Source of the DNA: an uncultured Gemmata sp.
Lineage (GTDB): Bacteria > Planctomycetota > Planctomycetia > Gemmatales > Gemmataceae
DNA length: 53,738 bases
Reading direction: 5' to 3'
Assembly (NCBI GenBank): GCA_937924775.1
Contig: CALDUT010000023.1
Span: forward strand, 1 to 53,738
The notes beneath the pieces were generated by a model. The model did no database searches, was not told the origin of the DNA, and saw only the letters and a program-made list of their open reading frames with translations. A program made the position numbers and the translations under genes. Of this stretch, positions 1-53,738 are shown one piece after another (the stretch's first letter is position 1; each line of letters begins with the position of its first letter).

Positions 1-217
1 AGCCTTACCAGCGACTGCTGAGCCGCCACGGGATCGAGGGCAGCATGAGCCGAGTGGGGTCAGTGCTGGGACAAGGCTGCGATGGAGTCGTTGTGGTTTG
101 GCGCTGAATTGTCTTCACCAGCCGCGGGAGTTGAGGGCCAAACAACCCAAGCCGAGCCGGTGGCGAGAGTACCAAGGGAACCTGCCACAATGGCGGACCC
201 GCATTGTCCGCAAACCC

Positions 218-1281
218 TTAACTCCCTGTCCATTTTTCGTGGGGAACTCCAGACAGCGGGCGATCTAACTGGGCTAGGTCGGTGGGCCGCACGGACGTGG
301 CAGGGAGATTGAGGGGTGATGCGTTATCACTGAACGAGGGAATGTTGCCGTGAGAGAGTTGTCGGGCGGAAGGAGTCATGACTGCGGCATCAAGTTCTCC
401 ACGCAACAGGTACTGAACGATGATGGCTTCGATGTTATCGAGGGGGTGATTGGCCAACAGTTGCAATATGTGGATGTAGTGCCATGTGCCGACACACAAG
501 CTGAATCGCGCGACCTGAGTCTTATGCAACTGCGTGAACGTAGAAGGAAGTTGCCCAGCCACGCAGGACCGACGCGTCATCGAGTGCCACCAGCTTCTAT
601 TCCAAAGTTGTCAAGAAATGAAGAGGATTCAGTGCCTTCTTCGCACCCTGGTAGCTGTGTGTGGGAGCGGCAAGGGTTGTGCCTTCACCCATACCTTCGA
701 CGTGATCGAGTTAGCCCTTGACCGTAACAGTGAGAAATGCCCACCGCCGCGGAACGCTGCAACGATAGCGGTCGAACGCTGCCGTTTAGTAATTGTCCAC
801 TTACGCCGAATGATACAAGGATCGAAGGGATGTTTGGGAAGCGTCAACGCGTAAGTCTGATCCTGCTCGAGGAAATCGACGACACGCGGAACAGACGGCT
901 CATTGACGTTGAAGGTCTTGCACATGCTTCTTGACCCGCGGCTTCTCAAATGGCGTCGAGGACATGCAGAAGCGAGAAGCAAAGAGGTAGTGACTGTTCA
1001 AGTGCCACGGATTGGGGATGAAGTGTGTGTTGTCGTCCTTTGAGAATGTGGATTGCAACTGTATTGGGGTTGTCCGCCCACAGTTCACGCGGAACACATC
1101 CGGAGATGTTGAAGGCATCAAGTGATCCGTGGAGAACCGCTTCGGTCCGTTCGGTGGGCTGCGCGATAGCGAAAGGACAGTTGGAGTAACTCCAAGTGGT
1201 CACGAGAACAGGTACTTTCCGTTGACTATCGGGTGGTCCACGTCTTCCACTGTTCGCATCCTTCTCCCCTACGACCCGCAT
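218..1281 (-). pseudogene. Decayed IS21-family transposase (IstA) remnant
   Basis: Three minus-strand frames carry, in order, pieces typical of an IstA-type DDE transposase. About 1215-1085 reads TWSYSNCPFA, then TERTEAVLHG, then CVPRELWADNPNTVA and ILKGRQHTLHP. About 1080-910 in another frame reads LNSHYLFASRFCM, then EKPRVKKHVQDLQR. About 880-780 reads LPKHPFDPCIIRR. About 500-420 reads WHYIHILQLLANHPLDNIEA, and near 300-230 the usual proline- and aspartate-containing tail appears. The blocks are collinear with intact IS21 transposases but are joined only by frameshifts, and the N-terminal helix-turn-helix part is not recognisable. I therefore call a dead copy. No IstB partner is visible in the 217 bases beyond its C-terminal end. 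The exact element ends and terminal repeats were not found. Confidence 0.75.
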
Positions 1282-1816
1282 CGACGTCGGTCGCTGAGGT
1301 TGTGCTACAGTGGTCCTGAATTCGATGTCAATGTGGTCCTGTGTTACGCGTCAATTACCAGTCCAGGGACCAATATTGCTCCAGATCTTGGGCAGCATTC
1401 GTCGTTCGGCTAATCAGTCTTCGATGGTCCCGGTGTCGAGGTCCGAGAGCCAGATCAAGCCGTTATCGTTATCTACGTCGCCTTGATCCACTGAATGATC
1501 TGACGACTCCGTTCCCCACCAGAGTTTCCAGCTATACTGTAAAGCCCGTAAGTCTTCTCTTGAGGTTTCTTTCCTCAGATGAATGATCTGGAAATAAGGG
1601 CCAGATCGACTGAAAGTCTGCTTCTTCCCTCGCAACCTAGCCTGATACGCGGCTTTCGACCACATCCAATGTTTCGAGCGATTCTTTAAGGCCGTTCCAA
1701 AACCTGAAAAACATGGGAAAACAGAACGCCTGTTGGCGTCATAGTTGGCGTTTTGAAATAGGCCTTACGCATCACGAGGGGCACTCATTTGCCCACGGAG
1801 CCACAGGGATGGGCTC
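1282..1816. other. Gene-free stretch beside the transposase remnant
   Basis: I see no convincing gene here. Open frames are short and their translations resemble no family I know. It may hold the unrecognisable start of the transposase remnant and its left end; a short direct repeat (gttggcg, twice near 1734-1752) is the only structure I noticed. Confidence 0.4.
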
Positions 1817-1845
1817 TTGACTATGTGCATCCACTTTATTAGTTT
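1817..1845 (+). promoter_or_regulatory. Possible sigma-70-type promoter before the DUF1559 gene
   Basis: TTGACT (1817-1822) is followed after 17 bases by TAGTTT (1840-1845). The -35 matches well and the -10 poorly. It lies about 55 bases upstream of the DUF1559 start in an AT-rich patch. Assigned by eye only. Confidence 0.3.
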
Positions 1846-1899
1846 AAGCTAACAATATATTTTAGATATGACTAACTAAGCCTTTGTGGAGGCTAGAAA

Positions 1900-2886
1900 A
1901 TGTGTACCGTCTTGGGGACGTCGCATCCCCAACAGCATAGATTCGATGGGATATTACGCGGATTTACGTTAATCGAATTGCTTGTGGTGGTGGCAATTAT
2001 CGCGATGTTGATCGGCTTGCTTTTGCCGGCGGTGCAAAAAGTTCGTGAGGCCGCGGCCCGTTTGCAGAGTCAGACCAATCTCAAGCAGATGGGTTTGGCC
2101 TTGCATAACTACCACGACGTGCATCAACGTTTTCCGCCGGGGTATCAGTCGGGCTATCCGGGGCAGCCTCTCCTGGCGGCAGATGCCGCGCCGGGTTGGG
2201 CATGGGCCTCGGTTTTACTGCCACAACTGGAACACGAGAATCTGTTTCACCAGCTCCGGCGGGACTTGCCGTGTTGGGCTGCTGTCAATGCTTCTGCCGT
2301 ACGGAATGTTCCGAAAGTTTTTCTCAACCCGGCTGCTCCGAATCTGGGGCCGACGATGCTGGTTCGCGACGGTGAAGGCCAAATTCTCGCGGAGTTTGGA
2401 ATCAGCCACTACGTTGCCAACAACGGGATGGACGAATCATGGGCCTATGAACTGTCGGATCTTTCGGGGATTCGTGGCATCGGTCCGTTTTTCCGCAACT
2501 CCCAAACCACGATTGCTTCTGTCACCGATGGGCTTTCCAACACTGTATTCGTTGGTGAACACACGACTATTAGTGATAAGACCTGGGTGGGAGTTGTGCC
2601 GGGAGCCAGAGTATGCCCCAACGATCCGGCGCGGTTTCCTTTCACGGAATGCGATGTAGCGGCCACGCTGGTTCTGTGCCATAGCGGGCCTTCAGCGGGC
2701 GAGGACGGCTTGATTCATCCGCCCAGTTTCCCAACCTGTCATGTATGCCAAATGTATGCGCCATGGCCGGGAGGGAATGTGCTGTTAGGGGATGGCAGCG
2801 TGCGTTTCATTCCCACATCCATCAATGCCAACACATGGGCCGCTTTGTGCAGTATGAATTTGGGAGACGTGCCTGGTGATTTCTGA
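1900..2886 (+). CDS. DUF1559 domain protein with type IV prepilin-like N-terminus
   Basis: A 328-residue protein of the large planctomycete DUF1559 family. It begins with a short leader ending in Gly21, followed by FTLIELLVV and a hydrophobic helix to about residue 45, the classic substrate of a type IV prepilin peptidase. The family signature with [16 protein letters not shown] follows at about 60-75, and a C-terminal GDGSVRFI lies near residue 297. The family's H-X9-DG motif is altered here: proline stands where histidine is usual. The start is supported by GGAGG at 1888-1892, seven bases before the ATG. The protein is probably exported and anchored in or assembled at the cell envelope; the precise role of the family is unknown. 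The next gene overlaps its end by 11 bases, suggesting translational coupling. Confidence 0.92.
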
Positions 2887-3289
2887 TGCAGACGAGCACA
2901 ATCGGTCGCGCTTGTACGTGTTTGTCGTCGTGGCGGCCGGGCTGCTGCTAACCCTGATCGTGGTCTGGTGGCCGGGCTGTCGGCATTATCCAATAGTCAC
3001 CAGCTCAAAATCGTTAGAGCTTCTGAAACGTTTGTATGTTGCTTGTAATACGCGTGACGCGGCGCTATTAGCGAAAGTCGCAGCGGATATTGAAACGCTA
3101 TCGGGTGAAGGAAAGTTGTCCGCGGCCGAATACGACGTATTTCAGACGATCATTCGCGACGCTCAAGCTGGAAATTGGGAGAAGGCAGAGCGAGCCGCTC
3201 TCCAATTCGCCCAGGATCAAGTGGGGCGAGGCTTTCCAAGTACCAATATCAAACCCATGTCCGGTTCGAAAACCTTTCAGAAACAATGA
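2876..3289 (+). CDS. Small membrane-anchored protein partnered with DUF1559 gene
   Basis: A 137-residue protein starting at a GTG that overlaps the end of the DUF1559 gene by 11 bases. One hydrophobic segment (about residues 14-30, [19 protein letters not shown]) is followed by a conserved-looking helical region around [20 protein letters not shown] and ending near AQDQVG, so the bulk should lie outside the membrane. I cannot name a function. In planctomycetes, DUF1559 genes are often followed by such a small anchored partner, which supports reality despite the non-ATG start. The last 20 residues look unstructured. Confidence 0.75.
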
Positions 3290-3632
3290 TCCTGGTTTTG
3301 GTGACCTTCTAATCGCAGTGGAACGATCTGACGAGAGAACTCGAGGGCATGGACCGGTGGTGAAGGGGATGAAGTCATGAGGGACAAGCTGTGAAGCCGC
3401 TGTATGGCCATGGTCCGAGTCAGTTGGCCGCTACAGCCAGCACCATTGCGGCAAGCACTCGTTACAAGATTTGAAATAGCGTGGGCCGCGACTTTTCGCA
3501 GTGTTGCTCTCATAGTCGCAAAAGCAACATGACGCGCCATGCCCTGCTGTAGATGCTAGGCGACACCACGCTTGACGGGTCGAGATTTCTGCGGGACAAT
3601 AGCTGCTGTGGAACCTTCCATGGAGCATTCCC
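3290..3632. other. Intergenic stretch without visible gene
   Basis: 343 bases between the DUF1559 partner and the DUF1326 gene. I see no gene, RNA or repeat in it. It should contain the promoter for the downstream gene, but no clear promoter could be picked. Confidence 0.4.
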
Positions 3633-4277
3633 ATGACCCCACTACTTCTTTCGATTGTCCTGGCCACATCGGGTCCTGAAGCGATCCGCGGCCACTATGT
3701 GGAAGCACGGACTTGCGATGTCTTCACCGGCTCCTGTTTCTCCAATGCCGATACCGGTCTGACCGGAAAGAACGCTGTCCTTGTGTGGAAAATCGACACG
3801 GGCACTTGGGGGAACGTGAAACTGAATGGCTTGGGCGTTGCGGTGGTGTTGGCGACCACCGATACTCTGGGGCTCAAACAAAGCGGCCCCGGCCAAGGCA
3901 TCATCTACGTTGATCAACGCGCCACCGCCAGCCAACGCGATGCTTTGGTGAAATTCGCACAATCGCAAATCGGTAACTTACTCGGTGAGATTGTGGATGT
4001 TCGGGCTACGGATTTCACTTTGGAAATCTGCCCCTGTGAGGGTCAGAGCTGCGCAGCGGTGCAACTCGACGCGGTCAAAATCAAAACCCGCTGCCTTGAT
4101 TTGGACCACGACAAAGCCTGTGGGAACGAAACCACGCAATATCCGCCGTTGGCCAAGGGTGTCGTCGCTCATCCGGCGGTGGCGGTCGAACACCGTTTCA
4201 CCGGGAAAGGCTTGAACGTGAGGTGGAATGATGCGGGGCGTCGCGGGGCGTTCGTGGGAACGTTCGTGACCCGCTGA
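3633..4277 (+). CDS. DUF1326 domain-containing protein, exported
   Basis: A 214-residue protein with a short hydrophobic start (MTPLLLSIVLATSG) that may be a signal peptide. It then has the DUF1326 opening GHYVEARTCDVFTG followed by SCFSNAD at about 21-40, and a GLGVAVVLATTDTLG segment. The later part (about 130-200) contains cysteine pairs (CPCEGQSC, and CLDLDHDKACG) that could bind metal or form disulphides; this is an inference. Function of the family is unknown. It stands alone, with its own upstream spacer and about 115 bases before the next gene. Confidence 0.85.
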   Translation: MTPLLLSIVLATSGPEAIRGHYVEARTCDVFTGSCFSNADTGLTGKNAVLVWKIDTGTWGNVKLNGLGVAVVLATTDTLGLKQSGPGQGIIYVDQRATASQRDALVKFAQSQIGNLLGEIVDVRATDFTLEICPCEGQSCAAVQLDAVKIKTRCLDLDHDKACGNETTQYPPLAKGVVAHPAVAVEHRFTGKGLNVRWNDAGRRGAFVGTFVTR

Positions 4278-4391
4278 ATCGCGTTATGGCAATTCGACTG
4301 CTCTCGACGCTGCACGATCAGTGCAGTCGGATATTCTTTTTGTCCAGGTCCAAGGACATTCATTACCAGTAGGCCGTATGGAGTTCAACGT

Positions 4392-5081
4392 ATGCTTCGC
4401 ACCACGGTCGCTGTGATGCTCACTGTCGGCGTGGGGATGGGAACTGCCGGACCCATTGCCGCGGCGGCCCCACCGCTGCGGGTGAAAGTGGAGAAGACAG
4501 ACCCACCCAGTGAACTGAGCCCGGCGGTTCGCGGTGTCTTGTTCGATCAAGCCCTCCTCGTTCACGATAACCACGGTCAGCTCGTCTGCACGATTTGGCC
4601 TGTTCAAAATCTGACATTGAAAGATGGCGTGAAGGCTTCCGGAGGGGCGAAATACTCCCATCTGGAGGAATCGACTGTACTGGGAGCGATTCGTTTTGCC
4701 AACGATTGGCGGGATTACCGCAAGCAGAAGATCAGAGCGGGGGTCTACGTCTTGCGATTTGGACTTCAACCGATGGATGGCGACCACATGGGCACGGCCC
4801 CCTTCAGCGAGTTCGCCTTGCTGTGCCCCGCCAAGGAGGACACCAAACCCGATTTGATCGACGTCGAAACCCTGCATCAATTGAGCGCCAAATCCACCAC
4901 CCGCAAACACCCCGGCATGATGCTGCTATTCCCTATCAAAGAGCCGCCGGAAACCCCCACGGCTGAAGTGAAGCCGAAGGATCATGTCGTCGTCAACTAT
5001 GCGATCCCCGCCACGATTGGCAATACCAAAACCGCGATGGGTGTCAGTGTGGTGGTGATCGGCGAAACGGCTGCGGAGTAA
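4392..5081 (+). CDS. Secreted protein of unknown function next to xdhC
   Basis: A 229-residue protein with a signal peptide (about residues 1-25, ending in AAAAPP). The mature part has no motif I can assign. Distinctive blocks are SHLEESTVLGAIRFANDWRDY (spread over about 89-109), then RAGVYVLRFGLQPMDGDHMG, then FSEFALLCPA; I recall similar hypothetical proteins from Gemmata-type genomes. GGAG eight bases before the ATG supports the start. The next gene (XdhC) starts three bases after its stop, so the two are very likely cotranscribed, but nothing in the sequence says whether it serves the molybdenum enzyme. Confidence 0.75.
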   Translation: MLRTTVAVMLTVGVGMGTAGPIAAAAPPLRVKVEKTDPPSELSPAVRGVLFDQALLVHDNHGQLVCTIWPVQNLTLKDGVKASGGAKYSHLEESTVLGAIRFANDWRDYRKQKIRAGVYVLRFGLQPMDGDHMGTAPFSEFALLCPAKEDTKPDLIDVETLHQLSAKSTTRKHPGMMLLFPIKEPPETPTAEVKPKDHVVVNYAIPATIGNTKTAMGVSVVVIGETAAE

Positions 5082-5084
5082 CTC

Positions 5085-6197
5085 ATGCTGGCTCTGCTCG
5101 CGGAACTGAACGCGGCGTTGGCCCAGGGGGGATCGTGCATTTACTGTGTCGTCGTTGAAACACGGGGCAGCACACCGCAGAAAGCCGGGGCGGCGATGAT
5201 CGTTTATCCCGATGGCCGCCAAAGTGGAACCCTCGGTGGGGGGTGTGTGGAAGCGGAAGTCAAGCGTCTGGCTATCCGAGCGTTTCAGGAAATGGCCCAA
5301 CCCGAACTTTTCACCTTTTGCCTTGATAACGATTACGGGTGGGATGATGGCCTGATCTGCGGCGGTCGCATGACCATTCTCGCCCAGCCGTTTTGGACCA
5401 CCCGTTCGGCACCGGCCCCGGTAACCACCTACTATCAGCGGCTGTATGAGCTGATGCAGGGTGGTCGCGGCTGTACCGAAGCCATCATCGTCAGTGATGC
5501 GCTCGGCCTGCCGGTGGGTGACCGCTACCTATTTGAGGCAACGAATCAACCGGTGGCCAGCACCAGCCCGACTCCGCGATGGGATTTGGTCAGTCCCCAT
5601 GTCACGCCCCTGGCGGAACGACCCAAACCCGCCACCCGCCAGGGCATGGCCTTCATTCCGACCCTGCCGCGGATCACGCTCCTGATTGTTGGCGGTGGGC
5701 ATGTCGGGCAAGCCGTCGCGCAACTCGCGGCGCAGGTCGATTTCGACATCTGGGTACTCGACGACCGCGACCGCTACGTCAGCCTGGAGCGATTCCCCAC
5801 CGCGTCACGCCGCTTGGTGGGCGACATCGGTACCACCCTACGCGATCTGGTGCCCACACTGACACCGCAAACCTACGCCATTATCGTCACGCGCGGGCAC
5901 AATCACGATGAGGAAGCCCTCTACCATCTGGCCCGCTCGGCTTGTGGTTATGTCGGAATGATTGGTAGTAAGCGTAAGATTCGCATGATCTTCGACGATT
6001 TGGTGGCTCAAGGAATACCGGCGGAAGCGTTGACATCGGTACATGCTCCTTTAGGTTACAACATCGGCTCCCAGACGGTGCCGGAGATTGCCATCAGTAT
6101 CGTGGCCGAACTCATCGCCTGCCGCAATGTCGGTAGTAGTGCGGCAGCACGATGGAGTTGGAAACCGCGGCGTACGGGCGAAGGAGCGGAGGCGTGA
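5085..6197 (+). CDS. XdhC/CoxF-family molybdenum cofactor chaperone
   Basis: A 370-residue XdhC-type protein. The N-terminal domain (about 1-110) has the family's VETRGSTPQKAGA, GTLGGGCVEAEV and a DDGLICGG block. A Rossmann domain starts near residue 195 with LLIVGGGHVGQ, followed by RGHNHDEEAL and YVGMIGSKRK. Family members bind the molybdopterin cofactor, promote its sulfuration and insert it into xanthine-dehydrogenase-type enzymes in the cytoplasm before export. The neighbouring MocA-like gene overlaps its end and the three enzyme subunits follow, so it most likely serves that enzyme, as PaoD serves PaoABC in E. coli. Complete in length. Confidence 0.93.
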   Translation: MLALLAELNAALAQGGSCIYCVVVETRGSTPQKAGAAMIVYPDGRQSGTLGGGCVEAEVKRLAIRAFQEMAQPELFTFCLDNDYGWDDGLICGGRMTILAQPFWTTRSAPAPVTTYYQRLYELMQGGRGCTEAIIVSDALGLPVGDRYLFEATNQPVASTSPTPRWDLVSPHVTPLAERPKPATRQGMAFIPTLPRITLLIVGGGHVGQAVAQLAAQVDFDIWVLDDRDRYVSLERFPTASRRLVGDIGTTLRDLVPTLTPQTYAIIVTRGHNHDEEALYHLARSACGYVGMIGSKRKIRMIFDDLVAQGIPAEALTSVHAPLGYNIGSQTVPEIAISIVAELIACRNVGSSAAARWSWKPRRTGEGAEA

Positions 6198-6808
6198 TCG
6201 TTGCGATTGTCCCGGCGGCCGGATATAGCCGGCGGATGGGACGGCCGAAGTTGTTGCTCCCGTGGATGGGCCGCTCCATTCTTGAACATGTCGTGGAGGC
6301 TCTTCGCGTTTCCGGCATAGCCCGCGTGCTGGTGGTGGTCGGTCCGCATGTCCCGGAGTTGATTCCATTGGCGCAAACGGCCGGTGCGGATGTCCACGCA
6401 TTGAAAGAACCGACAGCGGACATGCGGGCGACCATCGAACGCGGATTCGACTGGATCGAAGCGAACATGTCCATAGCACCCTCAGCTTGGCTACTGGCTC
6501 CGGCCGATCAACCGCTCGTCGAAGCGCGTGTGGTGCAGCGGTTGATGGCTTCCTTTCGCGAACAGCCCGCCTTTTCTATCTTCTTGCCCACATACCGGGG
6601 CCAACGCGGTCATCCCGTGCTTCTCGCGTGGCGGCATGCGGCCGGGATTCGTCGCTGGAAGCACGATGAGGGAATCAACCGTTACATTCGCCATCATGCC
6701 GCGGAATGTTGTGAAGTCCCGGTCGTCAGCAAAAACGTCTTGGCCGACCTCGACACCCCGGAAGACTATCAGCGGCTACTAGCGGGAACCGGACAGGATT
6801 CTTCATGA
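6194..6808 (+). CDS. MocA/MobA-like molybdopterin nucleotidyltransferase
   Basis: About 204 residues of the NTP-transferase fold: VPAAGYSRRMGRPKLLLPW near the start is the nucleotide-binding loop, with LLAPADQPLV in the middle and GHPVLLA later. These match the CTP:molybdopterin cytidylyltransferase (MocA) and MobA group. I chose the GTG at 6194, which overlaps the xdhC stop as GTGA and has AAGGAG seven bases upstream. An ATG at 6152 in frame would add 14 residues unlike the family. In PaoABC-type enzymes the cofactor is the cytosine dinucleotide form made by MocA, so this gene probably makes the cofactor for the enzyme encoded just downstream. MobA-type (GTP) activity cannot be excluded by sequence alone. 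Confidence 0.88.
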   Translation: MIVAIVPAAGYSRRMGRPKLLLPWMGRSILEHVVEALRVSGIARVLVVVGPHVPELIPLAQTAGADVHALKEPTADMRATIERGFDWIEANMSIAPSAWLLAPADQPLVEARVVQRLMASFREQPAFSIFLPTYRGQRGHPVLLAWRHAAGIRRWKHDEGINRYIRHHAAECCEVPVVSKNVLADLDTPEDYQRLLAGTGQDSS

Positions 6809-7005
6809 TGGCTGTTGGGATAGCCGGTGCCACTGACCTCATCTCATGGCCGGGAGGCACAGGGAATGTCCTTCCCGATGGTTTGAAGCCATATTGGACA
6901 CGGAAACTTTGGGATCCGGGGAGGCAGATGCTTGCTTATGCGCAAAGATCGGCTTAAAATCGCACTTCTAAGATTTCCATCTTCTCCCCTGTCGGGGCGC
7001 ATGCC

Positions 7006-7629
7006 ATGAACAACTCCTCTGGAGATCGCCGCGACGGAGTCTCTCGCCGCGGATTCCTCACGGGCACAGGGGCCGTTGCGGCCGCAGCCGCTGGCATACA
7101 GGCCGAGCTGAAGCAGGCCACCGCCCAACCTCAGGTCGATGACACCAACCCCATGGGGCCAGCCCCGGTTCTGCTGCAACTGACCGTCAATGGTAAACTG
7201 CTCACGACTCAGGTGGAGCCGCGGGTAACCCTGTTGGATGCTCTGCGGAACTATTTGGATGTCACCGGGTGCAAACGGGTGTGCGACCGGGCCACCTGCG
7301 GGGCCTGCACGGTGATGGTCAACGGCCGGACCGTTTATGCCTGCACCATGCTGGCGCTGGAGGCCCGCGGTACGGATATTCGTACCGCCGAAGCGCTTGT
7401 CCGCGGCGGCAAACTGGACCCCGTACCCACCGCGTTCGTCGATTGCGACGCACAACAGTGCGGATTTTGTACACCCGGCTTCGTTGTCTCCATCCGGGCC
7501 GCACTCGACCGCAACCCGAATGCCACTCCGGAGGAGTTGGAAGCGGCTGTTTCCGGAAATATTTGCCGCTGTGGTACTTACGAACAAATGCGGCACGCCA
7601 TCGTTCAACTTTGCAAGAAGGGGGGCTGA
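7006..7629 (+). CDS. Tat-exported (2Fe-2S) subunit of a molybdenum hydroxylase
   Basis: A 207-residue iron-sulfur subunit. Residues about 13-20 (SRRGFLTG) followed by an Ala-rich stretch form a twin-arginine signal. A plant-type ferredoxin domain follows with GCKRVCDRATCGAC and the fourth Cys in VYACTM, binding the first 2Fe-2S cluster. The helical second domain has CDAQQCGFCTPG and GNICRCGTY for the second. All eight cysteines are present. It passes electrons from the molybdenum site toward the FAD subunit. Presence of the Tat signal only on this subunit is like E. coli PaoA, where it carries the whole folded complex to the periplasm. First of four closely packed genes (spacing 2-3 bases). 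Confidence 0.94.
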   Translation: MNNSSGDRRDGVSRRGFLTGTGAVAAAAAGIQAELKQATAQPQVDDTNPMGPAPVLLQLTVNGKLLTTQVEPRVTLLDALRNYLDVTGCKRVCDRATCGACTVMVNGRTVYACTMLALEARGTDIRTAEALVRGGKLDPVPTAFVDCDAQQCGFCTPGFVVSIRAALDRNPNATPEELEAAVSGNICRCGTYEQMRHAIVQLCKKGG

Positions 7630-7632
7630 GTC

Positions 7633-10047
7633 ATGGCAGAAGGCTGGCCCAAAAAACGCCGCTTACTTGGCACGAAAATCCGGCGAATCGATGGGCCCGA
7701 CAAATCAACCGGCCGGGCCAAATACAGCTACGACATCAACCGCCCCGGGATGCTCTATGGGGCGATCCTCCGTTGCCCCCATGCCCACGCGAAAATCACC
7801 CGGCTCGACACCGCCGCGGCTAAGAAAGTCCCCGGCTTCAAAGCTCTCGCCATCGTGCTTCCCCCCAAGGATTGGGTGGTGGTGAAAGCTGATGAGACCG
7901 GCAAAACACTGGAGTTGAAAAGCGTCCCAAGCAAGAAACAGGCGGACAAAGCCGAAAAGCGGACGGTGACCGTCGGCCCTGGTGTGACCATCCTTCGGGG
8001 CAACAAGCCCGTGACACTCGCCGACCTGAAAGCGGATGACGTCGTTCAAGTGGAAGTGGAACAAGACGTGATCGGTCGCGAGCTATTTTATGCCGGAGAT
8101 GAAATTTTAGCTGTGGCCGCAGACACCGAAGAGCATGCCAAAGACGCCCTGCGGGCTATTCAGATTGAATATCAAGTGTTGGAGCATGTTGTCGATCCAG
8201 CGGAAGTTCTGGCCAAGCCGGGTTTACGTACGACGCCATTGCCCAATCTCAGCCCCGGTAAAGAATTCACGAAAGGTGATCCGGCCGCGGGCTTTAAGGC
8301 CGCGGAGGCCGTGGTGGAGGCCAGCTATGGTGTGGGTGTCATCTCCCATCAATGTTTGGAAACGCATGGACTGGTCGCGGAGTGGGATGCCGACGGCGGC
8401 TTAACGGTGTGGGCCTCCACCCAAGCGACTGTGGCCACCGCGGCAGCCTTGGCGGGTCGATTCGGGGTGCCCCCGGGCAAGGTCAAATGCATTACCCACT
8501 ACATGGGGGGCGGCTTTGGCAGCAAATTCGGCCCGGATGTGCAGGGATTCCTCGCGGCCGATCTGGCCCGGCGCACCGGTAAAGCCGTCAAAATCATGCT
8601 CGACCGCGAGGAGGAGGTCATCGCCGCGGGCAATCGCCCCAGCGCCTACGGCAAAGTGAAAATCGGGGGCAAAAAAGACGGCACCATCACGGCCTACGTC
8701 ATCGACTGCTACGGTACTCCCGGCTACACCGGGGGGAACACGGTCAATCTCAACTTTCTCCCTTACGTTTATCAAGATGCGATCGAGAACTTCACACGCC
8801 TGCATACGGTGGCCTTCACCAACGCCGGCGGGGCCCGGGCCATGCGGGCCCCCGGCCATCCGCAAAACTGTATCCTGACAGAGTTTGCGATCGACGATCT
8901 CGCAGCCAAACTGGAGATCGACCCCGTCATTATCCGCCGCAAGAATCTTCCCCCCAACAACCCCAAAGCCAACAAAATCGAGTGGGCTGGGCGGAGAAAC
9001 GACATCTACAACGAGCAAATCGACATCGCCCTGAAACTCTCTGGCTGGAAAGAGAAATGGCACCCGCCGGGGAAGGGAAAATCCGGCGTCATCAAACATG
9101 GTATTGGCATGGCCCTGCATACCTGGGGCGGGAATGCGGCGGGTGGGACCACCCCCAATGAATGTTTTGTCTTCATCGCCAAAGATGGCAGCGTCACGGC
9201 CGAATCGAGTACCCAGGACCTTGGCACCGCACAACGCACCGTCACGGCGATTGTCGTCGCCGAGATTTTGGGGCTGGAGCCCACCGACATCATTGTGAAA
9301 ATCGGTGAAAGCACCTTCGGCTTCTCCACCGGTTCAGGGGGCAGCACCACCTGCCCCACGCAGGCCCCGGCGGCGTTATTGGCCGCTCAGCAAGCCCGTA
9401 ATGATCTGTTCCGAAAAGTCGCCCCAAAAGTCGGTGCTGATCCGAAGGATTTGGCCATCGAGGTCGGTAAAGTCGTGGATACCAAGACCAAGAAAGAATG
9501 GTCGTGGAAGGAGTTCTGCGCCAAACTGGGTATGGATGAAGCCCAGGGGAAAGGTGAATGGAATCTGGCGATCTCCAACGAACCCGGCAATGAAAACATC
9601 TCCAGTGGGCAAGTTGGCGGTGTTCAGACCGCGGAAGTCCTCGTGGATACCGAAACGGGGCTGATCCGGCTGCAACATATCGTCGCCGTTCAAGATTGTG
9701 GTTTGGTGGTGAATAAACTGGCGTGCGAATCGCAGGTCGCCGGTGGTGTCATTATGGGCATCAACTACGCCTTGTTCGAGGAGAATATCATCGACAAAAC
9801 CACTGGGCGGCAAGTCAACGCCGATATGGAGTTCTACAAACTCGGCGGTCTGAAAGATATGCCGAAGATCACCGTTCATATGCAAGACATGCCCGAACGC
9901 GGTGTCATCGGCATCGGTGAACCGCCCACGATTTCCACCGCAGCCGCCATCGGCAATGCCGTTTTCAACGCTCTTGGCGTGCGCGTCCCGATACTTCCTC
10001 TCACTCCCAAACGCGTCCTCGATGCCCTCGCGAAGGGAGGTCTGTAA
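7633..10047 (+). CDS. Molybdopterin-binding subunit, xanthine dehydrogenase family
   Basis: An 804-residue large subunit. The N-terminal domain opens with RRIDGPDKSTGRAKYSYD. The cofactor-binding part has GGGFGSKFGPD near residue 291, and the conserved Glu expected to act as base lies in GIGEPPT near residue 762. Odd feature: between the first domain's GFKALAIVLPPKD (about 78) and the resumption at ELFYAGDEILAVAADTEEHA (about 150) there is an extra stretch of about 60 residues rich in Lys, Val and Thr, reading like a small beta barrel (see findings). No signal peptide of its own. Substrate cannot be told; aldehydes or N-heterocycles are usual for the family. Confidence 0.93.
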   Translation: MAEGWPKKRRLLGTKIRRIDGPDKSTGRAKYSYDINRPGMLYGAILRCPHAHAKITRLDTAAAKKVPGFKALAIVLPPKDWVVVKADETGKTLELKSVPSKKQADKAEKRTVTVGPGVTILRGNKPVTLADLKADDVVQVEVEQDVIGRELFYAGDEILAVAADTEEHAKDALRAIQIEYQVLEHVVDPAEVLAKPGLRTTPLPNLSPGKEFTKGDPAAGFKAAEAVVEASYGVGVISHQCLETHGLVAEWDADGGLTVWASTQATVATAAALAGRFGVPPGKVKCITHYMGGGFGSKFGPDVQGFLAADLARRTGKAVKIMLDREEEVIAAGNRPSAYGKVKIGGKKDGTITAYVIDCYGTPGYTGGNTVNLNFLPYVYQDAIENFTRLHTVAFTNAGGARAMRAPGHPQNCILTEFAIDDLAAKLEIDPVIIRRKNLPPNNPKANKIEWAGRRNDIYNEQIDIALKLSGWKEKWHPPGKGKSGVIKHGIGMALHTWGGNAAGGTTPNECFVFIAKDGSVTAESSTQDLGTAQRTVTAIVVAEILGLEPTDIIVKIGESTFGFSTGSGGSTTCPTQAPAALLAAQQARNDLFRKVAPKVGADPKDLAIEVGKVVDTKTKKEWSWKEFCAKLGMDEAQGKGEWNLAISNEPGNENISSGQVGGVQTAEVLVDTETGLIRLQHIVAVQDCGLVVNKLACESQVAGGVIMGINYALFEENIIDKTTGRQVNADMEFYKLGGLKDMPKITVHMQDMPERGVIGIGEPPTISTAAAIGNAVFNALGVRVPILPLTPKRVLDALAKGGL

Positions 10048-10049
10048 AC

Positions 10050-11075
10050 ATGAAGAACTTCACCTACTACCAACCAACGTCTCTTCACGGCGTTTTGAAG
10101 GTTTTGGACGAAGCTGGAGGGAAAGCGGAAATCCTTGCCGGGGGCACGGATTTACTCGATCGGATGAAGGAGTATGTCGCGCAGCCAGAAAAAGTGATCA
10201 GCCTCGTGGGCTTTTCCGGGCCGTTCAAAGAAATCAGTGCGATCGCCGGCCATCCCCCCACCGTCACCATTGGGGCCGGGGTCAAGTTGGTCAACATTGC
10301 GGAAAGTGAGCTGTTGCGACCGTATCCCGCGTTAACGACCGCGGCGGCCCAGATCGCCGGGCCGCAAATCCGGAACATGGGTACCCTCGGCGGCAGCCTC
10401 TGCCAGCGGAACCGTTGCTGGTACTTCCGCGATGAACACGTCCAATGCCTCCTCAAAGGCGGTCGCCGCTGTTTTGCCCACGATGGGGAAAACCAATATC
10501 ACGCCATCTTCACCCAAGGACATCCGTGCGTGATAGTCCACCCCTCCACCCTTGCCCCGCCACTGATGGTTTTGGGAGCGACCTGCGAAATCCGTTCCCA
10601 CAAAGGCCAACGGCAAATTCCCATCGAACAACTGTTCCAAGCGCCGGTTAAGGACGGTCAACGAGAACACACCCTGGCTCCCAACGAATTGCTGGTGTCG
10701 GTGACCGTGGCCCCCAAAATCCCCCCCGGGGCGATCTTCCGCAACGCCAGTTACGAAGTCAAACAGAAGGAAACCTCGGATTGGCCGATCGTGCAAGCAT
10801 CGGTGGCTTACTACACCGAAGCGAAGAGGCACGTTGCCCAAGGGGTTCGCATCGCGTTGGGACATGTGGCGCCCACGCCCCTGCTCAGCCCCGGGGCCGC
10901 CAAAGTGTTGGAAGGCCAGGAGGTGAATGAGAAAACGGCCAGTGCAGCCGCTGAAGCCGCCGTTGAAGGGGCGCGGCCGCTCAGCCAGAATGCTTATAAG
11001 GTTCAACAGCTCAAAGTGGCAGTGCGGCGAGCGATCCTGCTGGCCTCCGGTGCCAAACCGTATTGGGAGGGCTGA
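10050..11075 (+). CDS. FAD-binding subunit with four extra cysteines (PaoB-like)
   Basis: A 341-residue medium subunit. FAD-binding elements are ILAGGTDLLDRMK (about 29-41) and IRNMGTLGGSL (about 107-117). Right after it come QRNRCWYFR, VQCLLKGGRRC and GHPCVIV, giving four cysteines at the places where PaoB of E. coli and 4-hydroxybenzoyl-CoA reductase beta subunits hold an additional 4Fe-4S cluster. I infer such a cluster here. A strong ribosome binding site (GGGAGG) precedes the ATG and the gene starts two bases after the large subunit's stop. It finishes the electron path from Mo through Fe-S to FAD and an external acceptor. Confidence 0.93.
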   Translation: MKNFTYYQPTSLHGVLKVLDEAGGKAEILAGGTDLLDRMKEYVAQPEKVISLVGFSGPFKEISAIAGHPPTVTIGAGVKLVNIAESELLRPYPALTTAAAQIAGPQIRNMGTLGGSLCQRNRCWYFRDEHVQCLLKGGRRCFAHDGENQYHAIFTQGHPCVIVHPSTLAPPLMVLGATCEIRSHKGQRQIPIEQLFQAPVKDGQREHTLAPNELLVSVTVAPKIPPGAIFRNASYEVKQKETSDWPIVQASVAYYTEAKRHVAQGVRIALGHVAPTPLLSPGAAKVLEGQEVNEKTASAAAEAAVEGARPLSQNAYKVQQLKVAVRRAILLASGAKPYWEG

Positions 11076-11077
11076 TC

Positions 11078-11293
11078 ATGGAGCTACCACAAGTCGGGTC
11101 GACCCGCTGCGTTCATCTGCAATCCAAAGCCATGGCCGTTTACGGGGAAGGGTTCGCCGCCGACCCCGATTTCCAAAACGATGTGACCGATTTTACCTGC
11201 CTGAAAACCGGCCGAGCGCTCGGCCCCGACAACGGCCCAGTGAACTTCCCCCAGTGCTGTAACACTCAACGACAGTGTTACGAAGAGTATTGA
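11078..11293 (+). CDS. Small cysteine-rich protein at the end of the molybdenum hydroxylase operon
   Basis: A 71-residue protein beginning with ATG at 11078, two bases after the FAD subunit's stop and preceded by GGGAGG, so it is translated with the operon. It opens with ELPQVGSTRCVHLQSKAM and ends in NTQRQCYEEY. Cysteines lie at about 10, 43, 63, 64 and 69. No signal peptide. I do not recognise a function; I recall similar short proteins in planctomycete genomes. Position and cysteines suggest a metal- or cluster-related helper or accessory subunit, but that is inference. Confidence 0.72.
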   Translation: MELPQVGSTRCVHLQSKAMAVYGEGFAADPDFQNDVTDFTCLKTGRALGPDNGPVNFPQCCNTQRQCYEEY

Positions 11294-11407
11294 TGGCGGC
11301 GACTCGGCAGTGGTACCCCCTTCTTGCTGTCCGAGCTGGCCCTGCGTAGGCAACAAGAACAACCCAAGCCTCTGCGACCGTGGCCGCAGTTGATTCCAAA
11401 CAACCGC

Positions 11408-11436
11408 ATCGCGATCAGAAACTCCCTGATCGCGAT
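11408..11436 (+). terminator. Perfect 11-bp hairpin after the molybdenum hydroxylase operon
   Basis: ATCGCGATCAG (11408-11418) and CTGATCGCGAT (11426-11436) are exact inverted repeats around a 7-base loop, followed by AATTTGTTTA. It lies about 115 bases past the last gene of the operon and before the next promoter region, as expected of a terminator. The following T tract is interrupted. Confidence 0.55.
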
Positions 11437-11551
11437 AATTTGTTTACTATGTTCATTTATTCAGTAATGATTGGCTCGCGAGTTGGCTCTCCTGGTGAGG
11501 TCTTAAAGCGATTTGTGTCATCGGTGTCATTCGTGTGAGGTGGAAACGACC

Positions 11552-12577
11552 ATGGTTCGTATTGGGATTGTTGGGATCGGCTTCATGGGCCGGATTCACT
11601 TTTTGGCCGGCCAGAAGTTGAATGGCGGCCGGGTCAGGGCGATTTGTAGTCGCGATCCGGCCAAGCGAGCGGGGGATTGGCGGAACACCCGTGGCAATTT
11701 CGGCCCGGAGCCGGGGTATGTCGATCTGACCGGGATTACAACCTACGAGAGAGTGGATCAACTCCTCGCCGATCCGGACATTGATCTTATAGATATCTGT
11801 ACAGTTACTGATCAGCACGCACCGCTTGCCCTCGCGGCCCTGAAAGCGGGCAAGCATGTGATCGTCGAAAAATCTATCGCCTTGACTCTCGCCGATGCCG
11901 ATGCGATGGTTCAGGCTGCAAAAAATGCGGGGAAATTGTTGATGGTGGCCCATGTGCTGCCATTTTTCCCGGAGTTTCGCTTCGCGGCTGAGGCCATCGC
12001 CAGTGGTCGCTATGGCCGGGTGTTGGCCGCAGATTTCAAACGCATCATCTCCCAACCTGATTGGTCGGCCGATATTGGCGATGCCGCGAAAACTGGCGGT
12101 CCCGCAGTGGATTTGCACATCCACGATACCCACTTTATTGGGCTGGTCTGCGGAGTACCGCAAGCTGTTTTTTCCGTCGGTACGGTTGAAAAGGACGCCG
12201 TCACTTATCTGACCACTTCGTACTTGTATGGTCCTGGGGGCCCGGCCGTGACTTGTTCCAGTGGGGCCTTGGCTATGAACGGGCGTCCATTTGTGCATGG
12301 CTACGAAATCTATCTGGAAAAAGCCACTCTCACTTACGATTCTTATGGAATTCCCCTGACTTTGCTATCCGCAGATGGGCAAGCCATGCAGCCGAAGGTG
12401 GAAGGTTCCGGTGATCCGCTGGCGGCATTCACTCAGGAACTGCAAGCGGCCGTGGAGGCGGTTCAAAGTGGTCAGGAACCGGCCTTATTGAGCGGGAAAT
12501 TGGCCCGCGACGCGTTGGCTCTCTGCCATTGTGAAATCGAATCCGTGAAAACGGGGCAACCTGTGAACGTGCGCTGA
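11552..12577 (+). CDS. Gfo/Idh/MocA-family oxidoreductase
   Basis: A 341-residue NAD(P)-dependent oxidoreductase. The Rossmann start is VRIGIVGIGFMGRIH at residues 2-16; HVIVEKSIALTLADAD follows near 105-120, where the family's EKP is changed to EKS. GGPAVDLHIHDTHFIGLVCG near 185-205 corresponds to the usual catalytic D-x-x-x-H region. I chose the ATG at 11552 (GAGGTGG upstream) over an upstream in-frame start that would add 13 unlike residues. Substrate is unknown: probably a sugar or polyol derivative. It is a single-gene unit between a hairpin and the next gene. Confidence 0.9.
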   Translation: MVRIGIVGIGFMGRIHFLAGQKLNGGRVRAICSRDPAKRAGDWRNTRGNFGPEPGYVDLTGITTYERVDQLLADPDIDLIDICTVTDQHAPLALAALKAGKHVIVEKSIALTLADADAMVQAAKNAGKLLMVAHVLPFFPEFRFAAEAIASGRYGRVLAADFKRIISQPDWSADIGDAAKTGGPAVDLHIHDTHFIGLVCGVPQAVFSVGTVEKDAVTYLTTSYLYGPGGPAVTCSSGALAMNGRPFVHGYEIYLEKATLTYDSYGIPLTLLSADGQAMQPKVEGSGDPLAAFTQELQAAVEAVQSGQEPALLSGKLARDALALCHCEIESVKTGQPVNVR

Positions 12578-12725
12578 TGGCCTAGCTTGCCTGCCTTTCC
12601 CAACCGGCAGGGCTTGCTCCGCTTTCTTCGCAATTCGATGGGGCAAACTGCAACGGTTGTCGCACTCGCGTGGATTGTGCCGATTGAGAAAAGCAGACGC
12701 AAGCTGCGAAACGCGAGGGTTGGCG

Positions 12726-13535
12726 ATGAACCGTCGGTTTTGGGTGGTTGCCGCAATCGGGCTGATCGTGGGGGGAGCCAGCGGTTGTGTTTCCTGCGGT
12801 CACCAGCAGTTCGCCAAAGTTTGGCAAAGCGAAGCCGAACACGAGTTACCGGTATCTTGCCGGAAACAGGTGTATGTCTTCCTCATTCATGGTCTGACAC
12901 CGTCTGGTGTTTCCGGGCTGGAAATACTTCGCGACAAGCTGGCCCATCATGGTTTCGCCAAAGTGGGCGTGGGTGAGGCCCTCGCGGGAGTCTACATAAC
13001 CCAGGAGATTCGCGAAATTCACGCGCACGAGCCGAACGCCCAATTTGTACTGGTGGGTTACGATTGGGGCGGTTGGGTAGCGAGTTCCCTCGCTCATGAA
13101 CTTCATCAGGACGGAATCCCGATCGCAGCGGTCGTGCTACTCAACCCGGTGCATAGCCCAACGCGTTGCGGTGTGCGAACACTGCTGATCACAAGTGGAA
13201 AATCGCCTGCCGGGGGGGGCTCTACAGATCGCGTGGTTATTCCCGATACAAACCATTTCCGCCTGCCGAGCCATCCGAGCACCGTCAGTGTCATTACCAG
13301 TTTGTTACACGAAATTGCCGCTGATGGCGTCCAACCCACCCTCGACCCTGTTCCTCAATGGCATTATCCGCACGCACCGGCCATGCGACCGTTCGTAGCG
13401 CCCCAAGGCTACGATTGGGATTTTCTCACCGAGACGGGCACCGCGCCTCTGCCAATCGGGATGCGTTTCTCGACGCAGCCAGAACCCTCGGCCCATCGTG
13501 TGGAGGGGGAGAAGTCACCCCTTACCTCCCGGTGA
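12726..13535 (+). CDS. Lipoprotein resembling an alpha/beta hydrolase
   Basis: A 269-residue protein with a lipoprotein signal: hydrophobic helix then VGGASGC with Cys21. The body resembles an alpha/beta hydrolase: QVYVFLIHGLTPSG near 46-60 (oxyanion loop), FVLVGYDWGGWVASSLAHEL near 105-125 (nucleophile elbow), and DTNHFRLPSHP near 175-185, which could supply the catalytic His. The elbow has Asp instead of the lipase Ser, as in haloalkane dehalogenases and epoxide hydrolases. Start chosen at the ATG giving the lipoprotein signal; an earlier in-frame start would spoil it. The C-terminal 60 residues look disordered. Substrate unknown; hydrolase activity is inference. Confidence 0.7.
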   Translation: MNRRFWVVAAIGLIVGGASGCVSCGHQQFAKVWQSEAEHELPVSCRKQVYVFLIHGLTPSGVSGLEILRDKLAHHGFAKVGVGEALAGVYITQEIREIHAHEPNAQFVLVGYDWGGWVASSLAHELHQDGIPIAAVVLLNPVHSPTRCGVRTLLITSGKSPAGGGSTDRVVIPDTNHFRLPSHPSTVSVITSLLHEIAADGVQPTLDPVPQWHYPHAPAMRPFVAPQGYDWDFLTETGTAPLPIGMRFSTQPEPSAHRVEGEKSPLTSR

Positions 13536-13552
13536 GTCGGTACAATAGGTGA

Positions 13553-14740
13553 ATGAAACTCAAGCAACGGCCCGAAGATTTTTGCGTGGAAGAATTGACC
13601 GATGCCCAAGTGGAGGAGGGTGGGGAATTCGCTTTCTACCGGTTGGAAAAAACGGGTTGGACAACCCCCGATGCCCTCGCGGCGATCCGCCGCCGGTGGA
13701 ATATCGACCACAGCCGCGTAAGCTACGGTGGGCTGAAAGACCGGCACGCTGTCACGTCGCAGTATCTGACGATCTTCCGCGGGCCCCAACGCGACTTATC
13801 TCATTCGGGTGTACGGCTGAGCTATTTGGGTCAGCGGGTAGAGCCGTATACTTCGCAACACATTCGCGCCAATCGCTTTCGAATCACGCTGCGGGCAATG
13901 AGTGAAGCCGCGCTCGAGCGGGCCCTGGCCGCGCTGGACGGACTTCAGACGGTTGGTTTGCCGAATTATTTCGACGATCAACGGTTTGGTTCAGTGGGCC
14001 CCGATCGGGAATTTGTGGGCCGGGAAATGGTTTTCGGTCGCTTCGAGCGGGCCTTGTGGTTGGCGTTGGCGGCACCCTATGAACACGATCGGTCTAGAGC
14101 CAAACGCGAAAAAGAGCAACTCCGGGCTTCGTGGGGACGCTGGCCGGAGTGCCTGGCCCAATTGCCCCGTGGGCATGCCCGGAGCATCGTCAGCTATTTG
14201 GCGACCCACCCGACCGATTTTAAGGGTGCCGTGGCCCGTTTGCGGCCTGAGCTGCGCGGCCTGTACTTATCCGCCTATCAGAGCTATTTGTGGAATCGGA
14301 TGTTGGCGCTGTGGCTCAGGAATACACTAGGCGACGAGTCGCTGGGGGATTTGTCGCTGAAATTGGGCCGATTTCCAGCCCCGCGCTGGATTCCGGAGGC
14401 GTATCGGTCACTCTGGTCCACATTCTCGCTGCCCTTGCCCTCAGCCCGTTTAACACCAGATACAGAAGCCCCCTGGTGGCCCGTGGTGCAGACCGTATTG
14501 GAGGAGGAAGGGCTGACGCTGCGTGAGCTGAAGGTGAGGGGGATGCAAAAACCGTTTTTCGCGAAGGGGGATCGGGCTGTGTGTGTCTATCCCGCACAGG
14601 CGAAGGCCACCACGGAGGCGGATGAGCTTCATCGGGGTCAGAAGAAGCTCATCCTGCATTTCGAACTGCCTAAAGGCAGCTATGCGACCATTTTGGTGAA
14701 ACGGCTGACGGCGTTTCAACCCTGGGCTTCAACGTCTTAG
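13553..14740 (+). CDS. truD: tRNA pseudouridine synthase TruD
   Basis: A 395-residue TruD-family protein, which converts U13 of tRNAs to pseudouridine in the cytoplasm. It has PEDFCVEEL at the start, the catalytic block YGGLKDRHAVTSQ with Asp63, and LPNYFDDQRFG near 136-146, all diagnostic. Residues 285-345 cover the TRUD insertion domain, and PKGSYATILVKRL ends the fold, as in characterised members. Length fits archaeal and bacterial members with the larger insertion. It starts 17 bases after the lipoprotein gene's stop. Confidence 0.94.
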   Translation: MKLKQRPEDFCVEELTDAQVEEGGEFAFYRLEKTGWTTPDALAAIRRRWNIDHSRVSYGGLKDRHAVTSQYLTIFRGPQRDLSHSGVRLSYLGQRVEPYTSQHIRANRFRITLRAMSEAALERALAALDGLQTVGLPNYFDDQRFGSVGPDREFVGREMVFGRFERALWLALAAPYEHDRSRAKREKEQLRASWGRWPECLAQLPRGHARSIVSYLATHPTDFKGAVARLRPELRGLYLSAYQSYLWNRMLALWLRNTLGDESLGDLSLKLGRFPAPRWIPEAYRSLWSTFSLPLPSARLTPDTEAPWWPVVQTVLEEEGLTLRELKVRGMQKPFFAKGDRAVCVYPAQAKATTEADELHRGQKKLILHFELPKGSYATILVKRLTAFQPWASTS

Positions 14741-14773
14741 AACGTGTGGCAGTTGGCTATTGGTGCGTTCCCG

Positions 14774-16162
14774 TTATTTTTTTCCCGCCAACTCCTTGAA
14801 AGTGTTACAGATGATCGGCGCCGCTTCGGGACCAACACTATTGATCTCGCCATATTGAGCTTTTTTCAGGCCGTAGCAGAACGGTTCTTTGACGTCCCAC
14901 TGCCGTTTGGGAATGAAGTACCCAAGTTCATCGTTGGCCAGCCCAATGAGCATCCGGTGCGGGCTTTTCAGCTGGGCATAAATCGCTGGTTCCATCGGTG
15001 CATCGGGGAAGTCGGCCCCCGGATCAGCGGGGTTTTGAACCTTTCCCAGAACATTTTCGGGGTAAATTTCGCCGGGAATCGCGGCAACCTCCAAACCACC
15101 GAGTTGGAGATAGCCCACTTCCGTCTTCACCGCGACGGGTTGTTGGATGTCCTTGGTTTCGATCCACTTTTTGGGCGTTGGGTCGCCATCCCAAACGTAC
15201 ATTTTCCGTTTCAGAACCCCGATTTGGAATCCCAGTTGGAAGTTTTTATTCTCAACAGGAATAAGAATGTCTCGCGTGCGGATGTCAAACGGTGTCAGCG
15301 TGATGGGTACGGAGTTTTTCAACGCCTTTTCTGCCAGTTGTGCCACAAGAAAACCGTACCGGTCAGCTTTTGCGAACTGGCCATCTGCGAGTTTTTGACC
15401 CTTTTCATCTTTCACGGGTAATCCCAAGGGGGTCATCAGCCCGCCCACGGTACCAGTGAAGTAGGCTACAGGGCATTTGTGGGATTCCCGCAAATACTTC
15501 ACGACATAGTAAGGAAAATCGGCAGTGATTTGGGTGTTTTTGGAATCGAGGGCTTCGGGGTGATTGTTCCATTGCACCAATAAGCCCCGCGATTGGCCCG
15601 TGCGAGGTTCGCGGAACTGCAAGACGACCAATTCATCGTGTTTGACGATCGGCAAGCGGCTGTCGTGGAGAAGTTCGGGATCCCGGGCCGCACCAACATG
15701 CACGGCCGAGGGTTGGCGGTTTTTATCCGCGATCTTGACCGCGTCCACACATCCGGCGATGAGTTGTTTCATGTACTTGGGGTCTACACCACTGGTGAAG
15801 GGGTTGGCCCCCCACAAGCCCATCGTGTCAGGCCCTTCGTGATTGTGCGTCGCCGACACAAGGACGTACTTGAAGCCTGGCAGTTGTTCGCGGATCGTTT
15901 GGACCGTTTCGAGGAATAACCCCACCACATCGACGGTCACAAGAGCGATTTTTTCGTCGCCATCGGCCATCACAACCGCCCGAACCATGATCGGGTCATG
16001 AACTTCCGTCGCTTTGCGATTGTGGCCAAATCCGGCAAGATAAACCGGTTTTTTCCCCAATTCCGGGGTGATGTCACTTTCGCCAAAGCCGACGGTGAAT
16101 TCCCCGGCTGCGGCAGCGATCCTCAGAAGAACCAGTACACCAAGACTCGCGACGTATTTCAT
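14774..16162 (-). CDS. Secreted neutral/alkaline ceramidase-like protein
   Basis: About 462 residues with a signal peptide (MKYVASLGVLVLLRIAAAAG). The mature start FTVGFGESDITPELGKK is characteristic of the neutral ceramidase N-terminal domain, and VLVSATHNHEGPDTMG (about 115-130 in the mature region) carries the metal-ligand histidines of that family. LLVQWNNHPEALDS and TGTVGGLMTPLG come later. The family's eukaryotic members split ceramide; in planctomycetes many paralogs exist and their substrates are unknown. The ATG at 16162 was preferred because it starts right at the signal peptide; 20 further upstream residues are unlike a signal. The protein lacks the C-terminal domain of full ceramidases, so 'ceramidase-like' is as far as the sequence goes. 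Confidence 0.85.
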   Translation of the reverse strand: MKYVASLGVLVLLRIAAAAGEFTVGFGESDITPELGKKPVYLAGFGHNRKATEVHDPIMVRAVVMADGDEKIALVTVDVVGLFLETVQTIREQLPGFKYVLVSATHNHEGPDTMGLWGANPFTSGVDPKYMKQLIAGCVDAVKIADKNRQPSAVHVGAARDPELLHDSRLPIVKHDELVVLQFREPRTGQSRGLLVQWNNHPEALDSKNTQITADFPYYVVKYLRESHKCPVAYFTGTVGGLMTPLGLPVKDEKGQKLADGQFAKADRYGFLVAQLAEKALKNSVPITLTPFDIRTRDILIPVENKNFQLGFQIGVLKRKMYVWDGDPTPKKWIETKDIQQPVAVKTEVGYLQLGGLEVAAIPGEIYPENVLGKVQNPADPGADFPDAPMEPAIYAQLKSPHRMLIGLANDELGYFIPKRQWDVKEPFCYGLKKAQYGEINSVGPEAAPIICNTFKELAGKK

Positions 16163-16273
16163 GATCAGCCTCGGGAGTAAGGAGAGACCTTGCTCGATCG
16201 ATCGACCGGTCCTCATTTGCACGAACCACCGACTGCCAAGGTGGTTTTCTTGTGGTTGATTCCGTGCATAAGT

Positions 16274-17095
16274 TTAGATTTTCTCAGCACATGCGCGCAT
16301 ATAGCGAATACTTTCGCGGGCAATGGTATCAGGATCGGGCGAATAGTCGAATACCTCCACAGAAACCCAACCGGTGTACTGGATGTCACGCAAGGCGGCG
16401 AAGATCGGCGTAAAGTCGGTGGTCCCGAATCCCGGGCCGCGGCGGTTGGGGTCGTTGGCGTGGAAATGGTGCAGCCAGTCGCGGTTCGCACGAATGATCT
16501 CGGGGGTCGGCTGCGATTCTACCGACATCGCTTTCACGTCCAGATGGAGCTTAACATAGGGGTGATTGAGCTGCTGCGCGAGGGCGACAGCCTCCGCGGC
16601 CGTGTTGAGGAAGTTGGTTTCTTGAGGGGTGAGCGGTTCTAAACAGAGATACACCCGATCTTGCTCCAAGGCCGGTAGACAGTAGCGGAAGGTGTCAATA
16701 GCGTTCGCTATCCCTTCCGCCGTTGTCATACCGGCCGGCAGGCTGCGTTGCGCTGGCGAACCGAAGACGAGGATATTCCCGCCCAATTCGGCCGTGGCGT
16801 GGGCCAGTTCGGCCAGATACTCGCCGGTTCGCCGGCGAATGACCGGATCGGGTGAAGTGACGTGAAAACCTTCGGTTCTGGCCAACAGCCAATGCAGGCC
16901 GATGATGGTGATTCCGGCCGCTTCGGCCTGCCGCCGGAGCTCTTGGCGTTGGATAGAACTGACATCGGTGATACGCGGAGCCAACGTGAACGGGGCGATC
17001 TCCAGACCAGTGTAACCCAGCTCCGCGATCCGGGTACAGATGCGGGCATGGTCCCAGCCTTCAAAGGTTTCGTTGCAGATGGCATATTTCATCAT
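16274..17095 (-). CDS. Sugar phosphate isomerase/epimerase family (TIM barrel)
   Basis: About 273 residues of the xylose-isomerase-like/AP-endonuclease-2 TIM-barrel family: GYTGLEIAPFTLAP near 28-41, ITIIGLHWLL near 63-72, CLEPLTPQETNF near 150-162, HLDVKAMSVE near 186-195, WLHHFHANDPN near 209-220 and WVSVEVFDY near 245-253, giving the expected Glu, Asp, His and Glu metal ligands. It probably isomerises or epimerises a sugar or keto-sugar. The ATG overlaps the upstream gene's TGA by one base (TGATG), so it is translationally coupled to the protease-like gene; a GTG one codon earlier is also possible. Confidence 0.88.
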   Translation of the reverse strand: MMKYAICNETFEGWDHARICTRIAELGYTGLEIAPFTLAPRITDVSSIQRQELRRQAEAAGITIIGLHWLLARTEGFHVTSPDPVIRRRTGEYLAELAHATAELGGNILVFGSPAQRSLPAGMTTAEGIANAIDTFRYCLPALEQDRVYLCLEPLTPQETNFLNTAAEAVALAQQLNHPYVKLHLDVKAMSVESQPTPEIIRANRDWLHHFHANDPNRRGPGFGTTDFTPIFAALRDIQYTGWVSVEVFDYSPDPDTIARESIRYMRACAEKI

Positions 17096-18561
17096 CACGG
17101 CAGTATCACCTCGCGTTCGCGGCGTTTGGGGTCGTCGTTCTCGAGAACCGTCAGCTTGATGGAATCCTGCCCTTTGGTGGCGCTGTAGAATTCGCGAGGG
17201 GTTCGCACCGGTTGCCCATTGACTCGCGTAATCAGCAGCGTTTCTGGCCGGTCGGTCAGCTTCTTGAAGGCGGCCGCGGCGGGCGAATTCTCCACCAATT
17301 CCCGCACACTCAAACCCAGCATGGTGGGCCCGAAATCGACACGCAAACCAAACACGGGATTGGGCTGTACCGAGGCGATGGTTGGCTGACCGTGCGGCAG
17401 CTTCCCCAACACCACCGGTAATTTCCGCGAGCGAAAACCTTGTGCCACGGTGATGATAACTTCCGTACCGGCCAGGGCCGAGCCGATGTGCAAAAGGAGG
17501 TCGTTGTAATTGCGTACCGGTATGCCGTTGATATGGGTGATGACATCACCACTGCGAATACCCGCCAGGTCGGCGGCGCTGTGGGGCGTCACCAAGCCGA
17601 CCTCGACCGTGGTGGTATCGGTCGCCAAACTGACGCCCAAGGCTCCGTATTCCACCTCTTCTCCCCGGCGAAGGACTTCGACAATGCGCCGGAAACACGC
17701 ATCCGCGGGAAATGCGTACAGGGCCGAACGTTCCCCGGTGATCGCCGCGGCAGACGTCGTCAGCCCGATCAATTCGCCATCAAGATTCACCAATGCGGCC
17801 CCATCAACGCCGAGGGTGAATTTGGCATCGTGTTGCAACAAGGGGCCGAAATAGTAGTAACTCTCGAGCTTGCGGCCCCGCTCTTTGGTCTCTAGCGGTT
17901 GATCGAGAATGTTCGTAATGCTTCCCAAGGCGACACTGGGTTTATCGATGGCAAAGCCACTGACATAGGCATGAGCCACCTGAATCGTCAACTTACCTGG
18001 GAAAATGCTCGGTTTCTGATCTTGGAATCGTGTCAGCCGGACATCCGCCCACGTGATAGCATTGAGCCCAGCGGGTGGATCGATCAGTTTGAGCGTGGCC
18101 AGATCGTGTCGGGCATCGGCCGCGTGGATGTCAGCATAAGAGCCTTTTCCTCCCGAAAGGTGAACGTAAATTTTTGTGGCTCCTTCGACAACGTGATACG
18201 GTGTGAGAATAATACCGGTGGCGTCGATGATAACACCGCAGGCCGAGGAATTGTCGGCAATGCTTCGCGGGTCCGACAAATTCAGAATTTCGGCCAAGCG
18301 TTTCTCGTTGGGATGGGTTTTCAGAAATTCCGTGACATCGAAAGTTCCCAGTTGGCCCGGTCGCAGTTCCCGATCGGCCGGTTTCGAGTAACGGTCGCTA
18401 CGCGAAACCACAATGCATACGACACACGGGCCCACTTTCTCGTGGGTGGCTTGGAGCTGTTGCTCGATCGCGGCCAATAACTGCTGCTTGGTTGGCTCGG
18501 TGGCCAAAAGCGGGGCGACCAACCAACACCCACCCGCCAGAATCCCTAGCATCCAGCGCAT
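17095..18561 (-). CDS. HtrA-like trypsin-fold protein with two PDZ domains, catalytic Ser replaced
   Basis: A 488-residue exported protein with a signal peptide (about 1-20). The trypsin-like domain (about 40-310) keeps the His in LTPYHVVEG (His123) and the Asp in RHDLATLKL (Asp153), but the GNSGGP motif is replaced by GVDGAAL at about 251-257, so Asp253 stands where the nucleophilic Ser should be. Two PDZ domains follow (about 315-395 with GVSLAT and IRSGDVITHING, and about 410-485 with ENSPAAAAF and ITRVNGQPV). A peptide-binding chaperone or scaffold role in the envelope is more likely than proteolysis, if this alignment is right. First gene of a two-gene unit with the isomerase-like gene. 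Confidence 0.85.
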   Translation of the reverse strand: MRWMLGILAGGCWLVAPLLATEPTKQQLLAAIEQQLQATHEKVGPCVVCIVVSRSDRYSKPADRELRPGQLGTFDVTEFLKTHPNEKRLAEILNLSDPRSIADNSSACGVIIDATGIILTPYHVVEGATKIYVHLSGGKGSYADIHAADARHDLATLKLIDPPAGLNAITWADVRLTRFQDQKPSIFPGKLTIQVAHAYVSGFAIDKPSVALGSITNILDQPLETKERGRKLESYYYFGPLLQHDAKFTLGVDGAALVNLDGELIGLTTSAAAITGERSALYAFPADACFRRIVEVLRRGEEVEYGALGVSLATDTTTVEVGLVTPHSAADLAGIRSGDVITHINGIPVRNYNDLLLHIGSALAGTEVIITVAQGFRSRKLPVVLGKLPHGQPTIASVQPNPVFGLRVDFGPTMLGLSVRELVENSPAAAAFKKLTDRPETLLITRVNGQPVRTPREFYSATKGQDSIKLTVLENDDPKRREREVILP

Positions 18562-18762
18562 AAAAGCCCCCCCACCCGGTTGTTTCCGTTGTAATCAGTT
18601 GCGGCGCTGAAAGCTAGTCGCTGCTTCCAGCCCAAGTGGCGACACCACGGGGAAAGCCCTTTTTCCGGCGAAGAGAAACCCGACTCTCTGAGCCGGCTTT
18701 GAAAACTTGAACTATCGGCGTTCTCGCCCACATTGGATTGTGAACCGATCCTTGAGGAATTC
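18562..18762. promoter_or_regulatory. Divergent promoter region between HtrA-like and decarboxylase genes
   Basis: About 200 bases separate two divergently read genes, so promoters for both should lie here. No convincing -35/-10 pair could be chosen by eye. Confidence 0.35.
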
Positions 18763-20184
18763 ATGACACCGGAAGAATTTCGCCAGTATGGTTATCGGGT
18801 GATCGACTTCATTGCCGATTATCGCGCCCGCATCGCGGGCTACCCGGTACGGGCCACCACCGCGCCGGGCGCGATTCGGGAACAGTTCGCCGCTTCACCG
18901 CCGGCCCAGCCCGAGTCGTTTGCCAGCATTTTGGAAGATGTTGTTGCGAAATTGCTTCCTGGGTGTACGCATTGGCAACACCCGATGTTTTTTGGCTACT
19001 TCCCTGCGAATGCTGAATTGGCCAGCGTCTTAGGGGATTTTCTCAGTTCGGGTTTAGCACAACTCGGCCTGAATTGGCAGGCCAGCCCAGCCCTGACCGA
19101 AGTCGAAGAACTGGTCTGCGATTGGATGCGGCAGATGGTGGGCTTATCAGATGCTTGGCATGGCGTCATTCACGACACGGCCTCGACCGCGACTTTGATC
19201 GCTCTTCTGTGTGCCCGGGAACGGACAACGAACTTCTCGCTCGCCCGCGGAGGGCTTCAAGCCGAGGATCAGCCCCTGACGGTCTATGTTTCAACGCAAA
19301 GTCACAGCTCCGTGGAAAAAGCGGCTTTGTTAGCAGGATTCGGCCGACAGAATGTGCGCACCATCGCTGTTGATGAAGCTTTGGCGATGAACCCGCAGGC
19401 CTTGGAGCAAGCCATACAGGCCGACCTGGTCGCGGGGAAAAAACCCTGTGCCGTGGTCGCCACCACAGGAACTACCGCCTCCACCGCGATCGATCCGATC
19501 CGCGATATCGCCACAGTGGCACAACGCTACCAGCTCTTCCTGCATGTCGACGCCGCGATGGCTGGTTCGGCTATGATTGTGCCCGAATGCCGTCACCTGT
19601 GGGATGGGATCGAGGCCGCGGATTCTGTGGTTCTCAATCCGCACAAGTGGTTGGGAGCCGTTTTCGATTGCTCTCTTTTTTATGTCCGCGATCCGCAGCA
19701 TCTGATTCGTGTGATGTCCACAAGCCCCAGTTATCTCCGCACCCCTGCCGACGAGCAAACCACCAACTACCGGGATTGGGGCATCGCTCTGGGGCGCCGC
19801 TTTCGGGCGTTAAAACTGTGGTGTTTGCTTCGCGCCGAAGGCGTCGAACGGCTACAAGTTCGTATCCGCCGCGATATTGCGAACGCCCAGTGGCTCGCCC
19901 AGCAAATTGCAGCCACGCCCCCGTGGCAGGTGGTGGCTCCCGTCCCATTGCAGACGGTCTGTGTGATTCATCAGCCGCCCGGCCTGACAGCAGAACAACT
20001 GGATACTCACACGCTTGCGTGGGTGGAACGACTGAATGCCTCCGGCATCGCTTTTTTGACGCCAGCACGACTTGGCCACCGGTGGGTGGCCCGGATTTCG
20101 ATTGGAGCATTGGCCACCGAGCGACGCCATCTCGAACAGCTGTGGTCGGCTTTGCAAAAGGCCGTGGCCACGGATTTACTATAA
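18763..20184 (+). CDS. Pyridoxal-phosphate-dependent decarboxylase, group II
   Basis: A 473-residue member of the aromatic-L-amino-acid/histidine decarboxylase group. Diagnostic blocks are HPMFFGYFPANAELASVLGD near 72-91, GLNWQASPALTEVEELVCDWM near 100-120, HVDAAMAGSA (PLP-binding Asp) near 261-270, and VVLNPHKWLGAVFDCS with the PLP lysine at about Lys295. The start is the ATG at 18763 with GAGG five bases upstream. It would turn an amino acid (Trp, Tyr, Phe, DOPA or similar) into the amine plus CO2; substrate cannot be read from sequence. Single gene between divergent and convergent neighbours. Confidence 0.92.
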   Translation: MTPEEFRQYGYRVIDFIADYRARIAGYPVRATTAPGAIREQFAASPPAQPESFASILEDVVAKLLPGCTHWQHPMFFGYFPANAELASVLGDFLSSGLAQLGLNWQASPALTEVEELVCDWMRQMVGLSDAWHGVIHDTASTATLIALLCARERTTNFSLARGGLQAEDQPLTVYVSTQSHSSVEKAALLAGFGRQNVRTIAVDEALAMNPQALEQAIQADLVAGKKPCAVVATTGTTASTAIDPIRDIATVAQRYQLFLHVDAAMAGSAMIVPECRHLWDGIEAADSVVLNPHKWLGAVFDCSLFYVRDPQHLIRVMSTSPSYLRTPADEQTTNYRDWGIALGRRFRALKLWCLLRAEGVERLQVRIRRDIANAQWLAQQIAATPPWQVVAPVPLQTVCVIHQPPGLTAEQLDTHTLAWVERLNASGIAFLTPARLGHRWVARISIGALATERRHLEQLWSALQKAVATDLL

Positions 20185-20231
20185 CATCATGATTCAAAAG
20201 AACTTGCGATATGAACCGGCCAGCCTTGCCT

Positions 20232-21989
20232 TCACTTCACAACGATGTAAAAGTCGATCTGATATGGCGCCAATTCCCGTTGGTGGCTGATGTCCGCCAC
20301 CAATTGTTGGGCCTCAGTCGCGTGGGGCACTTCAATACACACTCTCAACTTCTTCGGACCGGTCCAGCGGATGTCAACCTCGCCAGCGCGGCCGCGACAA
20401 AGTTGTTGGACGAAAGCCACAATCGGGTCCGGCCAGGAGTCGTTCGCTTGCCCCCGAGCGATGGTCGGCGGCGGAGTGACGCTGCCGGATTTCCACTGCG
20501 TCGGCGGTTCAGGGTTCACGGGCGGCGCCGCGGACGGCTGCCCCAGCGGCGCTACCACAGACGGTGGCCCCGCTTCTAAGGATGGTATCTGCGCCGGAAA
20601 TGCTTGCGAGGGCTTGGTTTGCGTCGGAAGGGGTGGCTCCCCAGGCGCAGGCACCCACTGGCCGGGGCCAGGCGCAAAGCGTTCCGACGCGGGCCGCCAC
20701 TGCAAATCCGCTCCGGCTGCGTGGACCGGTTGGGAGGCCGGCCTCGTGGTGATGGACGTCGGCAGGGGATGCGGACGGGCTGGGGAGCCGGCGGGCAGGG
20801 TGGACTCTGCCAACGCATGACCCATCGGTTGCGGAATCACAGGTATCGCGGGTATGGCCGGAGCCGCCGGTTTCGCCTCCGGCCCCGCCGATGGAACAGG
20901 CGGGGGGGCCACGGCGTTCGGAGGCGTCAGGGAGTTGGTCGCGAGTGGCGGCAGACGTTCTGTGGTTGCTGAAGTTGGCCCAGGCTGAATCGAATGGGTT
21001 GTTGACGGCGGCGCAACGGGAGTGATTGTCGGTACCGCGACGCGCGGCGGCGTGGCCGACGCTGGCACAGGCGGTAGCGAAACGGTGGTGTTCGGGGAGA
21101 ATTTTGATTCTTTCGATTCTTCCAGAGCCGGTCTCCGCGGCGGTTCTACGGACGCTGCGGTTTCCATAAAGTCTTGAATTGAATAGGCTGGCGGACTGGA
21201 ATGGTTCGGTGACGGCACCCCCCCCGGCTGCTGGACGGTTCCATAGCTGGGGGGATCGATTCCAGGTAGGGGTTGGCCCGTACTGGTCACAGGGACGGGA
21301 AAGGCCCCGGGGGTGGCCCCGGTGATCTGATACCAATTCGCCGAAGCCCGCGGATATTGGCCGTTGGGGGCCAACGGGTTGGCCCCGGGGGTAACGGTAC
21401 CCCAGCCATACCACCGATACGCCGGCGGTCCGGCGTACACGGGGGCTCCATTGTTGCCCACCGCACGAAAAGCCGTAGTTGCCGAAGGGGTTTCCTTGGA
21501 CGCGGGGACCGGCGGAGAGGGACGGAACAAAGCGGCCGGCAGTTGTGGTTCGCCCGCCGGTGGAAGAATCCGGTCCACCCATCGCCCTGCAGCCGGCAGG
21601 CTGGCCGGCTGAAGGCCCGTCGTTGAGCGACCTGCGGGAGTGTGACCCGACGGCGCTAGCCCCGTAGGATTCGGAAGCGGTCGTTGCGCTGCGATCGAGG
21701 ACGGAGGTGTATTTCTGCTGGCGACCGGCAACAGATTCGGATCAATGCCGTTGATCCAGGCCGGCCCCATCTGTGCTTCCGCACGTTTTACCGGAGTGCT
21801 GGGAAGGTTTCCTCCCGCACTGATGGGGAAATCCGGTACAGCCCCCCGGGCTACCAGTGGCAGCTCCTCGGTGGCCAGCGGTTGCGGGGCTTTCAGGCTG
21901 GCGGCCCGGCGAGATTCCGCCGGGGGTTGCCCCTGCGCGATCACCCCCGTGACGATCCACAGTCCCAGCGCAACCCAAAAGCGTCGCAT
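20232..21989 (-). CDS. Proline-rich secreted protein of unknown function
   Basis: A 585-residue protein with an N-terminal signal peptide (MRRFWVALGLWIVTGVIAQG). Residues about 30-510 are low complexity, rich in Pro, Ala, Ser and Thr, with no domain. The last 70 residues form a compact piece: PDPIVAFVQQLCRG, then VDIRWTGPKKLRVCIEVP, then AQQLVADISHQ, ending YQIDFYIVVK; its alternating pattern suggests a small alpha/beta fold such as a BON-like domain, but I cannot confirm it. Probably an envelope protein with a long flexible stalk. Downstream member of a minus-strand group with the export lipoprotein. Confidence 0.72.
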   Translation of the reverse strand: MRRFWVALGLWIVTGVIAQGQPPAESRRAASLKAPQPLATEELPLVARGAVPDFPISAGGNLPSTPVKRAEAQMGPAWINGIDPNLLPVASRNTPPSSIAAQRPLPNPTGLAPSGHTPAGRSTTGLQPASLPAAGRWVDRILPPAGEPQLPAALFRPSPPVPASKETPSATTAFRAVGNNGAPVYAGPPAYRWYGWGTVTPGANPLAPNGQYPRASANWYQITGATPGAFPVPVTSTGQPLPGIDPPSYGTVQQPGGVPSPNHSSPPAYSIQDFMETAASVEPPRRPALEESKESKFSPNTTVSLPPVPASATPPRVAVPTITPVAPPSTTHSIQPGPTSATTERLPPLATNSLTPPNAVAPPPVPSAGPEAKPAAPAIPAIPVIPQPMGHALAESTLPAGSPARPHPLPTSITTRPASQPVHAAGADLQWRPASERFAPGPGQWVPAPGEPPLPTQTKPSQAFPAQIPSLEAGPPSVVAPLGQPSAAPPVNPEPPTQWKSGSVTPPPTIARGQANDSWPDPIVAFVQQLCRGRAGEVDIRWTGPKKLRVCIEVPHATEAQQLVADISHQRELAPYQIDFYIVVK

Positions 21990-22200
21990 AGCTTCGTCCT
22001 TGAAGTTAGCGTGTTCTCATTGAGAACCGTCACTCAGTTTTCAACCCATTGCCCAGTGTAAGGTAACCCCACGCTCCCCGGGTCGGCGGATCTACCCCAT
22101 GGGGAGACGTGATAGCATGGTGTGTTTATCCCCGCTGTGGAGTCGATTTTTGGGCCGTTACGGTCCATCGTCTCCGAGAAAGCAGGAGTTCCCGTGGCAT

Positions 22201-22653
22201 TTATCGTCGCGGTATTCCCCCGCTGCGGTTGCCAAACGGCGAGGGGAAATAACCCATCGTGTTGTTGAACTGCACCGGATGGCCAGCGGGTGGCAGAACG
22301 TCGCCCTGGCCCGGCACCCGGGGATCGCGGTTATCGGAGTCTGGGGACGAAAGCTGAGGAAAGAACAGTGGCCGATTGCCCCCGGCCGCCATAAACGGTG
22401 CCCCGATGGGAAATCCGGTTCCACCCACGGTTCCGGGGCGAACCCCGTAGTAGTAATTCACACTCGGATTACCCCCGGCCAACAGGTTCAAATACGGGCT
22501 GAGAGGTTGATACCGCGGGTTATAGATGTTGGGCATCACATTTGGCACCACAGGGTACGACGGCACGCCCAAAGAGGGTGTGACCGGAAACTGCCCCCAG
22601 GCAACTTCCGCTGTGGTAGCGATCATCAGCAAAGCCCACGGGGAGCGGATCAT
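22201..22653 (-). CDS. Small secreted Gly/Pro/Asn-rich protein
   Basis: A 150-residue protein with signal peptide MIRSPWALLMIATTAEVAWG. The mature part carries NPRYQPLSPYLNLLAGGNP and VNYYYGVRPG, a pattern I recall from small secreted planctomycete proteins of unknown function, and ends in FPSPFGNRSGGIPRR. I chose the ATG at 22653 because AAGGAG lies seven bases upstream and the signal starts there. Likely envelope associated. Confidence 0.72.
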   Translation of the reverse strand: MIRSPWALLMIATTAEVAWGQFPVTPSLGVPSYPVVPNVMPNIYNPRYQPLSPYLNLLAGGNPSVNYYYGVRPGTVGGTGFPIGAPFMAAGGNRPLFFPQLSSPDSDNRDPRVPGQGDVLPPAGHPVQFNNTMGYFPSPFGNRSGGIPRR

Positions 22654-22780
22654 GGAGAAGCTCCTTGTACAATTTTTGAACACTTCCTTCACTCAGGCTT
22701 GGCTGCCGCGTTGGCATAGCTTTTTCCAGGTTTTGTCTGGGCTCTACGGCGATCGCCGCATCGGTTCCAGGAAAACAAAC

Positions 22781-23686
22781 CTAGTTGTTTCTGCCAAAGC
22801 CAATGCCGCGGCCAATCACTTGGTTTACCGTGCTGGTGCCCAAGAGTGTCACACCAAAGACCCGTTCCACGGGGGCGAAGATGCGGGCCAGGGTCCGATC
22901 GATCGTAACCAGCCGTTGGGCCTTCACATAAATGCGGTCGCCTGGCAACACCTGGTAGTTGGTGAAGGTATGGCCATGCTGGGTAATCCCAACCCAATCG
23001 ACCGGTAATATCTGCCACGGCTGGCCGGGATGCGGGGTTCGCCGTGCCACCCATACGTTGCGTTTGCTGGAAACGTCGGAAAGTCCCCCCACGTTGCTGA
23101 GTGCATCGAGAACCGTTTCACTCCCCGTGATAGGGAACGAGACCACCTGTTCTCCGAAACCGCCGCCATCGAAAATCACATAATAACGCTTGCTATTGTA
23201 AGCGATGACATCCACCGAGACGAAAATCGCTTCAGGTTTCGTGCCAAATTTGCTGAGGATGTCCTGTTTCAGGAGATGCGTGCGAATGGCTTCTGCGGCC
23301 TGATCGAGGGTCAGCCCCGCGACCGGGACCGATCCCCAAATGCCCAAAGCCACCGTTCCATCGGGACGTACTAAAAAAGGCCCTTGAATCTGTTGGATGG
23401 GCAACCCGGTCACGGTGTCTTTCAAATTCCCGGCTTCATCCTTCACTTTGGTCCGTAGAATCACTTCGATCAGCAGTTGATCGGGTGATTCAATCACATA
23501 AGGCGGCAGGGAAATCTTTTCCAACTCCCGGGGAACGGCTCCCGGCGGCGGAACTTGAATGTGGACGCTAGGGTCGGTGGGCCGTGGGCCGTGTTCGAGT
23601 GGACCGGGTGGGGCATGTAAACAACCGAACCCCCCGAGGGCCATGCTAGCGGGCACGATCCATGACCACCAACGCGTGCTTGGCAT
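22781..23686 (-). CDS. Polysaccharide biosynthesis/export lipoprotein (Wza-like)
   Basis: A 301-residue protein with a lipoprotein signal (SMALGGFGC, Cys22). The polysaccharide export domain follows: YVIESPDQLLIEVILRTK near 72-90, GPFLVRPDGTVALGIWGSVPVAG near 111-133, and LTLDQAAEAIRTHL near 134-147. A SLBB-like part follows with ETVLDALSNVGGLSDVSSK near 203-221 and YQVLPGDRIYVKAQ near 257-270. Family members form outer-membrane channels for exopolysaccharide. Reading upstream of this ATG overlaps the MgtE gene in another frame and is not coding. No glycosyltransferases lie nearby, so the polymer handled is unknown. Confidence 0.9.
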   Translation of the reverse strand: MPSTRWWSWIVPASMALGGFGCLHAPPGPLEHGPRPTDPSVHIQVPPPGAVPRELEKISLPPYVIESPDQLLIEVILRTKVKDEAGNLKDTVTGLPIQQIQGPFLVRPDGTVALGIWGSVPVAGLTLDQAAEAIRTHLLKQDILSKFGTKPEAIFVSVDVIAYNSKRYYVIFDGGGFGEQVVSFPITGSETVLDALSNVGGLSDVSSKRNVWVARRTPHPGQPWQILPVDWVGITQHGHTFTNYQVLPGDRIYVKAQRLVTIDRTLARIFAPVERVFGVTLLGTSTVNQVIGRGIGFGRNN

Positions 23687-23805
23687 AGCCTTCTCCCCCA
23701 ACGTACCGGAAAACCCGGCATCTGTGGAGTTATCGGCGCCGCCCGAAGCCAACCTGAAATATTCCTGGGCCAAACGGGGGTTTCTTTCAAGATGGGTCAA
23801 CGGTG

Positions 23806-24819
23806 TTAGATCAAGAGCCGTGCGAGATTGAAATACACCAGCAAAACAATCATGTCGGCACTGGTTAGAGCGATCGGGCCAGCAGCGACTTGGGGATCGC
23901 AGCGGAAGATGCGGAGCAAGTAGGGGATGGTCATCCCGCAGATGGCCGCCCCGGTCACACCAATGCCGATACCACCGCCAACAATCGCTAAAAGTTCCCA
24001 GTGCCCCTGCCACACAACCGCGATGGTGGCCACCATGAGACCCGTCGAAAGCCCCAAGAGAAGCCCGGTCAGAGTTTCGGAGCGAAGATGCCGCCACAAT
24101 TGTTTCCAGGACGGTTTTCCATGTCGGAACGTGTCGAGAGCAAGCGTAACCGATTGAATGGCAACACTTTCCGCCAAGGCCAACACCACGGGAATGAATA
24201 GTGCCAATACGGCCAATTGCCAATTCAGTTCCTCTTGGTAGATGCCCGACAAAATCGCGGCCAGCGTTCCCCCCGCGACATTGCACATCAACCACGGGAT
24301 ACGTCCGCGAAACGCCGCCCAAGCGCTGGTTTTATGTGCTTGGGTGAGGCGTACCCCGATGAGCTGGAACACTTCCTCCACATGCCGGCGGCCGTTGTCG
24401 TCGTTTTGATTCTCGTTGGTTTCGGCCAATTCTTCGGTATAGGCTTCGATGTCGATCACCCCAACCATCCGACGCGATTCGTCCACAATCGGGAAAGCCA
24501 GCAATCGGTGCATCGTGAAGAATTCGCAGGCCTCCAAGAGCGTGGCCGACGAGGGGATCGCGATCACCGAACTCATCATGATCTCACGAATTTTGGCTTC
24601 CGGGGGGGAAAGCAATAGTCGCCGCGTGGGGACAACACCGACAAGCTTGCCGGCTGCGTCGATGACGTAAAAGTAGATGATACGGCCCGGCGGGGGATTT
24701 CGCCGCATCTCTTCGAGTGCCTCAGCAACGGTCCAATCCGATTGAAGGGTGGTGAAGTCCCGGCGGAGATACTTGGTGACGGGTTCGTTGAGTTGCGCTT
24801 CCGTCAGGTGTAACGGCAT
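23806..24819 (-). CDS. MgtE-type divalent cation transporter lacking the N-terminal domain
   Basis: A 337-residue protein. Two CBS domains span about 15-135 (VTKYLRRDFTTLQSDWTVAEA near 14-34; GVIDIEAYTEEL near 121-132). A membrane domain with about five helices follows (about 170-337), with the MgtE motifs ESVAIQSVTLALD and GGGIGIGVTGAAICGM, ending ADMIVLLVYFNLARLLI. Classic MgtE has an additional N-terminal superhelical domain of about 130 residues that senses Mg2+; that part is absent here. A Mg2+ or Co2+ channel-like transporter in the inner membrane, with gating presumably through CBS domains alone. Confidence 0.88.
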   Translation of the reverse strand: MPLHLTEAQLNEPVTKYLRRDFTTLQSDWTVAEALEEMRRNPPPGRIIYFYVIDAAGKLVGVVPTRRLLLSPPEAKIREIMMSSVIAIPSSATLLEACEFFTMHRLLAFPIVDESRRMVGVIDIEAYTEELAETNENQNDDNGRRHVEEVFQLIGVRLTQAHKTSAWAAFRGRIPWLMCNVAGGTLAAILSGIYQEELNWQLAVLALFIPVVLALAESVAIQSVTLALDTFRHGKPSWKQLWRHLRSETLTGLLLGLSTGLMVATIAVVWQGHWELLAIVGGGIGIGVTGAAICGMTIPYLLRIFRCDPQVAAGPIALTSADMIVLLVYFNLARLLI

Positions 24820-25024
24820 TCCTTCCCTTCCTTTCCCATTACGTGGGGAGGTTGTCCATCGGTTGGGTTTTGGTTTCCGCTCGGGAAATTCCTCTCGGCT
24901 TCTGCATTCAGCATAGGAAAGCCGTCAACCGGCCTCTGGCCCGCGAGGAAAATCGGACTGGGAAGCGGCGAGCGGCGTCTTCGTTGGTATCGTGAGCGTA
25001 TGGGGGTTCTGAGGAGCGTTGCAT

Positions 25025-26005
25025 ATGGGTGTTGACGTGGCGGATGTGGCCCAACGGATAATAGCCAACATCGAGAAGGTGATTGTGGGCAAACGACCGG
25101 TTTTGAACTTGGCGTTGGCCGCGTATTTTTCGGAGGGCCATATCCTGTTGGAGGATGTACCCGGGGTGGCCAAAACGATGTTCGCTCGGGCGTTGGCTCG
25201 GAGTGTCGGTTGTAGCTTCAAACGGTTGCAGTGTACGCCGGATTTACTGCCCTCCGACATCACCGGGGTTAGCATCTTCAACCAGAAAACCACGGAATTT
25301 GAGTTTCGCCCCGGTCCGATTTTCGCCCAAACCCTGCTGGCCGATGAAATCAACCGGGCCACGCCGCGAACCCAAGCCGCCCTCCTGGAAGCCATGGCGG
25401 AACGGCGGGTGACTGTGGATGGGCAAACGTATGGTCTCAAACCACCCTTTTTAGTGATCGCGACGCAAAACCCCGTCGATCAAGAGGGCACCTTTCCGCT
25501 TCCCGAAGCGCAGTTGGACCGCTTCTTGGTCCGGTTGAGTCTCGGCTATCCCAGTATGGATGAAGAAGCGAAAATGCTGTCGCGGTTGCAACATGGCCAC
25601 CCGATAGACGAGCTAAAACCGGTGGCAACCGCGGAAGAGGTCATCGCATGCCAAGACGCGGTGCGGGGGGTGGAGGTGGATGAAAAGGTCAAACGCTACA
25701 TTCTGCAGGTGGTTCACGCCAGTCGCGGGCATGAGGATGTCTTGCTAGGAGGAAGTCCGCGGGCGTCGATCGCCCTGTTTCGCACCGCGCAGGCGTTGGC
25801 CGCCCTCCATGGCCGGGATTATGCCATCCCGGATGATGTCAAGAAAATGGCGCAACCCGTTTTGGCGCATCGACTTATTCTTAAGCCTGAAAGCCGACTG
25901 CGGAAGCGGACGGCCGCGGCCGTGGTCCATGATTTGATCGGGGAAGCCCGCGTTCCCATCACCGACAGGATGAAAGCTGCCCAGGAAGACTATTTCTCCT
26001 ACTGA
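25025..26005 (+). CDS. MoxR-family AAA+ ATPase
   Basis: A 326-residue MoxR ATPase. Walker A region EDVPGVAKTMFARALA near 42-57, Walker B LLADEINRATPRTQAALLEAM near 106-126, sensor ATQNPVDQEGTFPLPEAQLDRF near 148-169, and GGSPRASIALFRTAQALAAL near 240-259. Walker A reads GVAKT, the usual MoxR variant. Start taken at the ATG with GAGGAG eight bases upstream, rather than the TTG two codons earlier. MoxR proteins remodel or insert cofactors into partner proteins, often together with DUF58 and vWA proteins. The DUF58 gene follows after 15 bases. Confidence 0.94.
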   Translation: MGVDVADVAQRIIANIEKVIVGKRPVLNLALAAYFSEGHILLEDVPGVAKTMFARALARSVGCSFKRLQCTPDLLPSDITGVSIFNQKTTEFEFRPGPIFAQTLLADEINRATPRTQAALLEAMAERRVTVDGQTYGLKPPFLVIATQNPVDQEGTFPLPEAQLDRFLVRLSLGYPSMDEEAKMLSRLQHGHPIDELKPVATAEEVIACQDAVRGVEVDEKVKRYILQVVHASRGHEDVLLGGSPRASIALFRTAQALAALHGRDYAIPDDVKKMAQPVLAHRLILKPESRLRKRTAAAVVHDLIGEARVPITDRMKAAQEDYFSY

Positions 26006-26020
26006 CAGTGCTATTCCGTC

Positions 26021-27391
26021 ATGAAATGGTTAGTGGCCATTGTGCTTATCATTCTTGGCGCTATTCTGCTGGAGGCGGGCTTAGTCGCCTTCGCGGGCTA
26101 TGTGCTGTTGGGCGTTTACTTGCTTTCCCGGTGGATGGCATGGCGCTGGGTTCACAACCTTCAGGCCACGCGGGAATGTGACAGCAGCCCGCGTGATGTG
26201 GGGGAAAGCACGGAAGTGAAAGTGACCCTCACGAATGTGGGCATTCTCCCGATAGTGTGGGTGTTGGTGGAAGACTTGGTTCCCGATCCGGCGTTGAAGA
26301 CCGGTCCCCCGCGACTGACGGTCAAAGGCAAGCGTGTCCACGTCGTGACTTGGCTTAGCCGCCAATCAAAAACAATTCGCTACAAAGTCACCTTCCATTT
26401 CCGGGGCTATTTCCCCTTGGGGCCAACGCTTCTGGATACTGGCGATGTGTTTGGCTTGCACCGGCGGACCCGCGTGGTGGGTAAGCCGGCTTATGTGATG
26501 GTGTACCCACGCGTCGTACCGTTGCTGGAATATAACTTTGCCTCGGAACGCCCCATCGGCGAAATTCGCTTACAAGATCGCCTCGACGAAGACTTCACAC
26601 GCACTGCCGGAGTGCGACAGTACATTCGCGGTGACCCCCTACAGCGGGTGCATTGGAAAGTCACTGCTCGCACCGGGCAGCTCCATTGCCGCATTTATGA
26701 ACCCACGACCCTCGCGGGAGCCACACTTCTTTTGGACTTTCATCAAAACGGCTATCCTGCGCGGGGTGAGCCACATCGTTCGGAACTCGCCATAACGATC
26801 GCCGCCAGTGTAGCTTACGCCGTGGCGAGCCTTCACCAACAGATAGGTTTGGCCAGCAACGGCCGCGATGCCGCTGACCGTATCCGCGACGAGGCCTTGC
26901 AACACCCTCCCCCCGACGCCGAAACCCACGGCTACGCCACACGGGAAGAAACCCTAGCTCGTTACAAACTTCACAAATTCACTGACCGATTACGGCCCGT
27001 CGTGGTGCCGACCCGACGCGGCTTGCACCAATTCCAACAGGTTCGTGAGGCCTTGGCCCGTTTGGAATTGACCGATGGTTTGACGTTCCCGCAACTGTGT
27101 CTCGAAATGGCTCCCCGGCTGCCCCGGGATGCCACGATTCTCGCGATTTTGCCGCAAGTGCCTGTGGAATCAGCTATTGCGCTTGGTGCACTGCGGCGGC
27201 AAGGCTTTGCCGTAACGGCAATCCTGATCGGTTTGGACGAAACACAGCGTCTTGAAGCCCACGGACGCTTGCTGGCCGAGATGGTCCGCGACATCCGCTA
27301 CGTCAATTCCCTCGAAGAACTGGCCCATTTGGGGCAGAACACCGCCGCCCCCGCGCCTGCCACCTACGCGGTCGATATACCACTGGCATGA
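26021..27391 (+). CDS. DUF58 domain protein (MoxR partner)
   Basis: A 456-residue protein with two hydrophobic segments at the N-terminus (about 3-40), a beta-rich middle (about 60-190) and the DUF58 signature RLQDRLDEDFTRTAGVRQYIRGDPLQRVHWKVTA spread over about 184-217. The C-terminal region (about 330-440) resembles a vWA-type fold but lacks a DxSxS motif that I can see. Typical partner of MoxR in bacterial operons, anchored in the inner membrane with the soluble part in the cytoplasm. The next gene's ATG overlaps its TGA by four bases, so all three genes form one operon. Confidence 0.9.
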   Translation: MKWLVAIVLIILGAILLEAGLVAFAGYVLLGVYLLSRWMAWRWVHNLQATRECDSSPRDVGESTEVKVTLTNVGILPIVWVLVEDLVPDPALKTGPPRLTVKGKRVHVVTWLSRQSKTIRYKVTFHFRGYFPLGPTLLDTGDVFGLHRRTRVVGKPAYVMVYPRVVPLLEYNFASERPIGEIRLQDRLDEDFTRTAGVRQYIRGDPLQRVHWKVTARTGQLHCRIYEPTTLAGATLLLDFHQNGYPARGEPHRSELAITIAASVAYAVASLHQQIGLASNGRDAADRIRDEALQHPPPDAETHGYATREETLARYKLHKFTDRLRPVVVPTRRGLHQFQQVREALARLELTDGLTFPQLCLEMAPRLPRDATILAILPQVPVESAIALGALRRQGFAVTAILIGLDETQRLEAHGRLLAEMVRDIRYVNSLEELAHLGQNTAAPAPATYAVDIPLA

Positions 27392-28341
27392 AATCCTCGC
27401 GTGTTTTGGCATATGCCCAACTGCTGCGGCTGCCGAACGTGTTCACCGCGTTCGCGGACATCGCCCTGGGAGCGGCCGTCGCGGCGGCCCTGTTTCCGTT
27501 GCAGCTTCAATTGGGATTGGCCTACGTTTTTCTCGCCTTGGCTTCCGGATCGCTGTATCTGGCGGGTATGGTGTGGAATGATATTTTTGATCACGCCGAA
27601 GATAAGAAAACCCGGCCTTTCCGACCGCTGCCATCGGGTCGCGTGGGCCGGAGAACCGCGATGGGCCTAGGCGTGTTACTTCTGGCCGTGGGAGTGGCCC
27701 TCGCGGCTTTATCCGGGTGGCTGGCTGCACCCGTTTTTCGGCATGAACCGGTGGTGTTTGCGGTGGCGATCGTGGCGGCCGTGCTGATCTACGACGGTGG
27801 GATGAAACGAACTCCCGCAGGACCGGTGGTGATGGCCGCTTGCCGCTTCTTGAACGTGCTGTTGGGATTGTCGCTGATCCCGGATGACGTTTTCCCAACA
27901 GAATTTCGCGTCTTACTGGCAACAGTGGTCGGTTTCTACATCATTGGAGTGACTTGGTTCGCCCGGACCGAGGAAGGGCAGAGTCGTACCCGCGATTTGG
28001 GCTTGGCCGCGGGAGTTGTCGCCTTTTCCCTGCTTGTGGCCCTGTTGTTACGGGCTCAACTGCACGCTGCGACAGATACCCTCCCGCTACTGGCCGATGC
28101 TGGCACCTTCGCCTTCCCCTACCTGTTGGTACTATTCGGTTTCCTCATCGGCATCCCGATGGCCCGCGCTATTCGGGACCCGTCCCCGCGGTTGGTGCAA
28201 GCGGCTGTGAAACGCGCGGTTCTGGGACTGATCGCCCTCGATGCCCTACTCGCGACGATGTTCGTCGGACTTTCGGGCCTGCTGATCCTTTTGTTGTTGC
28301 CCCCCGCTTTGGTACTGGGAAAATGGGTGTACTCGACCTGA
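27388..28341 (+). CDS. UbiA-family membrane prenyltransferase
   Basis: A 317-residue membrane protein with about eight to nine hydrophobic helices. The first Asp-rich motif is in MVWNDIFDHAEDKKTRPFR near 62-80, followed by LPSGRVGRRTA; a second loop with IYDGGMKRTP near 131-140 is weaker than the usual DxxxD. Family members attach isoprenoid chains to aromatic or sugar-like acceptors, for quinone, heme or lipid synthesis; EboC-type proteins are in this group too. The acceptor cannot be told. Last gene of the MoxR-DUF58 operon, an unusual partner for it. Confidence 0.88.
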   Translation: MKSSRVLAYAQLLRLPNVFTAFADIALGAAVAAALFPLQLQLGLAYVFLALASGSLYLAGMVWNDIFDHAEDKKTRPFRPLPSGRVGRRTAMGLGVLLLAVGVALAALSGWLAAPVFRHEPVVFAVAIVAAVLIYDGGMKRTPAGPVVMAACRFLNVLLGLSLIPDDVFPTEFRVLLATVVGFYIIGVTWFARTEEGQSRTRDLGLAAGVVAFSLLVALLLRAQLHAATDTLPLLADAGTFAFPYLLVLFGFLIGIPMARAIRDPSPRLVQAAVKRAVLGLIALDALLATMFVGLSGLLILLLLPPALVLGKWVYST

Positions 28342-28416
28342 TCCGCACCGCGGTGTGATCGGAAAATCCCGCAGCAATCCTGAAAAAAATCACACGTTCT
28401 CCCCATAGGTGCCATC

Positions 28417-30132
28417 ATGACGCTCGACCGCCGACGTTTTCTTGCAACCGGAGGAGTCGCAGTGGCCGGAACGTTCTTTCCCAACTCCCTCAATGCTGCC
28501 GATGCCAACACTGAAGCCGCAGCGTTCATCAAAGACCACGAGTCGCGGATTCGGCCGCTGGAAGTACAAGTCAACCTCGCTTGGTGGAACGCTAACATCA
28601 GCGGCCAAGATGAAGACTTCCAAAAAAAAGAAGAAGCCCAAAATAAACTCGACGAGGCGCTGGCCGACGAGACAGCCCAAGAAAAAATTCGCGTTCTGCA
28701 TCAACTTTATCGCGATGGCAAAATCACTGACCGGATCACGGCTCGGCAGATTCACTTACTGTTCCTGCAATATCAGGAAAAACGCGGTGGCCCCCTCCTG
28801 AAGAAGATCAATGCCAAGGCCAACGCGGTGGAACAAGCGTTCAATGTCTTTCGGGCCCGAGTCGATGGGCAAGAAATCCCAGATAGCAAAGTCCGCAGCA
28901 TCCTGAAAGAATCCACCGATTCTGAACTTCGGCGAAAGGTGTGGGAGGCGAGTAAAGAGGTTGGGGCAAAGGTGGAAGCCGACCTGGCCGAGTTGGTCCG
29001 ATTGCGCAATCAACATGCCGTCAACTTAGGTTACAAGTCGTACCACCAGATGAGTTTGACTCTCAATGAGCAGGACGGTCCCGAACTCGACGAACTCTTC
29101 GATGAACTCGACGACCTGACCCGAGAACCTTACCAACGCGCCAAGGCCGAAATCGACGCCCGCTTGGCGAAAAAATACGGCATCCCGGTTGCGGAGTTAA
29201 TGCCGTGGCACTATCACGATCCCTTCTTTCAAGAAGCACCAGCGATATTCGAAGCCAATCTCGACGCCCCCTACCAAAAAGCCGACATCATCCAACTTTG
29301 TAGCAATTTCTACAAGGGCATCGGTCTGCCCATCGACGACGTCATCGCTCGCAGCGACCTTTATGAGAAAAAAGGGAAGTCGCCCCACGCATTCTGCACC
29401 GACATCGACCGCGAAGGGGATGTCCGTGTCCTTGCCAATATCGTGCCCAATGAATACTGGATGGCCACCATGTTGCATGAACTGGGCCATGCGGTCTACA
29501 CGTCCAAAAACATCCCGGCCACTGTACCCTACGTCCTTCGCGATGCCGCGCACATCCTCACCACCGAGGGGGTAGCGATGCAGTTCGAACGCTTCAGCAA
29601 GTCGCGGGCCTGGTTGGAGAAAATGGGGGTGACAGTTGAAAATGGCAAAGCCTTCGACGAAGCCGCGGCCCGCAGCCAACGCCACCAATTGCTGATCTTC
29701 AGTCGTTGGTGCCAAGTGATGTGGCGTTTCGAACGTGGTCTCTACAGTGGCCAGTGGGAAGGAGGCGATCCGCGGAAAACGGCCAACGAGGCCTGGTGGG
29801 ACCTCGTCGAGAAGTACCAACTGCTCAAACGCCCCCCCGGGCGCAATGCCCCCGATTACGCGAGCAAAATCCACATCTGTAGCGCCCCCGTATATTATCA
29901 CAACTACCTGATGGGGCAACTGTTTGCGTCACAAGTCCACCACGCGCTGGCCAAAGAAGTGTACAATGCCGATCCCAAGACGGCGCTATACATCGGCGAA
30001 AAGAAGGTCGGCGAGTTTATGCGTAAGAAAGTCTTCGAACCAGGCCGAACACTGACGTGGCGGGAATTAACGCAACATGCCACCGGAGAGAAACTCAACG
30101 CGCGCGCTTTCGCCAAAGACTTCGAAGCCTGA
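28417..30132 (+). CDS. M2-family (ACE-like) zinc metallopeptidase, Tat-exported
   Basis: A 571-residue peptidase with a twin-arginine signal (RRRFLATGG, residues 5-13, then a hydrophobic stretch to about 28). The zinc motif HELGH is at 354-358, and the downstream Glu ligand is probably in TTEGVAMQFE near 384-393. Blocks such as LVRLRNQHAVNLGYKSYHQM near 194-213 and HICSAPVYYHNYLMGQLFASQ near 486-506 match the angiotensin-converting-enzyme family (M2), which removes C-terminal dipeptides. Length is typical of a single-domain bacterial member. Acts outside the cytoplasm. Substrate not known. Confidence 0.9.
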   Translation: MTLDRRRFLATGGVAVAGTFFPNSLNAADANTEAAAFIKDHESRIRPLEVQVNLAWWNANISGQDEDFQKKEEAQNKLDEALADETAQEKIRVLHQLYRDGKITDRITARQIHLLFLQYQEKRGGPLLKKINAKANAVEQAFNVFRARVDGQEIPDSKVRSILKESTDSELRRKVWEASKEVGAKVEADLAELVRLRNQHAVNLGYKSYHQMSLTLNEQDGPELDELFDELDDLTREPYQRAKAEIDARLAKKYGIPVAELMPWHYHDPFFQEAPAIFEANLDAPYQKADIIQLCSNFYKGIGLPIDDVIARSDLYEKKGKSPHAFCTDIDREGDVRVLANIVPNEYWMATMLHELGHAVYTSKNIPATVPYVLRDAAHILTTEGVAMQFERFSKSRAWLEKMGVTVENGKAFDEAAARSQRHQLLIFSRWCQVMWRFERGLYSGQWEGGDPRKTANEAWWDLVEKYQLLKRPPGRNAPDYASKIHICSAPVYYHNYLMGQLFASQVHHALAKEVYNADPKTALYIGEKKVGEFMRKKVFEPGRTLTWRELTQHATGEKLNARAFAKDFEA

Positions 30133-30153
30133 TCGCCGCTTTCCCGCGAGGAT

Positions 30154-30175
30154 ACCGACCGGCCTGCAGGTCGGT
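30154..30175 (+). terminator. Hairpin after the M2 peptidase gene
   Basis: ACCGACC (30154-30160) and GGTCGGT (30169-30175) pair exactly around an 8-base loop, 21 bases past the stop. Flanking CGAG/CTCG-type bases may lengthen the stem imperfectly. No T run follows at once, so termination is uncertain. Confidence 0.4.
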
Positions 30176-30381
30176 TCTCGGGTCTACCCACGACTCGGAA
30201 GTCTCATCAGCCCTTTACCTTTTCTGGAATGCCCCCAACCTGTGTGGTTCCATCAGGCTTGGCCGTCCAGGCCAGGCCCTTGTTTCTTTCATCTTTTTTT
30301 GAAATTTTGTTCAGTTAATTATTACTGCGCAGATGATAATTTATCCCGGCCCAGTTTTTTTCTTGCAACAAGGAGTTGTGA

Positions 30382-31092
30382 ATGAATCGCCGCGAATTAC
30401 TCGGAAACTTGGGTGTGTTGGGAACAGCTGCGGCGGCTCACGCCCTGCATCCAGCCCAGGCGGCAACGAATCACGCCAAGGAAGGTCCGATGTCCGCACC
30501 GCATTTCCACTTCTGTGGGATCCATATGGCGAAGAAAGACCCCAAGGTGCAATTCATTACCCAGCACTATTGCGCAGCCCACACCGGCGGGCCAGATGGC
30601 GACGTGTTCCAATGCACCCTCTACGATGGCACCGGGAAAAACGCCAAATTGATCGGCGTGGAATATCTCATCACGGATGCCGCTTATCGCAAATTGCTCG
30701 ATGAGGAGAAGAAGTATTGGCATGCCCACACTTATGAGGTTCTGGGCGGGGGTCTGATCGCCCCGGCGATGACTCCCGAAGAAGAAATGAAATTCATGAA
30801 ATTGGTCCTGACCCTGTGGGGCAAAGCGTGGCACACCTGGCCGGATCCCACCACCTCCGTGCCTCTGGGCGAACCGCTGTTGATCTGGTCGTTAATGGGT
30901 GATGGCCAAGTGGATGAAAAGCTGCAAGCCCAGCGAGATCAGGAATTTCAGGTTGATACGGCCAAGATCCGCCAACAGCGAGAGAAGGCTTTTGGCCTAC
31001 GGGCCCCCAATGTCTCTGTGCCCAAAGACATCAACACCATCGGCCGGATGTGGACCGATATGGGCGATGACCGACCCACACCGCTCAAGTGA
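30382..31092 (+). CDS. DUF1264 (oil-body-associated-protein-like) protein, exported
   Basis: A 236-residue protein of the DUF1264 family. The N-terminus (NRRELLGNLGVLGTAAAAHAL) looks like a twin-arginine or general signal. The family body reads HFHFCGIHMAKKDP, FITQHYCAAHTGGPDG, KLIGVEYLITDAAYRKL, EKKYWHAHTYEVLGGGLIAPA and GKAWHTWPDP, all typical, with several conserved His that may bind metal. Known members include plant oil-body-associated proteins; the bacterial role is unknown. It is preceded by an AT-rich 100 bases with a poly-T run that should hold its promoter. Confidence 0.86.
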   Translation: MNRRELLGNLGVLGTAAAAHALHPAQAATNHAKEGPMSAPHFHFCGIHMAKKDPKVQFITQHYCAAHTGGPDGDVFQCTLYDGTGKNAKLIGVEYLITDAAYRKLLDEEKKYWHAHTYEVLGGGLIAPAMTPEEEMKFMKLVLTLWGKAWHTWPDPTTSVPLGEPLLIWSLMGDGQVDEKLQAQRDQEFQVDTAKIRQQREKAFGLRAPNVSVPKDINTIGRMWTDMGDDRPTPLK

Positions 31093-31126
31093 TCGCAAGC
31101 CTATAGTGTGGAAGGTTTTGTGATAG

Positions 31127-31162
31127 GCCGGTCGAGGGGAACGGACTCAAGTTCCGACCGGC
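31127..31162. terminator. Hairpin between convergent genes (DUF1264 and 1162-aa protein)
   Basis: GCCGGTCG (31127-31134) and CGACCGGC (31155-31162) pair exactly; an inner GGGAAC/GTTC pairing can extend the stem. It lies between two convergent genes and is followed by TTTC on the plus strand, so it could end transcription in either direction. Confidence 0.5.
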
Positions 31163-31257
31163 TTTCAGGATGGTTGCAACACCCTCTGACTCGCTGATGA
31201 TCGCCGGCCTGGACCATTTTGGGGCTATCTGAACACCGACTCTGAACGTTGGAGTTG

Positions 31258-34200
31258 TTACTTCAGCTCCCGCTCATGAAGTTCAGTGGCCATGTCGCGA
31301 TGAATGCGGCGGCGGATGAGAAATTCATCGGCATCCAACCAAGCCCGTACCGTCGGGCTGAGGGTAAAATCTTCGGTCACGATAGCTCGCACGGTGCTGT
31401 CCACCAACCGCAAGGCCTGTAACGTGAAGTGACCATTCGTCGATGAATACACGGTGAGTCGGTCGGGGAATTGGAAGAGTTCTTCGAGGCGACCCAAAGC
31501 GATGCTGGGCGGAGCAAAGCCCAGCGTTTCTGCGTATTGGAGGAGTAACTCAGTATGCTCCCGCGGCGGCAGGGGCGGCGCTAAACGTAATCGGTCGCGG
31601 GCTGCATCAAGAATGCGCCAACCGGCTTCTGCATCGCCCGCGACGAACCATCCGGCCGCTAGGCCAACCCGTTGTGCGAGTGATGAACCACTCTCATTGT
31701 CCCACTGGCCGCAGCGCGGATCGAGGGACTCCATCAAAGATGCCGCGAGCGTGGCGTATTCCCCACGACGAGCGGCCCGAAAGAGAGGGATCGCGGCGGC
31801 TTCCATCGCTGGCTGCATTCCACTTGTGAGAACGGCTTTGTTCAGATATTTTAATAAATCTCCGAGCGATGAAGGGGGGGCCACAGTACAGGCCATGGCC
31901 AACAGTGACCCCCGAAGGGCCACGGTACGTTGTTGCCGTTCAGTTTCAGTCCATCGTCCGGCCTGCAACCACGCCTCCACCCATTCTAGCGCCGCGGGTA
32001 CCAGATCCATGAGTTGCTCAATCATGCTGCTGTCGAAGTAGGCCGCGGATGCGAGTAAAGTGTAAACCACGCGCGGTATAGTGGCCGTGGTTGGTTCATT
32101 CGTGGCTAACTCCAACAAAGCACGGCCTTCTTCGACGATGAGGGAAGGGTCCGTTTGGGCGGTGAAAAGGGTCAGGCGTTCTCCCAGACGATCGGAACCG
32201 ATGAATTCGCGAAGATCGCGACCAGCGTAGGGTTGGACCGCGCCGACCGGCTGCAAAATCCGGGAATATTGCCGCAACCGATTGATCGCGTAGCGGGTAA
32301 ACTCCGGCATTTTCTCCCAGCGCTTCTGAAAGTCGGAGGGCCAACCCGGTTTTGGCAAAGTGCCTTCATTGGCCTCCTGTATCCGCCACAAGAACAGATC
32401 GCCCAGGAAAGCGTGAGCGGCTGGATCGATCCGCGGCGCTACGACCAAACCGAGAGCTTTCCGCGCCCAGGCGGCCCAATCGCGGGAAAGGGTTCGTTCT
32501 CCCAAGACCCCCAGACCCCACGCGAGCATCAGTTGCGCATATTCGGCGGTGGCCTTCGTTTCGCCCGCCAAGCCGACGGCTTGAAGTCCGGCAATTCCCC
32601 GGGGGCGTTCCAGCCAATCCCGGATGGGTTTGCGGAGGTGCTTCAAGCGGTCGCAGGCCTGCTTGAAGCGCTCGGGAGAGGCCCACCCATGAAAGCGGAG
32701 AAACGAGGGTGCGTCGAGGTCAAGCGCTGGACCGCGTTCCTGAAGCCGTCGCATCAACCGATCGTACCATCGAGCCAGTCCGAGGGTATCTCCGTGGCAG
32801 CCCCGGGTGAGACCCCAGCGGGCCAGCCATGCGGCCCGCACGGGAATGTCATCGAATTTCTGTTCCAACATCCCAAGAATTCGCGGTAACAACTTGAGCC
32901 ACTCTGAAGAAACTACTGGCGTGCCAGCCCCAGCAGCCAATGCCGCGACAACCCGTCCGGCCCCAGGGCGGTTAGGGGAACTGAGCCAGCGATCCCACAG
33001 GGCACTATCCCCACTAGTGGCACGCTCAGCACCTGCGGCGCGGCATTCTGCCGTAATCCAATGTTCGAACCACTCGGTCGGGGGCGTGGGGCAATCCCAG
33101 ATGGCGTTCATCCAGCCGATGGCTGCGTCCGCGGTTTGGCCGATGGCCGAGTAGAGACTCGCCAGTTCGGCCCAGCGGCGGGCCCGGCGCTCTGTTGGCA
33201 ACTCCGCAAAATCCTCAAGTATTCGACTTTCTAACTCCTGCCGGCGTACGGCCCAATCCGGACCCAAGAGCAAGGCATCTGGGGTGGGAAGATGGCGGCC
33301 GGTCGATGATTCCTTTGGCTCGTTGGTAGCTTCGTCCACCTGCTGACGCGAGGGCTGCGGCACCGGCGGAAGACTCCGTCCGCCTGTGGAAGACGGATGC
33401 CATAGTATCCGGTAACCTGTGGACATCCGACGCATCCAGCCCAAAAATCGTGATAGGGCTGAGATCATCCAACGGGCGGAGATGGATTCGCCGACCTTTT
33501 CCACGGGGCAAAGGGATGATGCCGTCGGCGGTGGGAGAAGGTCGATAGTCGTTTCTGTGGCGAGAGCAAAGCGTTCAAAGTCCAACCCGCCATACTTTTC
33601 CCGATGGGGTATTAACGAGGAACGCGGTGGCACACGGTGTTCGAGCCACTTCTCGAGGGGTTGAAAAGCCGCGTGCGGCACGCGGTGAATTGTGAACGTT
33701 CCAGCTGCCGGTTCGAGCCAATGAATGTGGTCGGCAGTATACGCCAGGGCCCGGGCCAATGAATCAGCCCGGAGGGCCGGCCGCAAGTGCTGGCCGGTAG
33801 GTAGATAGAGCCCTGGAAGGCGGGGATCAGGGTAGTATCCCATCGCGGCGAGTGGTAACATGGCGGCGTGGTCGTTGGCCGAGCGACGCTGGATGAGGAT
33901 GCGACGGTCGTTTCCGTGGTGCAAGATGGCACACGTCAGTTTCCGAACAAGGCGTTCGTCCACATCCAAGCAGAATCGCTCAAATTCGCACATTCGTTCT
34001 GGCGATAAAATCCACAGAGTCGGCGGTGGTGTGGTGTGACAAGGGCTGAGGCGGAGGTCCACAGCGATTGGCGGTTTCGATGTGTCCGGTGTGATGATCG
34101 GTGCTGCCTGCGGGTGTAGGGCGAGTTCAAGGTGCATTGCTTGCGGGACTGGGGCCGGGCAGTGCCTCACACCGTGGACAGGATCGCACAGCAGTACCGA

Positions 34201-34746
34201 TCCCTCAGGAACCACCAATTGCGTCGCCAAGGGATGTTGCCAATTCCATGCCACCCATACTCCAGGGATTTGTTCATGATAGCTACGAATCGCAGAGAAT
34301 TGGGGGTTGTGACTGAACGAGGGGGGTGGCGGGGGCTGAACCGCGACCCACGCGGTTCCCTCGTACGGCTCTGGGAGGAATTTCACCCCCAGCAGCACAC
34401 GCGGCCAGCAACGACGCAACCGCTGCACCAGCAAAGCCAGCGAGCGATTGGGTAACTCATAGAGAACGATCGGAGCTGTTTCGGTTTCATGGCGTTGCAG
34501 GGGAACGATTTCGGCCCAGGAAGCTACCGGCTGAGCCTTCAAGAGGGGATGAACGCTCGCACGCACACCAAAACGAGCCAACAGTGCCAACGTATCCCGT
34601 TCGGGGAGTTCTGGAATTTCCAAGCCGACGCTGCCGTTGTCAGCCTGTTCAACACGGGCGGGGGCCTGCACTACCGCCGGGGGCAATAACCCGCGGATGA
34701 GGACCAAACGAACCGTGTCTGAGGTGGGGAAAACGAGAACGGGCAT
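31258..34746 (-). CDS. Large protein A of FtsH-like cluster (1162 aa, unknown)
   Basis: I recognise no named domain. The N-terminal 400 residues look beta-rich and hold blocks shared with the next gene upstream: DVDERLVRKL near 290, LPGLYLPTGQHLRPALRADS near 335-355, then a WLEP and FQPLEKWLEH stretch near 375-400. A linker follows (about 440-500, rich in Pro, Ser and Arg). The C-terminal 650 residues are mostly helical, Ala/Leu/Arg-rich, and look like TPR-type superhelical repeats. The end, FLIRRRIHRDMATEL, matches the end of its paralog. No signal peptide or membrane helix is apparent. Last gene of the eight-gene minus-strand set. A scaffold or regulatory partner of the FtsH-like protease is my inference. 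Confidence 0.85.
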   Translation of the reverse strand: MPVLVFPTSDTVRLVLIRGLLPPAVVQAPARVEQADNGSVGLEIPELPERDTLALLARFGVRASVHPLLKAQPVASWAEIVPLQRHETETAPIVLYELPNRSLALLVQRLRRCWPRVLLGVKFLPEPYEGTAWVAVQPPPPPSFSHNPQFSAIRSYHEQIPGVWVAWNWQHPLATQLVVPEGSVLLCDPVHGVRHCPAPVPQAMHLELALHPQAAPIITPDTSKPPIAVDLRLSPCHTTPPPTLWILSPERMCEFERFCLDVDERLVRKLTCAILHHGNDRRILIQRRSANDHAAMLPLAAMGYYPDPRLPGLYLPTGQHLRPALRADSLARALAYTADHIHWLEPAAGTFTIHRVPHAAFQPLEKWLEHRVPPRSSLIPHREKYGGLDFERFALATETTIDLLPPPTASSLCPVEKVGESISARWMISALSRFLGWMRRMSTGYRILWHPSSTGGRSLPPVPQPSRQQVDEATNEPKESSTGRHLPTPDALLLGPDWAVRRQELESRILEDFAELPTERRARRWAELASLYSAIGQTADAAIGWMNAIWDCPTPPTEWFEHWITAECRAAGAERATSGDSALWDRWLSSPNRPGAGRVVAALAAGAGTPVVSSEWLKLLPRILGMLEQKFDDIPVRAAWLARWGLTRGCHGDTLGLARWYDRLMRRLQERGPALDLDAPSFLRFHGWASPERFKQACDRLKHLRKPIRDWLERPRGIAGLQAVGLAGETKATAEYAQLMLAWGLGVLGERTLSRDWAAWARKALGLVVAPRIDPAAHAFLGDLFLWRIQEANEGTLPKPGWPSDFQKRWEKMPEFTRYAINRLRQYSRILQPVGAVQPYAGRDLREFIGSDRLGERLTLFTAQTDPSLIVEEGRALLELATNEPTTATIPRVVYTLLASAAYFDSSMIEQLMDLVPAALEWVEAWLQAGRWTETERQQRTVALRGSLLAMACTVAPPSSLGDLLKYLNKAVLTSGMQPAMEAAAIPLFRAARRGEYATLAASLMESLDPRCGQWDNESGSSLAQRVGLAAGWFVAGDAEAGWRILDAARDRLRLAPPLPPREHTELLLQYAETLGFAPPSIALGRLEELFQFPDRLTVYSSTNGHFTLQALRLVDSTVRAIVTEDFTLSPTVRAWLDADEFLIRRRIHRDMATELHERELK

Positions 34747-34901
34747 GCCGCAAGTTTAGTACGCGATGCCGTCAGGGGGCAATGGACCAGAATTCTTCTT
34801 TTATGTCAGCAGAAAGGCGTTCTGCCACTGTAGAGGCTATGTATTGGCAATGAACGTGCCACGCTCCCTGGACGCGTGGCCCACCGCCCACCTTCGATCC
34901 C

Positions 34902-37900
34902 TCAGAGGCTGTGCATCTCCAAAGAACGTTGCATGTCGGCGTGGATTCGTCGCCGGACTAGATATTCGTCTTCTTCCAGCCATTTGCGGCCTGAAAGGCC
35001 CAACGCCGATTCATCGCCGACCAACGCTTGAATGACATCCTCCACTAATGCCAGATGTAGGCGGGAGTAATGTTGGGCCGTGGTGTAGGTATTGGGAATT
35101 TTTCGGGGGTCCATGCGTTGAAACAGCTCCATCATCCACGGCAAGCCGATTTCCGGCGACGCTTGGCCGATGGCGGATACATAAGCTCGTGCCAGGGCCG
35201 TATACAGTTGTGGCGAGAATGTAGACGTTTTCTGGTGGAGCAATTCTTGGCGAGCTTCTTCCAAAATGGGCCGGGCGGGTTCGTGCAATCCGAAGTGGAG
35301 CCAACCGGCCGCCAAATTCAGGAGCGTTTGAAGAACCTGCCCCCACAGCTCCGGTTTAGCACTGTAGTGATGGCGTAATTGGTCGAGGGTGCGGGCCCGG
35401 AGAACCTCGTTTTGGAGTTGGGTCAGAAACCGGTCGAATTCGTCGGTCAGGCCGATTTTCTTGAGACTTCGCAGGCATTGACCCGCGACGATATTGATCA
35501 GTTTGAAGCGAACATCTTCGGGCTTAGCATGAACAAGCATCACAAATTCGTCTACCAGTTGTTTGACAATGTCCACGCGGTTGAAATGTCCCGCGTAGAG
35601 TAAGGCCCGTTGTAGGAGTTCCCCTTGTTTCTCTGGCAATTCCGCGGAGACTACGTGGGCTCCGAAACCCACCGACAATGCCCTTGGCACGCGTTGCAGC
35701 AATTCCAGCGTGAATTCTTCATTGATGCGGGCGGCCAGAGGCAATCCTTCACATACAACGTGGAATTGCACCTCTTCCAGTGACTTGCCCTTGACGCCCT
35801 CGCTGTAGAGTTTCCAGATTCGTTCGGTGAGTTTGCTGGGGTTGCGAATTTCGGGCAGCTCCACCAGCTCTTTTTTGAGGGGATCGCTCAATTTGGTCCA
35901 CCCCGCGTAAGGGTCGGGTTTCTCATGGGGTTCGAGAATCCACGATTCCTTGCGCATACGGTCGATACTGTACTTGGCCAGATTGTAAGGGTTGTTCACG
36001 GGACCGCTGCCGCTTTTGTGGCCGATGTCTTCCAAAGCGTTGAGAATCTCGCGGTCCAAGGGCCCACCATGGGGTTTTTCGGCTAAGGCTTGGTCGATGC
36101 GGAATTGGAACGCTCGGAAGAGGAAGTTGCGGACAATCGCGGTGATCACCGCGGGATCGTTGGGAGTCTCGCTTCGGGGGATAGATCCGACCATCGCCGT
36201 CCGGGCCTCTGCGAGCAATTGACGGGCTTGCGTCGGTTCGCCTAAGCGGGCTAGGGTAAACGCAAAAAAGAGATCCACGAAGGCCAAGTTCGATTTCAAG
36301 GCGTCGTTTTTTTGGGCTGAGGCCGACGCGAGAATCCACTGACGAATGACGGCATGCAGTTTCATCACCTCTTCGCGAATTAGGCGACTGCGTCCGGAGT
36401 CTCGCAAGCCTGATTCGCGGAGAAAGTTTGGCAGGTCCCGTTCTGCAGTCAACCCTTGTGCCAACAATTGCTCCAACAAACGATCGCGGATACGGGCTAA
36501 GCCCAAAACATCGGAACCCGCTAACTGGGCCAACCGGTAGCCGGTCAGCCAGGCGGCCCGAACCGGGAGATATAGCAGGTGCTTTTCCAGAAATTGTTGT
36601 ACGGCGGGCAGCCGGGATTTAAGCCATGCGGGAGGGGGCTGCTGAGCGGCCAGCCACAGAAATGCCGCGACGATCGCGCGGTTCTCATGGAGGCCGCGAT
36701 TGGGTTGTTTCAGGAGTTTATCAAACTCATCGGCGTGGATTGTCTCGGTGGCTTGAGGAATTTCACTTCGGACCCAAGCTCCCAGCCAATCCCGCGGCAT
36801 CGGCTCGGTGGTCCACAACGCGTTGAGCCACGCAATCGCCGCGTCACGCGGTTCATCAGCCCGGCTGTAGGCGTCCGCCAAATGGGGCCAGAGGGCTTGA
36901 CGCTCAGGTGAATCCAAGGGTCCGCTGAGGGCTAAGAATTGATTTTCCAGTTCCTTGGCTTTTTGTTTCCACTCATTGGGGCGGCGGATCGGCTCGGGTG
37001 GAGGAAGGAAATCAGTAGAACGACTCTCTTTTCCACCACCAGGGGCGGTTTTTGTGGACGTCTTCGTGGCCGTAGCCCCGCTGGTGGGCATTTTCAGTTC
37101 CACATCTTTGCGGGGTTTGTCTTTATCGCCCTTATCGGGTTTGGGTTTGGGGCCGGGGCTGTCTTTGTCAGGGCAGATAAAGTGATCGAAATCGAATTGG
37201 GTCGCTCGGATCCAAGCGGCGAGTGGTTGTTGCTCCGTGTCGATGATGTATTCCACCCAATCTTCCAGGGATCGAAAGGCGGTGTCGGGAATCGACTCAG
37301 GGACGAAGTGCCCGTTGTTGGTGGGATAGAGCCAAACAATCTGATCCGGATCATCCGCTAGCAATTTCCGGACGCTGTCGCGACGCAAGGTGGGGTGCAA
37401 TCGTGTTCCAAGAGGCAGAAAGAGATTGGGGAGCTTCCAGTAAGGTTTGAAGGCCGTGGCTTGATCCAGGGCCAATGCCGGCGGGGGAAGTTTCGAAGGT
37501 CGGACGCGTAAAACGGCGGTGGTCGTTCCGTGGACGTTGCTGGCGATGGCGAACATCAGCCGCTGCAGCAGCCGTTCGTCGGCATCGCGGACCAGAGTAT
37601 CCAACTGTTCAACGGCATTGTCGCGTAAGACCCACAATTCCGGGGGGTCCGTCGTGGTGCTGGGGACCAGCTTCAACGCCACTGTGATCGGCTGCGGTTG
37701 CGCGTCTTCCGACCAGGTTGTGGGGGCCGAGGGGAGCTGGAATTTCAGCACATCGTAGACATCGTGGAATGGCAAGTCGTCGAAATACCGCCATTGCCGT
37801 GGAGCCCGGATGAGCAGGATTTGACCATCTGGGGCCCGGAGTTGAGAGGCCAGGGGGAGGGCATATCCCAGTTCCACCCAAATCCGCGGTGCCCGTTCCA

Positions 37901-38390
37901 GGTAGGCGTACACGCGGCCCCGTGTGCTGGACGCTGAGGGATCGAGAGCGCGCAGCAGCGTATAGTATGGTGGTCCGATGACGCGGAGTAAGACCGAGTG
38001 GCCGTTGAGGTAGCGGAAACTTTGCCGATCGTTGCCCAGCCGGAGCATTTCGCTGACTACAGTGGGAAAATCTTCGCTGTGTTCCAACTCAAAGAGTATC
38101 GCGGCCTGCTGGGTGATAAGTGGCGCGGTGGTCTCGCGTGTTAAGGGCAGCAGTTGGGGCCAGCAAGAAACTTCCAGCAGTTCTTGGTGGCCGTGTCGCT
38201 TCGATCCTTTGACACCGATACGGTCGAGGTTCTTGAGACTGGTTTTGGATAATTCCGCGGATGTTTCGACGAAAATCTTGCCGTGGGCATCGAAACTGGC
38301 GGTGGCGGGCGTCAGGGCGACCTCTGGCGGCACCATCCCACTGTGAATGGCCAGTTCCAGCGTTTTCAGATCGGGAAATAACAAAATCAT
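34902..38390 (-). CDS. Large protein B of FtsH-like cluster, homolog of protein A (1162 aa)
   Basis: Same length as, and clearly homologous to, the gene immediately downstream: compare DADERLLQRL, LPNLFLPLGTRLHPTLRRDS, WLYPTNNGHF, FRSLEDWVEY and the terminal YLVRRRIHADMQRSLE. Identity is low outside these blocks, so this is an old duplication with divergence, not recent. The linker (about 435-495) is Lys/Asp/Pro-rich (KPDKGDKDKPRK). The rest is helical repeats. No signal peptide. It probably forms a complex with its paralog and the protease; that is inference from position. No clear ribosome binding site was seen before the ATG. Confidence 0.85.
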   Translation of the reverse strand: MILLFPDLKTLELAIHSGMVPPEVALTPATASFDAHGKIFVETSAELSKTSLKNLDRIGVKGSKRHGHQELLEVSCWPQLLPLTRETTAPLITQQAAILFELEHSEDFPTVVSEMLRLGNDRQSFRYLNGHSVLLRVIGPPYYTLLRALDPSASSTRGRVYAYLERAPRIWVELGYALPLASQLRAPDGQILLIRAPRQWRYFDDLPFHDVYDVLKFQLPSAPTTWSEDAQPQPITVALKLVPSTTTDPPELWVLRDNAVEQLDTLVRDADERLLQRLMFAIASNVHGTTTAVLRVRPSKLPPPALALDQATAFKPYWKLPNLFLPLGTRLHPTLRRDSVRKLLADDPDQIVWLYPTNNGHFVPESIPDTAFRSLEDWVEYIIDTEQQPLAAWIRATQFDFDHFICPDKDSPGPKPKPDKGDKDKPRKDVELKMPTSGATATKTSTKTAPGGGKESRSTDFLPPPEPIRRPNEWKQKAKELENQFLALSGPLDSPERQALWPHLADAYSRADEPRDAAIAWLNALWTTEPMPRDWLGAWVRSEIPQATETIHADEFDKLLKQPNRGLHENRAIVAAFLWLAAQQPPPAWLKSRLPAVQQFLEKHLLYLPVRAAWLTGYRLAQLAGSDVLGLARIRDRLLEQLLAQGLTAERDLPNFLRESGLRDSGRSRLIREEVMKLHAVIRQWILASASAQKNDALKSNLAFVDLFFAFTLARLGEPTQARQLLAEARTAMVGSIPRSETPNDPAVITAIVRNFLFRAFQFRIDQALAEKPHGGPLDREILNALEDIGHKSGSGPVNNPYNLAKYSIDRMRKESWILEPHEKPDPYAGWTKLSDPLKKELVELPEIRNPSKLTERIWKLYSEGVKGKSLEEVQFHVVCEGLPLAARINEEFTLELLQRVPRALSVGFGAHVVSAELPEKQGELLQRALLYAGHFNRVDIVKQLVDEFVMLVHAKPEDVRFKLINIVAGQCLRSLKKIGLTDEFDRFLTQLQNEVLRARTLDQLRHHYSAKPELWGQVLQTLLNLAAGWLHFGLHEPARPILEEARQELLHQKTSTFSPQLYTALARAYVSAIGQASPEIGLPWMMELFQRMDPRKIPNTYTTAQHYSRLHLALVEDVIQALVGDESALGLSGRKWLEEDEYLVRRRIHADMQRSLEMHSL

Positions 38391-38508
38391 GGGTGTTGTG
38401 GGTACCGTGGGGTTCGCGGATAACTCCTGCGTCGCCGGAGGGTAACAGCTTGCATCGGGGAGGAAGTAACGGTTTTAGGAAACACCACTCCCATACAGTT
38501 GCAACTTT

Positions 38509-38772
38509 TCAATGTGACTGACCCTGTTCAGCTCGTTGCGGTTCAGGCGATTGCTGAACGGGGTTTATGGGAGCTTTTTCTTCTTCCCGTTCGACAACCA
38601 ATTCCCCGAGGTCTTCGGGTCGGAGTCCTTTGCCGATCAATCTTTCGACCAAGGCTCGGTGCATCTGTTCGTGTTCCATCGGCAGTGCATCGGGGTCGGA
38701 ATCCAGTTTGATGAGGATGTTCTGCTTGCCGGTGTGGGGATCACGCCGCAGCAGGATGGTCAGTTCGGCCAT
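38509..38772 (-). CDS. Small protein of FtsH-like cluster (87 aa)
   Basis: An 87-residue protein with a strong ribosome binding site (AAGGAG five bases before the ATG). It opens with ELTILLRRDPHTGKQNILIKLDSDPDALPMEHE (two beta strands then a loop), has a helix around HRALVERLIGKGL, then ELVVEREEEK, and ends in a Pro/Gln-rich tail. No named domain. It lies 54 bases after the protease gene and 118 before the large proteins. Could be an adaptor or a tagged substrate of the protease (inference). Confidence 0.75.
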   Translation of the reverse strand: MAELTILLRRDPHTGKQNILIKLDSDPDALPMEHEQMHRALVERLIGKGLRPEDLGELVVEREEEKAPINPVQQSPEPQRAEQGQSH

Positions 38773-38826
38773 AACTACTCCTTGGGGCGATGGGGGCGGT
38801 GGTGTTGGAGGCTGGTGGTCGGATTT

Positions 38827-41061
38827 TTACCCTTTGGCCGCAGATGATTTATCTTTATCGTGGGTTGCCGATTTTGCAGTGTCAGTAGCGGTGGTGGTTC
38901 CAGCTCCGGCACCCAGGCGGACCTCGGGCCCGGGAGCGCCGACATCATTAGGGTATTTGGCGCGCAGATCGTCAATGATTTGTTGGACCCGTTCCCCTTC
39001 GATGGTTTTCTTTTCGATCAATTCGTCGCGGAGTTGGATGAGTGTTTCTTTGTGTTTGGCCAGAATCGCCGCGGCTTTGGCTTGTGCTTCAACGAGGATG
39101 GTGTTGACCTGTCGGTCGATGGCTTCGGCCATTGAACCCGAGAGGACCTGCCGATCGCCTTTGTGATCGCGGAACGACCGTAGCGGGGCTGCGAGGTTCG
39201 ACATCCCGCAAACCTCCACCATATATTCCGCGAATAACGATGCCCGCGACAAATCCGAGTTCGGATTGCCCATGCCACTGGCTCCGGTGGAGATGTCGCC
39301 AATGAGTAACCGCTCGGCTTCAATACCGCCATAAAGGACGGTGATTTCATCGAACATTTCGCTGCGGCTCATGCCGATACGTTTCTTTTCATGGCGAAAT
39401 TGGGTGAAAAACGGAGCCCACGGCATATCGCTTTGGATCGTCACTTTTTCGGGGGGCGGATGATGTGGGCAAAAGATCGAGACGAGGAAATGCCCCGCTT
39501 CGTGGGTCGCAACCACCGGCAAATCCTTTTCGTGCAGTTCAACTTTTTCATCAAACTCAGTCAGAGCCCGTTCGATGAGTTTGGGTGTGGTGGGGCCGGT
39601 GATCCCTTCGCGGAGGCGAAGCCGGGCGATGGCTCGGCAGATGGCGTTGATGTGGTCGCCGCTGAAGGCGGTGCCTGTGGCCGTGATGTACCGGTTGCCG
39701 GTGCGGTTGACGGCATAATCGAGGGCGGCATCGTCGAACTGCAACCGCATTTTCTTGTTGTAAATGGAAAAGATGGCCCGGCGGTCGTCGTCGTCGGGGT
39801 AGGGAATGTGGATGTGGAACTCGAAGCGCCCGGGGCGGAGCAACGCGGGGTCGAGTGATTCCACAAAGTTGGTGGTACCAACGACGAAGACGAGTTCATC
39901 TTTGTGGAACCCGTCCATCTCGGTGAGCAGTTGGTTCACCATCGAGTGTTCGACGCCGCTGCCGGTGTAGGTTCCGCGGGCGGTGGCGAAGGAATCGAGT
40001 TCATCGAAGACGATGATCGACGGGGCTGATTGTCGGGCTTTGTGGAAAATCTGACGGAGGTTCTCTTCGCTTTCCCCCACCCATTTACTTTTCAGTTCCG
40101 GCCCAGAGACGATGGTGATCGCTGCCCCGATGCTGGCCGCGATGGCCTTAGCAAAGTAGGTTTTGCCGGTGCCGGGGGGGCCCCAGAAAATCATGCCGCG
40201 GGGTATCAGCTCTTCGAGGCGGGCGATTTCTTCCGCTTCGGTAGCACGGTCGCGTTTTTGCAATACATCAAGTATTTCGGCACGGAGTTTCTGTTTGACC
40301 TTGGTGTAGCCGCCGATGTCCGTGTCGAGGTCCACATTGGGAATTTCCATGTGGTTGGTGAGCGTGGCCTGGCGGAGTTGGGCAAACACCCGTTTGGGAT
40401 CAGCAGGGTAGTCTTCCCCTTCAAGAGTGGATAATAAGCGGCGTAGTCGGACCGCATTGACACCGGAAACGTATTTGTAGAGTTGCCAGGGAGAGAAGTT
40501 CTTCCCGAATTTGCGGCTTTCTTTTTGGGTGACGAGATACCGAAGGCGGTTCCGAGGAACTCCCAGTATGCTCAGCCAATGGGGGAAGAGGTTCTCGATA
40601 ACCTTGGGCAAGGGAAATGACGGGTCTTTGAAGCCCAGCCACACCAATTCGGGATTTTCGTACAGAAGCGGGATCACTTCCCGGGCTTCGCTCGTCAATC
40701 CGCCTTGGCTGGTGGTGAGCAGGTCGAGGTGCGGCAGAACCACCACCCGTCTTTCGGTAACGCCACGAACGGCATCGCGGAGTTGGGCGATCATCGTGCC
40801 CATGAGGCCCATCGGGATCGCGCCTTGCGTTTCGCGCTGCCGGCCATCGAGGTAGATGCATTGCAGCTTGGCCTGGCGGAGTCGATCGCGGATGTTCATG
40901 AACAAATAGGGGGCCAGCTCCTTGTCGCATTCGATCAAGGTGGGCAGGCCACGGATCAGTTTACTGGCCACTTCGGTCAGTTCGTGGCTATAGGCGGCCT
41001 CGACCGCTTCGGCGGGTGTCAGGCTCGCGGGGAGTTCTTTCTCAGGTATCACAATGCTCAT
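38827..41061 (-). CDS. FtsH-like AAA+ / M41 zinc metalloprotease, soluble
   Basis: A 744-residue protein. Residues about 13-230 form an AAA-like domain without a P-loop (RRVVVLPHLDLL at 104-115 sits where Walker B would be). The active AAA+ module follows: GPPGTGKT at 294-301, IIVFDE at 349-354, and LDPALLRPGRF at 403-413. The protease module has HEAGH at 520-524 and a third zinc ligand Asp603 in NPNSDLSRASLF. Both active sites look intact. Unlike true FtsH there is no N-terminal membrane helix, so it should act in the cytoplasm. The C-terminus (about 660-744) has a coiled helix and an Ala/Thr/Lys tail. Core of the eight-gene cluster. Confidence 0.93.
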   Translation of the reverse strand: MSIVIPEKELPASLTPAEAVEAAYSHELTEVASKLIRGLPTLIECDKELAPYLFMNIRDRLRQAKLQCIYLDGRQRETQGAIPMGLMGTMIAQLRDAVRGVTERRVVVLPHLDLLTTSQGGLTSEAREVIPLLYENPELVWLGFKDPSFPLPKVIENLFPHWLSILGVPRNRLRYLVTQKESRKFGKNFSPWQLYKYVSGVNAVRLRRLLSTLEGEDYPADPKRVFAQLRQATLTNHMEIPNVDLDTDIGGYTKVKQKLRAEILDVLQKRDRATEAEEIARLEELIPRGMIFWGPPGTGKTYFAKAIAASIGAAITIVSGPELKSKWVGESEENLRQIFHKARQSAPSIIVFDELDSFATARGTYTGSGVEHSMVNQLLTEMDGFHKDELVFVVGTTNFVESLDPALLRPGRFEFHIHIPYPDDDDRRAIFSIYNKKMRLQFDDAALDYAVNRTGNRYITATGTAFSGDHINAICRAIARLRLREGITGPTTPKLIERALTEFDEKVELHEKDLPVVATHEAGHFLVSIFCPHHPPPEKVTIQSDMPWAPFFTQFRHEKKRIGMSRSEMFDEITVLYGGIEAERLLIGDISTGASGMGNPNSDLSRASLFAEYMVEVCGMSNLAAPLRSFRDHKGDRQVLSGSMAEAIDRQVNTILVEAQAKAAAILAKHKETLIQLRDELIEKKTIEGERVQQIIDDLRAKYPNDVGAPGPEVRLGAGAGTTTATDTAKSATHDKDKSSAAKG

Positions 41062-41189
41062 GAGTGATCACTTCTTCATTCGTGGTGGGTGAAGCCATCC
41101 GCAACCCAGCATTATGGCCACCCTTGGTGACAGTGGACGAGGGAGAAAATCCCAGCCCTTGTCGAGGGCGGAACACGCCAGCTGCGCGG

Positions 41190-41762
41190 TTAGATCTCGA
41201 CTTTGATCGTCAGGGAGCCGCTTTCCGCGTCTTCGCTGATCTCTTTCACTGTGCCTAACTGTTGGGCTTTTTGCTTGAGGGCGTCGCGAGTGACTTGGTT
41301 GACGATATCGTGGATTTGTGGTGTCAGGTCTTGCAAGTGCTTTTCCAATTTTTCCGTGGCTTGGCTTTGCAACTTGGATTGTTCTTGCTCGAACTTACGT
41401 TCCAAGTCTTGCTTCAGTTGTTCCTTGACACGTTCCCGCAAACTTCGCTCGTTGGGGCCGACATCGTTGAACCCGGTGGCTTCGCGTTTGGCCTCTTGGG
41501 TAACTTGAGCTTCGGTTTCGGCTTTGACGGAAACCTCTCCACTGCACGGGTCCACCGTGATGATCACCTCGCCATCGCGACGGATGAGTGTTCCATCCTC
41601 CTGTTCTTCAAAACCACGCCGTTTCAGTTCTTCCCGCAGAAGCGTAGCCATATCTTCCGGGGGAAGAATTTCGAGAAGTTCTAGTTGAGTGCAAATCTCA
41701 TCGCCGGCTTTCAGGTGGCGGGATTCGGATTCTTTGACGGTGATACGGTAAGCACGGCTCAT
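41190..41762 (-). CDS. Coiled-coil protein of FtsH-like cluster (190 aa)
   Basis: A 190-residue protein with a very good ribosome binding site (AAGGAG, eight bases before the ATG). The N-terminal 90 residues look alpha/beta (RITVKESESRHLKAGDEICT, then LPPEDMATLLREELKRRGFE, then EVIITVDPCSGEVSVKAE). Residues about 105-165 form a long charged helix likely to be a coiled coil, followed by a short beta end, SLTIKVEI. No domain name from memory. It sits between the unknown 398-aa gene and the protease gene; a partner or adaptor of the protease is a reasonable guess. Confidence 0.8.
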   Translation of the reverse strand: MSRAYRITVKESESRHLKAGDEICTQLELLEILPPEDMATLLREELKRRGFEEQEDGTLIRRDGEVIITVDPCSGEVSVKAETEAQVTQEAKREATGFNDVGPNERSLRERVKEQLKQDLERKFEQEQSKLQSQATEKLEKHLQDLTPQIHDIVNQVTRDALKQKAQQLGTVKEISEDAESGSLTIKVEI

Positions 41763-41816
41763 ACCAATAACTCCTTTATGAGCGAAACATCAGGAACGAA
41801 GACTTGCTCTGCGCTT

Positions 41817-43013
41817 TCATTTGGGCCGGTCTGTGGAAGGACCGGTTCCGGACGACTCTGTTTCTGCAGTGTTCGATGCTAGGGTCGGTTTGGCGTCAGG
41901 GACTGATCCACGCAGCGGTTCGAGTCGGGCGATAATCGCTTGGGCACGCTCGGCCAAGCGATCCCCCTGGACCGCTTCCCATTCACTTTTCCACAGTTGG
42001 CTCGCAGCGTAGTCGTCGTCGAAGAAGGCCACGCTACGGGCCCGGGCCTGCCATTCTCTGAGCAGTTCCATCTGCCGGGGTACCGCGAGTGCTGCGCGTT
42101 GGGTTTCGAGACGGTCGGCCAATCGGGGTGGCCCACTGCCTTGCAATCCACCGGTCCAAAAGTCAGAGGTGGGATTGAGTGAGAGAATGGCAGCGTTGGT
42201 TCGCAAAATGAAGCGAGCCAGATCGTGCCGTTTGGCGGTATCCGCGGCTTCTATATAGTATCGCAAAGCCGCATATTCCGCTTGGCCGACGCACCGCATT
42301 TTCGACCAATCGGTGATTTGACCTTTGGCTTGCTCGTGAGCGATCCACCGCTGTTCCAGGTAGCGTTGTAGACATTCGAGGAAAACGGCTCGTTCTCCCT
42401 GAAAAAGCGGGGTGAAGTCGGGAGGTGACACGGTAGCGTTCTCTCGGCCGGCGAGGTCACCGGCGGCTAACAGCCAGCAAAAGGGGTTATGTCGGAAGGC
42501 GGCTTTCTTACGCAGTACCGTCAACACATGGGTATCGTGGCGGAGCGCATCGAAAGCGAGAGCAAAGAACAATTCGTCGGCCGGTGTGAGCGTCTGCGGA
42601 GTTGCATCCCAGGCTTTTTTGGTATCGAGAACTTTCTCCGCGGTCAGCCAAATGAGAAATTCCATGACCGGTGGCGAAAACTTCAGAATCCGCTCTTCGA
42701 GGGGAATTCGGTGCCAGACACGGCCGGGAGTGGGCATATTGTGGCGCAAGAATTTGTCGTTGCGCCAACCCCCGGCACGAACAAGGAAGAGGACGAGGGC
42801 TTTGGCGAGGGTATCCTTAACCAACTCGACGGCATTCGCACTTGCGCAGGGTGGCTGCGGTAGCGCGGCATTGACCAGGGATAGCCCTTGATCGGCTGGA
42901 AAGTGCCCCGTCAGGAAACGGGTGATTCGTAAAAGATTAAACTCAAACTTCGAGACCTGCCGCGGGCCGTGCGGTTCGCCCGGGGGAAAAGGGGGAGCGG
43001 CCATTTGCGACAT
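41817..43013 (-). CDS. Unknown protein of FtsH-like cluster (398 aa)
   Basis: About 398 residues. The start is the ATG at 43013, 28 bases past the radical SAM gene's stop; reading further upstream would run through that gene in another frame. Pieces such as VSKFEFNLLRITRFLTGHFPADQG, VKDTLAKALVLFLVRAGGWRNDK, PVMEFLIWLTAEK, DELFFALAFDALR and ARFILRTNAAIL suggest an all-helical fold; the last 30 residues are disordered. No vWA MIDAS (DxSxS) motif is seen. I cannot assign a function. The start is not supported by a good ribosome binding site, so the N-terminus is uncertain. Confidence 0.75.
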   Translation of the reverse strand: MSQMAAPPFPPGEPHGPRQVSKFEFNLLRITRFLTGHFPADQGLSLVNAALPQPPCASANAVELVKDTLAKALVLFLVRAGGWRNDKFLRHNMPTPGRVWHRIPLEERILKFSPPVMEFLIWLTAEKVLDTKKAWDATPQTLTPADELFFALAFDALRHDTHVLTVLRKKAAFRHNPFCWLLAAGDLAGRENATVSPPDFTPLFQGERAVFLECLQRYLEQRWIAHEQAKGQITDWSKMRCVGQAEYAALRYYIEAADTAKRHDLARFILRTNAAILSLNPTSDFWTGGLQGSGPPRLADRLETQRAALAVPRQMELLREWQARARSVAFFDDDYAASQLWKSEWEAVQGDRLAERAQAIIARLEPLRGSVPDAKPTLASNTAETESSGTGPSTDRPK

Positions 43014-43041
43014 GGGAGACCCATTCTTTCCTACAAACGTT

Positions 43042-43683
43042 TTAATCCACCGTGGGCACTTGGGGTAGAGGTTTTTTCCGCTTCCAGCCACGCCACAAAC
43101 CGGCCGCTGCTGCCGCGGGGAAACCGTTGATGGTGATGGTGCCATGATCCATGCGGATTTCGAGCGTATTACGCTGTCGCCAAGTCTCATCGAAACGATA
43201 ACGCGAACTGAGGAAATGGATCTGCTGATTCCGGGAACCGATCCAGCGTCGCCCTGTTTCTGGTAGTTCGCGGATGTAGGGACCATCGACCAAAATATCA
43301 GTGAATCCTAACAATTCCACGACGTCGGGTTCTGGTCGCTGCTGGAGTTGCTCCAAAGTATAACCCGTGAAGATCATGACCGACAGGTTCCGCTCACGAA
43401 CCTTCCGAACCAAGGCCAATGCGGAGCGTGTGTGGGCAAACGGTTCGCCACCAAGAAGGGTAATCCCTTCGATCGCCTGCTGCTCTTGCGTTTGGAAAAT
43501 CCACTCGGTCATTTTCTGAACACCAATCCGTTCCCCCCCGTCAAAGGGTATAAATTCCGGGTTGCAACATCCGGGACAGCGCAATGGGCAGCCCTGAAAC
43601 CAAATGGCAAAGCGCCGCCCCGGCCCTTCCGCCTCTGTACAAGTTATCACTTGGGCAATACTCAGGTCGATGTCCGTAGTCAT
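43042..43683 (-). CDS. Radical SAM enzyme, NrdG-like single-cluster activase family
   Basis: A 213-residue protein with the radical SAM cluster motif CPLRCPGC (CxxxCxxC) near 32-39 in FQGCPLRCPGCCNPEF, and GITLLGGEPFAH near 68-79 (the GGE motif that holds SAM). This is the layout of the short activases such as NrdG. No glycyl-radical reductase or pyruvate formate lyase lies nearby, so it may modify a member of its own cluster. The C-terminus has about 70 residues beyond the core, ending Arg/Lys/Pro-rich. The ATG at 43683 was chosen over a GTG 12 codons earlier; neither has a strong ribosome binding site. Confidence 0.88.
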   Translation of the reverse strand: MTTDIDLSIAQVITCTEAEGPGRRFAIWFQGCPLRCPGCCNPEFIPFDGGERIGVQKMTEWIFQTQEQQAIEGITLLGGEPFAHTRSALALVRKVRERNLSVMIFTGYTLEQLQQRPEPDVVELLGFTDILVDGPYIRELPETGRRWIGSRNQQIHFLSSRYRFDETWRQRNTLEIRMDHGTITINGFPAAAAAGLWRGWKRKKPLPQVPTVD

Positions 43684-43780
43684 GAATTTCACTTTTTCAG
43701 CATAATTTTTTCGCGACACAGGGCACGACAGTGCGGGGAGATGCTGCGACCGAAAACATTCCCCACTCTAGCTTGCCGCA

Positions 43781-44827
43781 TTATATCCGGGCCGGTAGTG
43801 ACACAATCCCGGTTTTATCGTCATTGACGCGAAGAATGATGGCACGATCCACAAATTTACGCACAGTTTCCACGTTCGTTGTGGTGTGCCGGGTGATCTC
43901 CGAAACCCGGTATTCGCTGGTTTCGTCACTCAACGCGAGCGGTAAAAGGATTTGATCTGCCGAATGAGGATCGACCGGGGCTTGGCGCTGGCGGAAGGCC
44001 AGAGCCTGATCCGCCGCCTCATCGGCCACCAATTCCGCCGGTTTTCCCCGTTCCCCCAGGGCAAAAAAGAGCGTCGGCACGGGTGTTTGACGAAAGATGA
44101 CGGCGGCCATGGTCCCCGGATTCGCGGCCGTCCAATGTTCGATACTCACATGAGATTCCACACCGTCGGATTTTAACCGACTACTCAAACGGCGGGCTTG
44201 TCGTTGCGCCACCGATTCTGGTAAATCCGCGCTGGCGCTGATGCCATGAGCCGTCGTGAGGGGAGGACTGGAGAGAAGCGTTAAGCCTCGGACCCGTTGG
44301 CAGGGATGGATGACGGCCCGAATTTCCCCTCCACCACGTGGGTAAAACCCCGGGCGCACCAGGGTCAGCTCGACGCGGATTCCGATGCGGGCCATGTAAG
44401 CCGCCCAAGTCGTCGCCAAAAAGTGGTAGCACGGGGCCTGTGCGGTATGTGTACCTCCGGTAATGGTAATTTCGCTGGGCCGCTCACCGCCGAGTGCCAA
44501 AGGCAGATAGAGGGTATGGAGAACTAAGCCGGTAGCACCAGCCGTACCTATCGCAAAGCGATAGTCACCAGCTTGGACGGGCCCCGGTTCGAAATACAGC
44601 ACACTCGAACCCAAGGAGCCGCCTTTATAGTAAGCCCCACAGATGGTCGCCGCTGCGCGGACACATAGGAGGTGTTGCGGTTGCAAGCCCGGTTTGGCCC
44701 GATGGGCACGGATGTTGAACACTTTGACCGGGCGTTGGGTCAGCATCGCCAGGGCGAGGGCGGAGCGGAGAATCTGTCCGCCACCTTCACCTTCCGAACC
44801 GTCGATCTCCACAAGGTTACTGTTCAT
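43781..44827 (-). CDS. rtcA: RNA 3'-terminal phosphate cyclase
   Basis: A 348-residue RtcA. The family signature DGSEGEGGGQILRSALAL is at about 9-26, with RAKPGLQPQHL near 45-55, IGTAGATGLVLHTL near 94-107, GFYPRGGGEI near 160-170 and VDPHSADQILLPLAL near 291-305, whose His corresponds to the one adenylated in characterised enzymes. RtcA uses ATP to turn RNA 3'-phosphates into 2',3'-cyclic phosphates. I chose the ATG at 44827; 35 upstream residues are not family-like. No rtcB or rtcR is present nearby. It is read in the same direction as the protease cluster, with a 97-base gap to the radical SAM gene, so cotranscription is possible but not shown. Confidence 0.93.
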   Translation of the reverse strand: MNSNLVEIDGSEGEGGGQILRSALALAMLTQRPVKVFNIRAHRAKPGLQPQHLLCVRAAATICGAYYKGGSLGSSVLYFEPGPVQAGDYRFAIGTAGATGLVLHTLYLPLALGGERPSEITITGGTHTAQAPCYHFLATTWAAYMARIGIRVELTLVRPGFYPRGGGEIRAVIHPCQRVRGLTLLSSPPLTTAHGISASADLPESVAQRQARRLSSRLKSDGVESHVSIEHWTAANPGTMAAVIFRQTPVPTLFFALGERGKPAELVADEAADQALAFRQRQAPVDPHSADQILLPLALSDETSEYRVSEITRHTTTNVETVRKFVDRAIILRVNDDKTGIVSLPARI

Positions 44828-45079
44828 AAACTCTTGCCAATAATATGGTTGTATCAAAACCGCGAGGAGCCGTCGGGCTTGGAAACCGATTGCCCGGCTT
44901 GCCCCGCCTAATGCACGACCTCCGCACTGCAAGGCCTTATGGACTATCGTCGCAGAAACTCTCAGGAGCTAGGACAGTGGTATTTCACAACCGGTTCGTG
45001 ATCGGGGATGTCGCTGGGCCGAGTTGGGAACCGCGGAGATGGAGCGTGGCCACAAGAAAGCCTGGCAAAATTGCGGCGA
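44828..45079 (-). promoter_or_regulatory. Likely promoter region of the rtcA / FtsH-like cluster
   Basis: The 252 bases between hemB and rtcA contain no gene. As the largest gap before the eight-gene set, this is the most likely place for its promoter. I searched by eye for a -24/-12 (GG-N10-GC) element and found only a poor match, and no convincing -35/-10 pair. Confidence 0.35.
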
Positions 45080-46093
45080 TTACCGCAACCACCGGGCCAC
45101 ATCTTTGGCGTGATAGGTTAAGATCATCTCGGCCCCGGCACGGCGGATACTCGTGAGAATTTCCAGCGTCACGCGGCGTTCGTCGATCCATCCCCGGGCC
45201 GCGGCAGCTTTGACCATCGCGAATTCCCCGCTGACGTTGTACGCTGCGACTGGCACCGCGAATCGCTCTTTGACGCGACGGATGATGTCGAGATACGCCA
45301 AAGCCGGTTTGACCATGATGATGTCGGCCCCTTCGGCTAGGTCGAGAGCCACTTCCTTAAGGGCTTCATCGCTGTTGGCCGGATCCATTTGGTAGGAGCT
45401 GCGGTCGCCAAATTGCGGGGGACTTTCCGCCGCGTCGCGGAATGGACCATAGAAACCGCTAGCGTATTTGGCGGCGTAGCTGAGAATTGGGATGTGACTA
45501 AAACCCGCGGCGTCCAAGGCGGTGCGGATGGCCTGCACCATCCCATCCATCATGCCGCTGGGAGCAATCACATCAGCTCCGGCTTTCGCATGGCTGACGC
45601 ACTGTTGAGCCAAAATGGGCAACGTCGCGTCATTATCAACGTCTAGTTTTCCCCGCTGCTCGTGCAAAATCCCGCAGTGGCCATGGTCGGTGTATTCGCA
45701 GAAACATTCATCTGTGATCAGAAGCACTTCCGTGGGGTAAGCCTTCCGCAGCGCCCGCAAGGCCTGTTGGACGATGCCTTCGTCGTCCAAGGCCCGGGAA
45801 CCGGTGGCGTCTTTGGACTCCGGGATACCAAAGAGTATAAATGCGGTAATGCCCAGTTCGCGGGCGATACCGACCTCCTCTACCAGTGTATCGCAACTGA
45901 GCTGACAATTGCCGGGCATCGAGGGAATTTCCTTGCGGATTCCCCGACCAGGTCGAACAAACAGGGGTAAGATCAAATCCTGGGCCGACAATGCGGTTTC
46001 CCGGACCAGCTCGCGAAGCAGCGGGTTGGCTCGCAGCCGCCGAGGGCGTGAAACCGGGAAGGGGGGGATGGGGGAGAAGTTGGCGTGGTTCAT
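45080..46093 (-). CDS. hemB: Porphobilinogen synthase (delta-aminolevulinate dehydratase)
   Basis: A 337-residue HemB that condenses two 5-aminolevulinate molecules to porphobilinogen in heme and corrin synthesis. Seen: [16 protein letters not shown] at the start, [11 protein letters not shown] near 40-50, the zinc-type cysteines in [14 protein letters not shown] near 127-140, the active-site lysines in [16 protein letters not shown] and [11 protein letters not shown], and [10 protein letters not shown]. Length is normal. The ATG at 46093 is used; a GTG five codons earlier is possible. A housekeeping gene beside the accessory cluster; cotranscription with rtcA is unlikely but not excluded. 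Confidence 0.96.
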
Positions 46094-46278
46094 CACAGCT
46101 AGGCTCACAGAACGGAAGGGAGAAATAGCGTTTCCCTCAGTTTACGTTTACTGCGAGCCGGCGGGAGAGTCTCAGCGAACTGTTCGGCTTTCCTATCGGA
46201 GTGAGCTTGATACTGCGGTACTCTCGCTGAATGCGTTCTGACGGTACAAACGGAGGAGCAAGACCAACTTTGGGGCGG

Positions 46279-46299
46279 CCCGGTGGTTGTGGCACCGGG
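46279..46299. terminator. Hairpin between the response regulator and hemB
   Basis: CCCGGTG (46279-46285) and CACCGGG (46293-46299) pair exactly around a 7-base loop in the 270-base gap. A second small hairpin (TCCCC/GGGGA, 46335-46347) is nearer the response regulator stop. Neither has a clear T run on the minus strand, so function as a terminator is tentative. Confidence 0.3.
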
Positions 46300-46364
46300 T
46301 TTGGCAGGCCCTATCGTCGTTGCTCCGATTCACCTCCCCTGAGGGGATCAACCGTCACCGGGGC

Positions 46365-47780
46365 TTAATTCGGTGGTGTGTGCAACATATTGAGTTTTTG
46401 AAGCTTATCGCGAAGTGTGGTGCGGGAGATGCCTAACAACTCGCTGGCTTGCACTTGGTTATTGTTCACATGACGCAACACTTCGGTCAAAAGCACGCGA
46501 TCGACCTCGAGAATGACGGCACGGTAAATGTCAGGACTTCCCGTTGCGAGGAGGTCACGAACCAGCCGGACCACATCCAACGGCGGCACGGAGTTGCCGG
46601 CGGGGATCGCCGGTGCGCCGCGAATGGCCGACGGCAGACATTCGGCCGTCAGAACGTCGCCAATCGCTTGAATCGCGGCAAAACGGATGACATTTTGCAG
46701 TTCGCGAACATTGCCGGGCCAATCGTGGGCCTGGAGTAACCGGAGCGCTTCCGGAGCGATTGAGGTAATACTTTTCTCCAGCTTTTTATTGCAAAGCCGG
46801 ATGAAATGTTCCGCCAGCAGTGGAATGTCTCCCTTGCGTTCTCGCAGGGGTGGCAGAGTAATGGTGACGCCGTTGAGTCGGTAGAGCAGATCGGAGCGGA
46901 ACTTCTCCGCGGCTACCAGCTCATCGAGCTTCCGGTTGGTTGCCGCGATCACGCGAACATCGGTGCTGATGGTATCGCGGCCACCGACCCGTTCGAACTG
47001 TTGCTCTTGCAGGATCCGTAGCACTTTGGCTTGGGTGGCCGGGGCCATATCGCCAATTTCATCGAGGAAGATGGTGCCGCCGTTGGCTTGCTCGAATTTG
47101 CCGATGCGCTGCCGGTCGGCTCCGGTGAAAGCTCCTTTTTCGTGCCCAAACAGCTCGCTTTCCAGAAGGGAATCGGGAATGGCAGCGCAGTTGATGGCCA
47201 CGAAGGGTTTGTCGGCCCGTTTGCTGTGTTGATAGATGGCGCGAGCGACCAATTCCTTCCCGGTGCCGCTTTCGCCAACGATGAGCACGGTCACATCTTG
47301 CGGGGCCACCCGACCAATGGCCTTGTACACCTCCTGCATCGGCGGTGAACGGCCAATAATTTGATCCGCGTTGCCTTCGACCGCTCCTTCGTCGAAGACT
47401 GCGGGCACATTCTGCATACGGCGCAGCGCGATGGCTCGTTGGATCACTTCGCGGAGTTGGTGCAAGTCCACCGGTTTGAGCATATACTCAAACGCCCCGC
47501 GTTTCATGGCTTCGATCGCGGTCTCGGTGGAAGCATAGGCGGTGATGATCACCACAGGCAGCCGCGGATCGAGGGCCTTGATGCGTTCGAAGAGTTCCAA
47601 CCCGGACATATCCGGCAGCCGGACATCGACAATCACGGCATCGGGCAGGAGTTTAGGAATCAGTGCCAGGCCTTGGCGAGCCGATTTGGCGGTGGCGACA
47701 CTCAATTCCTCCGTTTCCAAGCCGGATTGCAAGGAGTAGAGCAGGTTAGGTTCGTCGTCGATTATCAATAAGGTGGCCAC
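46365..47780 (-). CDS. NtrC-family sigma-54-dependent response regulator
   Basis: A 471-residue response regulator. The receiver domain (about 1-120) has the phosphoacceptor Asp in DAVIVDVRLPDMSG near 53. The AAA+ domain has VGESGTGKELVARAIYQHS (Walker A) near 170-188, the sigma-54 contact loop GAFTGADRQR near 217-226, and GGTIFLDEIGDM (Walker B). A Fis-type helix-turn-helix ends the protein (NNNQVQASELLGISRTTLRDKLQKL). It activates sigma-54 promoters when phosphorylated. Its start lies two bases after the kinase gene's stop, so the pair is one operon. Target genes are unknown. Confidence 0.95.
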   Translation of the reverse strand: MATLLIIDDEPNLLYSLQSGLETEELSVATAKSARQGLALIPKLLPDAVIVDVRLPDMSGLELFERIKALDPRLPVVIITAYASTETAIEAMKRGAFEYMLKPVDLHQLREVIQRAIALRRMQNVPAVFDEGAVEGNADQIIGRSPPMQEVYKAIGRVAPQDVTVLIVGESGTGKELVARAIYQHSKRADKPFVAINCAAIPDSLLESELFGHEKGAFTGADRQRIGKFEQANGGTIFLDEIGDMAPATQAKVLRILQEQQFERVGGRDTISTDVRVIAATNRKLDELVAAEKFRSDLLYRLNGVTITLPPLRERKGDIPLLAEHFIRLCNKKLEKSITSIAPEALRLLQAHDWPGNVRELQNVIRFAAIQAIGDVLTAECLPSAIRGAPAIPAGNSVPPLDVVRLVRDLLATGSPDIYRAVILEVDRVLLTEVLRHVNNNQVQASELLGISRTTLRDKLQKLNMLHTPPN

Positions 47781-47782
47781 AG

Positions 47783-49276
47783 TCAGGTTCCTTGAAGCAC
47801 AGGTTTCGAGACGCTCGCCGGCGTCCGCGCCGGGGGCAGAGTGACGATGAAAGCGGCTCCGTGTTCGCGATTTTCAGCCGTTAACGTACCGCCGTGAGAT
47901 TCGACAATCCGCTTACAAACGGATAAGCCCAAACCCACTCCAGTTTCCTTGGTGCTCACAAACGGTTCGAAGATGCGATCGCCCAATTCGGGGGGGATTC
48001 CCGGGCCACCGTCTTCCACCGTCACGACTAGTCCACGGCCTGAATCGTTTTCGACTATAACGCGAACAAAACCACCAACCGGTTGGACATCGAGAGCATT
48101 GAAAAGCAGGTTGTAGATTACCTGCCGCAGTTGGTTGGGGTCGGCTACTGCGATCACACCCGGTTCCGAAACCACCGAAAGCGTCACATTTTGGGCTTCG
48201 GCCCGGGGTCGGAAATTGTCGATGATCTGTTGAAGCATCTCCTCGATGTTGACCGGTCGCGGTTGCGGCCGTGGCGGGCGAGCAAAGTCGAGAAATCCGC
48301 TGACGATCACTTCCAGCCGGCGGATTTCTTCTTCCAACACCCGCAGATCTCGCGCGGGGAACCCCCCCGCTCGTTCCGCGGCGGCTTGTACTAGTAACTT
48401 GATGGCCATCAAGGGGTTACGGACTTCATGCGCAATACCCGCGGCCATCTGCCCGACACTGGCCAGTTGTTCGGCCCGCAGGGCATCATGTTCCGACTTT
48501 TCCAAACGTTTGAGGACCGCTTGTACGGAAGCCGCGACCTGTTCCAACGCGTCGTCTTTACGGATTTCCGCGGGCGGCTGATCGCTGGGCGGGACGGCTC
48601 GGTTCAGTTGTTCGGCCGTGTCGCGGAGCCGTTCTTCGGTTCGTTGGATGGAGCGGCGTACGGCCGAGGCAATGACCCATCCGGCCAGCAATCCCCCGAC
48701 GGACCCAAAGACCCCCAAAACCACCAAACCAACGGTTAATCGGTGGGCGAGTTGCTGATTGGTGGCGTTGGCTTGTGTCAGCATGCCCTCATTGAGCCGT
48801 AAGTACTCTCGGGCGGGGGGCAGAATGTCCTTCTCCATCCGTTCTTGCGTCAATTTTTTGATCTCATGATAGAAACCCTTAGGCGGATTGGGGTTATTGC
48901 GGGCCTTCTCATAATCATCAAACAAATCAGCCAGTCCCTTTTCGACGCGTTGCATCAAAGCCAGTTCTTGCGGCGTAGTGGCCACCGCTTTGGCGTGCCA
49001 GAGAGCCTCGTAAGTTTGGCCTTTGAGGCGATCGAGAGGTTTTAAGTCGTCCCGGTCCAAGGAGATGAGATATTGATTGAACACGGAGTTCAATTCCCGC
49101 ACACTGATTTCCAACTCTTGGGCCGCGATAACACTTGCAACGCTCGTCGCGATCGGGCCCGAGGCGCGGGCTTGCATGTCACGGACGTACCACGCGGCAA
49201 CGATGGTTAGAATCAACAGCAATCCGCTCACAACGCCGATCGGGGCCGTGAGCCGGGCCATCAGCAGCGGATTCAT
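47783..49276 (-). CDS. Membrane sensor histidine kinase (NtrB/ZraS-like)
   Basis: A 497-residue kinase. A first membrane helix lies at about 10-30 (IGVVSGLLLILTIVAAWYV), then a helical periplasmic domain (about 35-180), a second helix (LTVGLVVLGVFGSVGGLLAGWVIAS, about 183-207), a linker, and HisKA with SVGQMAAGIAHEVRNPLMAI (phosphorylated His) near 290-310. HATPase motifs are NALDVQP, DGGPGIPPEL and GVGLGLSVCKRIVESHGG. Start at 49276 is supported by GAGGAG upstream; earlier in-frame starts have none. It phosphorylates the response regulator next to it. The signal sensed is unknown. Confidence 0.94.
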   Translation of the reverse strand: MNPLLMARLTAPIGVVSGLLLILTIVAAWYVRDMQARASGPIATSVASVIAAQELEISVRELNSVFNQYLISLDRDDLKPLDRLKGQTYEALWHAKAVATTPQELALMQRVEKGLADLFDDYEKARNNPNPPKGFYHEIKKLTQERMEKDILPPAREYLRLNEGMLTQANATNQQLAHRLTVGLVVLGVFGSVGGLLAGWVIASAVRRSIQRTEERLRDTAEQLNRAVPPSDQPPAEIRKDDALEQVAASVQAVLKRLEKSEHDALRAEQLASVGQMAAGIAHEVRNPLMAIKLLVQAAAERAGGFPARDLRVLEEEIRRLEVIVSGFLDFARPPRPQPRPVNIEEMLQQIIDNFRPRAEAQNVTLSVVSEPGVIAVADPNQLRQVIYNLLFNALDVQPVGGFVRVIVENDSGRGLVVTVEDGGPGIPPELGDRIFEPFVSTKETGVGLGLSVCKRIVESHGGTLTAENREHGAAFIVTLPPARTPASVSKPVLQGT

Positions 49277-49751
49277 GAGTGGCAGCTCCTCTCCCACCGC
49301 TTCCATCTGTTCAGAATTTGGACGCGCTGGCCAATATTTGTACTTTGCAATTCCGGGGAGGCCATTTTCTCGATTATTCCTCAAGTCGGTAATAGTTGCC
49401 CTTCGGCCATGGCTCGCATCCACCCTCTGAAAAAGGAGTTTGATTCTCTGTAGGGGAGTCTAATTCGGTGTTGGGATTGGGTTTAGGATGCGATCCACGA
49501 ACCAACACCATTTTATTTCTCCGGCAGTGGCGTTTTGGCTCCCCAGAAGGGGTTTTGCTGACTTTGTGTCGATACAGCACAAGTCAAGAAAATAGCCATT
49601 TTGGGGTTTTCGGCATCACGTTTGCGTCGGTTGGTTGTGTGCAATTGCGGTGCCTAGCGTACCGCACCTTACAGACGACCGGGTTTTCTGCGTAAAATTT
49701 GTTCACCGACCCGGAATTGTCACTTCCTGTAGTCTGGCGAGGTCCAAACAC
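49277..49751. other. 475-base divergent spacer between kinase and trehalose synthase genes
   Basis: No gene seen. It holds the -24/-12 element described separately, and an inverted CCGGGT/ACCCGG pair near 49680-49715 upstream of it that could be part of an activator site (weak). The long leader on the kinase side (about 350 bases) is otherwise featureless. Confidence 0.4.
49640..49655 (-). promoter_or_regulatory. Sigma-54-type (-24/-12) promoter facing the kinase gene
   Basis: On the minus strand the sequence reads AGGCACCGCAATTGCA, with GG at 49654-49653, exactly ten bases, then GC at 49642-49641. This is a close fit to the TGGCAC-N5-TTGCA consensus, including the TT before GC. It points at the kinase/NtrC-regulator operon, suggesting the pair activates its own transcription. 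Spotted by eye; no scan of background frequency was done. Confidence 0.55.
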
Positions 49752-51359
49752 ATGGGCTGGAGCAGAGAACGACTCGAAGAGGTAGCTCGCACGCGACTCA
49801 ATGGTGGAAAGCTCATCATCGTCGCCAACCGCGAGCCTTACATTCACCGCTATCGCAACGGGGAGATTGAATGGATCCGCCCGGCCGGGGGCTTAACCAC
49901 CGCGTTGGATCCGGTGATGCAAGCCTGCGGCGGGGTGTGGGTGGCTCATGGTTCGGGCGATGCGGACGCTCAAGTGTGTGACGAGAACGGTCGAGTGGGC
50001 GTACCTCCGGATGATCCCAACTACATTCTCCGCCGCGTGTGGCTCACCAAGGAGGACGAGGAAGGCTATTATTACGGTGCCGCCAACAGCATGCTGTGGC
50101 CGTTGTGCCACCAAGTGTTTGCCCGGCCGGTGTTTGACCCTGGCCACTGGGAAACCTACCGCAAGGTCAATCAGAAGTTCGCCGAGGCGGTTTTGGAGGA
50201 AGCCGCGGGCGGGCCAGCCATGGTTTTCGTCCAAGACTATCACTTCGCTCTTCTGCCGCGGTTGCTGAAAAATGCCCGCCCGGATTTGGTGGTGGCTCAG
50301 TTTTGGCATATTCCTTGGCCCAATTCCGAGAAGTTTTTGGTCTGCCCGTGGGCCAAAGAGTTGCTCGACGGTATGCTCGGCAACGATTTACTTGGTTTCC
50401 AAACCCAAGGGGACTGCAACAACTTCCTCGAAAGTGTGGATCGTTCGCTCGAATGCCGCATTGACCGCGAACGTTTTGCGGTCGAACGCAGTGGGCAAGA
50501 TACCACCGTCAAACCGTTCCCGATCAGTGTTGATCCCGCGTTGGCCGAGGAATACCTCGGTGAGGATTGGGAAGCCCGGGCGGCCTTGGTCCGCAAAAAA
50601 TACCGGTTGGGTCAACGGCCCTTGTTGGTTGGTGTCGACCGGGTCGACTACACCAAAGGCATTCCCGAACGCCTCCAGGCGGTGGACCGATTGCTCCACA
50701 AACACCCCGAACTCAAAGGCCAGTTCCACTTTGTGCAAGTCGGGGCCCCCAGCCGTATGCACATTCCTGCCTATCGCAACCTCACCGAAGAAGTGGAAGG
50801 CTTGGCCGAAAGGATCAATTGGACGCATGGCACCTCGTCCTGGAAACCCGTTGTCTTCCTCAACGAACACTATGGGGCCAAGGACATCTTCGTGCTGTAT
50901 CGCATGGCCGCGGGTTGTGTGGTCAGCTCCCTGCACGACGGCATGAACCTAGTGGCCAAGGAGTTTGTCTCCGCCCGGGGGGATAACCAGGGCGTATTGG
51001 TGCTGTCCAAATTCACCGGGGCGGCACGGGAATTGACCGATGCGCTTCTCATCAATCCCTTCGATGTCGATGAACTCGCCGAAGGGATGTATACCGCATT
51101 GCATATGCCCCCGGCCGAACAGGAACGGCGGATGCGCCGCATGCGCTCCATTGTCGAAGAACACAACATCTATCGCTGGGCCGGGTTGTTACTGTCCGAA
51201 GTCAGCAAACGGGTCCCCGAACCGATGCCGGAACCCGAAGCCGCGGCCCAATCCGACACCAAACCCCAAGGCTCGCCTACCGGCCAGAACCGCGAAGAAG
51301 AACGTATCGCTCGTGAAAACTTCTTGACCGCGATGCATTTGGCCAGCGCCGGGGCCTAA
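49752..51359 (+). CDS. otsA: Alpha,alpha-trehalose-6-phosphate synthase (GT20)
   Basis: A 535-residue GT20 glycosyltransferase that joins UDP-glucose (or another NDP-glucose) to glucose-6-phosphate. Motifs: [14 protein letters not shown] near 21-34, [14 protein letters not shown] near 43-56, [14 protein letters not shown] near 160-173, [10 protein letters not shown] near 185-194, [15 protein letters not shown] near 298-312 and [17 protein letters not shown] near 395-411. The last 70 residues are Pro/Glu/Gln-rich and beyond the usual fold. The ATG at 49752 was chosen because sequence before it is not family-like. No phosphatase domain or otsB is nearby. It faces away from the two-component genes and may share regulation with them (inference). 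Confidence 0.93.
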
Positions 51360-51391
51360 CGCCATACCCCCGCGGACCGCGAGCAATACAA

Positions 51392-51416
51392 GGGGCGAGG
51401 AACCATTCCTCGCCCC
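51392..51416 (+). terminator. Strong perfect hairpin after otsA
   Basis: GGGGCGAGGAA and TTCCTCGCCCC are exact 11-base inverted repeats with a 3-base loop (CCA), 32 bases past the otsA stop. GC-rich stem but no T run; likely a terminator or RNA 3'-end stabiliser. Confidence 0.6.
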
Positions 51417-51562
51417 GGCGCTTTCGTGCAGATGCGCTGATTTTCTGTTTGCGGTCGCAATCACCATCTGATAGAATTTCTCATAAGTTCGGCAACCGCA
51501 CCGGTTACCGATTTTGGCATACCTCACCGACCTTCCTCCACCACTCCTTCTGGAGTTTCACC

Positions 51563-53029
51563 ATGCTGGTCATTCCCGGTGCCTCCGCCAAAAGCGACTG
51601 TGATGGTGTTACCCGCCGCGACTTACTCCGGGTCGGCGGCTCGGGCGTGCTAGGCCTGACACTCGCCGACATCTTGCAGCTTCAGGCTGCGAACAAGAAT
51701 AACGCTATCCAAGTCGGCGAAGGCCGCGGTTTTGGTAAAGCCAAAAGCGTCATCTTCATCTACTTGCAAGGCGGCCCCAGCCATATCGACCTGTGGGACC
51801 CCAAAGACAACGTCCCCGAAAAAGTGAAAAGCGCCTTCAAACATCAACAAACCAAACTCCCGGGCGTGCATTTCACCGAACTGCTTCCCAAATTCGCCCA
51901 AGTGGTCGACAAAGTCACCCTCATGCGGGCGGTCAGCTACACCCCCAACGGCCTCTTCAATCACACCGCGGCCATCTACCAGATGCACACCGGCTACACC
52001 ACCGACAAAGTCAGTCCTTCGGGGCAGCTCGAGCCTCCCAGCCCCAAAGATTATCCTACGCTCGGTTCCAACATCATCAAACTGAAACCGACCACCGAAC
52101 CCATGCTCCCCTTCGTCATGATGCCGCGGCCACTGCAAGAATCCAATGTCGTCGGTAAAGGAGGGACGGCGGGCTTCCTCGGTAAAGCTTACGATCCGTA
52201 CACCCTCTACCCCCCCGGCGATGACATGGATATGGCCAAAATGGATCGTATCCGCATCGACGACCTCAAACTCCGCGACGAACTCACTCCCGTTCGCATG
52301 GAACGCCGCGCAACTCTGCGCGAAACCATCAGCAAAGGCATGCCCGAAGTGGAAAAAGCTGTCGAAAAATATGACCTCAACCAATACTACGGCAAAGCTC
52401 TTGGTCTGGTCACCAGCGGGCGGGCCAAACGCGCCTTTGATCTGGCCTCCGAAAAGCCTGACATCCGCGAAAAGTATGGGAAAAACACCTTCGGCCAATG
52501 CCTCCTGCTCGCCCGTCGTCTCGTGGAAGCCGGCACGCGCTTCGTCGAAGTCATCTGGCCCAAAGTTGCTAACAGCGACAATCACTCGTGGGATGTCCAC
52601 GTCGGCCTCTCCAAACGCATGAAAGACCAAGCCGCGCCCATGCTCGATACCGGCCTCGCCGCCCTTTTCACCGATCTTGACGAACGCGGATTGCTCAACG
52701 AAACCCTCGTGGTCTGCATCGGTGAGTTCGGCCGTAGCCCCCAACGCGGCGTCAGCACCAGCGGCAACCAAAACGGCGACGACGGACGCGACCATTGGCC
52801 CTACTGCTTCACCGGCGTCATTGCCGGCGCAGGCATCAAACGCGGCTATGTTCACGGCAAAAGCGACAAAACCGCCAGCGCCCCGGTCGAAGGGGCCATC
52901 CACCCCACCGAGCTACTGGCCACCATCTACCATTGCGTGGGCATCCGCCCCGATACGATCGTCTATAACCATCTCAACCAACCCCGCGAATTGGTCAAAG
53001 GCGATGTCGTCAGCGGCCTACTCCGCTAA
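51563..53029 (+). CDS. DUF1501 domain protein, Tat-exported
   Basis: A 488-residue member of the DUF1501 family (alkaline-phosphatase-like fold, abundant in planctomycetes). A twin-arginine signal lies at [12 protein letters not shown] followed by a hydrophobic run (about 17-40). The body has [21 protein letters not shown] near 62-82, [20 protein letters not shown] near 134-146, [12 protein letters not shown] near 393-404 and [22 protein letters not shown] near 415-436, the last being the typical DHWP motif. It starts at the ATG with GGAG eight bases upstream. Commonly paired with DUF1549/DUF1553 cytochrome-like proteins; no such partner lies in this window. Confidence 0.93.
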
Positions 53030-53058
53030 CCCAACACTATTATTAGGTACGACCATCC

Positions 53059-53090
53059 AGCATGGACTGTGCCCACACACGGTCCATGCT
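53059..53090. terminator. 13-bp hairpin after the DUF1501 gene
   Basis: AGCATGGACTGTG (53059-53071) and CACGGTCCATGCT (53078-53090) pair along 13 bases with one G-U wobble and a 6-base loop, 30 bases past the stop. No T run follows. Confidence 0.5.
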
Positions 53091-53298
53091 GCCGACAACG
53101 CTCAGCCATAAACCGCTCACCGCCATCCATCCTTGCCCCTTCCCATGGCCAATCGTTAAATGCATGCCAGTCACATTCTGTCGATACCGGGTTCGCCGCT
53201 GTCCCACAAAAACGAATCTCCCTATAATCAGCCTAACCGACATTGACGATCGAGGGGTGCGGTGGTGAAAATGTGCCGATGAGCTTCGGCGGCACTCA

Positions 53299-53412
53299 GA
53301 TCTTTGAAAATTTAGAATTTACAATCGATTCTCCTAATGCCGCTGAGAGGACGTGGTATCGTCCATCACTTCGGATCTTTGAAAATTTAGAATTTACAAT
53401 CGATTCTCCTAA
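53299..53412. repeat. Two copies of a 39-bp AT-rich direct repeat
   Basis: Identical 39-base copies at 53299-53337 and 53374-53412, beginning GATCTTTGAAAATTTAG and ending GATTCTCCTAA, are separated by 36 bases of unrelated sequence. They lie 150 bases before the CRISPR array. The 39/36 spacing looks like a one-spacer array of a different repeat type, or a duplicated leader element. A 25-codon periodic reading frame crosses them but has no coding character otherwise. Confidence 0.7.
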
Positions 53413-53563
53413 AGAGTCCCGCTCGCGGTCCACAAGTTAATTGTGTAACAACACTTGTGACGCAAGGGCAGTTGGTCTACACATATTGACCACTGGTCTC
53501 CACACCAACCTCTCGCAACACGGTGAGGAAACTGAGACTCTGGAGGATCTTATTACAGAGGGA

Positions 53564-53738
53564 CTTTCCACGGCTTCACCGCCGTGGCCGAATTGAAGCT
53601 CGTTGAAGTCGGTTGATGTTCTAATTGACCTTGCAACTTTCCACGGCTTCACCGCCGTGGCCGAATTGAAGCGGGCTGGTCGGTGGAGCGATATTACTCC
53701 CGAGCAGCGCTTTCCACGGCTTCACCGCCGTGGCCGAA
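53564..53738 (+). CRISPR. CRISPR array (start or end; runs off the window)
   Basis: The 36-base repeat opens with CTTTCCACGGCTTCACC and ends with GAATTGAAGC. It occurs at 53564-53599 and 53637-53672 without mismatch, and its first 29 bases at 53710-53738, cut by the window edge. Both spacers (53600-53636 and 53673-53709) are 37 bases and differ from each other. The repeat holds a 7-bp stem (CCACGGC/GCCGTGG). The ATTGAAGC end resembles the 8-base 5' handle of type I/III crRNAs, so transcription on the plus strand is likely and 53400-53563 would be the leader. No cas gene is visible in the window. Confidence 0.9.

Follow-up and report, generated by a model that had tools for sequence, protein, structure and literature searches.

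Eight co-directed genes of an uncultured Gemmata sp. as the probable protease part of an FtsH ternary system with unlinked vWA and MoxR genes

We observed the parts of an FtsH ternary system (vWA-MoxR-FtsH) in an uncultured Gemmata sp. (GCA_937924775.1, contig CALDUT010000023.1; the stretch of 53,738 nucleotides that we analysed is called the window below). Eight minus-strand genes between 31258 and 44827 encode a protease with intact catalytic motifs and its companion proteins, their order recurs in other genomes, and they are co-inherited with vWA and MoxR genes found at unlinked loci of the same genome. Membership of this family is almost certain, and we consider it fairly probable that the eight genes are the protease-and-scaffold operon of such a system, in which MoxR and vWA would gate the protease. 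An original prediction made from the window had proposed an FtsH ternary locus or a variant of one, and the Pfam names, the gene order in other genomes and the class-specific MoxR and vWA in the same genome all bear this out. It had also called the locus the strongest candidate for an undescribed system; this has to be given up, since the class, radical SAM component included, was described by Kaur et al. 2020 (PMC7159879). FtsH ternary systems rest in that defining paper on gene neighbourhoods and sequence, and no published experiments on these proteins were found in the literature searched.

Table 1. Genes of the cluster (positions in the window)
Feature	Coordinates	Strand	Evidence
rtcA, RNA 3'-terminal phosphate cyclase, start ATG 44827	43781..44827	-	Pfam RTC 1.1e-72
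NrdG-like radical SAM protein, CxxxCxxC	43042..43719	-	Fer4_12 3.8e-36
fvmX6 protein (X6)	41817..43013	-	Pfam fvmX6 1.5e-150; start ATG 43013 or 43004, inferred
fvmX5 protein (X5), 190 aa	41190..41762	-	Pfam fvmX5 2.5e-82; alignment
Soluble AAA+/M41 protease (system FtsH), 744 aa	38827..41061	-	AAA 4.7e-42 (290-421), Peptidase_M41 6.4e-30 (511-695)
fvmX3-analog (X3a), 87 aa	38509..38772	-	Pfam fvmX3-analog 7.5e-36
fvmX7 copy a (X7a), 1162 aa	34902..38390	-	Pfam fvmX7 4.2e-103
fvmX7 copy b (X7b), 1162 aa	31258..34746	-	Pfam fvmX7 1.3e-62

All eight consecutive reading frames were found again, and every one of the proteins has a match to a curated Pfam family that comfortably clears the cut-off (Table 1). 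Five out of eight are Pfam-named parts of FtsH ternary systems (fvmX7 twice, fvmX3-analog, fvmX5 and fvmX6), among them the two that had been listed as unknown proteins (fvmX6 and fvmX5). The two 1162-aa proteins are homologous as predicted (both fvmX7, 27% identity in the X7 alignment), and the ATG of rtcA at 44827 was confirmed. The fvmX6 frame had been listed from 43286, where it overlaps the radical SAM gene; it likely starts at one of the two ATGs given in Table 1. The radical SAM gene has an alternative in-frame ATG at 43683. From spacing and order we infer that the eight genes would be cotranscribed; promoter and terminator scans gave no excess over shuffles, and neither Rfam nor tRNA scans returned a hit in the window. 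No ubiquitin-like (Ubl) conjugation genes were found among the eight by Pfam.

The protease is an intact, soluble AAA+/M41 enzyme, as had been claimed: its Walker A, Walker B and HExGH motifs are all present and its maximum 19-residue hydropathy is 1.45. The Walker A/B residues and HExGH are invariant in an alignment of 20 rows (20 out of 20), and in a larger set of 65 rows (45 distinct) Walker A is kept in 63, Walker B in 65 and HExGH in 65. Residues 1-240 are highly conserved and contain no P-loop motif; the FtsH of this class is described as carrying a further AAA domain at its N-terminus, inactive and lacking both P-loop and Walker B (PMC7159879). The genome has one second M41 gene elsewhere.

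The AlphaFold model of X6 (the 41817-42959 part) is helical, with a pLDDT of 90.8; Foldseek found nothing in the PDB at E<=0.001, and the best VIA Z of 7.8 may reflect a common helical arrangement. The X7a model (pLDDT 80.5) has an alpha/beta N-terminal part, a low-confidence linker and an alpha-solenoid, which matches many alpha-solenoids in the PDB with none preferred (best Z 13.3); sequence searches of the PDB yielded no convincing match for X7 or X5. X7b falls in a clade apart from X7a in a quick tree (long branches, midpoint root), and it is apparently an old paralogue of X7a and the least conserved part of the system. In X3a the motifs DP..G and LP.EHE..H are invariant among 20 aligned rows; our guess is that this small protein may be the peptide on which the radical SAM enzyme acts.

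That no vWA protein is seen, as the original prediction stated, holds within the window only; the genome has an ivWA gene on another contig (C19, 89285-90727) and a class-specific bpMoxR gene on a third (C4, 324641-325807). The vWA protein matches Pfam ivWA (3e-40) and ivWA-helical_N (1.5e-32), and MoxR matches bpMoxR (2.1e-62) and has the P-loop GPPGTAKS. Among 20 MoxR rows, duplicates included, this P-loop is found in 18 and GLPGTAKS in two; GXXXTAKS is frequent but not universal in MoxR proteins of the class (PMC7159879). The DxSxS motif is missing from vWA in 12 out of 13 rows, our own included, and the metal aspartates are likewise lost in some vWA proteins of the class (PMC7159879). Another candidate for the missing pair, the MoxR-DUF58 genes at 25019-27391 of the window, was rejected: the MoxR there is an ordinary AAA_3 protein that matches bpMoxR at only 1.2e-07.

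The unlinked genes follow the system. In presence/absence lists compiled by hand from profile-search tables, ivWA accompanies fvmX7 in 45 of 49 genomes and occurs in two of the 50 that lack fvmX7; within the family but outside the genus the counts are 28/30 and 1/12 (p=2e-7, Fisher test, which ignores shared ancestry). All 99 genomes match bpMoxR, so MoxR was counted within an E-value band (1.4e-64 to 5.7e-55, among the matches listed) that was picked after seeing the table. Some exceptions to co-inheritance are in assemblies that are 65-84% complete (G007, G016, G018 and G029), and in one (G059) the ivWA match is below threshold; four others (G003, G033, G043 and G056) are drafts >90% complete and unexplained. 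It is very likely that the MoxR-vWA pair works with the FtsH operon in trans. The missing pair is at unlinked loci and strongly co-inherited, so that three-locus genetics in a Gemmata strain offers a test of the predicted complex.

Gene order was counted in 40 loci, one each from 40 relatives (fvmX6 is present in 45 genomes besides our own), considering ten labelled families on the X6 strand and scoring contig ends as misses; since only these families were considered, genes of other families may sit between counted pairs (as they do between X3a and X7 in L058). The order recurs: X6-X5 are adjacent in 40/40 loci, X5-FtsH in 34, radical SAM-X6 in 33, FtsH-X3a in 28, rtcA-radical SAM in 27 and X3a-X7 in 25. 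X7-MoxR-vWA are contiguous in three loci (L068, L179 and L191), and one of them (L191) has the entire order radical SAM-X6-X5-FtsH-X3a-X7-MoxR-vWA. This suggests that contiguous loci such as L191 are the ancestral operon form, relative to which the lineage of the window would have scattered the operon, duplicated X7 and gained rtcA.

The radical SAM gene is a regular companion of the system: it is found in 46 of 49 genomes with fvmX7 and in seven of 50 without, and it co-occurs with the system even where unlinked. CxxxCxxC is kept in 69 out of 69 rows, duplicates included. A very improbable alternative is that rtcA and the radical SAM gene adjoin the system without belonging to it, the latter encoding an ordinary activase of anaerobic ribonucleotide reductase. 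NrdG is its best NCBIfam model (1.5e-29), and the gene occurs in five genomes without fvmX7 or fvmX6; but its score of 102.9 falls short of the NrdG cut-off (126.1), and the substrate enzymes of such an activase are not found. NrdD and Gly_radical have no match in this genome; among the 99 genomes NrdD was found in none and the glycyl-radical domain in one, whereas the same searches were positive in six and three, respectively, of 14 control genomes. Out of 53 genomes with the radical SAM gene, 52 are without both NrdD and the glycyl-radical domain. An NrdG function was rejected on these grounds.

Relatives of the radical SAM gene in other planctomycetes adjoin a different, Clp-type AAA+ gene together with a protein that we call c4. 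We scored four candidates per genome for the Clp-type gene and examined the flanks of 10 of the resulting loci (L214-L223), five of which have the radical SAM gene in the flank. All four near-full-length Clp-type homologues (query genome G076 included) have both radical SAM and c4. Among the rest, L220 has a partial Clp-type match with radical SAM in the flank and L218 a c4-like gene without radical SAM, and in L219 and L221-L223 the C-terminal part alone is matched, as an ordinary ClpB would be. It was the radical SAM gene that led to the clusters of G072, G076 and G038, which are therefore not independent of it. Weaker radical SAM matches without the FtsH system occur in G071 and G086, and no c4/Clp-type cluster was found in the stretch examined for G071 (L213). 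The match of X5 to c4 was not accepted (E 0.044, probability 1.2), and hhalign showed no homology between the N-terminal parts of FtsH and the Clp-type protein (probability 0.2, E 0.3). One Clp-type row (L216) was left out of the alignment for an internal stop. The radical SAM tree supports neither one nor several origins of the Clp-linked forms.

Whether the radical SAM enzyme acts on a protein of the system is, in our judgement, evenly balanced. The 52 out of 53 genomes without its usual partners, the co-inheritance with FtsH and the c4/Clp-type clusters led us to a further, rather unlikely reading: an NrdG-type enzyme may have left glycyl-radical chemistry to become a recurrent partner of AAA+ machines, radically modifying a small adaptor, which would be fvmX3-analog or X5 for the FtsH system and c4 for the Clp-type one, and so switching unfolding or degradation. 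The question raised is what a radical SAM activase does with no findable NrdD or glycyl-radical enzyme, beside two different AAA+ machines.

The rtcA product is an RtcA by score (348.6 bits with TIGR03399, whose cut-off is 250.05) and aligns nearly full length (query 39-368, E 1.1e-60) with the solved cyclase 1qmh, which we take to be the E. coli enzyme, including a histidine near the C-terminus, presumably the catalytic residue. The gene is the only RTC match in the genome. An Rtc repair operon was considered and rejected: the only RtcB match is on contig C10, not beside rtcA. One alternative to the preferred gating scheme is an RNA-damage response, in which 2',3'-cyclic phosphate ends made by RtcA would be sensed and the protease would then act, by analogy with the sensing of tRNA halves by RtcR. 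We regard it as unlikely. In its favour, rtcA precedes the radical SAM gene in 27 of the 40 loci, the two adjoin each other on a contig other than that of fvmX6 in four genomes (G029, G040, G045 and G060), and there is an RtcB elsewhere in the genome. But 10 of the 51 genomes that have fvmX7 or fvmX6 gave no rtcA match, and 18 of the 48 that have neither gave one; no rtcA is seen in the examined stretches of the three contiguous MoxR-vWA operons, and the other seven proteins have no RNA-binding or CARF domain match in Pfam. Within the family its presence does not track the system (p=0.17, Fisher test, ignoring shared ancestry), which we count against our own explanation as well. The original prediction would have been refuted if the genes failed to co-occur elsewhere or if rtcA and the radical SAM gene had unrelated neighbours; neither applies to the radical SAM gene, while rtcA is often linked but does not follow the system within the family. 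We regard rtcA as a lineage-specific attachment to the FtsH operon, and a functional role for RtcA in the system is possible but doubtful.

In the preferred mechanism, the soluble FtsH would form an ATP-driven proteolytic chamber that is inactive in the resting state. It would be held within a large complex by the two X7 alpha-solenoids together with X6, X5 and X3a, which would also recruit the target; upon a sensed trigger the MoxR-vWA pair would remodel this complex and open access to the chamber, and the NrdG-like radical SAM enzyme may modify a small component (X3a being a guess) as a licensing step. Proteolysis is probably the output of the system.

The same parts could also make up a fixed housekeeping machine of protein quality control or stress, and not an antiviral or conflict system, with the protease clearing damaged or misassembled complexes and X7, X6 and X5 as adaptors; we rate this a serious contender, somewhat short of an even chance. 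It is favoured by fvmX6 being present in 18 out of 19 genomes of the genus, unlike patchy defence genes, and by the absence of a recognised toxic or hypervariable effector among the eight proteins (Pfam), both of which we count against the preferred explanation. Synteny from rtcA to X7 is kept across the genus, and PADLOC returned only generic AAA, viperin-like and weak LeoB/DolB matches. Median identities within the genus point both ways: FtsH (86.2%) and X5 (80.5%) change slowly, but X7b (45.5%, a figure that takes in loci whose stretch contains copy a only) changes fast. Also against housekeeping, neither fvmX7 nor fvmX6 is found in 48 out of 99 genomes, so the system is not essential in the class, and Kaur et al. 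(PMC7159879) describe conflict effectors in related ternary systems.

A locus like this one, without vWA or MoxR, would be overlooked or called a new system. As far as the text of Kaur et al. 2020 (PMC7159879) describes the simple subtype of FtsH ternary systems, ours shares with it FtsH, fvmX5, fvmX6, fvmX7, fvmX3-analog, the radical SAM gene, a planctomycete host, a vWA with helical N-terminus and a GXXXTAKS MoxR, and by these sequence features its subtype is the simple one. The radical SAM gene of this subtype is accompanied by a gene for its peptide substrate, for which X3a would be our candidate here. Our system differs in that MoxR and vWA are unlinked, X7 is duplicated and rtcA is attached (the main text of that paper contains neither 'RtcA' nor 'phosphate cyclase'). 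The complex subtype has a beta-propeller N-terminus on vWA, and Ubl conjugation genes; our vWA has the helical one, and neither it nor the eight proteins match a beta-propeller domain. The same absence, and the presence of FtsH, separate our system from the beta-propeller MoxR-vWA ternary systems (PMC7159879), which it resembles in its bpMoxR-family MoxR and in a sub-threshold match of X7a to bpX2 (20.0 bits against a cut-off of 23.6). RtcR-controlled rtcBA operons share an RtcA (by score and the 1qmh alignment) and a genomic RtcB with our case, but here rtcB is on another contig and the neighbours of rtcA are an AAA+ protease system. Finally, the radical SAM protein is like NrdG/PflA-type activases in its Fer4_12 domain, CxxxCxxC and closest model, and unlike them in its neighbours, which are AAA+ machines, and in its genomes, where NrdD is missing from 99 out of 99 and the glycyl-radical domain from 98.

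A Pfam scan identified the eight minus-strand genes of the window, in order, as rtcA, an NrdG-like radical SAM gene, fvmX6, fvmX5, a gene for an FtsH-like AAA+/M41 protease, an fvmX3-analog and two copies (a and b) of fvmX7, and it is established that the locus belongs to a described class, the FtsH ternary systems of Kaur et al. (PMC7159879). Gaps between the genes measure 28 to 155 bases (the smallest between the radical SAM gene and fvmX6, given an fvmX6 start at the ATG at 43013), which fits, but does not prove, a single transcript. A porphobilinogen synthase gene (ALAD) lies upstream in the same direction; of 40 loci from relatives, 10 likewise have ALAD ahead of rtcA, where other genes may intervene. 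A homologue of the DUF1264 protein is found past fvmX7 copy b in six genus loci as well. The nearby MoxR of the MoxR–DUF58 pair was rejected as the MoxR of the system, being an ordinary AAA_3 MoxR.

Coordinates of the operon, its neighbors and related gene groups (L numbers denote loci fetched from other genomes)
Feature	Sequence	Positions	Strand	Remark
Operon of eight genes	window	31258-44827	-	
MoxR (AAA_3)–DUF58 pair	window	25019-28341	+	range includes the UbiA prenyltransferase gene that follows the pair
M2/M3/M32-like metallopeptidase	window	28417-30132	+	converges on operon end
DUF1264 protein	window	30382-31092	+	converges on operon end
fvmX7 copy b	L039	2168-5629		genome G017; split into several frames
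c4 / Clp-type AAA+ / NrdG-like radical SAM cluster	L200	7582-11054		planctomycete
c4 / Clp-type AAA+ / NrdG-like radical SAM cluster	L201	6292-9990		planctomycete; SF1-type helicase close by
c4 / Clp-type AAA+ / NrdG-like radical SAM cluster	L212	6439-10290		planctomycete; protein close by with a sub-threshold kinase match
c4 / Clp-type AAA+ / NrdG-like radical SAM cluster	L214-L217			planctomycete

The original prediction that no vWA protein is seen holds within the window, but not genome-wide: a genome search that used the class's Pfam families placed its one ivWA gene on contig C19 and, among 12 bpMoxR matches, a single strong one (1.1e-62) on contig C4, with no other system gene within about 9 kb of either. 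The vWA protein carries both class domains (ivWA and ivWA-helical_N), a motif scan found no DxSxS metal motif in it, and the P-loop of the class MoxR reads GPPGTAKS; the text of Kaur et al. consulted here describes the P-loop variant as frequent in the class and the metal aspartates as lost in some systems (PMC7159879). Other genomes keep parts together: locus L191 has the contiguous order radical SAM-X6-X5-FtsH-X3 analog-X7-MoxR-vWA, L068 has the same order without the radical SAM gene, L179 is contiguous from X5 to vWA, and X7 and MoxR adjoin in L050, L056 and L060. The contiguous order therefore looks ancestral, and the lineage of the window has a scattered form. Part of the core order is common to three myxobacterial loci (Enhygromyxa twice, Plesiocystis).

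Of 99 genomes (our own included), 49 have fvmX7, 46 have fvmX6 and 47 have an ivWA match above the cut-off. Genomes with fvmX7 differ from those without it in ivWA (45/49 versus 2/50), strong bpMoxR matches (46/49 versus 1/50; the E-value band, 1.4e-64 to 5.7e-55, was fixed after the data were seen) and the radical SAM gene (46/49 versus 7/50), and the ivWA–fvmX7 association persists in the family outside the genus (28/30 versus 1/12, p=2e-7); all of these tests ignore shared ancestry. Some exceptions are in incomplete genomes and four are in drafts >90% complete; in three genomes (G039, G042 and G059) fvmX7 matches weakly and fvmX6 not at all. Since fvmX6 is present in 18 of the 19 genus genomes, the system is near-fixed there rather than a patchy island, which speaks for a stress or housekeeping purpose.

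In the FtsH protein (744 a.a.), a single AAA domain was recognised at 290-421, and residues 511-695 form an M41 peptidase domain. Over 20 aligned rows (our own included) there is no variation in the Walker A and B residues, the RPGRFE segment, the HExGH motif or an aspartate downstream. A set of 65 rows, of which 45 are distinct, has Walker A in 63 (a single genome, present as both L045 and L158, accounts for the two exceptions) and HExGH, counting HESGH, in all. The protein's peak 19-residue mean hydropathy is 1.45, within the AAA domain, and therefore it should be soluble. Residues 1-240 have no P-loop, and invariant positions are much more numerous there than in the peptidase part (20 aligned rows); Kaur et al. 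(PMC7159879) describe this N-terminal region as an inactive AAA domain, here a putative assignment. The one further M41 gene of the genome is presumably an ordinary FtsH.

The fvmX7 copies fall into separate clades in a quick tree. Other genera are present in these clades, which suggests a duplication older than the genus. Conservation is lowest in copy b (median identity across the genus 45.5%; copy a reaches 60.3% and FtsH 86.2%); this fast change, together with effectors in kin systems, speaks for a conflict purpose. The broken copy b of genome G017 is either decaying or mis-assembled. In an AlphaFold model of copy a, residues 1-380 form an alpha/beta part, a linker of low confidence follows, and residues from about 470 to 1162 make up an alpha-solenoid that matches many solenoids with no preference. 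X6 gave a confident helical model (of a piece short of 15 or 18 N-terminal residues added by likely ATG starts), for which a fold search found no clear PDB relative. As modelled, X7 and X6 fit scaffolds and adaptors.

The radical SAM protein has NrdG as its best model, with a score under the curated cut-off. NrdD was found in none of the 99 genomes (the same search was positive in 6 of 14 control genomes) and a glycyl-radical domain only in G073 (3 of 14 controls), so both known partner kinds were unfound in 52 of the 53 genomes with the radical SAM gene. A radical SAM gene is already among the components that Kaur et al. (PMC7159879, in the text consulted) list for simple FtsH systems, with a peptide as its proposed substrate. 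In three genomes without the FtsH system (G072, G076 and G038), its relatives adjoin a different AAA+ protein and a protein we label c4 (helical and charged, judged by eye). This AAA+ protein is Clp-type in its C-terminal half (AAA_2, 3.5e-52) and has no Pfam match in its N-terminal half, for which homology with that of FtsH was not demonstrable. All four near-full-length homologues in a phylum sample of 294 genomes (one in the query's own genome) are flanked by radical SAM and c4 genes. In five loci with the radical SAM gene away from fvmX6 (L205, L206, L209, L210 and L211), a protein of 471-497 a.a. follows it; that of L209, the only one scanned, is an alpha/beta-hydrolase.

The rtcA product is RtcA by model score and alignment, and is the sole copy in the genome. 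Of 40 loci, 27 have rtcA ahead of the radical SAM gene. The two genes also adjoin in four genomes (G029, G040, G045 and G060) with both on a different contig from fvmX6; in five others that have both, with the radical SAM gene away from fvmX6 (G038, G041, G059, G072 and G073), they are apart. Of the 51 genomes that have X7 or X6, 10 gave no rtcA match, and 18 of the 48 with neither did give one; in the family, rtcA presence is unassociated with fvmX7 (p=0.17). We read this pattern as a lineage-specific attachment of rtcA, bonded most tightly to the radical SAM gene. RNA-damage input is thinkable by analogy with Salmonella, where tRNA fragments that end in a 2',3'-cyclic phosphate serve as a signal, for which RtcA is important in one mutant background and not another (PMC7790460, in the part consulted).

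From its anatomy we infer that the operon encodes a gated protease, in which X-protein scaffolds would hold a soluble FtsH chamber, MoxR–vWA would remodel this assembly in trans, radical chemistry would license the protease, and in Gemmata RNA ends would possibly inform it; the parts, their conservation and their co-inheritance alone are established. RtcA, phosphate cyclase and Gemmata are absent from the main text of Kaur et al. (PMC7159879), whose figures or source data may already hold parts of these findings. In open papers, only Kaur et al. was found on radical SAM/AAA+ pairing, and its text, as consulted, does not contain the pairing with the Clp-type protein. Since class membership is established, the locus is a scattered, X7-duplicated, rtcA-attached variant of the FtsH ternary systems, and its newest aspect, as a reading, is the radical SAM/AAA+ partnership.
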